This document shows, one piece after another, positions 1-43,902 of a stretch of DNA of 43,902 nucleotides. This DNA is from Frankia sp. R82 (lineage in GTDB: Bacteria; Actinomycetota; Actinomycetes; Frankiales; Frankiaceae), in contig NZ_JAMQQG010000001.1 of NCBI RefSeq assembly GCF_023716925.1, forward strand, positions 83,885 to 127,786, written 5' to 3'. Each line of letters begins with the position of its first letter. Position 1 is the first letter of the stretch. The notes under the pieces are model-generated. The model was given only the letters and a program-made list of their open reading frames with translations. It did not search any database and was not told the origin of the DNA. A program made the translations under genes and the position numbers.

Positions 1-105
1 GCGACGGTTCCGCGGAACACCACCAGACGCGACGGTTCCGCGGAACACCACCAGACGCGACGGTTCCGCGGAACACCACCAGACGCGACGGTTCCGCGGA
101 ACACC
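1..105. repeat. 28-bp tandem repeat array, cut by the window edge
   Basis: Three identical 28-bp units (1-28, 29-56, 57-84) are followed by a 21-bp partial copy (85-105). Each unit contains the perfect 12-bp palindrome GTTCCGCGGAAC. The units abut without spacers, so this is not CRISPR. The array lies just beyond the 3' end of the minus-strand thiolase gene and may continue left of the window. Its role is unknown; a protein-binding array or slippage-generated intergenic repeat are both possible. Confidence 0.9.
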
Positions 106-106
106 G

Positions 107-128
107 GGCCGGGGCCGAAGCCCCGGCC
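107..128 (-). terminator. Strong hairpin after the thiolase gene
   Basis: A perfect 9-bp GC stem (GGCCGGGGC / GCCCCGGCC) closes a 4-nt CGAA loop, 7 bp past the stop codon of the minus-strand thiolase. No U-tract follows, as is common in high-GC actinobacteria. It is probably the transcription terminator or an mRNA 3'-end stabiliser. Confidence 0.65.
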
Positions 129-135
129 GGTGTCC

Positions 136-1365
136 TCAGGAGGCGATGCGCTCGTAGATGGCGGTGATGCCCTGGCCGCCGCCGATGCAGAGGGTCTCGA
201 GGCCGTAGCGGGCCTCGCGGCGGTGCATCTCGTGGAGCAGGGTGGCCAGGATGCGACCACCGGTGGCGGCGACGGGGTGGCCGAGGGAGATACCGGAACC
301 GTTGACGTTGAAGCGGTCCCAGTCCGCGGCGGACCAGTCGCCGGCGGGGAAGCCCCACTCGCGGGTGCAGGCGAGGACCTGCGCGGCGAACGCCTCGTTG
401 AGCTCGATCAGGTCGATGTCGGAGAGCTTCAGGCCGGCGCGGTCGAGTGCCTTCGCGGTCGCGGGGACCGGGCCGATGCCCATCCGCGACGGTTCGACGC
501 CGGCGACGGCCCAGCTGACCAGACGGGCCAGCGGACGCAGGCCGAGCCGCTCGGCGGCCTCGGGGTGGGTGACGACGCAGACCGAAGCACCGTCGTTCTG
601 ACCGCTGGAGTTACCGGCGGTGACGGTGGCCTCGGTGTCCTCGCGGCCCATGATGGGCCGCAGCCGGCCGAGGGTCTCCAGGCTGGAATCGGCGCGCGGG
701 TGCTCGTCGGTGTCGACGACGGTGGTGGCCTTGCGGCTTTTCACCGTCACCGGAATGATCTCGTCCTTGAACCGGCCCTCGGTCTGGGCGGCCACGGCGC
801 GCTGGTGTGAGCGCAGCGAGAACTCGTCCTGCTCGGCGCGGGAGATGCCGTACTCGCGGCGCAGGTTCTCCGCGGTCTCGATCATCCCACCGGGGACGGG
901 GTGGTTGACGCCGCCGGCGGTCGTGCGACCGCGAGCGAGGGCGTCGTGCAGGGTGAGGTTGCCCGAGTTCGGACCCCAGCGCAGGTCGGTGGAGTAGAAC
1001 GCGGCGTTGCTCATGCTCTCCGCACCGCCGGCGAGCACCACGTCGGCCACGCCGGTCTGCACCTGCATCGCGGCGAACGCGACGGCCTGCACACCCGACC
1101 CACAGCGCCGGTCGAGCTGCAGCCCGGGGACGGTGATGTCCAGGCCCGCGTCCAGGGCGACGACCCGACCGAGTGCCGGCGCCTCCATCGTCGGGTAGCA
1201 GGAGCCGAACAGGACGTCGTCGATGTCCGCGGAGCCCAGGCCCGTGCGCTCGAGCAGGCCACGCAGGACGGTGGCGCCGAGCTCGTGGGCGGTCAGCCCC
1301 TTGAAGACACCGCCGTAGCGCCCGACCGCGGTCCGGACCGGCTCACAGATCACCGCGTCACGCAT
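136..1365 (-). CDS. Thiolase (acetyl-CoA C-acyltransferase family)
   Basis: A 409-aa protein of normal length for a FadA-type thiolase, which cleaves 3-ketoacyl-CoA with CoA in the cytoplasm. The nucleophile lies in DRRCGSG (Cys88), followed by ELNEAFAAQ, the active-site His in GISLGHPVAATGG, and the C-terminal CIGGGQG with the second catalytic Cys. The start is the ATG at 1365 because GGGAG lies 6 nt upstream; an in-frame ATG six codons earlier lacks such a site. It is transcribed away from the SDR/thiolase pair at 1772-3790, across a 400-bp divergent promoter region. It probably performs the last thiolysis of a beta-oxidation-like pathway; the exact substrate cannot be read from sequence. 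Confidence 0.92.
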   Translation of the reverse strand: MRDAVICEPVRTAVGRYGGVFKGLTAHELGATVLRGLLERTGLGSADIDDVLFGSCYPTMEAPALGRVVALDAGLDITVPGLQLDRRCGSGVQAVAFAAMQVQTGVADVVLAGGAESMSNAAFYSTDLRWGPNSGNLTLHDALARGRTTAGGVNHPVPGGMIETAENLRREYGISRAEQDEFSLRSHQRAVAAQTEGRFKDEIIPVTVKSRKATTVVDTDEHPRADSSLETLGRLRPIMGREDTEATVTAGNSSGQNDGASVCVVTHPEAAERLGLRPLARLVSWAVAGVEPSRMGIGPVPATAKALDRAGLKLSDIDLIELNEAFAAQVLACTREWGFPAGDWSAADWDRFNVNGSGISLGHPVAATGGRILATLLHEMHRREARYGLETLCIGGGQGITAIYERIAS

Positions 1366-1487
1366 GAGAACTCCCGTCTGCACCTACGCCATCCCGGGGG
1401 ACGGCCCACACACGCCACGTCCCGGGCCGGTTCCGAACAGCACGATAACGCGGCGGGGACGCACATTCCGCAATCGTGCCGACGTTC

Positions 1488-1515
1488 TGATCATTCCCGC
1501 AAACGGCCTGATCAT
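1488..1515. promoter_or_regulatory. Paired TGATCAT sites in the divergent promoter
   Basis: Two copies of TGATCAT (1488-1494 and 1509-1515) are centred 21 bp apart, two helical turns. Each contains the palindrome TGATCA. They lie between the divergently transcribed thiolase (minus) and SDR (plus), where a regulator would bind. No regulator can be assigned. The rest of the 1366-1771 gap holds a tandem repeat (1671-1730) and no gene that I can support. Confidence 0.35.
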
Positions 1516-1670
1516 GGGGCTGTTGTGGGGTGATCCGCATTTCTGGCGCCGTCCACGGCGGCAAAGTAGGCTCTTGCGCCGGTGACCTCGCCGACGCGGC
1601 CGGCCCGACCTTCCGGCGCGCGCACCTGGGCACCCCGGCACGCGCTCCCCGGCTTCGGCCGCCCTGTGGC

Positions 1671-1730
1671 CGTCAGACCTGGCACCGTCAGACCTGGCAC
1701 CGTCGGACCTGGCACCGTCAGACCTGACAG
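1671..1730. repeat. 15-bp tandem repeat, four copies
   Basis: Four consecutive 15-bp units based on CGTCAGACCTGGCAC (1671-1685, 1686-1700, 1701-1715, 1716-1730); the third has one change and the last two or three. They lie 40 bp upstream of the SDR start, so they could alter spacing in its promoter or be neutral slippage products. Confidence 0.9.
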
Positions 1731-1771
1731 CTGACATGGATGGCATGCCCACCGTGAACTAGGAGATGCTG

Positions 1772-2530
1772 ATGAGCGAAACCCGACGCGTCGCGATCGT
1801 GACCGGGGCGGCCCGGGGTCTTGGCGCGGCCACGGCCCGCCGGCTCGCCACCGACGGCTTTGCCGTCGCCCTGGTCGACCTGGACGAGGCGGGGGCCAAG
1901 GAGGTGGCCGAGAGCATCGTCGCGGACGGTGGGGCAGCCCTTGCCGCCGTCGCGGACATCAGCGACGGCGCGCAGGTCGCCTCGGTCGTCGCCCGGGTCG
2001 CAAGCGAGCTTGGTCCGCCCACCGTGCTGGTGAACAACGCCGGCATCACGCGGGACAACCTCATCTTCAAGATGCCCGAGTCCGAATGGGACCTGGTGCT
2101 TGCCGTGCACCTGCGCGGTGCGTTCCTGATGACCCGCGAGGTCCAGAAGTACATGGTCGAGGCCAGGTACGGCCGGATCGTCAACCTGTCGAGCACGTCC
2201 GCGCTGGGCAACCGCGGCCAGGCGAACTACTCGGCGGCCAAGGCCGGTATCCAGGGTTTCACCAAGACGATCGCGTTCGAGCTCGGCAAGTTCGGGATCA
2301 CGGCCAACTCCGTCGCCCCCGGCTTCATCGCCAGCGAGATGACGAAGGCGACCGCCGAGCGGCTCGGCAAGGACTGGGAGGAGTACAAGGTCGAGCGGGC
2401 CAAGTCGATCCCGGTCGCCCGGGTCGGTGTCCCCGAGGACATCGCGCACACCGTGTCGTTCCTGGTCAGTGAGGGTGCCGGCTACGTCTCCGGTCAGGTC
2501 ATCTACGTCGCCGGTGGCCCGCGGAACTGA
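1772..2530 (+). CDS. SDR-family oxidoreductase (FabG-like)
   Basis: A 252-aa classical short-chain dehydrogenase/reductase. It has the nucleotide-binding TGAARGLG (11-18), NNAG (88-91), and the Ser140/Tyr153/Lys157 catalytic set in NLSSTS and YSAAK. The family oxidises or reduces hydroxyl/keto groups, here most likely on a 3-hydroxyacyl-CoA or ring ketone. Two ATGs are 6 nt apart; AGGAG at 1761-1765 abuts the first and is properly spaced from the second, so ATG 1772 is chosen. A thiolase follows 75 bp downstream on the same strand, an order typical of beta-oxidation (hydroxyacyl-CoA dehydrogenase, then thiolase). Confidence 0.92.
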   Translation: MSETRRVAIVTGAARGLGAATARRLATDGFAVALVDLDEAGAKEVAESIVADGGAALAAVADISDGAQVASVVARVASELGPPTVLVNNAGITRDNLIFKMPESEWDLVLAVHLRGAFLMTREVQKYMVEARYGRIVNLSSTSALGNRGQANYSAAKAGIQGFTKTIAFELGKFGITANSVAPGFIASEMTKATAERLGKDWEEYKVERAKSIPVARVGVPEDIAHTVSFLVSEGAGYVSGQVIYVAGGPRN

Positions 2531-2563
2531 CCCGTCAGGCCACAGCGGCGCACGCCGAAGCAG

Positions 2564-2597
2564 CGTAAGCAGCCAACCAGCGCAAGCAGCCAACAAG
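2564..2597. repeat. 17-bp tandem duplication
   Basis: Two adjacent 17-bp units (CGYAAGCAGCCAACMAG) fill the gap between the SDR and the thiolase; the second ends just before the Shine-Dalgarno GGTGGAG of the thiolase. It is one of several 15-18-bp arrays in this region. Confidence 0.85.
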
Positions 2598-2605
2598 GTG
2601 GAGAG

Positions 2606-3790
2606 ATGACGGGCACCGAGGTCGTGGTGGTGGACGCCTGCCGGTCGGCGATCGGCAAGCGCAAGGGGTCACTGAAGGACGTCCAGGCGCCGGACCTGCT
2701 CGGGGATGTGCTGCGCGGCCTGTTCGACCGCACCGGCCTCGACCCGGCGCTCGTCGGGCAGCTCGTCGTCGGCTGCGTCAGCCAGGTCGGCCAGCAGGCG
2801 GCGAACATCGCCCGCAACGCCTGGCTCGGTGCCGGCCTGCCGCTGGAGGTCGGCGGTTCGACCGTGCAGGCCCAGTGCGGATCGTCGCACCAGGCGACCA
2901 CGATGGCGCACGCGCTGGTCGGCTCGGGCCTGATCGACATCGCGGTCGTCGGCGGCATCGAGTCGATGAACCAGGTGCCGATCAACGCCAGCGTCGACGT
3001 GCCCTACGGCACCGGGCGGGGCGAGCGGTTCCGCGAGCACTACGAGGTGACCACCCAGTTCGAGGGCGCGGAGCGGATCGCCGAGCGGTGGAACATCACC
3101 CGCGACGACCTCGAGGCCTACGCGCTGCTCGCCCAGCAGCGCGCGGCCGTCGCCGTCGCCGAGGGACGCTTCACCGGCCAGATCGTCCCCGTCTCGGCAC
3201 CGGTTACCGACGACGAGGGCACCGTCGTCGGCCACAAGCCGTTCACCATGGACGAGGCGCTGCGGGCCACCACGCTCGAGGGTCTGGCCAAGCTGAAGAC
3301 CAACATGCCCGACCGTCCCGGTGGCAGCCGGCACACCGCTGGCACGTCGTCCCAGTTCGCCGACGGCGCCTCGGCGATCCTGCTCACCAGCGCCGCCCGC
3401 GCCGAGCAGCTCGGTCTGCCCGCCCGCGCCCGGCTGGTCCACTCGGTGCTGGTCGGCTGCGACCCGGTGACGATGCTCACCGGGCCGATCCCGTCCACCC
3501 GCAAGCTGCTCGCCGAGACCGGCCTGACCATCGATGACATCGACGTGTTCGAGGTCAACGAGGCGTTCGCGTCGGTCGTGCTGGCCTGGCGCAAGGAGCT
3601 CGGCGCCGACCTGGACAAGGTCAATCCCAACGGGGGAGCCATCCCGTTCGGCCATCCGCTCGGCGCGTCCGGCGGCATCCTGCTCACCCGCGCCCTGAAC
3701 GAGCTCGAGCGTACCGGCGGTCGCTACGGTCTGATCACCATGTGCTGCGGCGGCGGCCTGGGCACCGCCTCCCTCATCGAACGTCTCTGA
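2606..3790 (+). CDS. Thiolase (acetyl-CoA C-acyltransferase family)
   Basis: A 394-aa thiolase. Nucleophilic Cys91 lies in QAQCGSS; EVNEAFASV, the active-site His in PFGHPLGASGG and the second catalytic Cys in CCGGGLG follow. ATG 2606 has GGTGGAG immediately upstream. It is downstream of an SDR in the same operon, so the pair probably runs the last two steps of a side-chain or ring degradation. It differs from the thiolase at 136-1365 (CGSS against CGSG around the nucleophile, different N-terminus), so the two are paralogues rather than a recent duplication. It is convergent with the SDR at 3863, separated by a perfect hairpin. Confidence 0.93.
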   Translation: MTGTEVVVVDACRSAIGKRKGSLKDVQAPDLLGDVLRGLFDRTGLDPALVGQLVVGCVSQVGQQAANIARNAWLGAGLPLEVGGSTVQAQCGSSHQATTMAHALVGSGLIDIAVVGGIESMNQVPINASVDVPYGTGRGERFREHYEVTTQFEGAERIAERWNITRDDLEAYALLAQQRAAVAVAEGRFTGQIVPVSAPVTDDEGTVVGHKPFTMDEALRATTLEGLAKLKTNMPDRPGGSRHTAGTSSQFADGASAILLTSAARAEQLGLPARARLVHSVLVGCDPVTMLTGPIPSTRKLLAETGLTIDDIDVFEVNEAFASVVLAWRKELGADLDKVNPNGGAIPFGHPLGASGGILLTRALNELERTGGRYGLITMCCGGGLGTASLIERL

Positions 3791-3812
3791 CGTCGCTGAT
3801 CCCGTCCGGGCC

Positions 3813-3846
3813 GCCCGCGCCGCTCACCTGAACGAGCGGCGCGGGC
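3813..3846. terminator. Bidirectional terminator between convergent genes
   Basis: A perfect 13-bp inverted repeat (GCCCGCGCCGCTC and its complement) with an 8-nt loop sits midway between the thiolase ending at 3790 (plus) and the SDR ending at 3863 (minus). Its position and symmetry fit a shared terminator for both strands. Confidence 0.75.
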
Positions 3847-3862
3847 AGCGCGGGCGGCGCGG

Positions 3863-4669
3863 TCAGTGGCAGGACATGCCGCCGTCGACGGCCAGCGTGA
3901 TGCCGGTGACGTAGGACGAGCCGGGTGACGCGAGGAAGATCACGGCGGCGTCGAGTTCGTGGGACTCGCCGATACGAGGCAGGATGCCGGTGTTGGTGAT
4001 GAACGCGGTCAGGGTCTCGCGGGGGACGTCCGCGGTCAGTTCGGTCTCGAAGTAGCCGGGGGCGATGGCGTTGACGCGGATGCCCTTGCGGTCGGACCAC
4101 TGCTGGGCAAGGTCGCGGGTGAGGCCGATCAGACCGGACTTGCTCGCGCTGTAGGCGGCCTGCGGGGTGTACGACTTGACCAGGCCCAGCACGCTCGCGA
4201 TGTTGATGATCGACGAGCCGGGGCGCATGTGGCGGGCGCAGGCCTGGGCGGCCCAGTAGGCGCCGTTGAGGTTGATGTCGATGACCCGGCGGAACTCGTC
4301 GGGCTTCTCCCTTGAGGCGGGGACGGCGGTGCCGATCCCGGCGTTGTTCACCAGGATGTCGATGCGGCCGAACTCGGCGAAGGCTGCGTCGGCAAGGGCC
4401 GTGCAGGCGTCGGGGTCGGCGATGTCGGTCTCCACCGCGAGGGTGCGCCGTCCGGTGGACTCGGCGACCGCGGTCGCGACCTCGCGCAGCCGGTCGGCGC
4501 GGCGGGCCGCGAGCACCACGTCGGCGCCGGCCTCGGCGAGGATCTGGGCGAACCGGGCGCCGAGCCCGGAACTCGCGCCGGTCACGACGGCGACCCGGCC
4601 GTCCAGCCGGAACAGATCCAGCACACCGCCGGCGCCGTTGGAGCCGGTAGCAGAGCTGTCACCGCTCAT
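3863..4669 (-). CDS. SDR-family oxidoreductase, last gene of the ACAD-kinase-SDR operon
   Basis: A 268-aa SDR with TGASSGLG (30-37), NNAG (108-111), a Ser in NIASVLG and Tyr/Lys in YSASK (173-177). It ends in VDGGMS, usual for gluconate-dehydrogenase-like SDRs. The first 20 residues are a Gly/Ser-rich lead. Its ATG overlaps the stop of the upstream kinase-like gene by 4 bp (ATGA, 4666-4669), so translation is coupled. In levulinate-type pathways a dehydrogenase of this family accompanies a 4-hydroxyacyl-CoA kinase and an acyl-CoA dehydrogenase, which makes a role on the same substrate likely. Substrate unproven. Confidence 0.92.
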   Translation of the reverse strand: MSGDSSATGSNGAGGVLDLFRLDGRVAVVTGASSGLGARFAQILAEAGADVVLAARRADRLREVATAVAESTGRRTLAVETDIADPDACTALADAAFAEFGRIDILVNNAGIGTAVPASREKPDEFRRVIDINLNGAYWAAQACARHMRPGSSIINIASVLGLVKSYTPQAAYSASKSGLIGLTRDLAQQWSDRKGIRVNAIAPGYFETELTADVPRETLTAFITNTGILPRIGESHELDAAVIFLASPGSSYVTGITLAVDGGMSCH

Positions 4670-5787
4670 GCCGGGACCACCTTTCCGTCATAGGTCCGGT
4701 CCGCCAGGGCCTGCAGGCCGGCCGCGGCGAGCGGGGCGGTGGCCTCGCCGACCCGGTCGAAACCTTCGCCACGGGTGAGGCCCTGCAGGTGACGGGCGTG
4801 GATGCCTTCCGCGATCACCGCGATCTTGAAGTAGGCCAGGCCCAGGTAGAAGGAGAACGCGCCGAGGCTGCGGCCGGTGGCGGCGACGTACCGGTCGATC
4901 AGGGCGTCGGCGGCGGGCATCCGCGGGCTGGTGGCGGCGGCGGAGCCGGCAAGGACGGGGGCGAACGCCGGATCGGCGTAGGCCAGGTGCAGGCCGAGGT
5001 CGGCGAGCGGGTCGCCGAGGGCGGCCATCTCCCAGTCGACGACGGCGCGGATGTCGGTCGGGTCGGCCGGGTTGAGGATGACGTTGTCGATGCGGAAGTC
5101 ACCGTGCACGATCGACGCGCCGGACTCGACCGGGCAGAGCTCGGCGAGCCGGGCGTGCAGCGCGTCCACATCGGGCAGTTCGGCGGTGCGGACCCGCTGC
5201 CACTGGTCGTGCCAGCGGCGGACCTGGCGGGTGAGATACCCCTGCGGGCGGCCGAAGTCGCCCAGGCCCACCGCGGCGGGGTCGACGGCGTGTAGCCGGG
5301 CGAGCACGTCGACGAGCGCGAACGCGCAGGCGTCCACCTGGGCCTGGTCGAGCGCCGCGAGCTCCTCCTCGGTGCGGATCACCGAACCGTCGACGAACTC
5401 GACGACCGCGAACTGCACACCGAGTGGCCCGCTCGCGTCGCTGGACGCCACCGCCCGGGCCACCGGCACGCCGCTGCCGGCGAGCGCCGAGACGATCCGG
5501 TACTCCCGCAGCATGTCGTGGGCGGACGGAGTGAGCCCGCCGAGCGGCGGACGGCGCAGGACCCAGCGGTACTCACCCGCGGTGAGCAGGTAGGTCAGGT
5601 TGGACCGGCCACCCGAGAGCAGCCTCGCCGACAGCGGCCCGGTGAAGCCCTCGACCCGCTCGGCGAAATACGCCTCGAGCGCGGGCAGATCCAGTCCCTC
5701 GACGGCGCCGCTGTCCGCGGCCAGCTCATCCCCGGTCGCCTCGACTCCGGTAACTCCGGTAACTCCACTCTCGGTCACGCCGCTCAC
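4666..5787 (-). CDS. ACAD10/11-like phosphotransferase (APH fold), putative hydroxyacyl-CoA kinase
   Basis: A 373-aa protein with the aminoglycoside-phosphotransferase/choline-kinase fold. It has a GGRSNLTYLL glycine-rich start (59-68), catalytic IVHGDFRIDN (226-235) and metal-binding DWEMAALGDPLADLG (251-265). The spacing and wording of these motifs match the N-terminal kinase domain of mammalian ACAD10/ACAD11 and bacterial LvaA rather than drug-resistance enzymes. It sits between an acyl-CoA dehydrogenase and an SDR with 4-bp overlaps on both sides, which argues for a metabolic kinase acting on a CoA-bound hydroxy acid. The first 35 residues are low complexity (repeated GVTGVT) and could be untranslated if an internal start is used, but the ATGA overlap supports the long form. 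Function is inferred from family and context. Confidence 0.88.
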   Translation of the reverse strand: MSGVTESGVTGVTGVEATGDELAADSGAVEGLDLPALEAYFAERVEGFTGPLSARLLSGGRSNLTYLLTAGEYRWVLRRPPLGGLTPSAHDMLREYRIVSALAGSGVPVARAVASSDASGPLGVQFAVVEFVDGSVIRTEEELAALDQAQVDACAFALVDVLARLHAVDPAAVGLGDFGRPQGYLTRQVRRWHDQWQRVRTAELPDVDALHARLAELCPVESGASIVHGDFRIDNVILNPADPTDIRAVVDWEMAALGDPLADLGLHLAYADPAFAPVLAGSAAATSPRMPAADALIDRYVAATGRSLGAFSFYLGLAYFKIAVIAEGIHARHLQGLTRGEGFDRVGEATAPLAAAGLQALADRTYDGKVVPA

Positions 5788-6983
5788 CGACCGGCACCGG
5801 ACGTGGCGGCGTGGCGGGCGACGCGGCGGGCGATCGCCCAGCGGTGGGTCTCGGACGGACCGTCGTAGATCCGGAACGGCCGGACCTCGCGCAGGAAACG
5901 GCTCAGCGGGACATCGCCGGAGACACCGAGCGCGCCACAGATCTGCAGCGAGCGATCGACGACCCGGTAGATCGCCTCAGCGCAGAACGTCTTCGCGATC
6001 GCGGTCGACTGGGCGCCGGAGCGGCCCTGGTCGAGCTCCCAACAGGCCTGGTTGATCAGTCCGCGGGAGGCCGCGATGTCGATCTCGTTGTCCGCGATCA
6101 TCTGCTGGATCATGCCGAGTTCGACCAGGCGGGAGCCGAACATCTCTCGTTCGTTCGCCCGGCGCACGGCGATGTCGCGGGCGTGTTTCGCGATGCCCAG
6201 CCAGCGCATGCAGTGCGTCATCCGGGCGGGGCCCAGGCGCACCTGGGCGTAGCGGAAGCCCTCGTCCACCTCACCGAGGACGGCGGAGTCGGGCACCTCG
6301 CAGTCGTCGAAGACCAGCTCACAGTGGCCGCCGAACAACGTCTCGTCCAGCGTCTCGATGTGTCGGACGATCTTCATGCCGGGGTTGTCGGCATCGACGA
6401 GGAACATCGTCGCGCCGCCGGTGGCGACCCCGGGCTCGCCGGAGGTGCGCGCCATGCAGATCGCGAAGCCCGCACCGTCCGCGCCGGTGATGAACCACTT
6501 GCGGCCGTTGATTCGCCAGCCGCCGTCGATCCGCTCGGCCCGGGTGAGCAGCGCCCGCGGGTCGGAGCCGGCGCCGGGGGCGGGTTCGGTCATCGCGAAG
6601 CAGGAGCGGATCTCGCCGGTGGCCAGTGGCCGCAGGTACTGCTCCTTCTGCTCGTCGGTCGCGATGATCTCGAGCATGTGCATGTTGCCCTCGTCGGGCG
6701 CGGCGATGTTCAGCGCGAGCGGGCCGAGCAGCGCGTAGCCGGCCTCCTCGAACACGGTGGCGCGCCCGCGCATGTCCAGCCCGTGACCGCCGTACTCGAC
6801 GCTGACGTGCGGGGCGAACACCCCGGCCGCGCGGGCGGCGTCCTGCAGCTCACGGCGCCGCTCGGACGTGGGGGCGACGACACCGTCACGGGCCTCGAGT
6901 GGCAGCACCACGTCGCGGACGAACGCGGCGGTGCGCTGGGCCAGATCGGCGACGAACGGCTCGGGGGCGAGGTCAATGGTCAT
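5784..6983 (-). CDS. Acyl-CoA dehydrogenase, ACAD10/11 type
   Basis: A 399-aa FAD-dependent acyl-CoA dehydrogenase. The family signature runs through CFAMTEPAPGAGSDP (128-142) and GRKWFITGADG; the C-terminus has the YDGPSETHRWAIARR segment, like the DGPxEVH of ACAD10/11. The open frame extends 57 codons further upstream, but ATG 6983 is preceded by GGTGGAG at good spacing and begins a typical N-terminus, so it is taken as the start. The stop overlaps the kinase start by 4 bp. First gene of a three-gene operon, divergent from a TetR gene at 7257. In known systems such an ACAD removes the phosphate introduced by the kinase and yields an enoyl-CoA. Confidence 0.92.
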   Translation of the reverse strand: MTIDLAPEPFVADLAQRTAAFVRDVVLPLEARDGVVAPTSERRRELQDAARAAGVFAPHVSVEYGGHGLDMRGRATVFEEAGYALLGPLALNIAAPDEGNMHMLEIIATDEQKEQYLRPLATGEIRSCFAMTEPAPGAGSDPRALLTRAERIDGGWRINGRKWFITGADGAGFAICMARTSGEPGVATGGATMFLVDADNPGMKIVRHIETLDETLFGGHCELVFDDCEVPDSAVLGEVDEGFRYAQVRLGPARMTHCMRWLGIAKHARDIAVRRANEREMFGSRLVELGMIQQMIADNEIDIAASRGLINQACWELDQGRSGAQSTAIAKTFCAEAIYRVVDRSLQICGALGVSGDVPLSRFLREVRPFRIYDGPSETHRWAIARRVARHAATSGAGR

Positions 6984-7076
6984 CAGGTCTCCACCGGAGC
7001 GGCGTTGCTGGCAGGTGCGGGTGAACAGCTGTCCCGGACCGGCTGTGCCCGGGACGGGCAGCGTCCGGGGCAGGCA

Positions 7077-7092
7077 GCTAATGGTCGTTAGC
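7077..7092. promoter_or_regulatory. Inverted repeat GCTAA-N6-TTAGC, putative TetR operator
   Basis: A 16-bp perfect dyad with 5-bp arms lies between the divergent ACAD operon (start 6983) and the TetR gene (start 7257). This is the classical place for a TetR operator controlling both directions. The half-site TTAGC also occurs in the larger sites at 8819-8854 and 11891-11926. Confidence 0.45.
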
Positions 7093-7256
7093 GAAATCCT
7101 AGAAGCGGCTTTCGTAGCCCGCAACCGGTCCCCGCTACCATCAGGGCATTCCAACGAGCAGCGCCGCGCTATCGCCTGTTAGCAGCGAAGGTTCGACGCG
7201 CGGCGGCGGTGCGCGATGTCCGACGGCGCCGCTCGACGGTGGGAGGTGATCGAGGA

Positions 7257-7853
7257 GTGGGACGGACCGGCTCGGCGCGTTCCGGGGAGATCCTGGCCGC
7301 CGCTCTCGATCTTTTTACCCGTCTTGGTTATGAGGCGACCACGATGGCCGACATCGGCACCGCGGTCGGGGTACGCGGGCCCAGCCTGTACCGGCATGTG
7401 GCGTCCAAGCAGGACATCCTGGCCCAGATCATGACGCGGACGATGGAGGAGCTGCTGGCGGCGCACCGGTCGGCGCTGGCCGGCCTGGCCGGTACCGCGC
7501 AGGATGATCCGGTCGAGCGGCTACGCCGGGCCACCGAGGCGCATGTGCGCTATCACGCGCGGCACCGGCGGGAGGCGTTCGTCGGCAACCGGGAGATCCG
7601 CAGCCTCGTCGCGCCGGGACGGGCCCGGGTGCTGGCACTGCGGGCCGACTACGAGCGCTGTTTCCGGGACCTGATCGAAACGGGCATCCAGGCCGGCCGG
7701 TTCGACGTGACCTCCGCGCAGTTGGCCTCCTACGCCATCCTTGACCTGGGGATGGGAGTGGCCGTGTGGTTCCGGGAGGAGACCTCACCGGACGAGGACG
7801 CGGTGGTCTGGCAGTACGGCCAGTTCGCGCTGCGTCTGGTCGGCGCGCACTGA
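7257..7853 (+). CDS. TetR-family transcriptional regulator
   Basis: A 198-aa regulator. The N-terminal HTH reads TMADIGTAVGVRGPSLYRHV, and the C-terminal half resembles ligand domains of KstR2/FadR-like TetR proteins that sense acyl-CoA. The start is decided by the ribosome site: GGGAGGTGATC at 7241-7251 is nearly complementary to the 16S tail and is correctly spaced from GTG 7257. An upstream in-frame GTG at 7209 has no such site. It is divergent from the ACAD-kinase-SDR operon, which it probably represses in the absence of a CoA-ester inducer. It is convergent with the IclR gene, 24 bp away. Confidence 0.9.
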   Translation: MGRTGSARSGEILAAALDLFTRLGYEATTMADIGTAVGVRGPSLYRHVASKQDILAQIMTRTMEELLAAHRSALAGLAGTAQDDPVERLRRATEAHVRYHARHRREAFVGNREIRSLVAPGRARVLALRADYERCFRDLIETGIQAGRFDVTSAQLASYAILDLGMGVAVWFREETSPDEDAVVWQYGQFALRLVGAH

Positions 7854-7877
7854 TGCGAGGTGCCGCGCCCTCCCGGG

Positions 7878-8786
7878 TCAGCTGCTCGTCGCCCCGCCGC
7901 CGGCGGCCTTGCTGGCGCGCTGGGCGGCCTCGGCGACCTGGCGGCCAAGCGCGTGCATCTCGCGGCTGGTGAGGTCGTAGTTCGGGCCGAGCAGCATCAG
8001 GGCGGCGACGACCCGGCCGGCGACGTCGAGCACGGGCGCGGAGACCTGGGTCATCCGCACGCTCACCCCGTCGTTCAGCTCGGGGACCAGGACCAGGTAC
8101 TCGGTGTGCTGCATCAGGTCGACGAGTTCCTCCTGCTGGCGGCGAGCGGCCCCCATGTCGGGCGCGGACTCCATCAGCGAGAAGGCGGTCGCGAAGTCGG
8201 GGATGTCGCCGCGGGCCACCGTGATGCTGTAGCCACGGGCCCGGATGGCCTGCAGGGCCTGTTCCCAGGCCCGCGTCTGGCCGCTCGTCACGGCGTCGTC
8301 GGCCCGGGCGAGCCAGGCGGCGGAGTCGGCCTCACTCCAGGCGACCAGCACCGCGCCGAACGGCGGCACCAACGGCATCGACTGGCCGGGCCGGGGCCGC
8401 ATACCCAGCGGCGGCCCCCAGTCGGACACCGACATCACCCGGGTCTGCGTCCCGGCCCGGGCCGACACGGCCACGCAGGCGCCGAGCTTCTGGGCCAGCT
8501 CCTCCGCCTCCCGGCTCGCGGCGCTCAGCGTCGGGTTGCCCACCCGGGTCACATCACCCAACGCAATGCAGAACGCACCCAGTTCGTAGCGCAGCCCCGG
8601 CTCGCGGCGGACCACAAGGCCGTGCTCGGCCAGCGCCTGCAGAATGGAATCGCAGGTGGCCCGGGGGATGTCCACGGCCCTGGCCAGCTCCGAGACCGAA
8701 TAGGACTCGGAGGGGTGCCGTGCCATGAGCCACAGCAGCTGACCGGCCCGCAGGACGGCCGGGGACGGGTTGATCGGCATGTTCAT
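7878..8786 (-). CDS. IclR-family transcriptional regulator
   Basis: A 302-aa protein. The N-terminal winged HTH (YSVSELARAVDIPRATCDSI, about 28-47) is followed by the IclR effector-binding domain, with GDVTRVGNPTLSAASREAEELA in its usual place. IclR proteins often control aromatic or lipid catabolic genes through small-molecule ligands. Two starts are possible (8786 or ATG 8780); neither has a strong ribosome site. Immediately upstream is a 36-bp inverted-repeat site (8819-8854) that recurs at 11891-11926, suggesting autoregulation plus control of the promoter region between the phosphotransferase and the CoA-transferase. Confidence 0.9.
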   Translation of the reverse strand: MNMPINPSPAVLRAGQLLWLMARHPSESYSVSELARAVDIPRATCDSILQALAEHGLVVRREPGLRYELGAFCIALGDVTRVGNPTLSAASREAEELAQKLGACVAVSARAGTQTRVMSVSDWGPPLGMRPRPGQSMPLVPPFGAVLVAWSEADSAAWLARADDAVTSGQTRAWEQALQAIRARGYSITVARGDIPDFATAFSLMESAPDMGAARRQQEELVDLMQHTEYLVLVPELNDGVSVRMTQVSAPVLDVAGRVVAALMLLGPNYDLTSREMHALGRQVAEAAQRASKAAGGGATSS

Positions 8787-8818
8787 CCCCAGGGGATGGC
8801 GCGAAGCGTAACAAGCTT

Positions 8819-8854
8819 CGCTAGTATTTCAGACAGGTCGCCCATATACTAGCA
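8819..8854. promoter_or_regulatory. 36-bp inverted-repeat operator upstream of iclR
   Basis: GCTAGTAT (8820-8827) and ATACTAGC (8846-8853) form a perfect 8-bp dyad. Read as 10-bp arms, the site is CGCTAGTATT-N16-TATACTAGCA. The same arms with the same 16-bp spacer occur at 11891-11926. A second overlapping dyad, GCGAAGC-N7-GCTTCGC, lies at 8801-8821 just before the IclR start. CTAG is rare in high-GC actinobacteria, which makes chance recurrence unlikely. Confidence 0.6.
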
Positions 8855-8897
8855 GCCCGCCGATGGGTTGCCGTCGACCCGGCTCTCGACCAGGTGG

Positions 8898-10592
8898 TCA
8901 GGCCAGGCGGGTTGCGGCCTCGCGCCGAAGCGTGGCCTTGATGATTTTTCCGGTGGAGGTCCGGGGGAAGTCCGAGACGGCCTGGACGTACTCCGGTGTC
9001 TTCTGCCGGCCGAGGCCCCCCTTGATGAGACGCTCCCGCAGCGCCTCCGGCGTCGGCGCGGTCGCGTTCGCGGCCAGCCGCAGCACCGCGCAGGCCTTCT
9101 CGCCGAACCGCTCGTCGGGCACGGCCACGACCGCGACCTCGAGCACCTCCGGAACCACCTTGAGGATGAGCTCCTCGACCTCGGCCGCGCTGATGTTCTC
9201 GCCACCCCGGATGATGATGTCCTTCCTGCGATCCGTGATGGTCAGGCAGCCCCGGTCGTCCAGGACGCCGACGTCCTCGGTGCGGTACCAGCCCTCGTCG
9301 TCGAACACCGTCGCGTTGAGGCTGGCGTCGGTGTAGCCGAGGCACAGGTCGGGGCCGCGCGACCAGATCTCTCCCGGCACCCCGACCTCGACCGGCTGGC
9401 CCTCGTCGTCCAGCAGCCTGATCTCCACGCCGGCCAGCGGTCGGCCGTCGGTGTAGAGCCGGTCGTGCCGGTCGTCCTCGTGCCGGGTGCCGGTGATCGA
9501 CGGATGCTCGGTCGAGCCGTACATGCGGACCACCGACGTGCCGGCCGCGGTCGCCCGGTCGGCGAACGCCTCGGGCACCGCCGCGCCGCCCAGGCCCACG
9601 TAGGCGAGGTAGCGCATGTGCTCGGGGGTGAGGTCGGGATGGTCGAGCAGGCTGGCGAGGAAGTAGGTCGACCCGGCGCCGGTGGCCAGCCCATAGCGCA
9701 GCACGATCTCCAGCACCCGCTTCGGGTCCCAGACGTCGATCATGTTGACCTGGGAACCGCCCAGCACCGGCATCTGCAGGGCGCCCAGCATGCCCATGAA
9801 GTGGCCGACGGGTGTGCCGGTGAGGTGGTCCACGCCGCCGCCGGAGTTCATGGCCCGCAGCTGGTCCGCCTCGGCACAGATGGTGTTGTGCGAATGGATG
9901 ACGCCCTTGGGCTGCGAGGTCGTACCCGAGGTGTAGGCGATGACGGCCGGGGAGTCCGGGTCGGGCCGGGCGATCTCGGCCAGCGGTACGGACGCCTCGA
10001 GCTCGGCGAACCGCACCGCGCCGGCCGGCAGCGGCGCACCATCCCCGCCGACCACGGCCAGTACCCGCAGCGACGGCAGGTCCGTGACGGCCTCGGCGAG
10101 ATCGGCCAGGTAGTCGCGCCGGCCGAACCGCGCCGCCGAGACGAACGCGGTGACCCTGGTCCGGCGCAGGATGTACGCGACCTCCTTCGCCCCGTAGAAG
10201 TGCACGATCGGGACGACCGCGGCGCCGAGGAAGGAGGTCGCGTAGAACGCGACCGCGGCCTCGGCCCAGTTCGGCAGCTGGAAGGCGACCGCGTCTCCCG
10301 CTGCCACCCCGCGGGCCCGCAGGCCACCGGCCACCGCCAGGGCCCGCTCCCGCAGTTCGCCGAAGGTGCCCTCCCAGGGCCGTTCCTGGGAGTGGACCCG
10401 CAGAATCTGATCACCGTGTTCGCGCAGCGCGCTTTCGATCCGCACGCCCATCGGGACGTCGCCCCACAGGCCGTCCGCCCGGTATCGCTGCGCCAGGTGC
10501 GCCGGAACCGCACGCGTGACCCATTGCTGGTCCGACCCGGCAGGCTGGTCCGACCCGGGAGACTTGTCTGACACGACAGGCTTTTCTGACAC
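8898..10592 (-). CDS. Acyl-CoA ligase (AMP-forming, ANL superfamily)
   Basis: A 564-aa adenylate-forming ligase that activates a carboxylic acid with ATP and CoA. Motifs: the P-loop YTSGTTSQPKG (220-230), YGSTEHPSITGT, GWYRTEDVG, the hinge region DRRKDIIIRGGENIS, and the C-terminal catalytic Lys in TSTGKIIK. The open frame extends almost 100 codons upstream but that part is low-complexity; GTG 10592 is preceded by GAGGAA at 7 nt and is taken as the start. The first 22 residues are a repetitive SDK/SDQ tail. It lies upstream of iclR and downstream of the CHK-like phosphotransferase, all on the minus strand. Substrate unknown; a steroid, terpenoid or fatty acid fits the neighbours. Confidence 0.92.
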   Translation of the reverse strand: MSEKPVVSDKSPGSDQPAGSDQQWVTRAVPAHLAQRYRADGLWGDVPMGVRIESALREHGDQILRVHSQERPWEGTFGELRERALAVAGGLRARGVAAGDAVAFQLPNWAEAAVAFYATSFLGAAVVPIVHFYGAKEVAYILRRTRVTAFVSAARFGRRDYLADLAEAVTDLPSLRVLAVVGGDGAPLPAGAVRFAELEASVPLAEIARPDPDSPAVIAYTSGTTSQPKGVIHSHNTICAEADQLRAMNSGGGVDHLTGTPVGHFMGMLGALQMPVLGGSQVNMIDVWDPKRVLEIVLRYGLATGAGSTYFLASLLDHPDLTPEHMRYLAYVGLGGAAVPEAFADRATAAGTSVVRMYGSTEHPSITGTRHEDDRHDRLYTDGRPLAGVEIRLLDDEGQPVEVGVPGEIWSRGPDLCLGYTDASLNATVFDDEGWYRTEDVGVLDDRGCLTITDRRKDIIIRGGENISAAEVEELILKVVPEVLEVAVVAVPDERFGEKACAVLRLAANATAPTPEALRERLIKGGLGRQKTPEYVQAVSDFPRTSTGKIIKATLRREAATRLA

Positions 10593-10686
10593 GACGGCTT
10601 CCTCGTTGACGCAGTGTGCGGATGGGTGAGCACAGGTCGGAACAGACCACGGGCGGGGCCCGGCCGGGCCGAACCGATGGCGTCGG

Positions 10687-10756
10687 GTTCGGTGACCGGC
10701 GGGGTTCATGACCGGCGAAGGTTCAGTGGCCGGCGACAGTTCAGTGATCGGCGATG
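10687..10756. repeat. 17-18-bp imperfect tandem repeat, four copies
   Basis: Four units of the form GTTCRGTGRCCGGCGAYR (10687-10703, 10704-10720, 10721-10738, 10739-10756). The last unit runs through the stop codon of the minus-strand phosphotransferase gene, so the gene's C-terminus is built on this repeat. The array fills the gap to the ligase. Confidence 0.85.
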
Positions 10757-11808
10757 GTGAGAGCGTCGTGGTCCGCCGCGGCCGTGCCCAGGCGGCGCAG
10801 CAGTTCGGACCGGATCTTCGGCACCACGATCTGGGTGATCCCCCACAGGTAGAAGCCGTGCAGGATGCCGCCGCGCAGCGCACGCCACGCGTCGTCCTGG
10901 CCGGGCGGCTCGACCCCGCCGGCGCGCAGGTGGTCGAGGTAGTGGCGCAGCAGGTCCCGCTCGTGGATCCGGCGGTCCTCGACGGTCAGCGTCGAGGCGA
11001 TGTGGTAGCCGACGTCGAGGTACCAGGGGCCACGCTGGGTGAGCTGCCAGTCCAGCAGCGCCGGCCGGCCGTCCGCCTGGAGGTAGAGGTTGCCGACGTG
11101 CGCGTCACCGTGGATCACCGACCAGGGAGTGGCTCTGCTGCTGCGCTCGACCAGCGCCCGGTAGGCCGCGGCCAGCCGCTCGGCATCGCGGACCTCGGCG
11201 GGGACACCGGCGCCGATCTCGGTGTCGAAGTTGACCGTACGGATCACCTCCACGCCCCGGACGTCGGCGATGGCGTGCAGCCGCGGCGTCAGCCAGGGCA
11301 CGTCGGCAAGCTTCGGGCTCAGCCAGGTGGCGGCATGCAGCCGGGCAAGCTGGGCAAGGCTCTCGGCGACCTGCGCCGGGCCGTACTCGCTGGTGGGTTC
11401 GAGGAAACGGGCGCCCTGGGCGACGACGTCCTCGGTGATGATCACGTTGTCCTGGGTCTGCGGGTCGATGTCCGCGTACAGGCTGTTCAGGGTGCGCACA
11501 CCGGTTGCGGCGGCCAGATCCCGGTAGAAGTAGACCTCGAAGGCTCCGGTTGACCGGGCCCCGGCACCGGCCTCGGTGAAGTAGCCCTTGCCGCAGAGAT
11601 GGGCGGACAGGCCCTCGGGCAACCCGTCCTCGGCCTCGATCTCGAAGCGGGCGTTGGTGGAGACCCGGCTGACGATCGGCCCGGGCGTAACTCCGGTGAT
11701 CCGGACGCCCGGGAAGCGTTCGGCGAGGGCGAGGTTCAGCCACTCCGGCGACTGTAACCGCGCCAGATCGGTGGGAATCGGCACGGCACGGTCCTGGGAT
11801 AAAGCCAT
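10741..11808 (-). CDS. CHK/ecdysteroid-kinase-like phosphotransferase
   Basis: A 355-aa kinase-fold protein. Catalytic loop VIHGDAHVGNLYL and metal-binding LLDWQLTQRGPWYLDVGYHI match the CHK-like (choline/ecdysteroid kinase-like) branch of the APH superfamily rather than the ACAD10/11 branch at 4666-5787. ATG 11808 has GAGGTGG upstream; the frame extends 15 codons further without a site. In insects relatives phosphorylate steroid hydroxyls; in bacteria most members are uncharacterised but are frequent in actinobacterial lipid-catabolism loci. A role in phosphorylating a hydroxylated intermediate is inference. Its promoter region carries the 36-bp inverted repeat at 11891-11926. Confidence 0.85.
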   Translation of the reverse strand: MALSQDRAVPIPTDLARLQSPEWLNLALAERFPGVRITGVTPGPIVSRVSTNARFEIEAEDGLPEGLSAHLCGKGYFTEAGAGARSTGAFEVYFYRDLAAATGVRTLNSLYADIDPQTQDNVIITEDVVAQGARFLEPTSEYGPAQVAESLAQLARLHAATWLSPKLADVPWLTPRLHAIADVRGVEVIRTVNFDTEIGAGVPAEVRDAERLAAAYRALVERSSRATPWSVIHGDAHVGNLYLQADGRPALLDWQLTQRGPWYLDVGYHIASTLTVEDRRIHERDLLRHYLDHLRAGGVEPPGQDDAWRALRGGILHGFYLWGITQIVVPKIRSELLRRLGTAAADHDALTIADH

Positions 11809-11827
11809 ACGCCACCTCACATTGCCA

Positions 11828-11861
11828 GCATGACAACGGTGCCGGCATGACAACGGTGCCA
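11828..11861. repeat. 17-bp tandem duplication
   Basis: Two adjacent copies of GCATGACAACGGTGCCR (11828-11844, 11845-11861), just upstream of the phosphotransferase start; a degenerate third copy may follow near 11880. Unit length is the same as in the arrays at 2564 and 23769. Confidence 0.85.
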
Positions 11862-11890
11862 GCGCTACACCAGCGCCGACATGGCAACAG

Positions 11891-11926
11891 CGCTAGCATT
11901 ATAGCGATGTTGATGGAATGTTAGCG
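11891..11926. promoter_or_regulatory. 36-bp inverted-repeat operator, second copy
   Basis: CGCTAGCATT (11891-11900) and AATGTTAGCG (11917-11926) form a dyad with one mismatch and a 16-bp spacer, the same geometry and nearly the same arms as 8819-8854. It lies between the divergent phosphotransferase (minus) and CoA-transferase (plus). It is the best candidate for the binding site of the IclR or TetR regulator nearby. Confidence 0.6.
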
Positions 11927-12018
11927 TCTTTTTGGTGGCCCCGCCAGGGTTCGACGCGACCCGAGCCGCAGATCGACGACCACCCCCGCGCGTCGACACC
12001 CAAGCGCATCATGATCGA

Positions 12019-12200
12019 TAGCTAGATGGCTAGCAGATATTCAGAGAGATGTCAATCAGACACGCGCGGCAACGTGGCGATCGATCGGTGCCGCGGCTCA
12101 CATTATTGCGGCCGTTCCACTAGCATCGACAGCAGCTTGTTGCTACGATTTCCGCAAGCCTGTTGAAATACTAGCATCTATCGGCAAGCTGACAGCTAGT
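12019..12200. promoter_or_regulatory. CTAG-rich promoter region of the CoA-transferase operon
   Basis: This part of the gap contains GCTAG-N4-CTAGC (12021-12034), two direct copies of ACTAGCATC (12119-12127, 12170-12178) and GCTAGT (12195-12200) facing the second copy. These are half-sites of the operator at 11891-11926. The region is visibly AT-richer than its surroundings and ends 30 bp before GTG 12232, so it probably holds the promoter and regulator sites of the plus-strand operon. Confidence 0.45.
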
Positions 12201-12231
12201 TGATCTAACCGCCGCCAGAGGAGAGGTCACC

Positions 12232-13440
12232 GTGGACCAGGGTGCATTCGAGGGCTTACGCGTCGTCGAGCTGGCGCAATGGGTCTTCGTTCCCGTGGCC
12301 GGCGCGCTGTTGGCGGACTGGGGCGCGGACGTCATCCGGATCGAGCGCCCCGAGGGCGACCCGTACCGGGCCCTGGCGACGCAGGGCATCGGCACGGATG
12401 CCGGCGGGGTGAACATGTCGCTGGCGCTGGCCAACCGGGGCAAGCGCTCCGTCGCTCTCGATCTTCGCAACGAGCAGGGCCGCGCCATCCTCGAGCGGAT
12501 CCTCGAGACCGCCGACGTGTTCCTGACCAACGTCCGCCCCGGCGCGCTCGAGCGGCTCGGTCTGGATCCCGAAAGCCTCACCGCGCGTTTCCCCGGGCTG
12601 GTGTATGCCCGCGGTAACGGCTACGGCTCCCGCGGGCCCGATGCCGGCCTGCCCGGCTACGACTCCTCGGCGTTCTTCGCCCGGGGCGGCCTCGCCCACG
12701 TCCTGACCCCCGCCGACCGCGACCAGCCCATCGGCCAGCGCGGCGCGATGGGTGACCGCAACGGGGCGATGGCGCTGGCGTTCGGGATGGCCGCGGCACT
12801 GCTGCGCCGCGAGCGCACCGGTAAGGGTTCCGTCGTCGACGTCTCTCTGCTCGGCATGGCGATCTGGACGCTGTCCTCGGATGTGCTCTCGGCGCTCCAG
12901 GGTCAGCAGCCGCGGGCGCTGTCCAGCCGCGAGCAGATGCCCAATCCGCTGGTCAGCAGCTACCGCACCAGCGACGACCGGCACATCCAGCTGGTGTTCC
13001 TGCAGCCGGACCGATACTGGCCGGACTTCTGCCGCCTGATCGACCGGCCGGACCTGATCGAGGACCCACGCTTCGTCGACCTCGCCGCCCGCGCGAAAAA
13101 CCGCACGGAGTGCATCGCGGTGCTCGACGCGGAGTTCGCCAGGCGCACCTACGCCGAGTGGAAGGAGCTGCTCGCGGGGATCGACGCCCCGTGGGCGCCG
13201 GTCCAGGCCGTCGAGGAGCTGCTCACCGACCCGCAGGTACTCGCCAACGACTACCTCGGCGAGGTCGACGAGGACGGGCTGAAGTACACCCTGCCCGCCG
13301 TCCCCGTGCAGTTCGACAACCGGGCTCCCGAGCTGCACCGTGCGCCGGAGCACGGCGAGCACACCGAGTCGGTGCTGTTGGAGCTCGGCTACAGCTGGGC
13401 GGAGATCTCCGATCTCAAGGACGCGGGAGCGCTGCCGTGA
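12232..13440 (+). CDS. Family III CoA-transferase (CaiB/BaiF)
   Basis: A 402-aa family III CoA-transferase, which moves CoA between carboxylic acids. Typical features are VVELAQWVFVPVAGALLADWGAD-type N-terminus (written here only in part), ERPEGDPYR, LDLRNEQGR and RGNGYGSRGP followed by PGYD, whose Asp144 corresponds to the catalytic Asp of the family. GTG 12232 follows GAGGAGAGG. The stop overlaps the GTG of the next gene by 4 bp, so it is the first gene of a coupled set with the Zn-ribbon/OB-fold and Ltp2-like proteins. It may activate the substrate or recycle CoA from a product. Confidence 0.92.
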   Translation: MDQGAFEGLRVVELAQWVFVPVAGALLADWGADVIRIERPEGDPYRALATQGIGTDAGGVNMSLALANRGKRSVALDLRNEQGRAILERILETADVFLTNVRPGALERLGLDPESLTARFPGLVYARGNGYGSRGPDAGLPGYDSSAFFARGGLAHVLTPADRDQPIGQRGAMGDRNGAMALAFGMAAALLRRERTGKGSVVDVSLLGMAIWTLSSDVLSALQGQQPRALSSREQMPNPLVSSYRTSDDRHIQLVFLQPDRYWPDFCRLIDRPDLIEDPRFVDLAARAKNRTECIAVLDAEFARRTYAEWKELLAGIDAPWAPVQAVEELLTDPQVLANDYLGEVDEDGLKYTLPAVPVQFDNRAPELHRAPEHGEHTESVLLELGYSWAEISDLKDAGALP

Positions 13441-13943
13441 TCCCGGCGGGCACTGCGGGTGCGGCGGGCGTGCCGGTGCCCGCCGGTGCCGGCACCGGCA
13501 CGCCCGCCGCGGGCTCCCCGCGGCCGGTGCCGGTGCCGGACGAACAGTCCGCCCCGTTCTGGGCGGCGACGGCTCGCCATATGCTCACCGCCGCCCGCTG
13601 TGCCCGGTGCCGGTCACTCACGATCCCGCCGGACCAGGTGTGCCCGCACTGCGACGCCACCGATCCGGAGTTCGTGTTCGAGCCGGTCAGCGGCCGGGGC
13701 CGGATCCGGTCCTGGACGGTCGTCCGGCAGTCGTTCCTGCCGGGTTTCAACGCCGAACTGCCCTACCTGCTCGTCGACGTCGAACTGGACGAGCAGCAGG
13801 AGTTACGGATGATCGGGCGCTTACTCGACGGCCCGGACAGTCCCGTGCGGCTGGGCACGCCCGTCCGGGTGGCCTTCGAGGACGTCGCGGACGGCGTCTC
13901 GATCCCCGCCTTCGTCCTCGCCGACGGACAGGAGGACGCATGA
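13437..13943 (+). CDS. Zn-ribbon/OB-fold protein (DUF35 family)
   Basis: A 168-aa protein. It has a rubredoxin-like zinc ribbon with Cys55, Cys58, Cys69 and Cys72 (CARC and CPHC) followed by an OB-fold (RGRIRSWTVVRQSFLPGF, RMIGRL). DUF35 proteins bind acyl-CoA and partner with thiolase-like proteins; in cholesterol side-chain degradation they complete the Ltp2 aldolase. The next gene is exactly such a thiolase-like protein, with a 4-bp overlap. The start GTG 13437 overlaps the previous stop, but the first 32 residues are Ala/Gly/Pro-rich and encoded over a 20-bp perfect hairpin; GTG 13533 is an alternative start. Confidence 0.87.
   Translation: MIPAGTAGAAGVPVPAGAGTGTPAAGSPRPVPVPDEQSAPFWAATARHMLTAARCARCRSLTIPPDQVCPHCDATDPEFVFEPVSGRGRIRSWTVVRQSFLPGFNAELPYLLVDVELDEQQELRMIGRLLDGPDSPVRLGTPVRVAFEDVADGVSIPAFVLADGQEDA
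13461..13510. repeat. 20-bp perfect inverted repeat at the start of the DUF35 gene
   Basis: Arms 13461-13480 and 13491-13510 are perfectly complementary with a 10-nt loop. It lies in the region encoding the low-complexity N-terminus of the Zn-ribbon protein, 21 bp after the CoA-transferase stop. Such a stable stem so close to a coupled start could attenuate or tune translation of the downstream pair, or mark a true intergenic element if the gene starts at 13533. Confidence 0.85.
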
Positions 13944-15145
13944 GCGGCAGACTGACGTCCAGCAACAAGGTCGCCGTCGTCGGCTACGCGCACAGCGTCG
14001 TCCAACGGCACAACCCACGCCCGCTGGGGGCGCTGACCGTCGACATCGTCCGGGCGGCGATCGCCGACGCGGGGCTCGTCCCAGCGCAGGTTGACGGGAT
14101 CGTCGCCGCCACCCTGTTCCCGTCCGCCGGCTCGCACACCATCGAAGACGGTGTGCACACCGTGACCACCACCTGGCTTGCCGAACGCCTGGGTGCCTCG
14201 CCCCGCTATGTGGCCGGCTTCCAGGGCGTCGGGCAGGTGTCCGGCTCGGTGGCACTGGCGGTCAACGCGATCGTCAGCGGTGCCGCCGACCACGTGGTGC
14301 TCTACCGGTCGCTGCACAACCCCAGGGGCAGCTACCACGCCAGCGCGACGGACGCCTTCGGCGGCCCGGCGCAGTGGACCGCGCCGACCGGCTACTTCGG
14401 TCCGCTGGCGATGATCGCCCTGCCGTACAACGAGTACCTCCAGCGCTACGGCGCGACCCGCGAGGCGATGGCCGCGGTTCTGGTGGAGGCGCGCAAGAAC
14501 GGCGCGCGGATCCCCTGGTCCTACTGGTACGGCAAGCCGCTGACGGCCGAGCAGTACCTGGCCGCGCCCACCCTCACCGATCCGATCTGCCGCTACGACT
14601 GCGACATCCCGGTCGACGGGGTGGCGGCGTTCGTCCTGACCTCGGCGGACCGCGCGGTGGACGGGCCGAACCGGCCGGTGTACGTCTCCGGCTACGCCCA
14701 CGCCGTGCCGAAGACCAACAACCGGCTGCCGTTGCACTGGCCGCTCGACGACATCATGACCGCGGGCCTCGACACGGCGCGGCGGCTGTGGGAGAGCTCC
14801 GGGGTGAAACCGGGCGAGGTCGACCTGCCCCAGCTGTACGACGGGTTCTCACCGTTCGTCTGGTTCTGGCTCGAGTCACTCGGCCTGTGCCCGGTCGGCG
14901 AGGCGCACCGGTTCGTCCAGGACGGGCGGATCGACAGCGACCGACCCGACGGGCTGCCGGTGCTCTCCGGTGGCGGCGCGCTCGGCAACGGCCGGATGCA
15001 CGGCATCCCGCAAATGCTCGAGTGCTACCTGCAGCTGGCCGGTCGGGCCGGCGACCGCCAGCGGGCGACGGCGACGTTGGCCGTGGCCTGCCAGTCCTCG
15101 CCGCACTACGGCGGGGCGGTCGTCTACAGCGTCGATCCCTTCTGA
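13940..15145 (+). CDS. Ltp2-like thiolase-fold protein (putative retro-aldolase)
   Basis: A 401-aa thiolase-superfamily protein of the lipid-transfer/Ltp2 branch. At the position of the thiolase nucleophile the sequence is GVGQVSGS, with no Cys, so it is not a normal thiolase. LPQLYDGFSPF and GGGALGNGRMHG are the conserved C-terminal segments of the branch. Known relatives work with a DUF35 partner to cleave a 3-hydroxy acyl-CoA by retro-aldol chemistry. ATG 13940 is preceded by AGGAGG and overlaps the DUF35 stop (ATGA), matching an obligate complex. Products would be a ketone or aldehyde and a short acyl-CoA; an aldehyde dehydrogenase gene follows at 15269. Confidence 0.88.
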   Translation: MSGRLTSSNKVAVVGYAHSVVQRHNPRPLGALTVDIVRAAIADAGLVPAQVDGIVAATLFPSAGSHTIEDGVHTVTTTWLAERLGASPRYVAGFQGVGQVSGSVALAVNAIVSGAADHVVLYRSLHNPRGSYHASATDAFGGPAQWTAPTGYFGPLAMIALPYNEYLQRYGATREAMAAVLVEARKNGARIPWSYWYGKPLTAEQYLAAPTLTDPICRYDCDIPVDGVAAFVLTSADRAVDGPNRPVYVSGYAHAVPKTNNRLPLHWPLDDIMTAGLDTARRLWESSGVKPGEVDLPQLYDGFSPFVWFWLESLGLCPVGEAHRFVQDGRIDSDRPDGLPVLSGGGALGNGRMHGIPQMLECYLQLAGRAGDRQRATATLAVACQSSPHYGGAVVYSVDPF

Positions 15146-15268
15146 CCCGGCCGGCCGCACCGGTCGTACCAACCCGGCGGCGCCTGGCAGGTCGGTGGGT
15201 CAGCCGGTAGGCCCGGTTCACGGCGGGGACGCCGCAACCGTCATCCAGCGAAGGAAAGGGACAGGTCG

Positions 15269-16738
15269 GTGGCACTGATACCTCAGACGTCGTCGTACGT
15301 CGCCGGGAAGTGGATCGACGGCGGCGACACCTTCGCCGTGGAGAACCCGGCCGACGAGTCGCGGGTCACCGAGGTGGTGAGCGCGCCGGCCGCCGAGTTC
15401 GAGCGGGCGATCGTCACGGCGCGCCAGAGCTTCGACTCCGGGGTGTGGGCGGATCTGGCGCCCCGGGAGCGGGCCCGGATCCTCAACGTGTTCCTCGACG
15501 CGATCGTGGCGACCCGCGCGGAGCTGGCCGACACAATCATCGCCGAGGCGGGCCTGCCGCGGTTCTTCACCGAGGGTGTCCAGATCGACGGCAGTATCAC
15601 CCTGGGGCGCGAGACGCTCGAGCTGTATCTGTCGCTGCCGGCGGAGGACTTCAACCCGGTTCCGGTCAACCAGCTGGTCGCCGGCGGTACGAAGCTGAGC
15701 GTGCGCCGCTACGAGCCGGTCGGCGTGGTGTCCGCGATCACCCCGTACAACGCGGCGATCATCATGGGCATCCAGAAGATCATCCCGGCGTTGGCGGCCG
15801 GTAACTCGGTGGTGCTGCGGCCGAGCCCGCTCACCCCGATCTCCTCGCTGGTCTTCGGCGCGGCGGCCGAGGCCGCCGGGCTGCCCCCGGGCGTACTCAG
15901 CGTGCTGATCGAGTCGGGTGCGGCCGGCGCGGAACTCATGACCACCCACCCCGCGGTGGACCTGGTGTCGTTCACCGGGTCCACCGCGGTCGGCAAGGCG
16001 ATCCTCGCCCAGGCCGCGGCCACGGTGAAGCGGGTGGCGCTCGAACTCGGTGGCAAGTCCGCGCAGATCTACCTGCCGGACGCGGTGGCCGCCGCCGCCC
16101 GCGGTGGTGCGGCCGTGGTCGCGGCGACCGCCGGGCAGGCCTGTGTGGCCGCGACCCGGATGTTCGTCCCGGCCGACCGCAAGGCCGAGGTCGTCGCCGC
16201 GGTTTCCGCGACCTACCAGCAGCTCACGGTCGGCGACCCGGCGGCGCCGGGCACGCTGATCGGCCCGGTGATCAGCGCCGGGCAGCGGGAGCGCTGCGAA
16301 CGGTTCGTCGCGCTCGCCCAGGAACACGGCGCCACGGTGGCCACCGGCGGCCGGCGGCCGGCGGGCCTGGACAAGGGCTACTACTTCGAGCCGACCGTGC
16401 TGGACCTGCCGGACAACACCAACCCGGCCGCGCAGGAGGAGATCTTCGGCCCGGTGCTCGGAATCATCGGCTACACCGACGTCGACGAGGCCGTGCGGAT
16501 GGCCAACGACAGCATCTACGGTCTGTCCGGCCAGGTCTACGGTGCCGACGTCGCGGCGGCCACCGCGGTCGCCCGGCGCATCCGGGCGGGCGCCGTCAAC
16601 GTCAACGCCAGCGCGGGGCTGAACGCCTACGCCCCCAGCGGCGGGTACAAGCAGAGCGGTCTGGGCCGGGAACGCGGGCCGGACGGCATCCGCGCGTTCC
16701 AGGAGATCAAGAACCTCACCGTCGGACCGCTGACCTGA
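15269..16738 (+). CDS. Aldehyde dehydrogenase (NAD(P)+)
   Basis: A 489-aa ALDH-superfamily enzyme. Catalytic Cys292 lies in GQACVAATR, general-base Glu259 in LELGGKS, with FTGSTAVGKAI (235-245) and EEIFGPVLG. The usual Lys of the KPSPxTP cofactor segment is Arg184 (LRPSPLTP), a mild departure. GTG 15269 is preceded by AAGGAAAGGG. It follows the Ltp2/DUF35 pair after 123 bp on the same strand, so oxidation of the aldehyde released by retro-aldol cleavage is a natural guess. The 15146-15268 gap shows nothing further. Confidence 0.93.
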   Translation: MALIPQTSSYVAGKWIDGGDTFAVENPADESRVTEVVSAPAAEFERAIVTARQSFDSGVWADLAPRERARILNVFLDAIVATRAELADTIIAEAGLPRFFTEGVQIDGSITLGRETLELYLSLPAEDFNPVPVNQLVAGGTKLSVRRYEPVGVVSAITPYNAAIIMGIQKIIPALAAGNSVVLRPSPLTPISSLVFGAAAEAAGLPPGVLSVLIESGAAGAELMTTHPAVDLVSFTGSTAVGKAILAQAAATVKRVALELGGKSAQIYLPDAVAAAARGGAAVVAATAGQACVAATRMFVPADRKAEVVAAVSATYQQLTVGDPAAPGTLIGPVISAGQRERCERFVALAQEHGATVATGGRRPAGLDKGYYFEPTVLDLPDNTNPAAQEEIFGPVLGIIGYTDVDEAVRMANDSIYGLSGQVYGADVAAATAVARRIRAGAVNVNASAGLNAYAPSGGYKQSGLGRERGPDGIRAFQEIKNLTVGPLT

Positions 16739-16820
16739 CCAGCTTCGGCCGATGACCCTCCGGGGGGATTCCACTCCGGCCGGGTAGCGGCCGAGAGAAC
16801 AAAGGGAAGGGAACAAGGAA

Positions 16821-18041
16821 ATGGCATCAGAGCTCAACCTGGACTGGCTGATCTCCGTCGACGACCACGTCCTGGAGCCGCCGACGGTGTGGACCGACCG
16901 GGTCGCGGCCAAGGACCGCGACCGGGCGCCGCACATGGAGATCGACGACTCCGGCATGGACTTCTGGGTCTATGACGGCAAGAAGTTCCCCAGCTCCGGC
17001 CTGTCGGCGGTCGTCGGCAAGTCGAAGGAGGAGTTCAGCCCCGACCCGCTGCCCTACAGCGAGATGCGGCCCGGCTGTTACGACGCCAAGGCCCGGCTCG
17101 AGGACATGGACCGCGCGGGCGTGCTGGCCTCGCTGTGCTTCCCGACCATCACCCGGTTCTGCGGGCAGCTGTTCATGGAGGCCAGCGACCGCACCTTCGG
17201 GTTCGAGTGCCTGCAGCACTACAACGACTGGATGATCGACGAGTGGTGTGCCGTGGCGCCCGGCCGCTACATCCCGCTGATCCTCATCCCGATGTGGGAC
17301 CCGCCCCTGGCCGCCAGGGAGATGGAGCGCTGCGCCGCCAAGGGCGCGACCACCTTCGCCTTCTCGGAGAACACCGAGCCGCTGGGTCTGCCGACCATCC
17401 ACGACCCGAACCACTACTGGGACCCGGTGATGGCCGCGGCCAACGAGCTCGAGATGGTCGTCTCGATGCACGTCGGCTCGTCCTCGCAGCTGCCGGCGAT
17501 CAGCAAGGACGCGCCGTTCATGGCCAACCTGACCTGGGGTGCCTCGCGGACCTCGGGCACGATGCTGGCCTGGCTGTTCAGCGGCATGTTCCAGCGGTTC
17601 CCGAAGCTGAAGATCGCCCTGTCCGAGGGTGAGGTCGGCTGGATCCCGTACTTCCTGGAGCGCGCCGAGCAGGTCGTCGACAAGCAGCGCCACTGGGTCA
17701 AGCGGGGCGGGCGCTTCGACACCCACGCCGGCGCCGGTGACCTCGACCTGGACACCTTCAACGTCCGGGAGACGTTCGCGAACCACGTCTACGGCTGCTT
17801 CATTGACGACGCGCACGGCATCGCGAGCATCGGGGAGATCCCCGAGGACAACCTCATGTGCGAGACGGACTACCCGCACTCGGACACGACGTGGCCGGAC
17901 AGCATCAAGGTCGTGCAGAGCCGGATCCAGCACCTGCCGGACGAGCTCCAGTACAAGATCCTGCGTGGCAACGCCGAGCGCCTCTACCGGTTCACCCCGG
18001 CCGAGCCGCCCGTCGCCGCCACCGTCACCAGCGGAGTCTGA
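16821..18041 (+). CDS. Amidohydrolase family protein (amidohydrolase_2)
   Basis: A 406-aa TIM-barrel metal-dependent hydrolase. It begins with SVDDHVLEPP (DxH metal motif), has SMHVGSSS in the middle and CETDYPHSDTTWP near the end, the typical metal ligands of the ACMSD/amidohydrolase_2 group. Members hydrolyse or decarboxylate cyclic and aromatic acids; proteins of this size with exactly these motifs are common next to P450s in mycobacterial and Frankia lipid loci. ATG 16821 follows AAGGAA. The ferredoxin starts 3 bp after its stop, so the two are co-translated. The reaction is unknown. Confidence 0.9.
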   Translation: MASELNLDWLISVDDHVLEPPTVWTDRVAAKDRDRAPHMEIDDSGMDFWVYDGKKFPSSGLSAVVGKSKEEFSPDPLPYSEMRPGCYDAKARLEDMDRAGVLASLCFPTITRFCGQLFMEASDRTFGFECLQHYNDWMIDEWCAVAPGRYIPLILIPMWDPPLAAREMERCAAKGATTFAFSENTEPLGLPTIHDPNHYWDPVMAAANELEMVVSMHVGSSSQLPAISKDAPFMANLTWGASRTSGTMLAWLFSGMFQRFPKLKIALSEGEVGWIPYFLERAEQVVDKQRHWVKRGGRFDTHAGAGDLDLDTFNVRETFANHVYGCFIDDAHGIASIGEIPEDNLMCETDYPHSDTTWPDSIKVVQSRIQHLPDELQYKILRGNAERLYRFTPAEPPVAATVTSGV

Positions 18042-18044
18042 CCT

Positions 18045-18302
18045 GTGGCGGGCCACGTCGTCGTCGACCGGGAGCTGTGTCTCGGCAGCGGCATGTGTCT
18101 TGTCTACGCGCCGAACACGTTCGCGCATGACGAGCAGAGCAAGGCCATCATCGTCGACCCGGCGGGTGACTCGGCCGAGGACGTCGACACCGCGGTCGAC
18201 GCCTGCCCGGTCGGCGCGCTGAGCTGGGCTCCCGGCGAGGGCACGGACAGCGCCAGTGGTGGTACGCCGAGCACGGCGGCCCACGGATCCACTGGAGTAT
18301 GA
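18045..18302 (+). CDS. 3Fe-4S ferredoxin
   Basis: An 85-aa ferredoxin with Cys12, Cys18 and Cys54 in the pattern C-x5-C ... CP (CLGSGMC and ACPVGA), which binds a [3Fe-4S] cluster. Such ferredoxins feed electrons to actinobacterial cytochromes P450; one lies at 18591. The GTG start at 18045 is 3 bp behind the amidohydrolase stop. The C-terminal 25 residues (Ser/Thr/Gly-rich) are outside the domain. Its stop overlaps an ATG at 18299 (ATGA) that opens a small doubtful frame. Confidence 0.93.
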   Translation: MAGHVVVDRELCLGSGMCLVYAPNTFAHDEQSKAIIVDPAGDSAEDVDTAVDACPVGALSWAPGEGTDSASGGTPSTAAHGSTGV

Positions 18303-18467
18303 GACGAATGCTGCTGGTGGGCACGGCCGCCGAGCCGGTGGTGGCGCCCACCACCAGCGACGTCGTGGTCTGGACCGCCCCGCGCCGAGGACCGGATGGT
18401 CGAGCTGCGCGGGGCGCTCCCGCAGCCACAGGTGGATCGCGCCATGCCGCGGCCCGTGGGGTCCTAG
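18299..18467 (+). pseudogene. Small frame with a possible frameshift, between ferredoxin and P450
   Basis: An ATG at 18299 overlaps the ferredoxin stop (ATGA) and starts MRRMLLVGTAAEPVVAPTTS; codons keep strong GC at position 3 until about 18380. After that the GC3-rich reading jumps to the +1 frame (EDRMVELRGALPQPQ) and ends at TAG 18465-18467. This looks like one gene of about 55 codons with a frameshift, or a decayed gene. No family recognised. Downstream to 18590 two further tiny frames (18498-18527 and 18527-18589, overlapping stop/start) lead up to the P450; they may be chance. Confidence 0.35.
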
Positions 18468-18590
18468 TCCGGGCAGCGTCGAGCAACAGGTGACGAGATG
18501 ACCCGCTACCCGAAACAACGACACTGATGACACGTACGAGGCGAGCGGCGAAGTTACGCGAGTGGCTGTCGCCGGAGGTGAGCAGCTGAC

Positions 18591-19832
18591 ATGACCACGG
18601 CCATCCTGGACCGCGAGCGGATCAAAACCCTTTTCGACCTGCGCAGCGCGGCCAACGTGTGGACGGGCGGCGACTTCGAGGCCGACCCGTACCCGATCTG
18701 GGCGAAGCTTCGGGAAAGCGCGCCGGTACACGAGGGCACCGTGCACAAGCTGACCGGCTATCCGGGTGAGGCGATGTTCCAGGGCCTCCCCGAGGCCGAC
18801 CGGCCGCATTTCTCCGCTTTCACCTACGCGGCCCTCGACGCGGCCTATCGCGATTCCGAGACATTCGCCTCGTCGGGGTCTGCCGTCGACCCGACGAGCG
18901 GCGCCCAGCTCGAGAACAGCATGATCTACATGGGTGGCGATCAGCACCGCCGCTACCGCGGCCTGGTGCAGCCGTCCTTTGTGCCGGCAAAGGCCCAGTG
19001 GTGGCTCATCAACTGGATCCAGGAAGCGGTCCAGGAACTCATCAACAACTTCGTCGAGGACGGCCGGGCCGAGCTGAACGTCGACTTCTGCGCGGCGATC
19101 CCGGTTCTGACGATCACGGGCAGTTTCGGCATTCCGCCGGAGGAGGCACTGGACCTGCGGGCCGTGCTGCAGGACGCGCCGGAGGTCGTCCGGCGGCTGG
19201 CCCCGATCGTCGCCGCGCGGCGCGAGGAGCCGAAGGACGACCTGATCTCCATCCTGGTCCAGGCGACCCTGAAGGACGAGGACGGCGTCACCCATCACCT
19301 GTCCGACGCCGAGATCTACGCCTTCGCGCTGTTGCTGCTGAACGCCGGGTCGGGGACGACCTGGAAGCAGATGGGCATCACGCTCGCCGCCCTGCTGCAG
19401 CGGCCCGAGCTGCTCGCGCAGATCCGCGAGGACCGGGCGCTGCTGCGCCCCGCCATCGAGGAGTCGCTGCGCTGGGTGCCCACGGACCCGATGTTCTCCC
19501 GGTACGTCACCAGGGACATCGAGTTCTTCGGCACCGAGCTGCCCAAGGGCGCCGTGCTGCACCTGAACGTGGCCTCGGCGAACCGCGACCCGGCCCGCTG
19601 GGACAATCCGGACGAGTTTGACATCACCCGCAAGAGCCGGGCGTCGTTCGCGTTCGGCGGCGGCCCACACATCTGCCTGGGCATGCACGTGGCCCGGGCA
19701 GAGATCCGCGCGGGCATCTCGGCCCTGCTCGACCGGTTGCCGAACCTGCGCCTGGACCCGGACGCCGAGGCGCCCCGCTTCATCGGCCTGTACGAGCGCG
19801 GGGTCACCGAGATCCCGGTCCTGTTCGGCTAG
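18591..19832 (+). CDS. Cytochrome P450
   Basis: A 413-aa soluble bacterial P450. Heme-binding loop FAFGGGPHICLG with Cys362; ExxR in ESLR (291-294); I-helix LLNAGSGTTW (249-258). In the usual (A/G)Gx(D/E)TT the acidic residue is replaced by Gly255, so the normal proton-relay acid is missing while the Thr pair is kept. GTGAGCAGC-type spacer with GGAGG (18573-18577 region) precedes ATG 18591. It is served by the 3Fe-4S ferredoxin at 18045; a reductase is not in the window. It would hydroxylate the pathway substrate. Followed after 42 bp by a deazaflavin-type reductase. Confidence 0.94.
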   Translation: MTTAILDRERIKTLFDLRSAANVWTGGDFEADPYPIWAKLRESAPVHEGTVHKLTGYPGEAMFQGLPEADRPHFSAFTYAALDAAYRDSETFASSGSAVDPTSGAQLENSMIYMGGDQHRRYRGLVQPSFVPAKAQWWLINWIQEAVQELINNFVEDGRAELNVDFCAAIPVLTITGSFGIPPEEALDLRAVLQDAPEVVRRLAPIVAARREEPKDDLISILVQATLKDEDGVTHHLSDAEIYAFALLLLNAGSGTTWKQMGITLAALLQRPELLAQIREDRALLRPAIEESLRWVPTDPMFSRYVTRDIEFFGTELPKGAVLHLNVASANRDPARWDNPDEFDITRKSRASFAFGGGPHICLGMHVARAEIRAGISALLDRLPNLRLDPDAEAPRFIGLYERGVTEIPVLFG

Positions 19833-19874
19833 GTCCCCGATCAGCCCGCCCATCGACAAGAGGCAGAGATAGAG

Positions 19875-20318
19875 ATGACGACTGGAGAACCCGGCTACAC
19901 CGCGCCGGATGCCACCCTGCTGGGCGCCGAGCATGTCGCCCGTTACCGTGAGACGAACGGCGAGGTCGGCTACATCTGGAACGGCGTCACGATCCTGCTG
20001 CTCACCACGACGGGCCGCAGGTCGGGCCAGCCGCGGACCACTCCGCTGATCTTCGCCAAGGACGGCGACGACTTCCTGGTGGTGGCCTCTCAGGGCGGCG
20101 CACCCACGCACCCGCTGTGGTTCCTGAACCTGGAGGCCGACCCGAAGGCCGAGATCCAGGTGCTGGACACGACCATCCCGGTCCTCGGGCGCGCCGCGTC
20201 CGAGCAGGAGAAGCCGCGGCTGTGGGAGATCGTCTCCGCCGCGTGGCCGAACTACCACGTCTACCAGACGCGCACCACGCGGCCGATTCCGGTCGTGGTC
20301 CTGACGCCCCGCGGGTAG
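19875..20318 (+). CDS. Deazaflavin (F420)-dependent nitroreductase-family protein, Ddn-like
   Basis: A 147-aa single-domain split-beta-barrel protein. TTTGRRSGQPRTTPLIF and the GAPTHPLWFLNLEADPKA stretch are hallmarks of the Ddn/FDOR-A family, which uses F420H2 for hydride transfer to quinones, steroids or xenobiotics. Length is normal for the family. It is the last gene of the amidohydrolase-ferredoxin-P450 operon, followed by a strong terminator at 20341-20385. It could reduce a double bond in the pathway intermediate or handle quinone stress; not decidable from sequence. Confidence 0.9.
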   Translation: MTTGEPGYTAPDATLLGAEHVARYRETNGEVGYIWNGVTILLLTTTGRRSGQPRTTPLIFAKDGDDFLVVASQGGAPTHPLWFLNLEADPKAEIQVLDTTIPVLGRAASEQEKPRLWEIVSAAWPNYHVYQTRTTRPIPVVVLTPRG

Positions 20319-20340
20319 CACGTCCGCATCCCATCCCGGC

Positions 20341-20385
20341 CCCGCCCTCGTCACGCCCGCCGCTGGTGGACGTGACGAGGGCGGG
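20341..20385 (+). terminator. 15-bp perfect hairpin terminator
   Basis: CCCGCCCTCGTCACG (20341-20355) pairs perfectly with 20371-20385 around a 15-nt loop, 22 bp past the stop of the Ddn-like gene. It ends the operon that begins at the amidohydrolase. Confidence 0.75.
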
Positions 20386-20459
20386 TTCCGTTGCGGGGGC
20401 GTCCGGGAACGGCTACGTTGACCGATGTCGACATCGATGTCGATTTCAGCTGGAAGCCG

Positions 20460-20513
20460 TCCAGTGGCAGAGCTCCGTCCAGTAGCAGGGATCCCTCCAG
20501 CGGCAGGGATCCC
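20460..20513. repeat. 18-bp tandem repeat, three copies
   Basis: Three units of TCCAGYRGCAGRGMTCCS (20460-20477, 20478-20495, 20496-20513) lie in the leader of the enoyl-CoA hydratase gene. The second and third units differ at one position. The frame through them is open but low in coding quality. Confidence 0.85.
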
Positions 20514-20579
20514 TGGGGACGAGGTCTGACAGCGGAGATCTGGCGGCAGCGGTCCGGCAGTGACGAGAGGATTATTTCG

Positions 20580-21329
20580 GTGACGGTGGGTTACGAGGTT
20601 ACGGACGGAATCGCCTATCTCTCGTTCAACCGGCCCGAAAAGCACAACGCCCTGCGGGACGAGGACGTCCTGGGCCTGATCAGCGCCCTGGAGCGCCTCG
20701 ACCAGGACGATGACGCGCAGATCGGCATCCTGTTCGGCCAGGGGCGGTCGTTCTCCAGTGGCGGTGACGTGAAGGACCGGTTGCAGCGCTCGATGGAGGA
20801 GGGCAGCACCGGCGGCCGGGCGCACGAGCGCGAGGCTTTCCTGAACACCGTGAACTGGAAGCCGGTCATCGCCGCGACGCATGGCTACTGCCTGGGTCAC
20901 GCACTGGGAACCGCGTTGTTCTGCGACGCGATCGTCGCCGCGCGCAACACTCTCTTCCAGGTGGTCGAGATCAAGATCGGTCTGCCGATGGCCTCGTTCA
21001 TCCCCCGGCTCGGCAAGGCGGCGTTCGCCAACGAGGTGTGCCTCACCGGCCGGATGTTCAGCGCCGAGGAGGGGCTGGACGCGGGCTTCGTGACCCGTCT
21101 GGTCGAGGACGGCGAGCACGTGCGGGAGGCGACGGCGCTGGCCCGCCTGATCCTGGCGAACCCGCAGCCCGCCGTGCGTGAACACATCCGTGTGCGGCGC
21201 CTCGTCGCGGCCCAGGACGTGTCCCGCTTCGGGGATCTGTCCAGCGCCTTCGTCGACGACTGGACGTCGAACACCGCTGCCCAGGCCGCCGTCGCCGCCC
21301 GCACCGCCAGCCTGGCCGCGAAGAGCTGA
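20580..21329 (+). CDS. Enoyl-CoA hydratase/isomerase (crotonase superfamily)
   Basis: A 249-aa crotonase-fold protein. The oxyanion-hole segments are FGQGRSFSSGGDVKDRL and THGYCLGHALGTALFCDAIV, followed by EIKIGLP. It adds water to an enoyl-CoA double bond or isomerises it. The open frame runs 63 codons further upstream through the tandem repeat, but GTG 20580 is preceded by GAGAGG at 9 nt and begins a typical crotonase N-terminus, so it is preferred. It sits between the P450 operon and an F420 oxidoreductase, 61 bp from the latter, on the same strand. Confidence 0.91.
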   Translation: MTVGYEVTDGIAYLSFNRPEKHNALRDEDVLGLISALERLDQDDDAQIGILFGQGRSFSSGGDVKDRLQRSMEEGSTGGRAHEREAFLNTVNWKPVIAATHGYCLGHALGTALFCDAIVAARNTLFQVVEIKIGLPMASFIPRLGKAAFANEVCLTGRMFSAEEGLDAGFVTRLVEDGEHVREATALARLILANPQPAVREHIRVRRLVAAQDVSRFGDLSSAFVDDWTSNTAAQAAVAARTASLAAKS

Positions 21330-21390
21330 CCAGCCCGCCGCGGGAGCCCACACCGCGGGTCCCGAGTGGCACATCGACGGAGGGATCGCC

Positions 21391-22257
21391 GTGGAGTTCC
21401 ATCTGTACCTGCCGCAGATGCGGTTGACCCCGGACCGGCTCGCCGAACGGGCGCGGGCCGCGGAGGCGGCGGGCTTCGACGGCATCGCCGGAATGGACCA
21501 TCTGGCCCCGCCGCTGGCCGAGGACCAGCCGATGTTCGGCGCGACCATCACCAATGCCTGGCTGGCCGCGCAGACCACCCGGCTCACACTCGGCTCGCTG
21601 GTGCTGTGTGACGCGTTCCGCCATCCGGTCGTGCTCGCCCAGGAGACCGTCAGCCTCGACCATCTGTCCGCCGGACGCTACGAGCTCGGTATCGGCTGGG
21701 GGTCACGCGGCGGCGAGTTCACCACCTACGGGGTGGCGCCGACCGAACCGCGAGCCCGGGTACGCCGGCTCCGGGAGACCCTCGAGATCCTGCGCGCCCT
21801 GTGGACGGGCGGTCCGGTCGACTACGACGGCGAGTTCTTCCAGCTGCGCGACGCCCGGCAGGCGCCCGTCCCGCTCGGCCACATTCCGATCACCGTCGGT
21901 GGCGCCGGCCCGCGGACGATGGAGCTCGTGGCCGAGTACGCCGACTGGTGGAACGTCCACGTCGGCATCCTCGACCGGTTCGACGAGATGCGCCCGCGCG
22001 CCGGCAGGGCCCGGGTGTCCCTGCAGCACATGGTCGCCCTGGTACCCACCGAGGCCGACCGGGAGCGGGTCACGGCAACCGCAACCCGCCGGTTCGGCAC
22101 GAACGGCGTGGTCGTCGGCTCCCCCGCCGAGCTCGTCGACTTCTTCGGCGGTCTGCGTGAGCGGGGCGTCGAACGGGTCTACGCCTGGTTCTGCGACTTC
22201 GCCGAACCTGCCACCCTGGCCGCCTTCGGCGCATCCGTCATTCCCGCCCTGCGCTAG
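21391..22257 (+). CDS. LLM-class F420-dependent oxidoreductase
   Basis: A 288-aa luciferase-like monooxygenase-family protein with a TIM barrel. Recognisable segments are AGFDGIAGMDH, LGSLVLCDAFRHPVVLAQE, ISAGRYELGIGWGS-like (here LSAGRYELGIGWGS) and ITVGGAGPRTMELVAEYADWW. Actinobacterial members use F420 as hydride carrier. GTG 21391 follows GGAGGGA at 5 nt. Together with the Ddn-like gene it suggests F420 chemistry in the pathway. It is convergent with the DUF2993 gene, 55 bp away, without a clear terminator between. Confidence 0.9.
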   Translation: MEFHLYLPQMRLTPDRLAERARAAEAAGFDGIAGMDHLAPPLAEDQPMFGATITNAWLAAQTTRLTLGSLVLCDAFRHPVVLAQETVSLDHLSAGRYELGIGWGSRGGEFTTYGVAPTEPRARVRRLRETLEILRALWTGGPVDYDGEFFQLRDARQAPVPLGHIPITVGGAGPRTMELVAEYADWWNVHVGILDRFDEMRPRAGRARVSLQHMVALVPTEADRERVTATATRRFGTNGVVVGSPAELVDFFGGLRERGVERVYAWFCDFAEPATLAAFGASVIPALR

Positions 22258-22312
22258 CCAGCCAGCCAAGCGGTGTGGTGGCGGGCGGTGCGGTGGCGGT
22301 GGGCGGTGTGGT

Positions 22313-23509
22313 TCAGGAGGCGGACTGGCACTGCTGTTCGGTCTGGTCCATCGAGGGCAGGGTGACGTCGCTGGCCCTGGCCGCGACCGACAGGCCGGTC
22401 GCATCCGTCTCGGCCGTGGTGACAACCAGGTTGAACGGAAGATCGCCCAACGGGATGGGCAGGGCCGTCAGGGCGCTGCTGAGGAAGCCGAGCGGAATCG
22501 TGAGGTTCACCAGGCCGCTCAGCGAGATCTCGCTGGGAACCAGCGTCAGCTGGTTGTTGTGCACCGCGAAGGTGACGATCCCGGCGACCTGCTGAGCTCC
22601 CAGCAGCGGAATGTTCACCATTGCCGAGAGCTCCAGGCGTCGTCCGCCGTCCACCGGAGTGATGTGGATCTTTCCGGTCTGGTTGGCCAGGTAGGTGTTC
22701 AGGTCCGCGTAGGTGACCCGTACGGCCGCCCGCATCCGGTCGACCGTGATCTTTCCGTCCCCGCCGGTGGCCAGCTTGAGGATCGGGACGTGCACGCCCT
22801 GTAGCCGGGCGCTGATCGCCTCGATCCGCGGGCCGGGTGTGGGCAGGTCGGTCAGGGTCATGCCGAGATCGCTGAAGGTTCCGGTGAGCACCTGGGTGAG
22901 AAACGGGAAGCCACCGATGCTGACATCACGCACCGTCGGCGGGGTGGTCCCGCACGCCATGCCGGCCACCACACCGGAGCGGATCTGCCGGGCCATCTCA
23001 TGCTCGGCCAGTTGGACGCTGACCCGGTCGACGACCACGAACTGCAGGATCAGCGCGATCGGCAGCACGATGAGCAGCACCGTCCGGCGTGCCGCCGGCA
23101 GCCCACCGGACGCACCGCCCGATGACCCACCGCCACCGGAGGTGCCGCCGCCCGAGCCTCGTCGGCGACGGAGAGCGTCAAGCCGACCGCGCCAGCCGCG
23201 CTGCTCGACCGCGGTGGGTACGGACCCGGCGGCGTTGCCCGTTTCCGGCAGGTCGGGACGCCGGGTCGACGAGACGTCGGCGGGCCCTGACGCCCCGGTG
23301 TCGCCAGGCCGGATCGGCCGGGTGCCGGCCGGCCCTACCGGCCAGGCATCACCGGGATCCGGCGACCGGGAGTGGTCGTAGTCCCGCGACCAGGGGGCCG
23401 GCGGGTCGGGTGGATGCTCCCAGGTGCCCCCCGGTGTCCGTGCCTGCCCCGCATCCACGTCCCGCATCCTCCACAGGTCTCGCGCCACGTGCTCTGCCCA
23501 TCGGATCAT
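22313..23509 (-). CDS. DUF2993 (LmeA-like) membrane-anchored lipid-binding protein
   Basis: A protein of about 398 aa. The first 130 residues are a Pro/Gly/Asp-rich, probably disordered cytoplasmic part; one membrane helix (TVLLIVLPIALILQFVVV) follows; the rest is an extracytoplasmic DUF2993 domain (RDVSIGGFPFLTQVLTG, then repeated beta-rich segments). In mycobacteria a DUF2993 protein, LmeA, binds phosphoinositides and supports lipomannan synthesis. Start uncertain: ATG 23509 is used; GTG 23521 or a longer form to 23695 are possible, none with a strong ribosome site. Not obviously part of the catabolic operons. Confidence 0.8.
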   Translation of the reverse strand: MIRWAEHVARDLWRMRDVDAGQARTPGGTWEHPPDPPAPWSRDYDHSRSPDPGDAWPVGPAGTRPIRPGDTGASGPADVSSTRRPDLPETGNAAGSVPTAVEQRGWRGRLDALRRRRGSGGGTSGGGGSSGGASGGLPAARRTVLLIVLPIALILQFVVVDRVSVQLAEHEMARQIRSGVVAGMACGTTPPTVRDVSIGGFPFLTQVLTGTFSDLGMTLTDLPTPGPRIEAISARLQGVHVPILKLATGGDGKITVDRMRAAVRVTYADLNTYLANQTGKIHITPVDGGRRLELSAMVNIPLLGAQQVAGIVTFAVHNNQLTLVPSEISLSGLVNLTIPLGFLSSALTALPIPLGDLPFNLVVTTAETDATGLSVAARASDVTLPSMDQTEQQCQSAS

Positions 23510-23768
23510 CTCTCGCGCCACGGTGCCGCCGTCGACACCGCCGCAGGACGCGCCCGGTCGGCGGGGACACCCGGTCGGTCCGGCCGGCCGGCGGGACGTG
23601 GGACGCACGGCACGCCTGGGGGGATCCCGACAGGTACCGGACCAATCCAGCACGGGACCTGTTCTGCGGATGAACACGAAAGATGCGTCAGCCAAGCACG
23701 GACAGCACAGGTTGACAGGTAAGCGGTAAAAGTGATGGAGTTAACCGTAGTAAGGCACTCTGGTTCAA

Positions 23769-23853
23769 CTCATCCAACGGCTCAGCTCATCCAACGGCTC
23801 AGCTCATCCAACGGTTCAGCTTGCCGACAGTTTCAGCTTGCCGACAGTTTTAG
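23769..23853. repeat. 17-bp tandem repeat, five copies of two kinds
   Basis: Three units CTCATCCAACGGYTCAG (23769-23819) are followed by two units CTTGCCGACAGTTTYAG (23820-23853), all exactly 17 bp. They occupy the 23510-24037 gap between the DUF2993 and cupin genes, which shows no gene that I can support. The change of unit within one array points to stepwise amplification. Confidence 0.9.
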
Positions 23854-24037
23854 CTCACCCGCGCTCCCGACCGCCCGCTGGCACTCCGCGTCAGGTCCTT
23901 GACGCAGCGAGGCCATGCCCGGCAGTCGCCGGACCCGGGCTGTAACCGCGGTTCGCGGATATCAGCGAATCCGGTTTTCCTGCAAACGTCTTCATGGACC
24001 CGGGCCGTCCTGGGCACCGTATCGAAAGGAAACAACC

Positions 24038-24469
24038 GTGCCGCACGCGAAGCCGAGTGAGCTCAAGCCCGGTAGCCTCCGCTGGCCGGTTTCCGGGCCG
24101 TCGTTCCGATCGGAGCAGTGGGGTGACATGGAGGTCGGCTACACCACGGTCGACGAGCCACTCGACTGCACGGAACAGTACAAGCTCGGTGGCCTGCCCG
24201 GCGGCGTCTGCAACTGTCCGCACTACGGATACGTTTTCAAGGGCTCAATCCGTGCGGTTTACCCGGGCTCCGACTGGCCGGAGGAGCTGGCGGTCGCCGG
24301 AGAGGCCTACTTCTTCCCGGCCGGGCATGTTCTGATCTACCCGGAGCCGGCCGAGATCCTTGAGCTGAACCCGGCGGCCGCGCTGGTCACCTGCATGGAC
24401 GCGATGCAGCGGGCCTACGACCTGGGCAGGTTCAGCGAGGCGCCAGCCGAGGAGGCCACGGCAAGCTGA
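24038..24469 (+). CDS. Cupin-domain protein
   Basis: A 143-aa single cupin-like beta barrel. The first motif region is NCPHYGYVFKGSIRAVYP and the second is around PAGHVLIYPEPAEILELNP. Metal ligands are only partly those of the consensus. GTG 24038 is preceded by AAAGGA at 7 nt. It is monocistronic, flanked upstream by a 17-bp repeat array and downstream by a perfect hairpin. Function unknown; small cupins act as dioxygenases, isomerases or sensors. Confidence 0.82.
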   Translation: MPHAKPSELKPGSLRWPVSGPSFRSEQWGDMEVGYTTVDEPLDCTEQYKLGGLPGGVCNCPHYGYVFKGSIRAVYPGSDWPEELAVAGEAYFFPAGHVLIYPEPAEILELNPAAALVTCMDAMQRAYDLGRFSEAPAEEATAS

Positions 24470-24485
24470 CGGGCTGCCCGTCATG

Positions 24486-24524
24486 CCGGTCGGCCGCAGG
24501 TGCACTCATCCTGCGGCCGACCGG
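24486..24524. terminator. Bidirectional terminator between cupin and dehydrogenase genes
   Basis: CCGGTCGGCCGCAGG (24486-24500) pairs perfectly with 24510-24524 around a 9-nt loop. It lies 16 bp past the cupin stop and 22 bp before the end of the convergent MscR-like gene, so it can serve both. Confidence 0.75.
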
Positions 24525-24546
24525 TCGCTCCAGCGCGCCCCTCGGC

Positions 24547-25629
24547 TCACAGAACGACGACGGAGCGCAGTACGTCGCCGGAATGCATCTTCGCGAAGGC
24601 GGCCTCGATGCCGTCCAGGGGGATCTCCTCGGTGACGAACGCGTCGAGGTCGAGGCGCCCCTGCTGGTAGAGGTCGATGAGCAGGGGGAAGTCCCGCGAG
24701 GGCAGGCAGTCGCCGTACCAGGAGGATTTCAGCGCGCCGCCGCGACCGAACACGTCGAGCAGCGGCAGCTCCAGCGTCATCTCCGGGGTGGGCACACCGA
24801 CGAGCACGACGGTGCCGGCCAGGTCACGGGCGTAGAAGGCCTGCCGGTAGGTCTCCGGGCGCCCGACGGCCTCGATGACGACATCGGCGCCGAAACCGCC
24901 GGTCAGTGCCTGGATCGCGGCGACCGGGTCGGTCTCCTTCGCGTTCACCGTGTGGGTGGCGCCGAAGCCCTTCGCCCATTCCAGCTTGCGCGGGTCGGTA
25001 TCCACCGCAATGATCTTCGACGCGCCGGCGAGGCGCGCCCCGGCGACGGCACCGTCCCCGACGCCGCCGCAGCCGATCACGGCGACCGAGTCGCCCCGGC
25101 CGACCTGCCCGGTGTTGATCGCCGCACCGATACCGGCCATCACGCCGCAGCCGAGCAGCCCCGCGGCCGCCGGGCGCGCCGCCGGGTCGACCTTGGTGCA
25201 CTGGCCGGCATGCACCAGCGTCTTCTCGACGAACGCGCCGATGCCGAGTGCGGGGGCCAGCGGTGTGCCGTCGGTGAGGGTCATCGGCTGGGCCGCGTTG
25301 TGGGTGTTGAAGCAGTACCAGGGTCGGCCACGCAGACAGGCGCGACAGGTGCCGCAGACCGCCCGCCAGTTGAGGATGACGAAGTCGCCGGGCGCCACGT
25401 CGGTGACGCCGTTGCCGACGGTCTCGACGATCCCGGCCGCCTCGTGGCCGAGCAGGAACGGGAAGTCGTCGTTGATGCCGCCCTCGCGGTAGTGCAGATC
25501 GGTGTGGCACACCCCGCAGGTCTGCACCCGGACCACCGCCTCCCCCGGGCCGGGGTCGGGCACCCGGATGGTGGTCAGCTCGACCGGCGCGCCCTTGCCT
25601 CGGGCGATCACCCCACGGACTTCCTGCAC
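24547..25629 (-). CDS. mscR: S-(hydroxymethyl)mycothiol dehydrogenase-like Zn alcohol dehydrogenase
   Basis: A 360-aa medium-chain zinc dehydrogenase. Catalytic zinc ligands are in CGVCHTD and LLGHEAAG; the structural zinc Cys cluster is [17 protein letters not shown]; the NAD site is [12 protein letters not shown]. Segments such as PALGIGAF and [11 protein letters not shown] are those of the mycobacterial MscR enzyme, which oxidises the formaldehyde-mycothiol adduct and handles S-nitrosomycothiol. GTG 25629 has GAGGAG at 7 nt. It may clear formaldehyde or other aldehydes made by the neighbouring P450 or other oxidations. The symbol is by similarity only. Confidence 0.85.
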
Positions 25630-25710
25630 GGTTGTCTCCTCTCGACGCTGAGGTCGTTCTCCCTCGGCTCGAGTGCACCTCGAGACACCGAGATCAGTGC
25701 TGTGCTCTGG

Positions 25711-26502
25711 CTACCCGGATCCGGCTTCCGGCCCTGATCCTGGCTCGGAGCCTGTGCTGGTGGGCGGGCCGGCGGCGGTGAAGGCGGTTGCGGGCGGGTC
25801 GACGGCCCAGGCGGGGGCTTCGCCCCAGGATTCACCGTAGACGAGTTCCGCCAGGGGTCGGCGGCGCACCGGGCCGTGGTTCCCGGCGGGCCGGCCGAGG
25901 GTGATCGCTCCGGCGATGAAGGTGCCGTCGGGCACGCCGAGCAGGACCCGCAGCTGCGCGTCGGCGGCGAGGTTGAAGCTGGTGAAGGCTCCGCCGTAGC
26001 CCAGTGCCCGCGCCGCGAGCAGCAGGTTCTGGCATGCCGGGTAGATCGAGGCACCTTCGGTGGGCGTGGGCTCCCGGTAGCGGACCAGGCAGGGCAGGAT
26101 CAGCACCGGCACCTGCTCGAAGGTGTCGACGTAGTGCTGCATCGTCCGGGCCAGCCGGGCCCGCGGCGAGGCAGGGGGCGCATCCACGCCGTCGTAGCCG
26201 TCGGTGCGGGACTTGGACTGCCACACCTGACGGGCCGCCACACCGATGAGTTTCTTCGCCGCCTGCGCGTTCGGACCGTCGGACAGCACGAGGAACCGGA
26301 ACGGCTGCCGGTTGGAGCCGCTCGGCGCGCGGGTGGCGGCGAACAGGATCGCCCGCAGGGCCTCGGCCGGCACCGGCTCGTCCCGGTAGCGCCGGATCGC
26401 CCGGGTGGTGGTCAGCCCGGCCAGCAGGCCGATCGTGTCCGCCGGGAGCCCGCCGCCGAACTCCTGGGGGGACGCACCCGGACCGGCCTCGACCTCAGGC
26501 AT
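25711..26502 (-). CDS. Nitroreductase-family FMN oxidoreductase
   Basis: A 263-aa nitroreductase fold: TTRAIRRYRDEPVP at the N-terminus, ATRAPSGSNRQPFRFLVL as the FMN phosphate-binding region, and GAFTSFNLAADAQLRVLLGVPDG near the end. The last 30 residues are a Pro/Gly/Ser tail. The frame is open for 66 more codons upstream but that overlaps the preceding gene in another frame; ATG 26502 overlaps its stop by 8 bp and gives the proper N-terminus. Coupled to the NAD-binding dehydrogenase at 26495-27298. Substrate unknown. Confidence 0.88.
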   Translation of the reverse strand: MPEVEAGPGASPQEFGGGLPADTIGLLAGLTTTRAIRRYRDEPVPAEALRAILFAATRAPSGSNRQPFRFLVLSDGPNAQAAKKLIGVAARQVWQSKSRTDGYDGVDAPPASPRARLARTMQHYVDTFEQVPVLILPCLVRYREPTPTEGASIYPACQNLLLAARALGYGGAFTSFNLAADAQLRVLLGVPDGTFIAGAITLGRPAGNHGPVRRRPLAELVYGESWGEAPAWAVDPPATAFTAAGPPTSTGSEPGSGPEAGSG

Positions 26503-27298
26503 CAGCGGCGACAGTGTCGGCGGCGGTGGCGAGCAGACCGAGGTGGGTGCCGGCGGCGGCGGCAAGCTGCTTCGCGGTCGCCACGTCCTTGGCGATGTAG
26601 CGACCGGCGGCGGCCTGCAGGCCGGCCGACGAGCCGGCCGCGCGCACCGTGCCGAGCGCGTAGCTGGCACCGCTGCAGTGACTGATCGCCTCGAGGGCAT
26701 GGGCGGGATCGATCCTGAGGTCGCCGGCGAGCCGCTCGGCCTCGGCGACCAGGGCGACCTGCGCGCCGAACAGCGCGTTGTTGACGAGCTTCACCCGCTG
26801 GCCGTCGCCCAGCCCGCCGACGTGCAGGATCGGCGACGCATACGTGGCGAGCACCGGGCGGACCCGTTCGAGGACACCCGCCTCCCCACCGACCAGCAGG
26901 GTGATGCGCCCGGCCGCCGCGTCCGCCGGGCCGCCGCTGAACGCCGCGTCGAGCACGGCGACCCCCCTGGCCTGGCCGATTCGGGCAAGCTCCGACGGGG
27001 TCTCGGGCCGGCAGGTGGTGTGAACGACCAGGGTGCTGCCCGGCGGCAGCCCGGCGAGCAGCCCGTTGTCGCCCCCGCACACCTCGTGGACCTGGGCGTC
27101 GGCGAAAACGCACACCACGGCCACGTCGAGCGTGGCGCCGAGCTCCGCAGGCGACGCGACGCTGGTGGCCTCGAGCGCGCCCACCTCGCGGGCGACCTCG
27201 GGCCGACGGGCGTGGAACGACACCTCATGCCCGGCGCGGACAACCTGTTCCAGCATGGGCCGACCCACACTGCCGACCCCGACGAATCCGACCTTCAA
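26495..27298 (-). CDS. NAD-binding dehydrogenase, 3-hydroxyisobutyrate dehydrogenase family
   Basis: A 267-aa beta-hydroxyacid dehydrogenase. It begins with the Rossmann motif KVGFVGVGSVGRPM, has DAAFSGGPADAAAG (the substrate-binding SGG) and the catalytic Lys in VKLVNN. The start codon is TTG at 27298, preceded by GGGAG; no ATG or GTG in frame gives a sensible alternative because the Rossmann strand begins right after it. The family reduces or oxidises short 3-hydroxy acids. The nitroreductase gene overlaps its end by 8 bp. Confidence 0.88.
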   Translation of the reverse strand: MKVGFVGVGSVGRPMLEQVVRAGHEVSFHARRPEVAREVGALEATSVASPAELGATLDVAVVCVFADAQVHEVCGGDNGLLAGLPPGSTLVVHTTCRPETPSELARIGQARGVAVLDAAFSGGPADAAAGRITLLVGGEAGVLERVRPVLATYASPILHVGGLGDGQRVKLVNNALFGAQVALVAEAERLAGDLRIDPAHALEAISHCSGASYALGTVRAAGSSAGLQAAAGRYIAKDVATAKQLAAAAGTHLGLLATAADTVAADA

Positions 27299-27447
27299 CC
27301 CACGCTCCCGATCCGCTCACGACATCAGGCGAGTGCCGACCCCCGCGACCAGAACCCGGGCCCCGCCCCGGACCCGACACCGCGGGCGGGTCGAGCCCGT
27401 AGTCCGCGCACCATCCTGCGCCCGACACACCGCCGCGCGAAAGTGGT

Positions 27448-27771
27448 TCACCCGGCCCGGGCAAACGCGGGACCCTGCCCGCCGGCCCGCTGCCGGCGAC
27501 GGGTGAGCAGCGCATCGGCCAGAGCGTCGGCGCGCTCCATGTCGTCGAGCGTGGCGCGGGAGCGGCCGTCAACTGCCAGGATGGCAGCCAGCAGCTCCGC
27601 GGACAGCCGCGTTCTCGCCGCCACCCGGGCCACACTCGGTGGCAGACTGCCGGCAGCGGCCCGCGGCGCCGCCGGACCGCTTTCCACCGCGGTCCGCGGG
27701 GCGGGAACCGGGTGGCCGGACCCGGGATGGCCCTCGGACGCGCTCCGGGAACGCGACCGGACCGCGAACAC
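27448..27771 (-). CDS. Small hypothetical protein behind an SOS-like box
   Basis: A predicted 107-aa protein of unknown family. The N-terminal half is Ser/Arg/Pro-rich and the C-terminal half predicts helices (LSAELLAAILAVDG, LDDMERADALADALL). GTG 27771 is chosen because GGAG lies 8 nt upstream and codons become GC3-rich only from here; the frame is open to ATG 27816, but those codons are poor in GC3 and that ATG lies inside the SOS-like palindrome. If the box is real, the gene is DNA-damage inducible. Confidence 0.55.
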   Translation of the reverse strand: MFAVRSRSRSASEGHPGSGHPVPAPRTAVESGPAAPRAAAGSLPPSVARVAARTRLSAELLAAILAVDGRSRATLDDMERADALADALLTRRRQRAGGQGPAFARAG

Positions 27772-27808
27772 ATCACGAACTCCGAAGACGTCACGAACTC
27801 CGAAGGCA

Positions 27809-27824
27809 TCGAACATACATTCGA
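27809..27824 (-). promoter_or_regulatory. Near-consensus LexA (SOS) box
   Basis: TCGAACATACATTCGA differs at one base from the actinobacterial LexA consensus TCGAAC-N4-GTTCGA. It lies 37 bp upstream of GTG 27771 of the small minus-strand gene. The stretch 27825-27862 to the kinase gene shows nothing else. Confidence 0.55.
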
Positions 27825-27862
27825 TAATGCCCGTCGGTAGATCGTCCTGTCAAGCGCCGACG

Positions 27863-29647
27863 TCAGGATCTTCCGGTCGCGCCGGGCGGCGCGGTGGCCG
27901 GGGTGGTGGTCGCGGGCGGGTCGGTGCCGGGCAGCAGCTGGCCGACGGCGCTGGCCATCGGATGCTGCGGCCCCCAGATCCGCACGATGTCGGCGAGCAG
28001 CGCGGTGAGTGTCTCGCCGGCGGCCGTGCGCAGCCCGGCGCCGAGCTGCAACAGCCCGATCTGGCGGCGCAGCTCGAGCACCCGGGGATCGTCCACGCCG
28101 AACTCCCGCTCCTGGTCGGGCAGCACCGCGCCGAGCTGCGCCAGCGCCCGCTCGACATCACCGGTCATCGCCCGGCAGGTCGCCTCCCGGACCCGGACGT
28201 GCAAAAGCCGCTCGCTGTCCCGGTCGTCGCGGCGGGTCAGTTCACCGACGAGCAGTTCGTAGCCGCGGGTGGCCCGGTGGAAGTCCCCCCCGTCGAACAG
28301 GACGTCGGCGAGTTCAAGGCGCAGCGCAAGCACGTCGGCGCCGGCCACGCCGGTGGCCCGTTCGGCCCGTTCCACCGCCTCGGTGAGCATCCCGGCGGCC
28401 TGGCTGTAGCGGGAGGCGCGGGCCAGTGCCCGGGCCTCGTCCCGAGCCTGGCGCAGCTCCGCGCGGCCGACCTCGCCGGAACTCCCCCCGTCACGCGCGG
28501 CGGGAACGACCGGCACCGTCGACCCGGCCGGCACCGTCGACCCGACCGGGATCGTCGGCCCGGCCGTCGTGGCTGGCCCAGCGGTTACTGCCGTCTCTGC
28601 CGGCCTCGACGGCCTCGGCACCGGGCCCGATCCGGCCGAGCGGACCGGGCCGACCCGCGGAACGGCAACGGCCGGACCCACGGGCCCGACCGGCTCCACC
28701 GGGGTGACGGGCGCGAGCGAGCCGCCCGGGTGCACCCGGGCGGTGATGCGGGCGTAGGCGCGCACCGGGTTGGTCGGGGCGGGGTCGACGACTCCGGGCA
28801 ACGGTTCGAGGTCCGCGGCGACCCGGGCCAGCACCTCGTACACCGCCGCCGCGCCCGACGGACGCTCCTGCGGGGCCTTGCGCAGCAGGTCGGCGACGAG
28901 CTGGTCGAACTCGTCGGGCACCCCACGGCGCAGCGCGGCGACCCGGGCCGCAATCTCCTCGACCTGGCGGTACATAACCGTGTGGGACGACGGACCGCCG
29001 AACAGCCGCCGGCCGGTCAGCACCTCGAACAGCGTCGCGCCGAGGGCATACAGGTCGGTGGCCGGCGTGCTGAGTCCGGCGAGGACCTGTTCGGGCGCCC
29101 TGTAGGCGGGGGTGCCCAGGTGTTGCCCGGTAAGGGTGATCTTCGACAGGTCGGCCCGGTCGAGGCCGACCGCGAGGCCGAAGTCGAGGACCTTCACCGT
29201 GCCGTCCGGTTCGAGCATCAGGTTCGCCGGCTTGAGATCACGGTGGACGAGCGACGCGCCGTGCGCGACGACCAGCACCGAGGCGACCTGGGCTCCGATG
29301 GCGGCGGCCCACCCGATCGGCAGTGGCCCCTGCTCGGCGACAAGGTCGGCGACGCTGATCCCGTGCACGCGCTGCATCACCAGGTACGGGCGCCCGTCGT
29401 GGGTCCCCGAGTCATAGACGGCGGGAACCCCTGGATGCACGAGCCGGGCGGTGATTCGCGACTCACGGACGAACCGGCGCACCAGATCCTGATCGAGCTG
29501 GCCGTCCGGAAACCGGACGAACCTGACCGCGATCTCCCGGTCGAGCTTCACGTCCCGGCCCGTCCAGACCTCGCCCATTGCGCCTTTGGCCAGCGGCAGC
29601 GCGTCCAGCTCGTAGCGCCGATCAATCAGCCAACGTTGGGTCGTCAC
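27863..29647 (-). CDS. Ser/Thr protein kinase-like protein with C-terminal TPR-type region
   Basis: A 594-aa protein counted from GTG 29647. Kinase domain about 10-270: glycine loop LAKGAMGEVW, HRDLKPAN (135-142) and DFGLA (155-159) are intact, but the ATP-anchoring Lys of the VAIK motif is Arg42 (EIAVRFVRF). A Pro/Val/Thr-rich linker follows, then about 200 residues of helical repeats resembling TPR. No membrane helix is seen, so it is probably cytoplasmic. The start is uncertain: the same frame is open for 184 codons upstream and part of it looks coding. It could be a weak kinase or a pseudokinase scaffold. Confidence 0.85.
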   Translation of the reverse strand: MTTQRWLIDRRYELDALPLAKGAMGEVWTGRDVKLDREIAVRFVRFPDGQLDQDLVRRFVRESRITARLVHPGVPAVYDSGTHDGRPYLVMQRVHGISVADLVAEQGPLPIGWAAAIGAQVASVLVVAHGASLVHRDLKPANLMLEPDGTVKVLDFGLAVGLDRADLSKITLTGQHLGTPAYRAPEQVLAGLSTPATDLYALGATLFEVLTGRRLFGGPSSHTVMYRQVEEIAARVAALRRGVPDEFDQLVADLLRKAPQERPSGAAAVYEVLARVAADLEPLPGVVDPAPTNPVRAYARITARVHPGGSLAPVTPVEPVGPVGPAVAVPRVGPVRSAGSGPVPRPSRPAETAVTAGPATTAGPTIPVGSTVPAGSTVPVVPAARDGGSSGEVGRAELRQARDEARALARASRYSQAAGMLTEAVERAERATGVAGADVLALRLELADVLFDGGDFHRATRGYELLVGELTRRDDRDSERLLHVRVREATCRAMTGDVERALAQLGAVLPDQEREFGVDDPRVLELRRQIGLLQLGAGLRTAAGETLTALLADIVRIWGPQHPMASAVGQLLPGTDPPATTTPATAPPGATGRS

Positions 29648-30263
29648 CTCAAGCCCCCACCTGCAGATCGTCCGGAACCATACTCCCACGGACGAATCCC
29701 CCTCCGGCGCACGTGTGGTACCGGATGTGGGTCCCATGTCCGAACGCCTCGGCGGAGTGGTCGGCCGGCGGAGGTGGGCGGAGGTGGTCAGCCGGTGGGA
29801 CGGTCCGGCCGGTTCGTCGCCGAGGCGCAGCCCACCGTCGGCCAGCCCGAGGTAACCGATTCGGATCAGTTCGGCTCCGAGCTCGGCGGTGTCGCGCAGG
29901 GCTGCGTCCAGTACCGCGAGTCGGCGGTAGCCCTCGCCGAGATCCCGCTGGTCGGCGAGGTCCAGCACGGGGATCCGCGCGCGGCGCAGATCGATGTCGG
30001 AGGTGGCTGTCGAAAGTTGTCGCGCCCGTGGTCCCGGCCGCGGCGCGGTCACCCGCGGCCCACGGGTAACCAGCCAGGATCGATCACCTGCGCCGCGATC
30101 AGCTCCGGCGCCACCACTCGCACCACATCCCTGGGGCGCGGCCGCAGCGTTCCGGGCCTGTACCGTCGGCATTTCCAGCACGCTCTTTTGCCAGTTCACC
30201 TACCGTGATTCAGTTCGGCGGGGACGGCTGGCAGCGCCCAGGCAAAGTCATCGGTTGGCAAAC
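29648..30263 (-). other. Upstream open stretch, possible N-terminal extension of the kinase-like gene
   Basis: The kinase frame remains open to 30199 and encodes a plausible helical segment (DLADQRDLGEGYRRLAVLD and LIRIGYLGLADGGLRLGD, about 29800-30000). Codon bias there favours this frame, so either the kinase starts further upstream or a separate small gene has lost its boundary. I can name no family and see no good ribosome site, so no gene is called. Confidence 0.35.
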
Positions 30264-30455
30264 AAGATTCACGATCGCCTCGAGCAGGCCTTCGAGGCGG
30301 CGGGCGTGGTGACGGATTCCTGCGGCGATGTTCGTGGCGCCGGTCAGGCGTAGGAGCGCGATCGCGAGGTTGCGCGGGCTGGCCATGACCTGGGGCGCGT
30401 TGCCGGTCCGGATCTGGATTTGGTCTTCACCGAAGGCGACGTCGCGGACCCGTGT
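30264..30455 (-). pseudogene. ISAs1-family transposase, C-terminal fragment
   Basis: The minus-strand frame reads [19 protein letters not shown], then [18 protein letters not shown] and a final helical stretch. This is the conserved C-terminal end of ISAs1-family (DDE) transposases, where RTGN, LRNLAI and TNIAAxLR are hallmarks. Upstream in this frame the sequence becomes unrelated, so only about 64 residues remain. No terminal inverted repeats identified. Confidence 0.7.
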
Positions 30456-30660
30456 GCCATGAGGCGCTGTTGTTTCGAGTGGAGGTTGGAAACCTTCGCC
30501 GCTGTCTCTGTCGCAGCAGGGCGGTGGAGCTGAGGGCAGCCGGTTCCGGGAGGTGCCGGGATGGGTGGGAGCAGCCCCGACAAGGCCCGGGCGTGCCAGC
30601 ACTGCCAGATGGTGCGGGTCCGGCGAGCGTGATGGAGAGGAGTACGAGAGGAACCCGCGA

Positions 30661-30747
30661 TTCAATGAGGGCGAGAACACCGTTGGGGTCACCCAGACTC
30701 TCGACCACATGGTCGCGGACACCGTCCGCGTCCCTCACGGCCGAGTT
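30661..30747 (-). pseudogene. Possible IS701-type transposase relic
   Basis: A short minus-strand stretch reads [20 protein letters not shown] then NGVLALIE, close to the DADAVRDD...VVEHLGDxxAVL segment of IS701-family transposases just before the first catalytic Asp. The Asp itself is not retained. Only about 29 codons match, so this is a tentative call. Confidence 0.35.
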
Positions 30748-30773
30748 CAGCAGTCTTTGCACCCCGTTCGGCC

Positions 30774-30872
30774 CGTTTCCAGTAGCTTGTCCAGGAGAGC
30801 CAGCTCCCGCTCGCGGCCAACAAAGGACGGAGACACCGGAGGAATCTGTGCCGGTATCGGCAGCGGCGCATA
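30774..30872 (-). pseudogene. Start of an AfsR/NB-ARC-type ATPase, truncated
   Basis: The minus-strand frame reads PAQIPPVSPSFVGRERELAL then LDKLLETG. A Pro-rich linker followed by FVGRExEL is the entry to the NB-ARC ATPase domain in AfsR/SARP and related regulators. The Walker A motif that should follow about 20 residues later is absent, as the sequence switches to the IS-like relic. Hence a truncated remnant. Confidence 0.55.
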
Positions 30873-30937
30873 TGGTGACGGTGCGCAGTCCGTCGGAGAG
30901 GGCATCTCGTCGCGAAGTATCGGTCCGCGCCACGACC

Positions 30938-31339
30938 TCACGCACCCACGCACCCACGCACCCACGCCCGGTCGGCCCGGATCCCGGACAACCGAAACGG
31001 CAGCGTGATGTTCTCCATCGCCGTCAGCGACTCGACAAGGTTGAACGCCTGAAAGACGAACCCCATCTCCCGACGCCGCAGCTCGGTCAGTTCCGGCTCC
31101 GCCATCTGCCCCAGATCGTGCCCCGACAGCCATACCGACCCTGACGTCGGCCGATCCAGACCAGCGGCGCAGTGCAACAGCGTGCTCCTACCAGAGCCGG
31201 AGGGACCCATGACCGCCGTGAACGCACCACCACGCCTGAATCCAAGGCTGACATCATCCAGCGCTGTCACCCCAGCCAGACCACTGCCATAGGACTTGAC
31301 AACCTGTTCCAGGCCAACCACATACGCGTCACTGCGCAC
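30938..31339 (-). pseudogene. ABC transporter ATPase (MacB/LolD-type), truncated
   Basis: 133 codons of an ABC ATPase: VGLEQVVKSYGSG, a Walker A written GPSGSGRST (Lys replaced by Arg), and the Q-loop FVFQAFNLVESLTAMENI. The signature LSGGQ, Walker B and H-loop are missing because the frame ends in an 8-bp simple repeat. A normal protein of this type has about 230 residues. The Walker A change and the truncation both say it is non-functional. No permease partner is nearby. Confidence 0.8.
30940..30967. repeat. 8-bp simple repeat at the ABC gene break
   Basis: ACGCACCC is repeated three and a half times (30940-30967). It lies exactly where the ABC ATPase frame loses homology, so it may mark the rearrangement point. 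Confidence 0.8.
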
Positions 31340-31383
31340 GACTCATATCCTCCTGTCCCCACAGCAACCGCACTCCTACGCCC

Positions 31384-31638
31384 TCAGCGACCTCGCGAGT
31401 ACTGCACGTACCGCCGAGGTCGGGAGTGCAGATTCCCTGCTCCCTGGCGCTGCCCACCGCCCGCGCGGCGGATGCGGCCGATCTCCACGTCGGTCATTGC
31501 CCCTCCAATACGCAGGTACCGCTGCGCGCTCACCTGGTCGAACACGTCGAAATCCAGGCCAAGGTCCGGTGCCTGCAACGTGGCCAAGGCATGCTTGATG
31601 GCCTCGGGCCCGATTCCGTCCCCTGGAAGCACTGCCAC
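31384..31638 (-). pseudogene. Isopropylmalate/isocitrate dehydrogenase-like gene, 5' fragment
   Basis: From GTG 31638 the frame reads VAVLPGDGIGPEAIKHAL, later FDVFDQVSAQRYLRIGGA and MTDVEIGRIRRA, the N-terminal start of LeuB/tartrate-dehydrogenase-like enzymes. Homology stops after about 62 residues, where GAVGD should follow, and the frame ends soon after. A truncated remnant of a protein that normally has about 350 residues. The 31639-31796 stretch contains nothing that I can identify. Confidence 0.7.
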
Positions 31639-31796
31639 GGGGGTACCCGACGCACTCCGATACTCTCGGAGCGTGTCGGGTCGCCACTGTCAGTTGGGTA
31701 TCCAACTCCAGCCATCCGACCTCGTTCGCGCTTCACGGACACCACAGATACTACAGGTGGTCAGATGCCTACACTGCACGAATCGCGTCCAGTGTC

Positions 31797-32956
31797 TCAC
31801 CATCCGGAGGGCTCCATGCGCGTTCGGCCGGACAGGCGACTTCCTGAGACCGGTTGAACCCGATCCGTATGAAGGGTCACCTGACCGGCCGCCGGGAACT
31901 TGGCTTCGTTCGCCTTCGGGGTCTCGGTCTTCGGAAATCTCCGGATGACGGCCGCGCCGAGCAGGGACTCGACGTCCGAGTGACTGCCGGAGGTGTCCGC
32001 CGCGTTGTCGCCCGTGTTGCCCCCGACCTCTCCGCCGTCACCGGCGATGTCACCGGCTGCGTAGAACCGAAACGATCCGTACTCGATGAGAATGCAGATC
32101 GGGCGGTCGTTCTGGTCCACCGAGTCCCCGTGCCGGACGACCGGTGTGAAGGTACCGGACACTGGTTCCCGGATACCCTGCGCAGCGGCCAGCACCCGCA
32201 CCGTGATGTCCAGGTCGCCCGCACCCCTGCCCAGGGTGGACTCGACTGGCGTGGCGGCTCCGGGTGCCAACCCACCGGGGCCGATGGTGATGACCTTGGT
32301 CGCCACGGGAAAGGCGCCGGCCACCGTCATCGCGGTTTCCGCGCATTCCTTCACCGAGGGCTGCGGTTCCTTGACCACCGGAACCAGGATTCTCACCCCG
32401 TCCACCGTGACCGCTCTGTTACCACCATCGAAGGCCGGCCAGTAGATTGCCCTGAAGCGGTGGCGCTCTGCACAAGAGGATTCCTCCTCCTCGGTCACCT
32501 CGCCAGTTTCCGGGTCCACGACGTCGACCGTGCGGGTCGCCGGCTCACGCAGGAGCCTGATGACGCCTTCCCAGTGCTCCGAGTGGGCGTGACTCAGCAG
32601 GAGCGTCAAACAGGGCACATACCCCGGTGTTGCCGGCAGGACTCCCAGTCTGCGCAGCTGGCGGGCTACCGTGTCACCGAAGGTGCTTTCGCCGCCGTCG
32701 ATGAGCATGGCCGCGACCACCGTGTTCTCGAGCGACACTTTCTTCAGAATCGCATACGGAACGTAGTCGATCGGCTCTGCCGGAAGCGACAGGGAGGCGG
32801 CAGTGATCTTGCCAGATCCCGGTTGACCACCAGGACGGAATCACCCTGGCCGACATTGGTGACGTGGATCTCCAGGCGCGCCGACCACTCGACATCCGCC
32901 CTACCCGGGCTGGATGCTGTCACGGCAGGACACCGTTCAGGTGCCCAATGCAGCAT
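31797..32956 (-). pseudogene. Metallo-beta-lactamase-fold (ComEC-like) hydrolase gene with frameshift
   Basis: Two minus-strand frames join into one protein. The first (from 32956) carries ARLEIHVTNVGQGDSVLVVN, the usual start of ComEC-type MBL domains. The second, beginning near 32815, continues KITAASLSLPAEPIDYVPYA, then MLIDGG, LLLSHAHSEHWEG (metal motif HxHxEH instead of HxHxDH) and FRFYAAGD. The switch is a one-base shift around 32813-32820. It would be about 385 residues without the shift. It may be a real pseudogene or a sequencing indel; no ComEC membrane part is present. Confidence 0.72.
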
Positions 32957-33251
32957 CACATTTATTTCCGTTACCAACGGCCCTGTCTATCCAGAATCAA
33001 GGGTTTTCTCGCGTGGGTGCCGTCGAGGCCAGCGACGGGGTGGCGCTGCCGGCCGGCGCGGTGAGCGCGGCTGTCATGCCACTCACCGCAGCGGCGATCC
33101 TGGCGACATGGGTCCGGGTTCGGCCCAGGGCGGGACGCCGCCAGCGACCAGCGCCGTCTCCGTGCGGAACCGGCAACCCGCAACGCAGGCGCACACCATT
33201 ACGCTGCCTTTGGCAGGGACGTGGGCGTTTGCGAGCAGAGGAGTCCCGAAG

Positions 33252-33677
33252 GTGACCGACAGTGGGCCGCAGGACCCGGGCCGCAGCACGCCGACCGGGC
33301 TGGATGCGGGGCGGTGGTACCAGTCGCCCACCGGCGTCCGGGAGCCGGTGGACCTGCGCACCGACCAGGCGCATTCAGCCCGGATGTACGACTACTACCT
33401 GGGCGGCAAGGACAACTTCCCGGCCGATCGGGAGGCGGCCGAGCGGGCGCTGGCCAGTTTTCCGAACGCCCGCATCTCCTCTCAGCAGAACCGGGCGTTC
33501 CTGGTGCGGGTCACCCGCCATCTCGCCGCCGAGGCCGGTATCCGCCAGTTCCTCGACATCGGCACCGGCATTCCGACCAGCCCCAACCTGCACGAGGTGG
33601 CCCAGGGCGTCGACCCGCAGGCCCGGGTGGTCTACGTCGACAACGATCGTTGCAAGTCGGGTTGTGTACACTCATGA
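33252..33677 (+). pseudogene. SAV2177/DUF574-type S-adenosyl methyltransferase, 3'-truncated
   Basis: From GTG 33252 (AGAGGAG upstream) the frame reads the family's hallmark ARMYDYYLGGKDNF, then RAFLVRVTRHLA, FLDIGTGIPTSPNLHEVA (SAM-binding loop) and VVYVDND. Homology stops at about 33647, where a further 130 or so residues should follow; instead eight unrelated codons lead to a stop. The break coincides with the drop in GC content and the start of the mobile element, so the gene appears cut by the insertion. Confidence 0.82.
33641..33652. other. Palindrome at the proposed left end of the element
   Basis: CAACGATCGTTG is a perfect 12-bp palindrome spanning the last recognisable methyltransferase codons and the first foreign bases. 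It is a candidate core of the attachment or insertion site. The other end of the element is outside the window, so no direct repeat can be checked. Confidence 0.35.
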
Positions 33678-33752
33678 TGGGTCTGTGCGGTAGGGCCCAG
33701 CGTTGCCGACCGCAGTAGCAGGCCGCCGACCTGGTCTTTTGCCTGCGTGTCA

Positions 33753-33785
33753 GCACCACCGGTGCGAAGCACGCGCCGGTGGTGC
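33753..33785 (-). terminator. Hairpin after the pterin-dehydratase-like gene
   Basis: GCACCACCGG (33753-33762) pairs perfectly with 33776-33785 around a 13-nt loop, 13 bp past the stop of the minus-strand gene at 33798. It probably ends the XRE/pterin-dehydratase-like operon. Confidence 0.6.
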
Positions 33786-33797
33786 CCGGTAAGCCTG

Positions 33798-34115
33798 TCA
33801 GGCAGCACCACGGGTGTACCGCGCAAGGACACTCTCAATCTGTTCGACTAGCAAAAAGTCTAGTTCCGTAATTTTCTGCCCTGCGCTATAGGTCGTAAGG
33901 CTAAAGTGGAGCGTTTCCCAGCGAAGGTCAATATCCGGGTGATGTTCAAGCTCCCGGGCGGGATTCATAACATCGTTGATCGCTCGAACCGCCGTGTAAT
34001 AATCCAGATAAAATGTTTTATGAATTTCCTCTCGATCGGGCGACTTTTCCCATCCTGAGAGCTGACTAAGTCGACGGGCGATCTCTTCCGTCGACAATGG
34101 GTCACGTAGCGCCAT
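33798..34115 (-). CDS. Pterin-4a-carbinolamine dehydratase (PCD/DCoH)-like protein
   Basis: A 105-aa protein of PCD length. The core ARELEHHPDIDLRW holds the two active-site His (58, 59), but the third catalytic His of the family, normally in TTH or STH, is Tyr76 (SLTTYSAG). The acidic residue that opens the family motif is Arg54. This makes normal dehydratase activity doubtful. Eukaryotic PCD doubles as DCoH, a cofactor of a transcription factor. The gene lies 12 bp downstream of an XRE regulator on the same strand, so it may modulate that regulator. GC is lower than in the host genes. ATG 34115 has AGGAG upstream. Confidence 0.82.
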   Translation of the reverse strand: MALRDPLSTEEIARRLSQLSGWEKSPDREEIHKTFYLDYYTAVRAINDVMNPARELEHHPDIDLRWETLHFSLTTYSAGQKITELDFLLVEQIESVLARYTRGAA

Positions 34116-34127
34116 GCTCCTACACTC

Positions 34128-35633
34128 CTAAAGCGTTTGAAGGACTTCTCCAATTTGGCGACCTATTGGACTATTATGCCATGAGGCGAGGTGGGGCCAC
34201 ACTGCGGCCAATTCTCGGCGCAGGCGTATGGAGCTGGTTTCTCGCGTGATATTTGCAGCCTCGTGCACGGATCCGGCTGCCGCTTCTGGTTGCCCCGCAT
34301 TGGCATATGCCACAGCTTGCCGCGCGCGATATACGCCTACATCACGTCGAGATCCCGCCGGTGGTTCTTTGAGTACCTGTTCCCACAATGCCACCGCCTC
34401 GACCCCGAGTCCGAGCCGGGTATAGCAGGTGGCTCGTTGAGCTGGTATATAGGTCGGACTTCTCCGACAGGCGTTATACCAAGGGTAGTCATCGTCTACT
34501 TTGGAGAGTAGGGCCTCTGCCTTGTCTAGCGCGTAATCTGCGCCGCGCCGGTCGCTTGCAAGGGAGTGACCGTGGGCGGACTGCTGCATAGCCTGCACCC
34601 GCACTTTGGCGCACAGGGAAGTTTCATCGGCTAGTGCCGCTAGCGCTAGGTCAAGGGTGCCAGGACCGTCTCCCTGGTCTGTGCAGATCATCGCCTTGTT
34701 CGTTAGGGCGTGCCGGACAAGCTGCACATCTCCCACCCGATGAGCAAGTTCCAAAGTTTTGTTCGCCCAATTAGAGGCGGTTCCCAAATCTCCGGCATCC
34801 TGGTATAGCCAGGTCACCAACCCAGAATAGGCGACATTGGTGCGCAGCAAGGAGCGGCGGATTTCGCCGCGAGAAATTGCAAGAAGTCGATCAATCAGTT
34901 CTTGTTGCACTAGCACGGCCGGAATAACAGCATGAGGGCCGAGTGAAGCTTCCGCCAGATAGTAGCTTTCTATTTGAGAAGCCAGGTGTTCAACCAGTTC
35001 GGGTGAGACATTCTCATACGAAGCTAGAGGAATAATTCTTCCTCCGGCAAGAATGCCCGCACCGCTACCTGCCAAAAATGTTCGTCTGTCTACAGCCACG
35101 ATCACCACCTCACCCACAGCAGAAATGACGCTAAAAGGCTTTACGTCATCGGTCTCTAGTCCGTGGGTATTAGCCTGTATCGGACTCTTCCAACCTGCCG
35201 ATCCCGATCCTTCGCGCGCGCGACTGGCGGGCAGCTTGAACCACAGATGCACCTCGGGGATACGCAGCACCACCGCCCAACGGATCAGTTTTTTGAGATC
35301 GGATATCGGTGGGCCGCTTTCGATACGCGAGAGCTGGGTTTGAGTAATACCCATCCATCTTGCCACTAGCTCTTGCGACAACGGCGCACCGTGGTAAGGG
35401 TGAAGGCGATAAGCGGCAATGACCCGACCCATATGCCACGACGCGAGGGCATCTCGGAGCTTATCTGATATTTCCCAAAAATCGCGCGGTACGGGGGGTG
35501 CGCCCGCTTCTAGCTCTACCGCCCGACGCTGGCATTGCGCACACAAGTCAGACTGATTGTCGCGGGCAAGAAGAATGCCACACCGACAGTAACGGGCCTT
35601 ACCAGATCCGTTACCCACGGTTACCTCCGCCAT
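34128..35633 (-). CDS. XRE-family regulator with Zn-ribbon and TPR-like C-terminus
   Basis: A 501-aa regulator. N-terminal Cys16/18 and Cys31/34 (CRC and CAQC) form a likely zinc ribbon; HTH about 85-108 (LSQELVARWMGITQTQLSRI); then a hydrophobic DRRTFLAGSGAGILAGG segment; then about 280 residues of helical TPR-like repeats. This layout is common in Streptomyces and Frankia regulators, often on mobile elements. Third codon positions are visibly less GC-rich than in the host genes. ATG 35633 is preferred over GTG 35678; neither has a strong ribosome site. It is followed by the PCD-like gene and divergent from a hypothetical gene at 35943. It probably senses a ligand or peptide and controls the element. 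Confidence 0.85.
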   Translation of the reverse strand: MAEVTVGNGSGKARYCRCGILLARDNQSDLCAQCQRRAVELEAGAPPVPRDFWEISDKLRDALASWHMGRVIAAYRLHPYHGAPLSQELVARWMGITQTQLSRIESGPPISDLKKLIRWAVVLRIPEVHLWFKLPASRAREGSGSAGWKSPIQANTHGLETDDVKPFSVISAVGEVVIVAVDRRTFLAGSGAGILAGGRIIPLASYENVSPELVEHLASQIESYYLAEASLGPHAVIPAVLVQQELIDRLLAISRGEIRRSLLRTNVAYSGLVTWLYQDAGDLGTASNWANKTLELAHRVGDVQLVRHALTNKAMICTDQGDGPGTLDLALAALADETSLCAKVRVQAMQQSAHGHSLASDRRGADYALDKAEALLSKVDDDYPWYNACRRSPTYIPAQRATCYTRLGLGVEAVALWEQVLKEPPAGSRRDVGVYRARQAVAYANAGQPEAAAGSVHEAANITRETSSIRLRRELAAVWPHLASWHNSPIGRQIGEVLQTL

Positions 35634-35784
35634 TGACGCGCGCCCGCCTGAACCGTCACATGGCAGTCTATCCGTCACCGTGTGTCGTCAAGACATGTCG
35701 CGTATAGCGATCATGCAGCAGAGGGCTAGTGATCTTGAGTGTCGCGGATCAGCCTTCAACCTGGCTTCGCTGTTCGCTTCCCCT

Positions 35785-35914
35785 GGACGGCCGTCCGGTT
35801 CTTCCCGGACTGGGCGGCTCTCGATGGCTGCCCTACCCGCGTCCTGCAGCGTGCCAGACCGGTGCCGTGCCGGTTCGGAGTGATCACGCTTGCGGGTGAT
35901 CGCGGGTAGGGCAG
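35785..35914. other. Inverted-repeat-rich intergenic region
   Basis: The 35634-35942 gap between divergent genes holds nested dyads: GGACGGCCGTCC (35785-35796), TCCGG-N6-CCGGA (35794-35809), a perfect 14-bp pair CTGCCCTACCCGCG (35828-35841) with 35901-35914, and inside it ACCGG-N7-CCGGT (35858-35874) and GATCAC-N8-GTGATC (35882-35901). No gene is visible. It may be a control region, a structured leader RNA of the gene at 35943, or an origin. Confidence 0.55.
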
Positions 35915-35942
35915 TCCCTTCTATCTCTCGGTGTTTGGAGTC

Positions 35943-36416
35943 ATGCCCGTGAATTCGATCTTGCTTGCTGCTGCTGCGTTCGGTGTGGCGCCGGTGGGGC
36001 AGTTGTTCGGTCCCGAGGTGCACGCGGCCGACGAGCACGGGTTGTCCGCTGACCAGGTCGGGCGGTTGGCGGTCGAATGCGCCGCGTACACGCAGGGCTC
36101 GGACACGGCGCTTCGGCGGATGGCTGCGTTGTCGGCCCGGATCGCCACCGTGGCGTACACGCGGTCGTCCGAGCCGGATTGGGATGGGAACGGGGACGAG
36201 GTTGCCGCGTTGTTGGACGAGCATGCCCGGGAGTACCGGGCGCTGTTGGGCGTCTGGCATGAGCGTCTGGTGTCCGGTCTGGCCGTGCTGAGCGACGAGC
36301 AGGTGGATTCCGTCGCGTCGAGGCGGGCGGCATGGATGGTGCGGACCGTGACGAGCATCCAGGGTGTGGCACCGGCTGGTCCGGTCCGGCGAACGCTGAC
36401 GGATGCGTCGACCTGA
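35943..36416 (+). CDS. Hypothetical protein of the element
   Basis: A 157-aa protein of no family that I recognise. It has a mildly hydrophobic N-terminus (MPVNSILLAAAAFGVAPVGQ) that does not look like a strong signal peptide, followed by a mostly helical acidic body (DEVAALLDEHAREYRALLGVW). ATG 35943 is preceded by GGAG at short spacing; a GTG at 35931 is an alternative. First gene of the rightward cluster of small genes. It is preceded by the inverted-repeat-rich region. Confidence 0.7.
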   Translation: MPVNSILLAAAAFGVAPVGQLFGPEVHAADEHGLSADQVGRLAVECAAYTQGSDTALRRMAALSARIATVAYTRSSEPDWDGNGDEVAALLDEHAREYRALLGVWHERLVSGLAVLSDEQVDSVASRRAAWMVRTVTSIQGVAPAGPVRRTLTDAST

Positions 36417-36483
36417 CCGTTGTGTCTGCCGTCCCGGTGCGGGGCTGGTTGTTGTTCCGATCTCATCTCGAAGGAGAGTTCTG

Positions 36484-36540
36484 ATGTCTGAGGGTTCCCG
36501 TACGCAGCGTCCGTCTCTGGCGGACATCAGCCTGGTCTGA
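36484..36540 (+). CDS. 18-residue peptide with a strong ribosome site
   Basis: MSEGSRTQRPSLADISLV is encoded directly behind AAGGAGAG (36471-36478), a near-perfect Shine-Dalgarno at good spacing, better than that of most annotated genes in the element. The following 36541-36782 stretch contains no other gene that I can support. It could be a real microprotein, a leader peptide, or the truncated start of a larger gene. No family known. Confidence 0.45.
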   Translation: MSEGSRTQRPSLADISLV

Positions 36541-36782
36541 CCGGAGACGCTCGGTTGCCCTGTCCGCCCACGCCCCGTCTGGTGGCGCGGGTGTCGGACG
36601 GGTAGGGCCCGATGCTCTCGACCCGAGACAGCCCATCGGACCACCAGTGTCGCTGGCGCGGTGGGCTCTGCCGCTCCGTCCGTCGTGTGGCCAGCGTGGC
36701 GCCCGACTACCCCCCTCGTGGCGCACGGCTGCACATGGCGGGCGGGGCGGTCTTTCCCTGCCGTCTTCCCGAGGTTCCCATC

Positions 36783-37232
36783 ATGATCCGTATCCAAGTT
36801 AGTGATCTTCCACGGCTGGACCTTCCGTCGCTGAACGGGATCATCATTTCCGGCCGTGGGCAGACCACGGATGGCAACAGGCATGTGTGTCTTTCGTTTG
36901 AGCTGACCGGCGATTCTTCTACCCGCCACGTTCGATCCCGCGCGGACCAATCCGACCAGTGTCTTGTTATTCATCCGAACGTCGTGCCGGTGCAGGTTAC
37001 GGCGATTGCTTTCGCGGTGGGGCGCTGGTTGATGGACGCCCCCTGTACTCGGGAGCTTCCCGGACCGATCGTTACGTCGGGTGCTGTTCTGCCAGCGCAC
37101 GCGGGGGAATGGCGTGGCATCACGCGGCAGGTGACTGTCGTAGACGATGATTCCACGGAGAACACTGTTACCGTGTGGGAACTCATGTCGCCACGACGCT
37201 ATCGGGCGTGGCTTTCTGCGGAGTGCCCGTGA
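36783..37232 (+). CDS. Hypothetical protein of the element
   Basis: A 149-aa protein without a recognised family. It starts MIRIQVSDLPRLDLPSLNGI and ends in SPRRYRAWLSAECP; mixed alpha/beta content is predicted by eye and no membrane segment. ATG 36783 has GAGG 8 nt upstream; the frame is open 57 codons further up but without a site. Its stop overlaps the next start (GTGA, 37229-37232). First of three overlapping genes with similar sizes, possibly related folds. Confidence 0.7.
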   Translation: MIRIQVSDLPRLDLPSLNGIIISGRGQTTDGNRHVCLSFELTGDSSTRHVRSRADQSDQCLVIHPNVVPVQVTAIAFAVGRWLMDAPCTRELPGPIVTSGAVLPAHAGEWRGITRQVTVVDDDSTENTVTVWELMSPRRYRAWLSAECP

Positions 37233-37750
37233 CCATCTTCGGGTCGGCAGAAAAAGTTTTTGTGAGCTGGGATCATCGGCTTTCCGTAGAGGATTTGCCA
37301 TCCCTGGAACCGTGGGCGGGAAACGGGGTTCATCTCACCCATCTTGGTAATCCGATCCTTGCCGACGGCGAGCTTTGGATCAGACCTGGTGACATTGAGA
37401 TACATGATGATCCTCGGTCTTTGCCGGACATCGCGAAAAGTCTCGCGCGGAACATCGATATTTCCGCTGTGGCGTTGCATCCGCGGGGAGTTTCTCTGTG
37501 GAAAACACGGGTTGCGGTAGCGTCTGCGATGCGTCTTTTCCGCGAGGAGCCGACGCGGGCGGGAGACGGGCCGGTCATCACGTGTGCGGCCCATCCCGAG
37601 CTGCTGGACCTGCGCGCGTTCCGTGGTTTCCGCCTGCATTACCACAGGGTAGAGATCGTTCATTTCGGAGGGCTGATGACCAGGTCAGGGCTGTGGGAGC
37701 TACGCAGAAACGGTACGGAAAATTCCCGTCCGGAGCTCTGGTTTCGATGA
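37229..37750 (+). CDS. Hypothetical protein of the element
   Basis: A 173-aa protein from GTG 37229, preceded by GGAG. It overlaps the previous stop by 4 bp and the next start by 4 bp (ATGA, 37747-37750), so all three are made from one message. Segments such as ILADGELWIRPGDIEIHDD and DLRAFRGFRLHYHRVEIVHF suggest a beta-rich soluble protein. No family recognised. Confidence 0.72.
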   Translation: MTIFGSAEKVFVSWDHRLSVEDLPSLEPWAGNGVHLTHLGNPILADGELWIRPGDIEIHDDPRSLPDIAKSLARNIDISAVALHPRGVSLWKTRVAVASAMRLFREEPTRAGDGPVITCAAHPELLDLRAFRGFRLHYHRVEIVHFGGLMTRSGLWELRRNGTENSRPELWFR

Positions 37751-38166
37751 GCGACAGCGACAGCGACTCCGCAGCGCAACGTATCCGCATCACACCGGTG
37801 CACTCACGCGGGAACTTCCCGGCGGGTTACAGCCTGATCTACGGGCAAGTTCCCGAGAGAAAAGAAAGCGATTCCAGCCTGCTGCACTACACCGGCGTCC
37901 GGGTCCTGCCGGACACGGTCCTTCACGTGGCTCTCGGCCTTCGTGAACCCGGAATTGTAAGCATCGTCATCCACCACGACGAAATACCGATCGCGGACAC
38001 GATGAGCGCCCTAATTACTGGTCTTTCTATAGCCTATTTGGAACAGCGCAGCACGATTGTTATCGGTGGTTTCGATGCGATCCCACCGCGCGTTGATCTC
38101 AAGCGGGTGACGGCACACCCGGTGGACGGTGACGAGTCCCGGACGGTGTGGGAAATACACGACTAG
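37747..38166 (+). CDS. Hypothetical protein of the element
   Basis: A 139-aa protein starting with a Ser/Asp stretch (MSDSDSDSAA) and ending SRTVWEIHD. Its end (VTAHPVDGDESRTVWEIHD) echoes that of the protein at 36783 (VTVVDDDSTENTVTVWELMS): both have a short VT..V....TVWE pattern, so the two may be distant paralogues. It overlaps the previous gene by 4 bp. No known domain. Confidence 0.7.
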   Translation: MSDSDSDSAAQRIRITPVHSRGNFPAGYSLIYGQVPERKESDSSLLHYTGVRVLPDTVLHVALGLREPGIVSIVIHHDEIPIADTMSALITGLSIAYLEQRSTIVIGGFDAIPPRVDLKRVTAHPVDGDESRTVWEIHD

Positions 38167-38308
38167 AAGAATTCCGTGTCGGCACCGAAAGAAAGCCGAT
38201 CGCATGTTTCACCTTGCCGCGTGCGACTGTGTGTTCGTCCAGCTACCAGACCTTTCCTTTTCCGATCCGGTGCCGTGCCGGTCACACCGCATTCTGAGAG
38301 GAATCCCG

Positions 38309-38512
38309 GTGGACAGTACGACAGACGTAGAAGCACGTGATCGGGTCATGTATCAGCAGCTCGACACGCTGCTGCACGGCACGAGCCCTGACGATCTCGC
38401 GGCCCTGCTGGCCACCTGGTACGGCGTCGTCATACCAGCGGAACATGTCGCGTCCCTGGGAATCGAAGCCATGCGTACCATTGCCCTCGCCATCTACGAA
38501 AATCTTGGCTAA
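38309..38512 (+). CDS. Small hypothetical protein of the element
   Basis: A 67-aa acidic, helical protein (LDTLLHGTSPDDLAALLATW, then VVIPAEHVASLGIEAMRTIA). GTG 38309 has GAGAGGA at 6 nt, which favours it over ATG 38204 in the same frame. A 16-bp CCGGTGCCGTGCCGGT sequence 27 bp upstream also occurs at 35859. No family recognised. It converges with the minus-strand gene ending at 38582. Confidence 0.65.
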   Translation: MDSTTDVEARDRVMYQQLDTLLHGTSPDDLAALLATWYGVVIPAEHVASLGIEAMRTIALAIYENLG

Positions 38513-38581
38513 CCGACATAACCTGGTGTGGTGGGGCGCGCGCCCGGCGAAGTTGGTGTGCGGAACGCGCGCCCGCCGAGG

Positions 38582-38803
38582 TTACCGGGTGGTGGTGCGG
38601 GGTGGGTGGTGTGCTGGTCTGCGTGCTGTCTCGATGATGTCCGCGATGGCGACGACGCTACGGGGGTCACACCGCAACAGGCAACGGGCAAGGCGGGTAC
38701 CGGTGGGTCCGGGCGGACCTGCGGACAGGATCACGTACAAGGCGTGTTGGTAGGGAGTCCAGCCGATCGCCGTGCCATCTGTGGGGGGCACCCATCCCGC
38801 CAC
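38582..38803 (-). CDS. Small hypothetical protein of the element
   Basis: A 73-aa protein (VAGWVPPTDGTAIGWTPYQH, then LYVILSAGPPGPTGTRLARC). GTG 38803 starts one base after the stop of the upstream minus-strand gene, so the two are translationally coupled. The frame extends to a TTG at 38833 as an alternative. No domain recognised. Confidence 0.6.
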   Translation of the reverse strand: MAGWVPPTDGTAIGWTPYQHALYVILSAGPPGPTGTRLARCLLRCDPRSVVAIADIIETARRPAHHPPRTTTR

Positions 38804-38804
38804 G

Positions 38805-39068
38805 TCACGGACCCCCGAACCGGGGTGTACCAAGGTCGGGAAGTGCGCGGAGGTAGAGGGTTACCGCACTGTCCCATGGGGTCCGGCGACGGTTGTCGAC
38901 GTAGATCAGTCGAGGCAGGGCCGCGACGACGTCGATCATGTCGTGTAGAGACGCGCCGGTTTCGAGGGTCAGCGCGTGGATCTCGGGTTCGGGGTGGGTG
39001 AGGGAGACGAACGGGCGTCCGTCGAACGGGTTGTGCCACCTGTCGTTGTGGGGCGGGATACTGGGCAT
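38805..39068 (-). CDS. Small hypothetical protein of the element
   Basis: An 87-aa protein (MPSIPPHNDRWHNPFDGRPF, then ETGASLHDMIDVVAALPRLI). ATG 39068 has AGGAC 8 nt upstream; a GTG two codons earlier is possible. It is divergent from the HTH gene at 39195 and shares with it the perfect palindrome at 39137-39163, which probably controls both. First gene of a two-gene operon. Confidence 0.65.
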   Translation of the reverse strand: MPSIPPHNDRWHNPFDGRPFVSLTHPEPEIHALTLETGASLHDMIDVVAALPRLIYVDNRRRTPWDSAVTLYLRALPDLGTPRFGGP

Positions 39069-39136
39069 GGTCACCGTCCTGGTCAGTCAGGGGTGTGATC
39101 TCCCGTCCGGTGGTCGCACACCGGACGGGACCGCCT

Positions 39137-39163
39137 AACTTTAGGGCGCTACGCCCTAAAGTT
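39137..39163. promoter_or_regulatory. Perfect 27-bp palindrome in a divergent promoter
   Basis: AACTTTAGGGCG-CTA-CGCCCTAAAGTT: 12-bp perfect arms around 3 bp, located between the minus-strand gene starting at 39068 and the HTH gene starting at 39195. The long, exact symmetry suggests the operator of a dimeric repressor, possibly the neighbouring HTH protein or the element's master regulator. It is AT-richer than its surroundings, as a promoter would be. Confidence 0.65.
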
Positions 39164-39194
39164 CAATGGAGTTCGGCCGATATCGTCTTGCACC

Positions 39195-39452
39195 GTGGAT
39201 GACCCGCTTCTGAGCTACAGCGAGATAGCGACGATCGCGGGTGTCTCTGCCAAGACCATGCGCAACTACCGCGCGGCGGGGCGGTTTCCGCCCCCTGACG
39301 AGCTTCCCGCCCCGGACCGGCCACGGTGGCGCCGGTCTACGGTGCTGGACTGGTTGGCCACTCGCCCCGGGCAGGGTGCCCGGACCGACCTGCACGCCGG
39401 CACCGACAGGCACGGCGACGATGTGCGCGTGGACGGTGCGGACGGGCAGTAG
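39195..39452 (+). CDS. MerR/AlpA-type HTH DNA-binding protein
   Basis: An 85-aa protein with a winged-helix HTH of the HTH_17/MerR kind: YSEIATIAGVSAKTMRNYRA, FPPPDE, then RWRRSTVLDWLATRPGQGAR. Such small proteins act as excisionases or repressors on mobile elements. GTG 39195 is the only reasonable start; no clear ribosome site. A strong terminator follows, so it is monocistronic. The palindrome at 39137-39163 lies 32 bp upstream, compatible with autoregulation. No integrase is adjacent, so excisionase is only one possibility. Confidence 0.78.
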   Translation: MDDPLLSYSEIATIAGVSAKTMRNYRAAGRFPPPDELPAPDRPRWRRSTVLDWLATRPGQGARTDLHAGTDRHGDDVRVDGADGQ

Positions 39453-39476
39453 GCGCCGATGGCGGCTTTGACATGG

Positions 39477-39517
39477 ATCGGCCGGTGCCCCCCCGCAGGT
39501 TGGGGGCACCGGCCGAT
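39477..39517 (+). terminator. Intrinsic terminator after the HTH gene
   Basis: ATCGGCCGGTGCCCCC (39477-39492) pairs perfectly with 39502-39517 around a 9-nt loop and is followed by GCTCTTTC. The 16-bp stem lies 24 bp after the HTH stop and faces the minus-strand operon ending at 39583. Confidence 0.8.
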
Positions 39518-39582
39518 GCTCTTTCAGGACCTACACCACGGGCAGTTCTTCATTTTCGCGTCAGTGCCGGATTGGGCCCAAA

Positions 39583-39693
39583 TCACCCGCGCCCGATAGC
39601 GACACCCACGAGGATGCCAGGTATAAAAATAAAAATGATGATCGCGGCGGCAAGTGCGACTTTGTAGCGCCAGGGCAGCCATTCATCGTTCAC
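39583..39693 (-). CDS. 36-residue single-span membrane protein
   Basis: GTG 39693 is preceded by AAGAGGAAG, a strong ribosome site. The peptide has a charged start (NDEWLPWRYK) followed by one membrane helix of about 21 residues (VALAAAIIIFIFIPGILVGV). It overlaps the end of the 39683 gene by 11 bp and is the last gene of the minus-strand trio 40743 to 39583. Function unknown. Confidence 0.6.
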   Translation of the reverse strand: MNDEWLPWRYKVALAAAIIIFIFIPGILVGVAIGRG

Positions 39694-40204
39694 GATTCTT
39701 CCTCTTTCCGAGGTCGATGCTCGGGGGTTTTTCTTCAGGTAGGTACTTTTTCCAGTTGATTCCATCCTCGAACGCAAGGTCTACGGGATGGACGTGGACG
39801 GAAATCCAGGCGCGGGAATAGAAAAAAATGCGTAGGCCGTAGGTCACCCATGGGGGTAGTGGGTGTTCCTGGCGAATCGCGGATATTTCGGTGCACGCGG
39901 CATTACAGAGCGCCCGGTGGGTGGCCCACCCCACGTAGGGGGCTGGATCGTTACTGAGGGGCCGTGGGCTGTGGGCTCGGCCCACCAGTGGCCCGTGGCG
40001 GATGACCTCGTCTCTGCGGGCGTCGTCACCCGGGTAGGCGCTCCGGTACATCGTGAGCCCGACATGTTCCCCTGACCAGGTTGTCACCAGTACACCAGCG
40101 GGTTTCAGCAGGAAATCGGTATCTTCATTGACCGCGACGGTTTCGATGATCTCATCGGGCAGAACAATGCGCTGTAGGTAGCTTTCAAAGCGCGCCATGC
40201 GCAT
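39683..40204 (-). CDS. Hypothetical protein of the element
   Basis: A 173-aa soluble protein, no family recognised. It starts MRMARFESYLQRIVLPDEII and ends in a basic tail (DLGKRKNRER). ATG 40204 is 5 bp behind the stop of the upstream gene; ATG 40198 is also possible. Middle gene of three on the minus strand. Confidence 0.68.
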   Translation of the reverse strand: MRMARFESYLQRIVLPDEIIETVAVNEDTDFLLKPAGVLVTTWSGEHVGLTMYRSAYPGDDARRDEVIRHGPLVGRAHSPRPLSNDPAPYVGWATHRALCNAACTEISAIRQEHPLPPWVTYGLRIFFYSRAWISVHVHPVDLAFEDGINWKKYLPEEKPPSIDLGKRKNRER

Positions 40205-40209
40205 GCCGT

Positions 40210-40743
40210 CTACTCGCCGGTCGATGGTGTGACGGGCTTATGACGGGCGGCTTTGAACGCACTTGCAGGTGGCGGAGGATTTGCCGGACCGGGCAGAGTC
40301 GTGAAGATGGGGTGGGCTTTGTCCGGGACGGCATGTGTGGTGTCGTCACCTCGTCTGAGTCGCTGTTGCATTTCTATCGCCAGTGCCAACAGCAAATGCC
40401 GCTCGTAGTCCTTGCGAAAGGAGTCACCGAACACGTCGTAGTACACGGCAGCGTCACCACGGCGGTCGGTCAATGTGAGACTGACCCGCCCACGGGACGG
40501 AACGGGGTCGAGTGCCAGCAGCGCGCGTAGCGCGGAGCCGCGCGGGTGGCCGAGCGCGTGCGTAGCCGCGTTGAGCAGCCGCACAACGGCCATGGCCTCT
40601 GCCCACTCGCCACCGGTGGCGCGCACGCGGGTCAACAGCCTAGGGGCGGCCTTGATCACGTCTTCCGGGCCGCGTACGCCGCGCCGAACGAGCAGCACAA
40701 GATCTTCTAGGAGTTCCTTCCCGGTCGGGTCTTCCCTGTCCAT
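40210..40743 (-). CDS. Hypothetical protein of the element
   Basis: A 177-aa protein. It is helical at the start (GKELLEDLVLLVRRGVRGPE), with a beta-like core (GRVSLTLTDRRGDAAVYYDV) and a Pro-rich tail. ATG 40743 has AAGAGG upstream. First gene of the three-gene minus-strand operon. Upstream lies the repeat cluster at 40808-40884. No family recognised. Confidence 0.7.
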   Translation of the reverse strand: MDREDPTGKELLEDLVLLVRRGVRGPEDVIKAAPRLLTRVRATGGEWAEAMAVVRLLNAATHALGHPRGSALRALLALDPVPSRGRVSLTLTDRRGDAAVYYDVFGDSFRKDYERHLLLALAIEMQQRLRRGDDTTHAVPDKAHPIFTTLPGPANPPPPASAFKAARHKPVTPSTGE

Positions 40744-40807
40744 GATCCTCTTCCCGTGCGTACGCCTTTGCGTGGGTACATCCTGACAGTGATCGGCGGA
40801 TTACGCA

Positions 40808-40884
40808 TCCGGGTTTAGTCCGGGTTGCGTCCGGGTTGCGTCCGGGCAGTTTGTCCCCTGTTGGTCGTCCGGGTTTCGTCCGGG
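40808..40884 (-). repeat. Six TCCGGG repeats, candidate TraB recognition sites (clt-like)
   Basis: TCCGGG occurs at 40808, 40819, 40830, 40841, 40868 and 40879, all in the same orientation, mostly 11 bp apart and usually followed by T. Read on the minus strand the unit is ACCCGGA; the copy at 40879 reads GACCCGGA exactly, the 8-bp TraB recognition repeat described for the Streptomyces plasmid pSVH1. The cluster lies in a 288-bp divergent gap 1.1 kb from the TraB/FtsK-like gene. The rest of the 40744-41031 gap contains no gene. Confidence 0.6.
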
Positions 40885-41031
40885 TCTGGCGGCAGCGAGG
40901 TCCGGCGCACGCCCGGATATCGCCCAGGAATGACCCCGTCAGATACCTGCGCCCATGCATTTCTGCGGGAAGCATGAGTGGTGTTCGGCGGGGCAACCCG
41001 CAAACCCACCCCCGATTTTCCGGGAGTCCCC

Positions 41032-41235
41032 ATGCTGCTTTTTCTTTTCCTCGTGATGCTTGTTCTCGCGATTCCTCTCTGGCGGTTTCTTGCGGTGTTT
41101 GTGCCGGTGGCGATGGCGTGCTGGACGGTGGTGTGGGTGGCCACCACGCCAGGCCACGGGATGGCCCGGTACGCCGTTGCCCTCACATTTGTGTTGTTCG
41201 CCGCGCGGGCCGTGAACAGGTGGACTCACAGGTGA
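41032..41235 (+). CDS. Small two-span membrane protein of the transfer operon
   Basis: A 67-aa very hydrophobic protein starting MLLFLFLVMLVLAIPLWRFL, with a second span around MARYAVALTFVLFAARAV. ATG 41032 follows GGGAG. Its stop overlaps the next GTG by 4 bp (41232-41235). First of a cascade of small genes leading to the TraB/FtsK-like gene; small membrane proteins of this kind (Spd type) support plasmid spreading in Streptomyces elements. Function inferred from context only. Confidence 0.72.
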   Translation: MLLFLFLVMLVLAIPLWRFLAVFVPVAMACWTVVWVATTPGHGMARYAVALTFVLFAARAVNRWTHR

Positions 41236-41435
41236 ACCGGAGCATGCGTCTCACCCTCTTTCTCGCGACGCTCGTGATTCTCGCTACTGCCGTTTTCATG
41301 GTGGGCTTCGCCATCGGCACGCAGGCTCCGCACGCCACGCCGCGGGACTGCACAACACCCCTACTCTGCGTGCATCCCGCTTTCTCCCTGTCTCCTTTGG
41401 ACTCTGTTCGGACGGGCGGTATCTGTGTTCAGTAA
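41232..41435 (+). CDS. Small membrane or exported protein of the transfer operon
   Basis: A 67-aa protein with one N-terminal membrane helix (TLFLATLVILATAVFMVGFA) followed by a short outer part containing two Cys near each other (DCTTPLLC) and a third Cys at the end (GICVQ). GTG 41232 overlaps the previous stop; ATG 41244 is an alternative. The next gene starts inside its last codons. Confidence 0.65.
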   Translation: MNRSMRLTLFLATLVILATAVFMVGFAIGTQAPHATPRDCTTPLLCVHPAFSLSPLDSVRTGGICVQ

Positions 41436-41712
41436 CCGGGACCTCGACATTCTCAGGACGAACGCGACGGACTCGTTCGACGCTTACATGGACACCTTTA
41501 CCGCCGATTCCGTTCTCCACGACATTTACATGAACATCATCGACAGTAACGAGGAAGGCACCAGAGCGCTCGGGTACGTTTTCGCGCTGCTTTCCGCCCA
41601 CCGGGACGTGATTCGCCTCGTGTGGGAGACAGCGCAAGGTGAATGGGTTTACGCGACCCGGATGGCATCCGAAACCGAATTCCACGAGGACGAGGACGGG
41701 GCCGACCAGTGA
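41425..41712 (+). CDS. Small acidic protein of the transfer operon
   Basis: A 95-aa acidic soluble protein (RDLDILRTNATDSFDAYMDT at the start; EFHEDEDGADQ at the end). GTG 41425 overlaps the previous gene by 11 bp; its stop overlaps the next GTG by 4 bp (41709-41712). No family recognised. Probably a partner of the membrane proteins encoded around it. Confidence 0.7.
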   Translation: MFSNRDLDILRTNATDSFDAYMDTFTADSVLHDIYMNIIDSNEEGTRALGYVFALLSAHRDVIRLVWETAQGEWVYATRMASETEFHEDEDGADQ

Positions 41713-41903
41713 TCGTTCCTATTTCTTTCCTGCTCATTCTGATCATCGCCGTATTCGTGCTTATCCGTGCTTTCGGCCTGAGCGCTGCCCACGCATTCGT
41801 CTGCGTGACGTTGGGCTATTACCTGGCGAGTTCCAGGCTGGCCAGCCCGTTTCAGCGGGTGATTGATCCCATCCTCGGACTCGTCACCTCCATTCATCTC
41901 TAG
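41709..41903 (+). CDS. Small two-span membrane protein of the transfer operon
   Basis: A 64-aa hydrophobic protein (VIVPISFLLILIIAVFVLIR, then AHAFVCVTLGYYLA). GTG 41709 overlaps the previous stop. Last small gene before the hairpin at 41909-41940 and the TraB/FtsK-like gene. Confidence 0.68.
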   Translation: MIVPISFLLILIIAVFVLIRAFGLSAAHAFVCVTLGYYLASSRLASPFQRVIDPILGLVTSIHL

Positions 41904-41908
41904 CGGAC

Positions 41909-41940
41909 GGGGTGCCCGGACAGATGTCCGGGCACCCCGC
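41909..41940 (+). terminator. Hairpin between the small membrane genes and the TraB/FtsK-like gene
   Basis: CGGGGTGCCCGGACA (41909-41923) is the exact complement of 41926-41940; in RNA the loop would open to 8 nt with a stem of about 12 bp, followed by CCTTTCCC. It lies 6 bp after the stop of the small gene and 18 bp before ATG 41958. It could terminate, attenuate or protect the mRNA, so that the translocase is made at a different level. Confidence 0.65.
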
Positions 41941-41957
41941 CTTTCCCGAGGGGAAAA

Positions 41958-43673
41958 ATGATGGCTCACATGCCGGCACGTCACCAGCGGGCAATGGCCC
42001 GTGATATGCGCCGTATGCGCCGTTACATGCGCAAATCAACAAAGCATCAGACCCGTGGGCGACCGCATCCGGTCAGCGGCATCAGCCGTGTTCTGTGGAA
42101 ATACCGAAGCGAACTTGCTCCGGCTTACCTCGCGGTTTACCTAGCGTTTTCCGCAGCGCTGGCCCATCGGGCATGGGGACCCCTCACCACGATCATCATC
42201 GGCCTGTTAGTACTGGTCACAGCCGGTGTGAGAGTCCGCAGGTACGACCGGACGCCAGAGCGCACCTATGCGGCTGGTGTGGTCGTCCTGGCCGGTGGAT
42301 GGTGGCTCGCCGCTGCCATCATCGGACCTGACACCAACCCCCTGCTGGGCATTCTGGTGATCGGTGGTTTTATCGCCGCGTTGCCATGGTGGCGGCACCA
42401 TAGGCGCCGCGCACGGGTCCGTGTAGACCGGACCCTAGCTGCCTGGCCAGAATTGGCCGAGAACGCCGGACTCGGTGGTTCACGGGTCATGTCTGCGCTG
42501 GTGGATGCCTACGGGTACACCGTGCGCGTGGCCCTACGCCGTGGCACGTCCGCACGGACCGCGATTGCCCGCGCGGACGAAATCGCCAGCATGCTCGGTG
42601 TCCGTCCGAACAGTGTCCGGGTGACCGGCGATCCCGACCGGGAAGACCATGTGATCGTCCGCGTGACCGAAACCGATCCGCTGGCCCGTCCGAATCCCTG
42701 GCCCGGAGCATCCGACGCGCCGAGCATCACTGTTCCGGTGCCTCTCGGCATTGCGGAAGACGGAACCGTATCCACTGTTACGCTCTTGCGCCGCCATGCT
42801 CTTATTGGGGGCGTGGTCGGCTCGGGAAAATCGGGAGTGGTCAACGCCATTCTGGCGACACTCGGACCGGCCGAGGATGTCGCCCTATGGGGAATCGATC
42901 TGAAGGGCGGAATGGAACTAGGCCCCTGGGCCAACTGCCTCGAAAAGCTCGCTACCGCCCCGGACGACGCGGTCGATCTTCTCGCGGAAGCCTTCGAGGA
43001 ATTGCAGCGACGGGCCCGCGATCTGTCCGCCCGTGGTGAACGCACCTGGCATCCCGACCGGACACACAAAGCACTTGTGATTCTGATAGATGAATTCGCG
43101 GAACTCCCCGACCAGGGAATCGCGATCACCGATTCTATTGCCCGGCTCGGCCGCGCAGTTGCCGTCACGCTCATTGTCGCCACCCAACGGCCCACGCAGG
43201 ACGTGATGGGTAATGGTGCGGTCCGCAGTCAGATGGACGTCCGGATAGCCCTACGGGTACGGGAAAGAGGCGACACCGACCTGATTCTTGGTGCCGGTGC
43301 CTATAAAAGCGGGTGGCGGACCGACTATTTCAACCTGCCGGGCGTCTACCTGATTTACGATCCCGAGCACAACACCCCCGTCCCCAACCGTGCCTATCTG
43401 GTCGATGACGCCACCGTCACCAGGATTACCGGTGGTTTCCCCACGCCGAAAGCCCTCGCTGCGGCGGACGGCACCAAGCGTGTGGCCGATCCCGACGATG
43501 CTCTGTGGACGGCGCTTGCTGCGGCAGGGCCGGACGGTGCCAGCGTGGCCGACCTGGTCACTGCCACCGGTCGTAGCCGCCGGTGGGTGTACTACTCGCT
43601 GCGCCAACTCCAAGACGCCGGCACCGTCCACCAGGTTGCCCCCGGACGGTTCACCACCACCGGGCCGTCATGA
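41958..43673 (+). CDS. TraB/FtsK-type DNA translocase for conjugative transfer
   Basis: A 571-aa protein. A basic N-terminus (1-50) is followed by membrane segments (about 54-70, 77-92, 104-122, 128-144) and the FtsK/SpoIIIE ATPase: Walker A GVVGSGKS (285-292), WGIDLKGGMELGPW, Walker B VILIDE (374-379), and VATQRPTQDVMG. The C-terminal 60 residues (SVADLVTATGRSRRWVYYSL) form a winged helix like the FtsK gamma domain that reads directional DNA repeats. In Streptomyces plasmids and AICEs such TraB/TraSA proteins move double-stranded DNA between cells. GAGGGG precedes the tandem ATG ATG. The repeats at 40808-40884 may be its recognition sites. Confidence 0.9.
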   Translation: MMAHMPARHQRAMARDMRRMRRYMRKSTKHQTRGRPHPVSGISRVLWKYRSELAPAYLAVYLAFSAALAHRAWGPLTTIIIGLLVLVTAGVRVRRYDRTPERTYAAGVVVLAGGWWLAAAIIGPDTNPLLGILVIGGFIAALPWWRHHRRRARVRVDRTLAAWPELAENAGLGGSRVMSALVDAYGYTVRVALRRGTSARTAIARADEIASMLGVRPNSVRVTGDPDREDHVIVRVTETDPLARPNPWPGASDAPSITVPVPLGIAEDGTVSTVTLLRRHALIGGVVGSGKSGVVNAILATLGPAEDVALWGIDLKGGMELGPWANCLEKLATAPDDAVDLLAEAFEELQRRARDLSARGERTWHPDRTHKALVILIDEFAELPDQGIAITDSIARLGRAVAVTLIVATQRPTQDVMGNGAVRSQMDVRIALRVRERGDTDLILGAGAYKSGWRTDYFNLPGVYLIYDPEHNTPVPNRAYLVDDATVTRITGGFPTPKALAAADGTKRVADPDDALWTALAAAGPDGASVADLVTATGRSRRWVYYSLRQLQDAGTVHQVAPGRFTTTGPS

Positions 43674-43693
43674 CACAGCGTCACCGCAGACCC

Positions 43694-43744
43694 GTGCAAA
43701 CCCCTGTGCAACCCGGTGTGCACCCGCGTGCACCGGGGCGTGCA
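43694..43744. repeat. Iteron-like GTGCA repeats
   Basis: GTGCA occurs at 43694, 43706, 43718, 43728 and 43740 (spacing 12, 12, 10, 12), right after the TraB/FtsK-like stop. It continues into a very GC-rich stretch of alternating CG (about 43755-43782). Regular phased repeats of this kind bind replication initiators or partition proteins in other replicons. No gene is seen in 43674-43902. Confidence 0.5.
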
Positions 43745-43843
43745 CGCCCGGCCCTACGCGCGCGCGTGCGCGCCTGCGCGCATAGGCACCCACGCATCCC
43801 ACCACGTGCACACACCAGCGCACCCACAACACAGCGTCACAGC

Positions 43844-43902
43844 ACCAGCGGACAGGAACCGACCAGCGGACCTCACAGGCCGACCAGCGGACAGGAACCG
43901 AC
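43844..43902. repeat. 20-21-bp tandem repeat, cut by the right window edge
   Basis: ACCAGCGGACAGGAACCGAC occurs identically at 43844-43863 and 43883-43902, with a variant copy (ACCAGCGGACCTCACAGGCC) between. The array continues past the window. It may belong to an origin or to the leader of the next element gene. Confidence 0.75.

What the first reader, a model, noticed from the sequence alone, without database searches (positions are those of the whole stretch)
3863..6983. Three-gene operon that mirrors ACAD10/ACAD11 and LvaA-type hydroxyacyl-CoA phosphorylation
An acyl-CoA dehydrogenase, an APH-fold kinase and an SDR overlap by 4 bp at both joints. The kinase carries ACAD10/11-like motifs (GGRSNLTYLL, HGDFRIDN, DWE) and the dehydrogenase carries DGPSETHR, near the ACAD10/11 DGPxEVH. 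In mammals these two domains are fused and remove a 4-hydroxyl through a phospho intermediate; in Pseudomonas levulinate catabolism separate proteins do so. Seen here: motifs and overlaps. Inference: a split bacterial version serving steroid, terpenoid or hydroxy-fatty-acid breakdown, under TetR control.
Basis: partly seen in the sequence, partly recalled or inferred. Interest (0 to 1): 0.75.

Follow-up and report, generated by a model that had tools for sequence, protein, structure and literature searches.

The report
Operon for removing 4-hydroxyls from acyl-CoAs
Three neighbouring bacterial genes look like a split version of the mammalian ACAD10/ACAD11 enzymes, which phosphorylate a 4-hydroxy fatty acyl-CoA and then remove the phosphate so that the acid can be burned; here the dehydrogenase looks like the one of Pseudomonas levulinate operons and the kinase like the mammalian one.

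Summary
In detail: ACAD (5784-6983), APH-fold kinase (4666-5787) and SDR (3863-4669), minus strand, overlap by 4 bp at both joints. The ACAD carries the residues reported to mark phosphate-eliminating ACADs (catalytic Asp374 instead of Glu, His257-Cys-Met-Arg260, Arg249). On trees it falls with ACADs of Pseudomonas levulinate (lva) operons, apart from ordinary ACADs. The kinase groups with the mouse ACAD11 kinase (support 90), not with the LvaA type, and no LvaB-like DUF6285 gene was found in the genome. So the pair is a hybrid: LvaC-type ACAD plus an ACAD11-type kinase without LvaB. On the kinase tree DUF6285 lies in the locus of 9 of 9 LvaA-type kinases and 0 of 50 others. A possible kinase start 4 bp inside the ACAD end recurs in 29 of 33 loci; a divergent TetR gene and two palindromes are conserved in near relatives. 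A family-wide ACAD paralogue has Glu, has lost the His and Arg, and has no kinase in the stretches fetched. The SDR is outside the LvaD clade. Most likely function: phosphorylation of a 4-hydroxyacyl-CoA, then phosphate elimination. Substrate unknown; nothing here is biochemical. A new variant of a known kind.

The parts
5784..6983 (-). LvaC-type acyl-CoA dehydrogenase, predicted 4-phosphoacyl-CoA phosphate-eliminating enzyme (Arg249, Arg255, His257-Cys-Met-Arg260, catalytic Asp374)
4666..5787 (-). APH-fold kinase of the ACAD11 kinase clade, predicted 4-hydroxyacyl-CoA kinase
3863..4669 (-). Short-chain dehydrogenase/reductase, predicted 4-oxoacyl-CoA/4-hydroxyacyl-CoA oxidoreductase (role inferred from position only)
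7209..7853 (+). Divergent TetR-family regulator (TetR_N, TetR_C_24)
   Evidence: orthologue on the strand opposite to the ACAD in 15 of 33 loci searched, in two of them about 3.5 kb away
7077..7092 (.). Palindromic operator candidate GCTAA-N6-TTAGC upstream of the ACAD
7168..7183 (.). Second operator candidate GCTA-N8-TAGC, tetR side
8898..10571 (-). AMP-binding acyl-CoA ligase, a possible (unproven) activating enzyme for the acid, analogous to LvaE; not in the operon
2606..3790 (+). Thiolase, possible downstream beta-oxidation step
1766..2530 (+). FabG-like SDR, possible 3-hydroxyacyl-CoA dehydrogenase step

Best explanation
The operon encodes a split 4-hydroxyacyl-CoA dehydroxylation module that works without LvaB. 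Inferred order of steps: (1) an acyl-CoA ligase, perhaps the one at 8898-10571, activates a 4-oxo or 4-hydroxy acid; (2) the SDR interconverts 4-oxoacyl- and 4-hydroxyacyl-CoA; (3) the kinase phosphorylates the 4-hydroxyl with ATP; (4) the ACAD binds the phosphate with Arg249, His257 and Arg260, takes the C2 proton with Asp374, and eliminates phosphate with its FAD acting in the rebound manner proposed for ACAD10/11, giving a 2-enoyl-CoA for ordinary beta-oxidation. The 4-bp ACAD/kinase overlap couples production of the two proteins, a bacterial counterpart of the mammalian fusion. TetR controls the operon through two palindromes. Shown here: gene layout, residues, tree positions, recurring overlap and palindromes. 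Inferred: every catalytic step, the order, the substrate, and TetR binding and its ligand.
For: The residues that PMC12440821 reports as conserved in ACAD10/11 and LvaC but not in ordinary ACADs are present. The ACAD lies in one clade with Pseudomonas lva-operon ACADs: SH-aLRT 97, 100/99 in a careful tree without the motif columns. The kinase is in one clade with the mouse ACAD11 kinase (SH-aLRT 90, 38 rows) and keeps Asp230, Asn235, Arg94-Glu95 and Arg187, the last at the site of the reported CoA-binding R176. Solved relatives by sequence are 9o56, 3dxp, then ACAD11, at 211 to 166 bits; the next is 28. For the ACAD model, 4hr3 and the two ACAD11 entries lead the fold lists by a small margin. 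In loci fetched for their ACAD, 22 of 35 ACADs with the Asp+His+Arg signature have a kinase within 1.5 kb against 0 of 13 without it (rows not independent). The paralogue clade without the signature has Glu and no kinase in the stretches fetched. Partner exchange: LvaC-type ACADs stand beside kinases of different clades, and L099 pairs a kinase of the window's clade with an ACAD11-type ACAD.
Against: No activity was measured. Thirteen ACADs with the full signature had no kinase within 1.5 kb; in two same-family genomes (G014, G020) the kinase is on another contig. The Pro reported as conserved in ACAD10/11 (human Pro463) aligns, by my reading, with Ser62 here; a Pro lies three residues upstream. 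The kinase tree is a quick one with SH-aLRT only, long outgroup branches and no drug kinases; the branch joining window and ACAD11 kinases (90) is not starred. By fold the ACAD11 kinase chain, which is partial, is not ahead of drug kinases. The SDR is outside the LvaD clade and missing from several similar loci, so it may act later or elsewhere. The ligase is not in the operon.
Confidence: 0.82

Rival explanations
1. The kinase phosphorylates another hydroxyl (for example a tertiary alcohol on a steroid or terpenoid side chain, as 25-hydroxy steroid kinase does), the phosphate then leaves by another route, and the ACAD is a dehydrogenase of the same pathway.
For: 25-hydroxy steroid kinase is the second-best entry by fold (Z 28.2 against 34.2 for 3dxp). 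The neighbourhood holds ChsH2-like, thiolase-like and P450 genes and a thiolase whose best NCBIfam model is a steroid thiolase, below its cut-off (450 of 515 bits).
Against: By sequence 25-HSK scores 28 bits against 166-170 for ACAD11. The ACAD has the phosphate-binding signature and the Asp base, for which an ordinary dehydrogenase has no known use, and the ACAD/kinase overlap recurs.
Confidence: 0.09
2. A levulinate operon in the narrow sense: the actinobacterial equivalent of lvaABCDE with levulinate or gamma-valerolactone as the true substrate. This is a substrate version of the best explanation, so the two confidences overlap.
For: The ACAD is 51% identical to a Pseudomonas lva-operon ACAD; an SDR is in the operon and a ligase nearby.
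Against: Kinase of another lineage, no DUF6285/LvaB found in the genome, SDR outside the LvaD clade, a TetR gene where Pseudomonas has LvaR, and no symporter genes in the operon. In Rhodococcus WAY2 a relative lies beside AtuA-family and biotin carboxylase genes, which points to other acids.
Confidence: 0.2
3. The kinase is an antibiotic-resistance phosphotransferase that happens to sit beside a fatty-acid gene.
For: Shared APH fold and Pfam family; drug kinases fill much of the fold lists.
Against: APH(3') model 24 bits against a cut-off of 205; best drug kinase in the PDB 23 bits against 166-211 for ACAD11, 3dxp and 9o56; recurring overlap with the ACAD gene.
Confidence: 0.01

Closest known systems
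Mammalian ACAD10/ACAD11 (PMC12440821, PMC11342911)
   Same: Kinase in one clade with the mouse ACAD11 kinase (34% identity); ACAD with the same Asp, HCMR motif and upstream Arg; same predicted two-step chemistry
   Different: Separate overlapping genes in the order ACAD-kinase, not a kinase-ACAD fusion; the ACAD is only 36% identical to mouse ACAD11 and in another clade
Pseudomonas lva operon (LvaABCDE; seen through passages of PMC6692424 and PMC9628823; the original paper is not held)
   Same: ACAD in one clade with LvaC-position ACADs (51% identity); an SDR; split genes
   Different: Kinase not LvaA-type (31% over 236 residues); no DUF6285/LvaB found; SDR outside the LvaD clade; TetR gene beside it
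Other LvaC-type ACAD plus ACAD11-clade kinase pairs without DUF6285 (Georgenia L148, Rhodococcus WAY2 L154, Acidovorax L168, Variovorax L170)
   Same: Same two partners by tree, often with an SDR
   Different: Different SDR lineages, gene orders and neighbours
25-hydroxy steroid kinase (PDB 9fsg/9ft5)
   Same: APH-type fold; activates an alcohol by phosphorylation
   Different: About 20% identity in the structural alignment; 28 bits by sequence; steroid substrate

Membership tests
Phosphate-eliminating ACAD superclade (ACAD10/11 + LvaC) | Catalytic Asp in place of Glu | tested here: met
   Asp374
Phosphate-eliminating ACAD superclade (ACAD10/11 + LvaC) | HCMR motif and upstream Arg (mouse H634-R637, R626) | tested here: met
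   His257-Cys-Met-Arg260 and Arg249
Phosphate-eliminating ACAD superclade (ACAD10/11 + LvaC) | Apart from ordinary ACADs on a tree | tested here: met
   five ordinary rows; three; 100/100 without the motif columns; the ordinary rows are few and long-branched
Phosphate-eliminating ACAD superclade (ACAD10/11 + LvaC) | Turnover of 4-phosphoacyl-CoA without electron acceptor | not testable with these tools
   needs purified enzyme
LvaC-type ACAD | In one clade with ACADs of Pseudomonas lva operons | tested here: met
   KT2440 itself was not read, but P. citronellolis against P. soli and P. peradeniyensis gives 59/77-78/69-70% for kinase/ACAD/SDR, close to the published 59/78/67% against KT2440
ACAD10/11-type ACAD | In one clade with mouse ACAD11 and 4hr3 | tested here: not met
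   these form a separate clade (100, 100/100)
ACAD10/11-type ACAD | Conserved Pro (human Pro463) | tested here: not met
   aligns with Ser62 by my reading
ACAD10/11-type kinase | In one clade with the ACAD11 kinase, apart from LvaA | tested here: met
   SH-aLRT 90 (38 rows); LvaA type is its own clade (100, 9 rows), quick tree
ACAD10/11-type kinase | Catalytic Asp and Asn, alpha-C Glu with Arg, CoA-binding Arg176 | tested here: met
   Asp230, Asn235, Arg94-Glu95, Arg187. The paper's R86 did not match by number; the Arg before the alpha-C Glu was taken
ACAD10/11-type kinase | Phosphorylates 4-hydroxyacyl-CoA | not testable with these tools
   needs purified enzyme
lva operon | LvaB partner (taken to be DUF6285 from place and size) | tested here: not met
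   protein query best E 0.33; Pfam PF19802 no match at E 1 in a 95% complete genome, while it rings in control genomes
lva operon | LvaA-type kinase | tested here: not met
lva operon | LvaD-clade SDR | tested here: not met
   quick tree without broad background
Antibiotic APH | Score over a resistance-family cut-off | tested here: not met
   24 bits against 205; no drug kinase was put in the tree
25-hydroxy steroid kinase | Close sequence and fold | tested here: inconclusive
   28 bits, Z 28.2 second to 3dxp

The most novel reading that the evidence does not exclude
4-Hydroxyacyl-CoA dehydroxylation is a modular system. One family of phosphate-eliminating ACADs works with any of several distant kinase lineages: LvaA, which needs LvaB, or ACAD11-type kinases that do not. 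The Asp/His/Arg chemistry can be lost again when the kinase partner is lost. The actinobacterial form seen here serves a substrate class not yet linked to this chemistry, such as terpenoid, steroid or lactone-derived acids.
Probability: 0.35. Interest if true: 0.65.

Novelty: new variant of a known kind. Interest (0 to 1): 0.52.

Why it matters
It gives a bacterial system in which the two activities of mammalian ACAD10/11 can be studied as separate proteins, offers a way to ask why LvaA needs LvaB and ACAD11-type kinases apparently do not, and supplies a natural control (an ACAD paralogue with Glu in place of Asp) for the proposed role of the Asp/HCMR residues. It also gives genes annotated only as phosphotransferase family protein and acyl-CoA dehydrogenase in many soil bacteria a testable function.

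Tried and rejected
Rejected: that the ACAD is an ordinary ACAD; that the kinase is a drug kinase (the tree holds no drug kinases, and the fold lists do not separate them from the partial ACAD11 chain); that the signature arose by convergence in the window ACAD alone, because on a tree without the motif columns the Glu paralogues are nested inside the Asp clade and two Asp/Glu changes suffice. My early note that the window ACAD is not LvaC-related, taken from the published 56-62% LvaC/ACAD identity, was wrong: the Pseudomonas lva-operon ACADs held here are 39% identical and 57-58% similar to mouse ACAD11.

Led nowhere: paper searches for an actinobacterial 4-hydroxyacyl-CoA system, DUF6285, or FadE36/FadE2 links listed nothing on point that I could see; the library lacks most subscription papers, Rand et al. 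2017 included. NCBIfam names neither ACAD nor kinase over a cut-off; the SDR just passes one broad SDR model (215.8 of 215 bits). The kinase-like protein at 10741-11853 has no solved relative at E 0.01. The SDR tree has many long branches.

Limits: the kinase was called LvaA-type or not by which of two queries scored higher; not all of the 85 others are of the ACAD11 clade (in one search, 15 of 65 rows, among them L149, L153, L164, L115-L117 and 9o56, fall in other clades). The kinase and DUF6285 profiles there were built from these same loci (DUF6285 from three). Loci were found with the patterns R[LM]TH[CV]MRW and [NH]x[AH]APDEGN and lean toward the signature. The count (48 of 61 with the signature against 1 of 15 without have a kinase) includes loci fetched because of a kinase, so I redid it on ACAD-centred loci; four of the 13 without the signature there are ordinary ACADs. 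Near copies make all counts non-independent. In one search, 39 of 147 ACADs had no kinase within 2.5 kb; some stretches end close by (for example L183). L258 is only 3.5 kb, so the absence of a kinase there says little. The 14 loci were chosen because a TetR gene lies close. In one search the control pattern read backwards gave as many matches as the operator pattern.
Full report
Observation. On the minus strand lie an acyl-CoA dehydrogenase (5784-6983, 399 aa), an APH-fold kinase (4666-5787, 373 aa) and an SDR (3863-4669, 268 aa). Both joints are 4-bp overlaps, GTGA and ATGA. A possible kinase start exactly 4 bp inside the ACAD end recurs in 29 of 33 loci (window included; 34 given, one without an ACAD dropped), and a -4 SDR start in 7 of the 14 loci with a near SDR. 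The overlap of ACAD and kinase is thus common; that of the SDR is less so.

The ACAD. PMC12440821 (abstract, found passages and Discussion read) reports that ACAD10/11 and LvaC share a catalytic Asp, an HCMR motif and an upstream Arg that hold the 4-phosphate, and that substitutions there stop the ACAD step. The window ACAD has Asp374, His257-Cys-Met-Arg260 and Arg249. Its closest solved relatives by sequence are three ACAD11 chains (194.6, 190.2, 187.9 bits), 4hr3 (186.3) and then an ordinary Thermus ACAD (170.1). The predicted model (pLDDT 90.7) puts 4hr3 and the two ACAD11 entries first by Foldseek and by VIA (Z 46.3, 46.1, 44.6; ordinary ACADs follow from 43.8). The lead is small because all ACADs share the fold. 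The Pro reported as conserved in ACAD10/11 (human Pro463) aligns with Ser62.

Tree of ACADs. In (70 rows, quick, five ordinary ACADs; 53 rows, careful, motif columns removed, three ordinary ACADs) the phosphate-eliminating superclade separates from ordinary ACADs, whose branches are few and long. The window ACAD lies in an LvaC-type clade (97; 100/99) with ACADs of lva-like operons: Pseudomonas L157, L159 and L160 and the Stutzerimonas S116 plasmid L152, whose operon reads PrpR-type regulator (on the other strand), kinase, DUF6285, histidine phosphatase, ACAD, SDR, acyl-CoA synthetase, DUF485 protein, symporter. ACAD11-type ACADs form another clade (100). That these Pseudomonas loci stand for the published lva operon is supported by identities: P. 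citronellolis L160 against P. soli L159 and P. peradeniyensis L158 gives 59% (kinase), 77-78% (ACAD) and 69-70% (SDR), close to the published 59, 78 and 67% of P. citronellolis against P. putida KT2440 (PMC6692424 passages). That L158 and L159 are near KT2440 is recalled; KT2440 itself was not read.

The kinase. In one search (65 rows, quick, SH-aLRT only, long outgroup branches, no drug kinases) the window kinase groups with the mouse ACAD11 kinase and 3dxp (90, 38 rows), while LvaA-type kinases form a clade of their own (100, 9 rows, stem 1.53). Fifteen rows fall in two further clades, one of them with 9o56. The window kinase is 34% identical to the mouse ACAD11 kinase, and 31% over only 236 residues to the Pseudomonas L159 kinase. 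By sequence the PDB gives 9o56, 3dxp and ACAD11 at 211 to 166 bits, then 25-hydroxy steroid kinase at 28 and drug kinases at 23 or less. The model (pLDDT 85.8) fits 3dxp best (Z 34.2), then 25-hydroxy steroid kinase (28.2) and Rv3168 (27.9). The ACAD11 chain, which is partial, is sixth in VIA (Z 21.6 over 233 residues, tied with choline and drug kinases at 20.9) and 29th in Foldseek, behind several drug kinases; the fold alone therefore does not decide.

LvaB. DUF6285 (Pfam PF19802) sits where LvaB is expected; that LvaB is a DUF6285 protein is inferred from place and size. On the kinase tree, DUF6285 is found in the locus of 9 of 9 LvaA-clade kinases, 0 of 36 loci of the ACAD11 clade and 0 of 14 loci of the other two clades. 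Over 147 ACADs of both types, the kinase within 2.5 kb scored closer to LvaA in 23 (21 with DUF6285), closer to the window kinase in 85 (0 with DUF6285), and none was found for 39. Rows are related, so this is an association, not a rate. In the window genome (95% complete) a DUF6285 protein query gave nothing better than E 0.33, and the Pfam model no match at E 1, while it rings in 7 of 14 control genomes, in 2 over its cut-off. The window pair is therefore a hybrid: LvaC-type ACAD, ACAD11-type kinase, no LvaB found. The same combination by tree occurs in Proteobacteria (L168, L170, L173, L179) and in Georgenia and Rhodococcus plasmids (L148, L154). The reverse exchange occurs in L099: kinase 69% identical to the window's, ACAD of the ACAD11 type (37% to the window's).

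A natural control. The window genome has one other ACAD of this clade (contig C349, 55% identical). It and eight relatives from the same bacterial family (9 of 9 looked at, out of 19 genomes with such a paralogue) have Glu at the catalytic site, Phe for His257 and Asn, Thr, Ala or Ser for Arg260, while Arg249 is kept; no kinase was found in the stretches fetched, about 10 kb each, but 3.5 kb for L258 and 20 kb for the window genome. With the motif columns removed they are nested inside the LvaC-type clade (100/97 and 96/90 branches), with two Asp/Glu changes on the tree, so this is most simply a reversion. In loci fetched for their ACAD, 22 of 35 ACADs with Asp+His+Arg have a kinase within 1.5 kb against 0 of 13 without (nine of the 13 are these paralogues, four are ordinary ACADs). 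Thirteen with the signature have none nearby; in G014 and G020 of the same family the kinase is on another contig.

The SDR. It is 46% identical over 235 residues to the Stutzerimonas lva SDR and 49% to a Thermus one, but falls in a clade with L123 (96) apart from the LvaD clade (99) (quick tree, no broad background). At least two more SDR lineages stand beside such ACADs. LvaD reduces levulinyl-CoA to 4-hydroxyvaleryl-CoA (PMC6692424 passages), so a 4-oxoacyl-CoA reductase is the natural guess, but this rests on position. The orthologous SDR is missing in several same-family loci (for example L088, L101-L105).

Regulation. A TetR gene (7209-7853) diverges from the ACAD; an orthologue on the opposite strand was found in 15 of 33 loci, in L096 and L097 about 3.5 kb away. 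The intergenic region holds GCTAATGGTCGTTAGC (7077-7092) and GCTATCGCCTGTTAGC (7168-7183). GCTA-N8-TAGC occurs 3 times in the window against 0.13 expected, the third at 39214; GCTAA-N6-TTAGC with up to one mismatch occurs twice against 0.11, reached by 1 of 100 shuffles. The exact GCTAA-N6-TTAGC stands upstream of the ACAD in 10 of 14 loci read (all chosen for a close TetR gene); by eye the other four carry GGCTACTGAGCATTAGCC, and the same ten have a GCTA-N8-TAGC nearer tetR. Genome-wide there is one other exact site, but the backward-read control pattern gave as many matches, so that number is not evidence; the conservation is. Binding is not shown.

Function and substrate. The best-supported reading is phosphorylation of a 4-hydroxyacyl-CoA followed by FAD-dependent phosphate elimination to an enoyl-CoA, as shown for ACAD10/11 (PMC11342911: abstract, passages and mechanism section). 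Neighbouring thiolase, SDR and ligase genes fit a beta-oxidation setting; the two thiolases and the FabG-like SDR travel with the operon in the three nearest same-genus loci L086-L088. A Rhodococcus relative beside AtuA-family and biotin carboxylase genes and another about 8 kb from limC hint at terpenoids, but the substrate is open.

Novelty. The chemistry and both protein families are known. PMC11342911 already showed that bacterial orthologues replace each ACAD10 domain and that bacterial kinases can be closer to ACAD10/11 than LvaA is; PMC6692424 reports lvaABCD homologues in Proteobacteria. The hybrid of LvaC-type ACAD and ACAD11-type kinase without LvaB, its spread in Actinobacteria, the partner exchange and the Glu paralogue did not show up in the listings, in a library that lacks most subscription papers. 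I rate it a new variant of a known kind.

Noticed in passing
own genome contig C349:14674-15852 (L010, L025:10413-11867); L248-L253, L258, L259: ACAD paralogue of the LvaC clade with Glu for the catalytic Asp and the His and Arg of HCMR lost, no kinase in the stretches fetched: apparent reversion to ordinary ACAD chemistry, seen in 9 of 9 same-family genomes looked at.
   Followed up: partly
L099 (G024:C1:5113500-5125500): Same-family genome in which a kinase 69% identical to the window's stands beside an ACAD11-type ACAD instead of the LvaC type: partner exchange.
   Followed up: partly
window 10741-11853: A second, distant kinase-like protein (EcKL 47 bits, APH 39 bits) next to the acyl-CoA ligase; no solved relative by sequence.
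   Followed up: no
window 12232-19832: CoA-transferase III, ChsH2-like OB-fold protein, thiolase-like protein, amidohydrolase and cytochrome P450 in a row, suggesting a wider catabolic island.
   Followed up: no
L151 (Thermus thermophilus HB8 pTT27) 7194-11095: lva-like set SDR, ACAD, LvaA-type kinase, DUF6285 and histidine phosphatase in a thermophile.
   Followed up: partly
PMC11342911: The paper gives 56% identity between the ACAD11 ACAD domain and LvaC; Pseudomonas LvaC-type proteins held here are 39% identical and 57-58% similar to mouse ACAD11, so the printed figure may be similarity. KT2440 LvaC itself was not compared.
   Followed up: partly
L167, L172, L174, L175, L177 (Proteobacteria): LvaC-type ACADs found by the signature pattern but with no kinase within 2.5 kb; where their kinase is was not looked for.
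   Followed up: no
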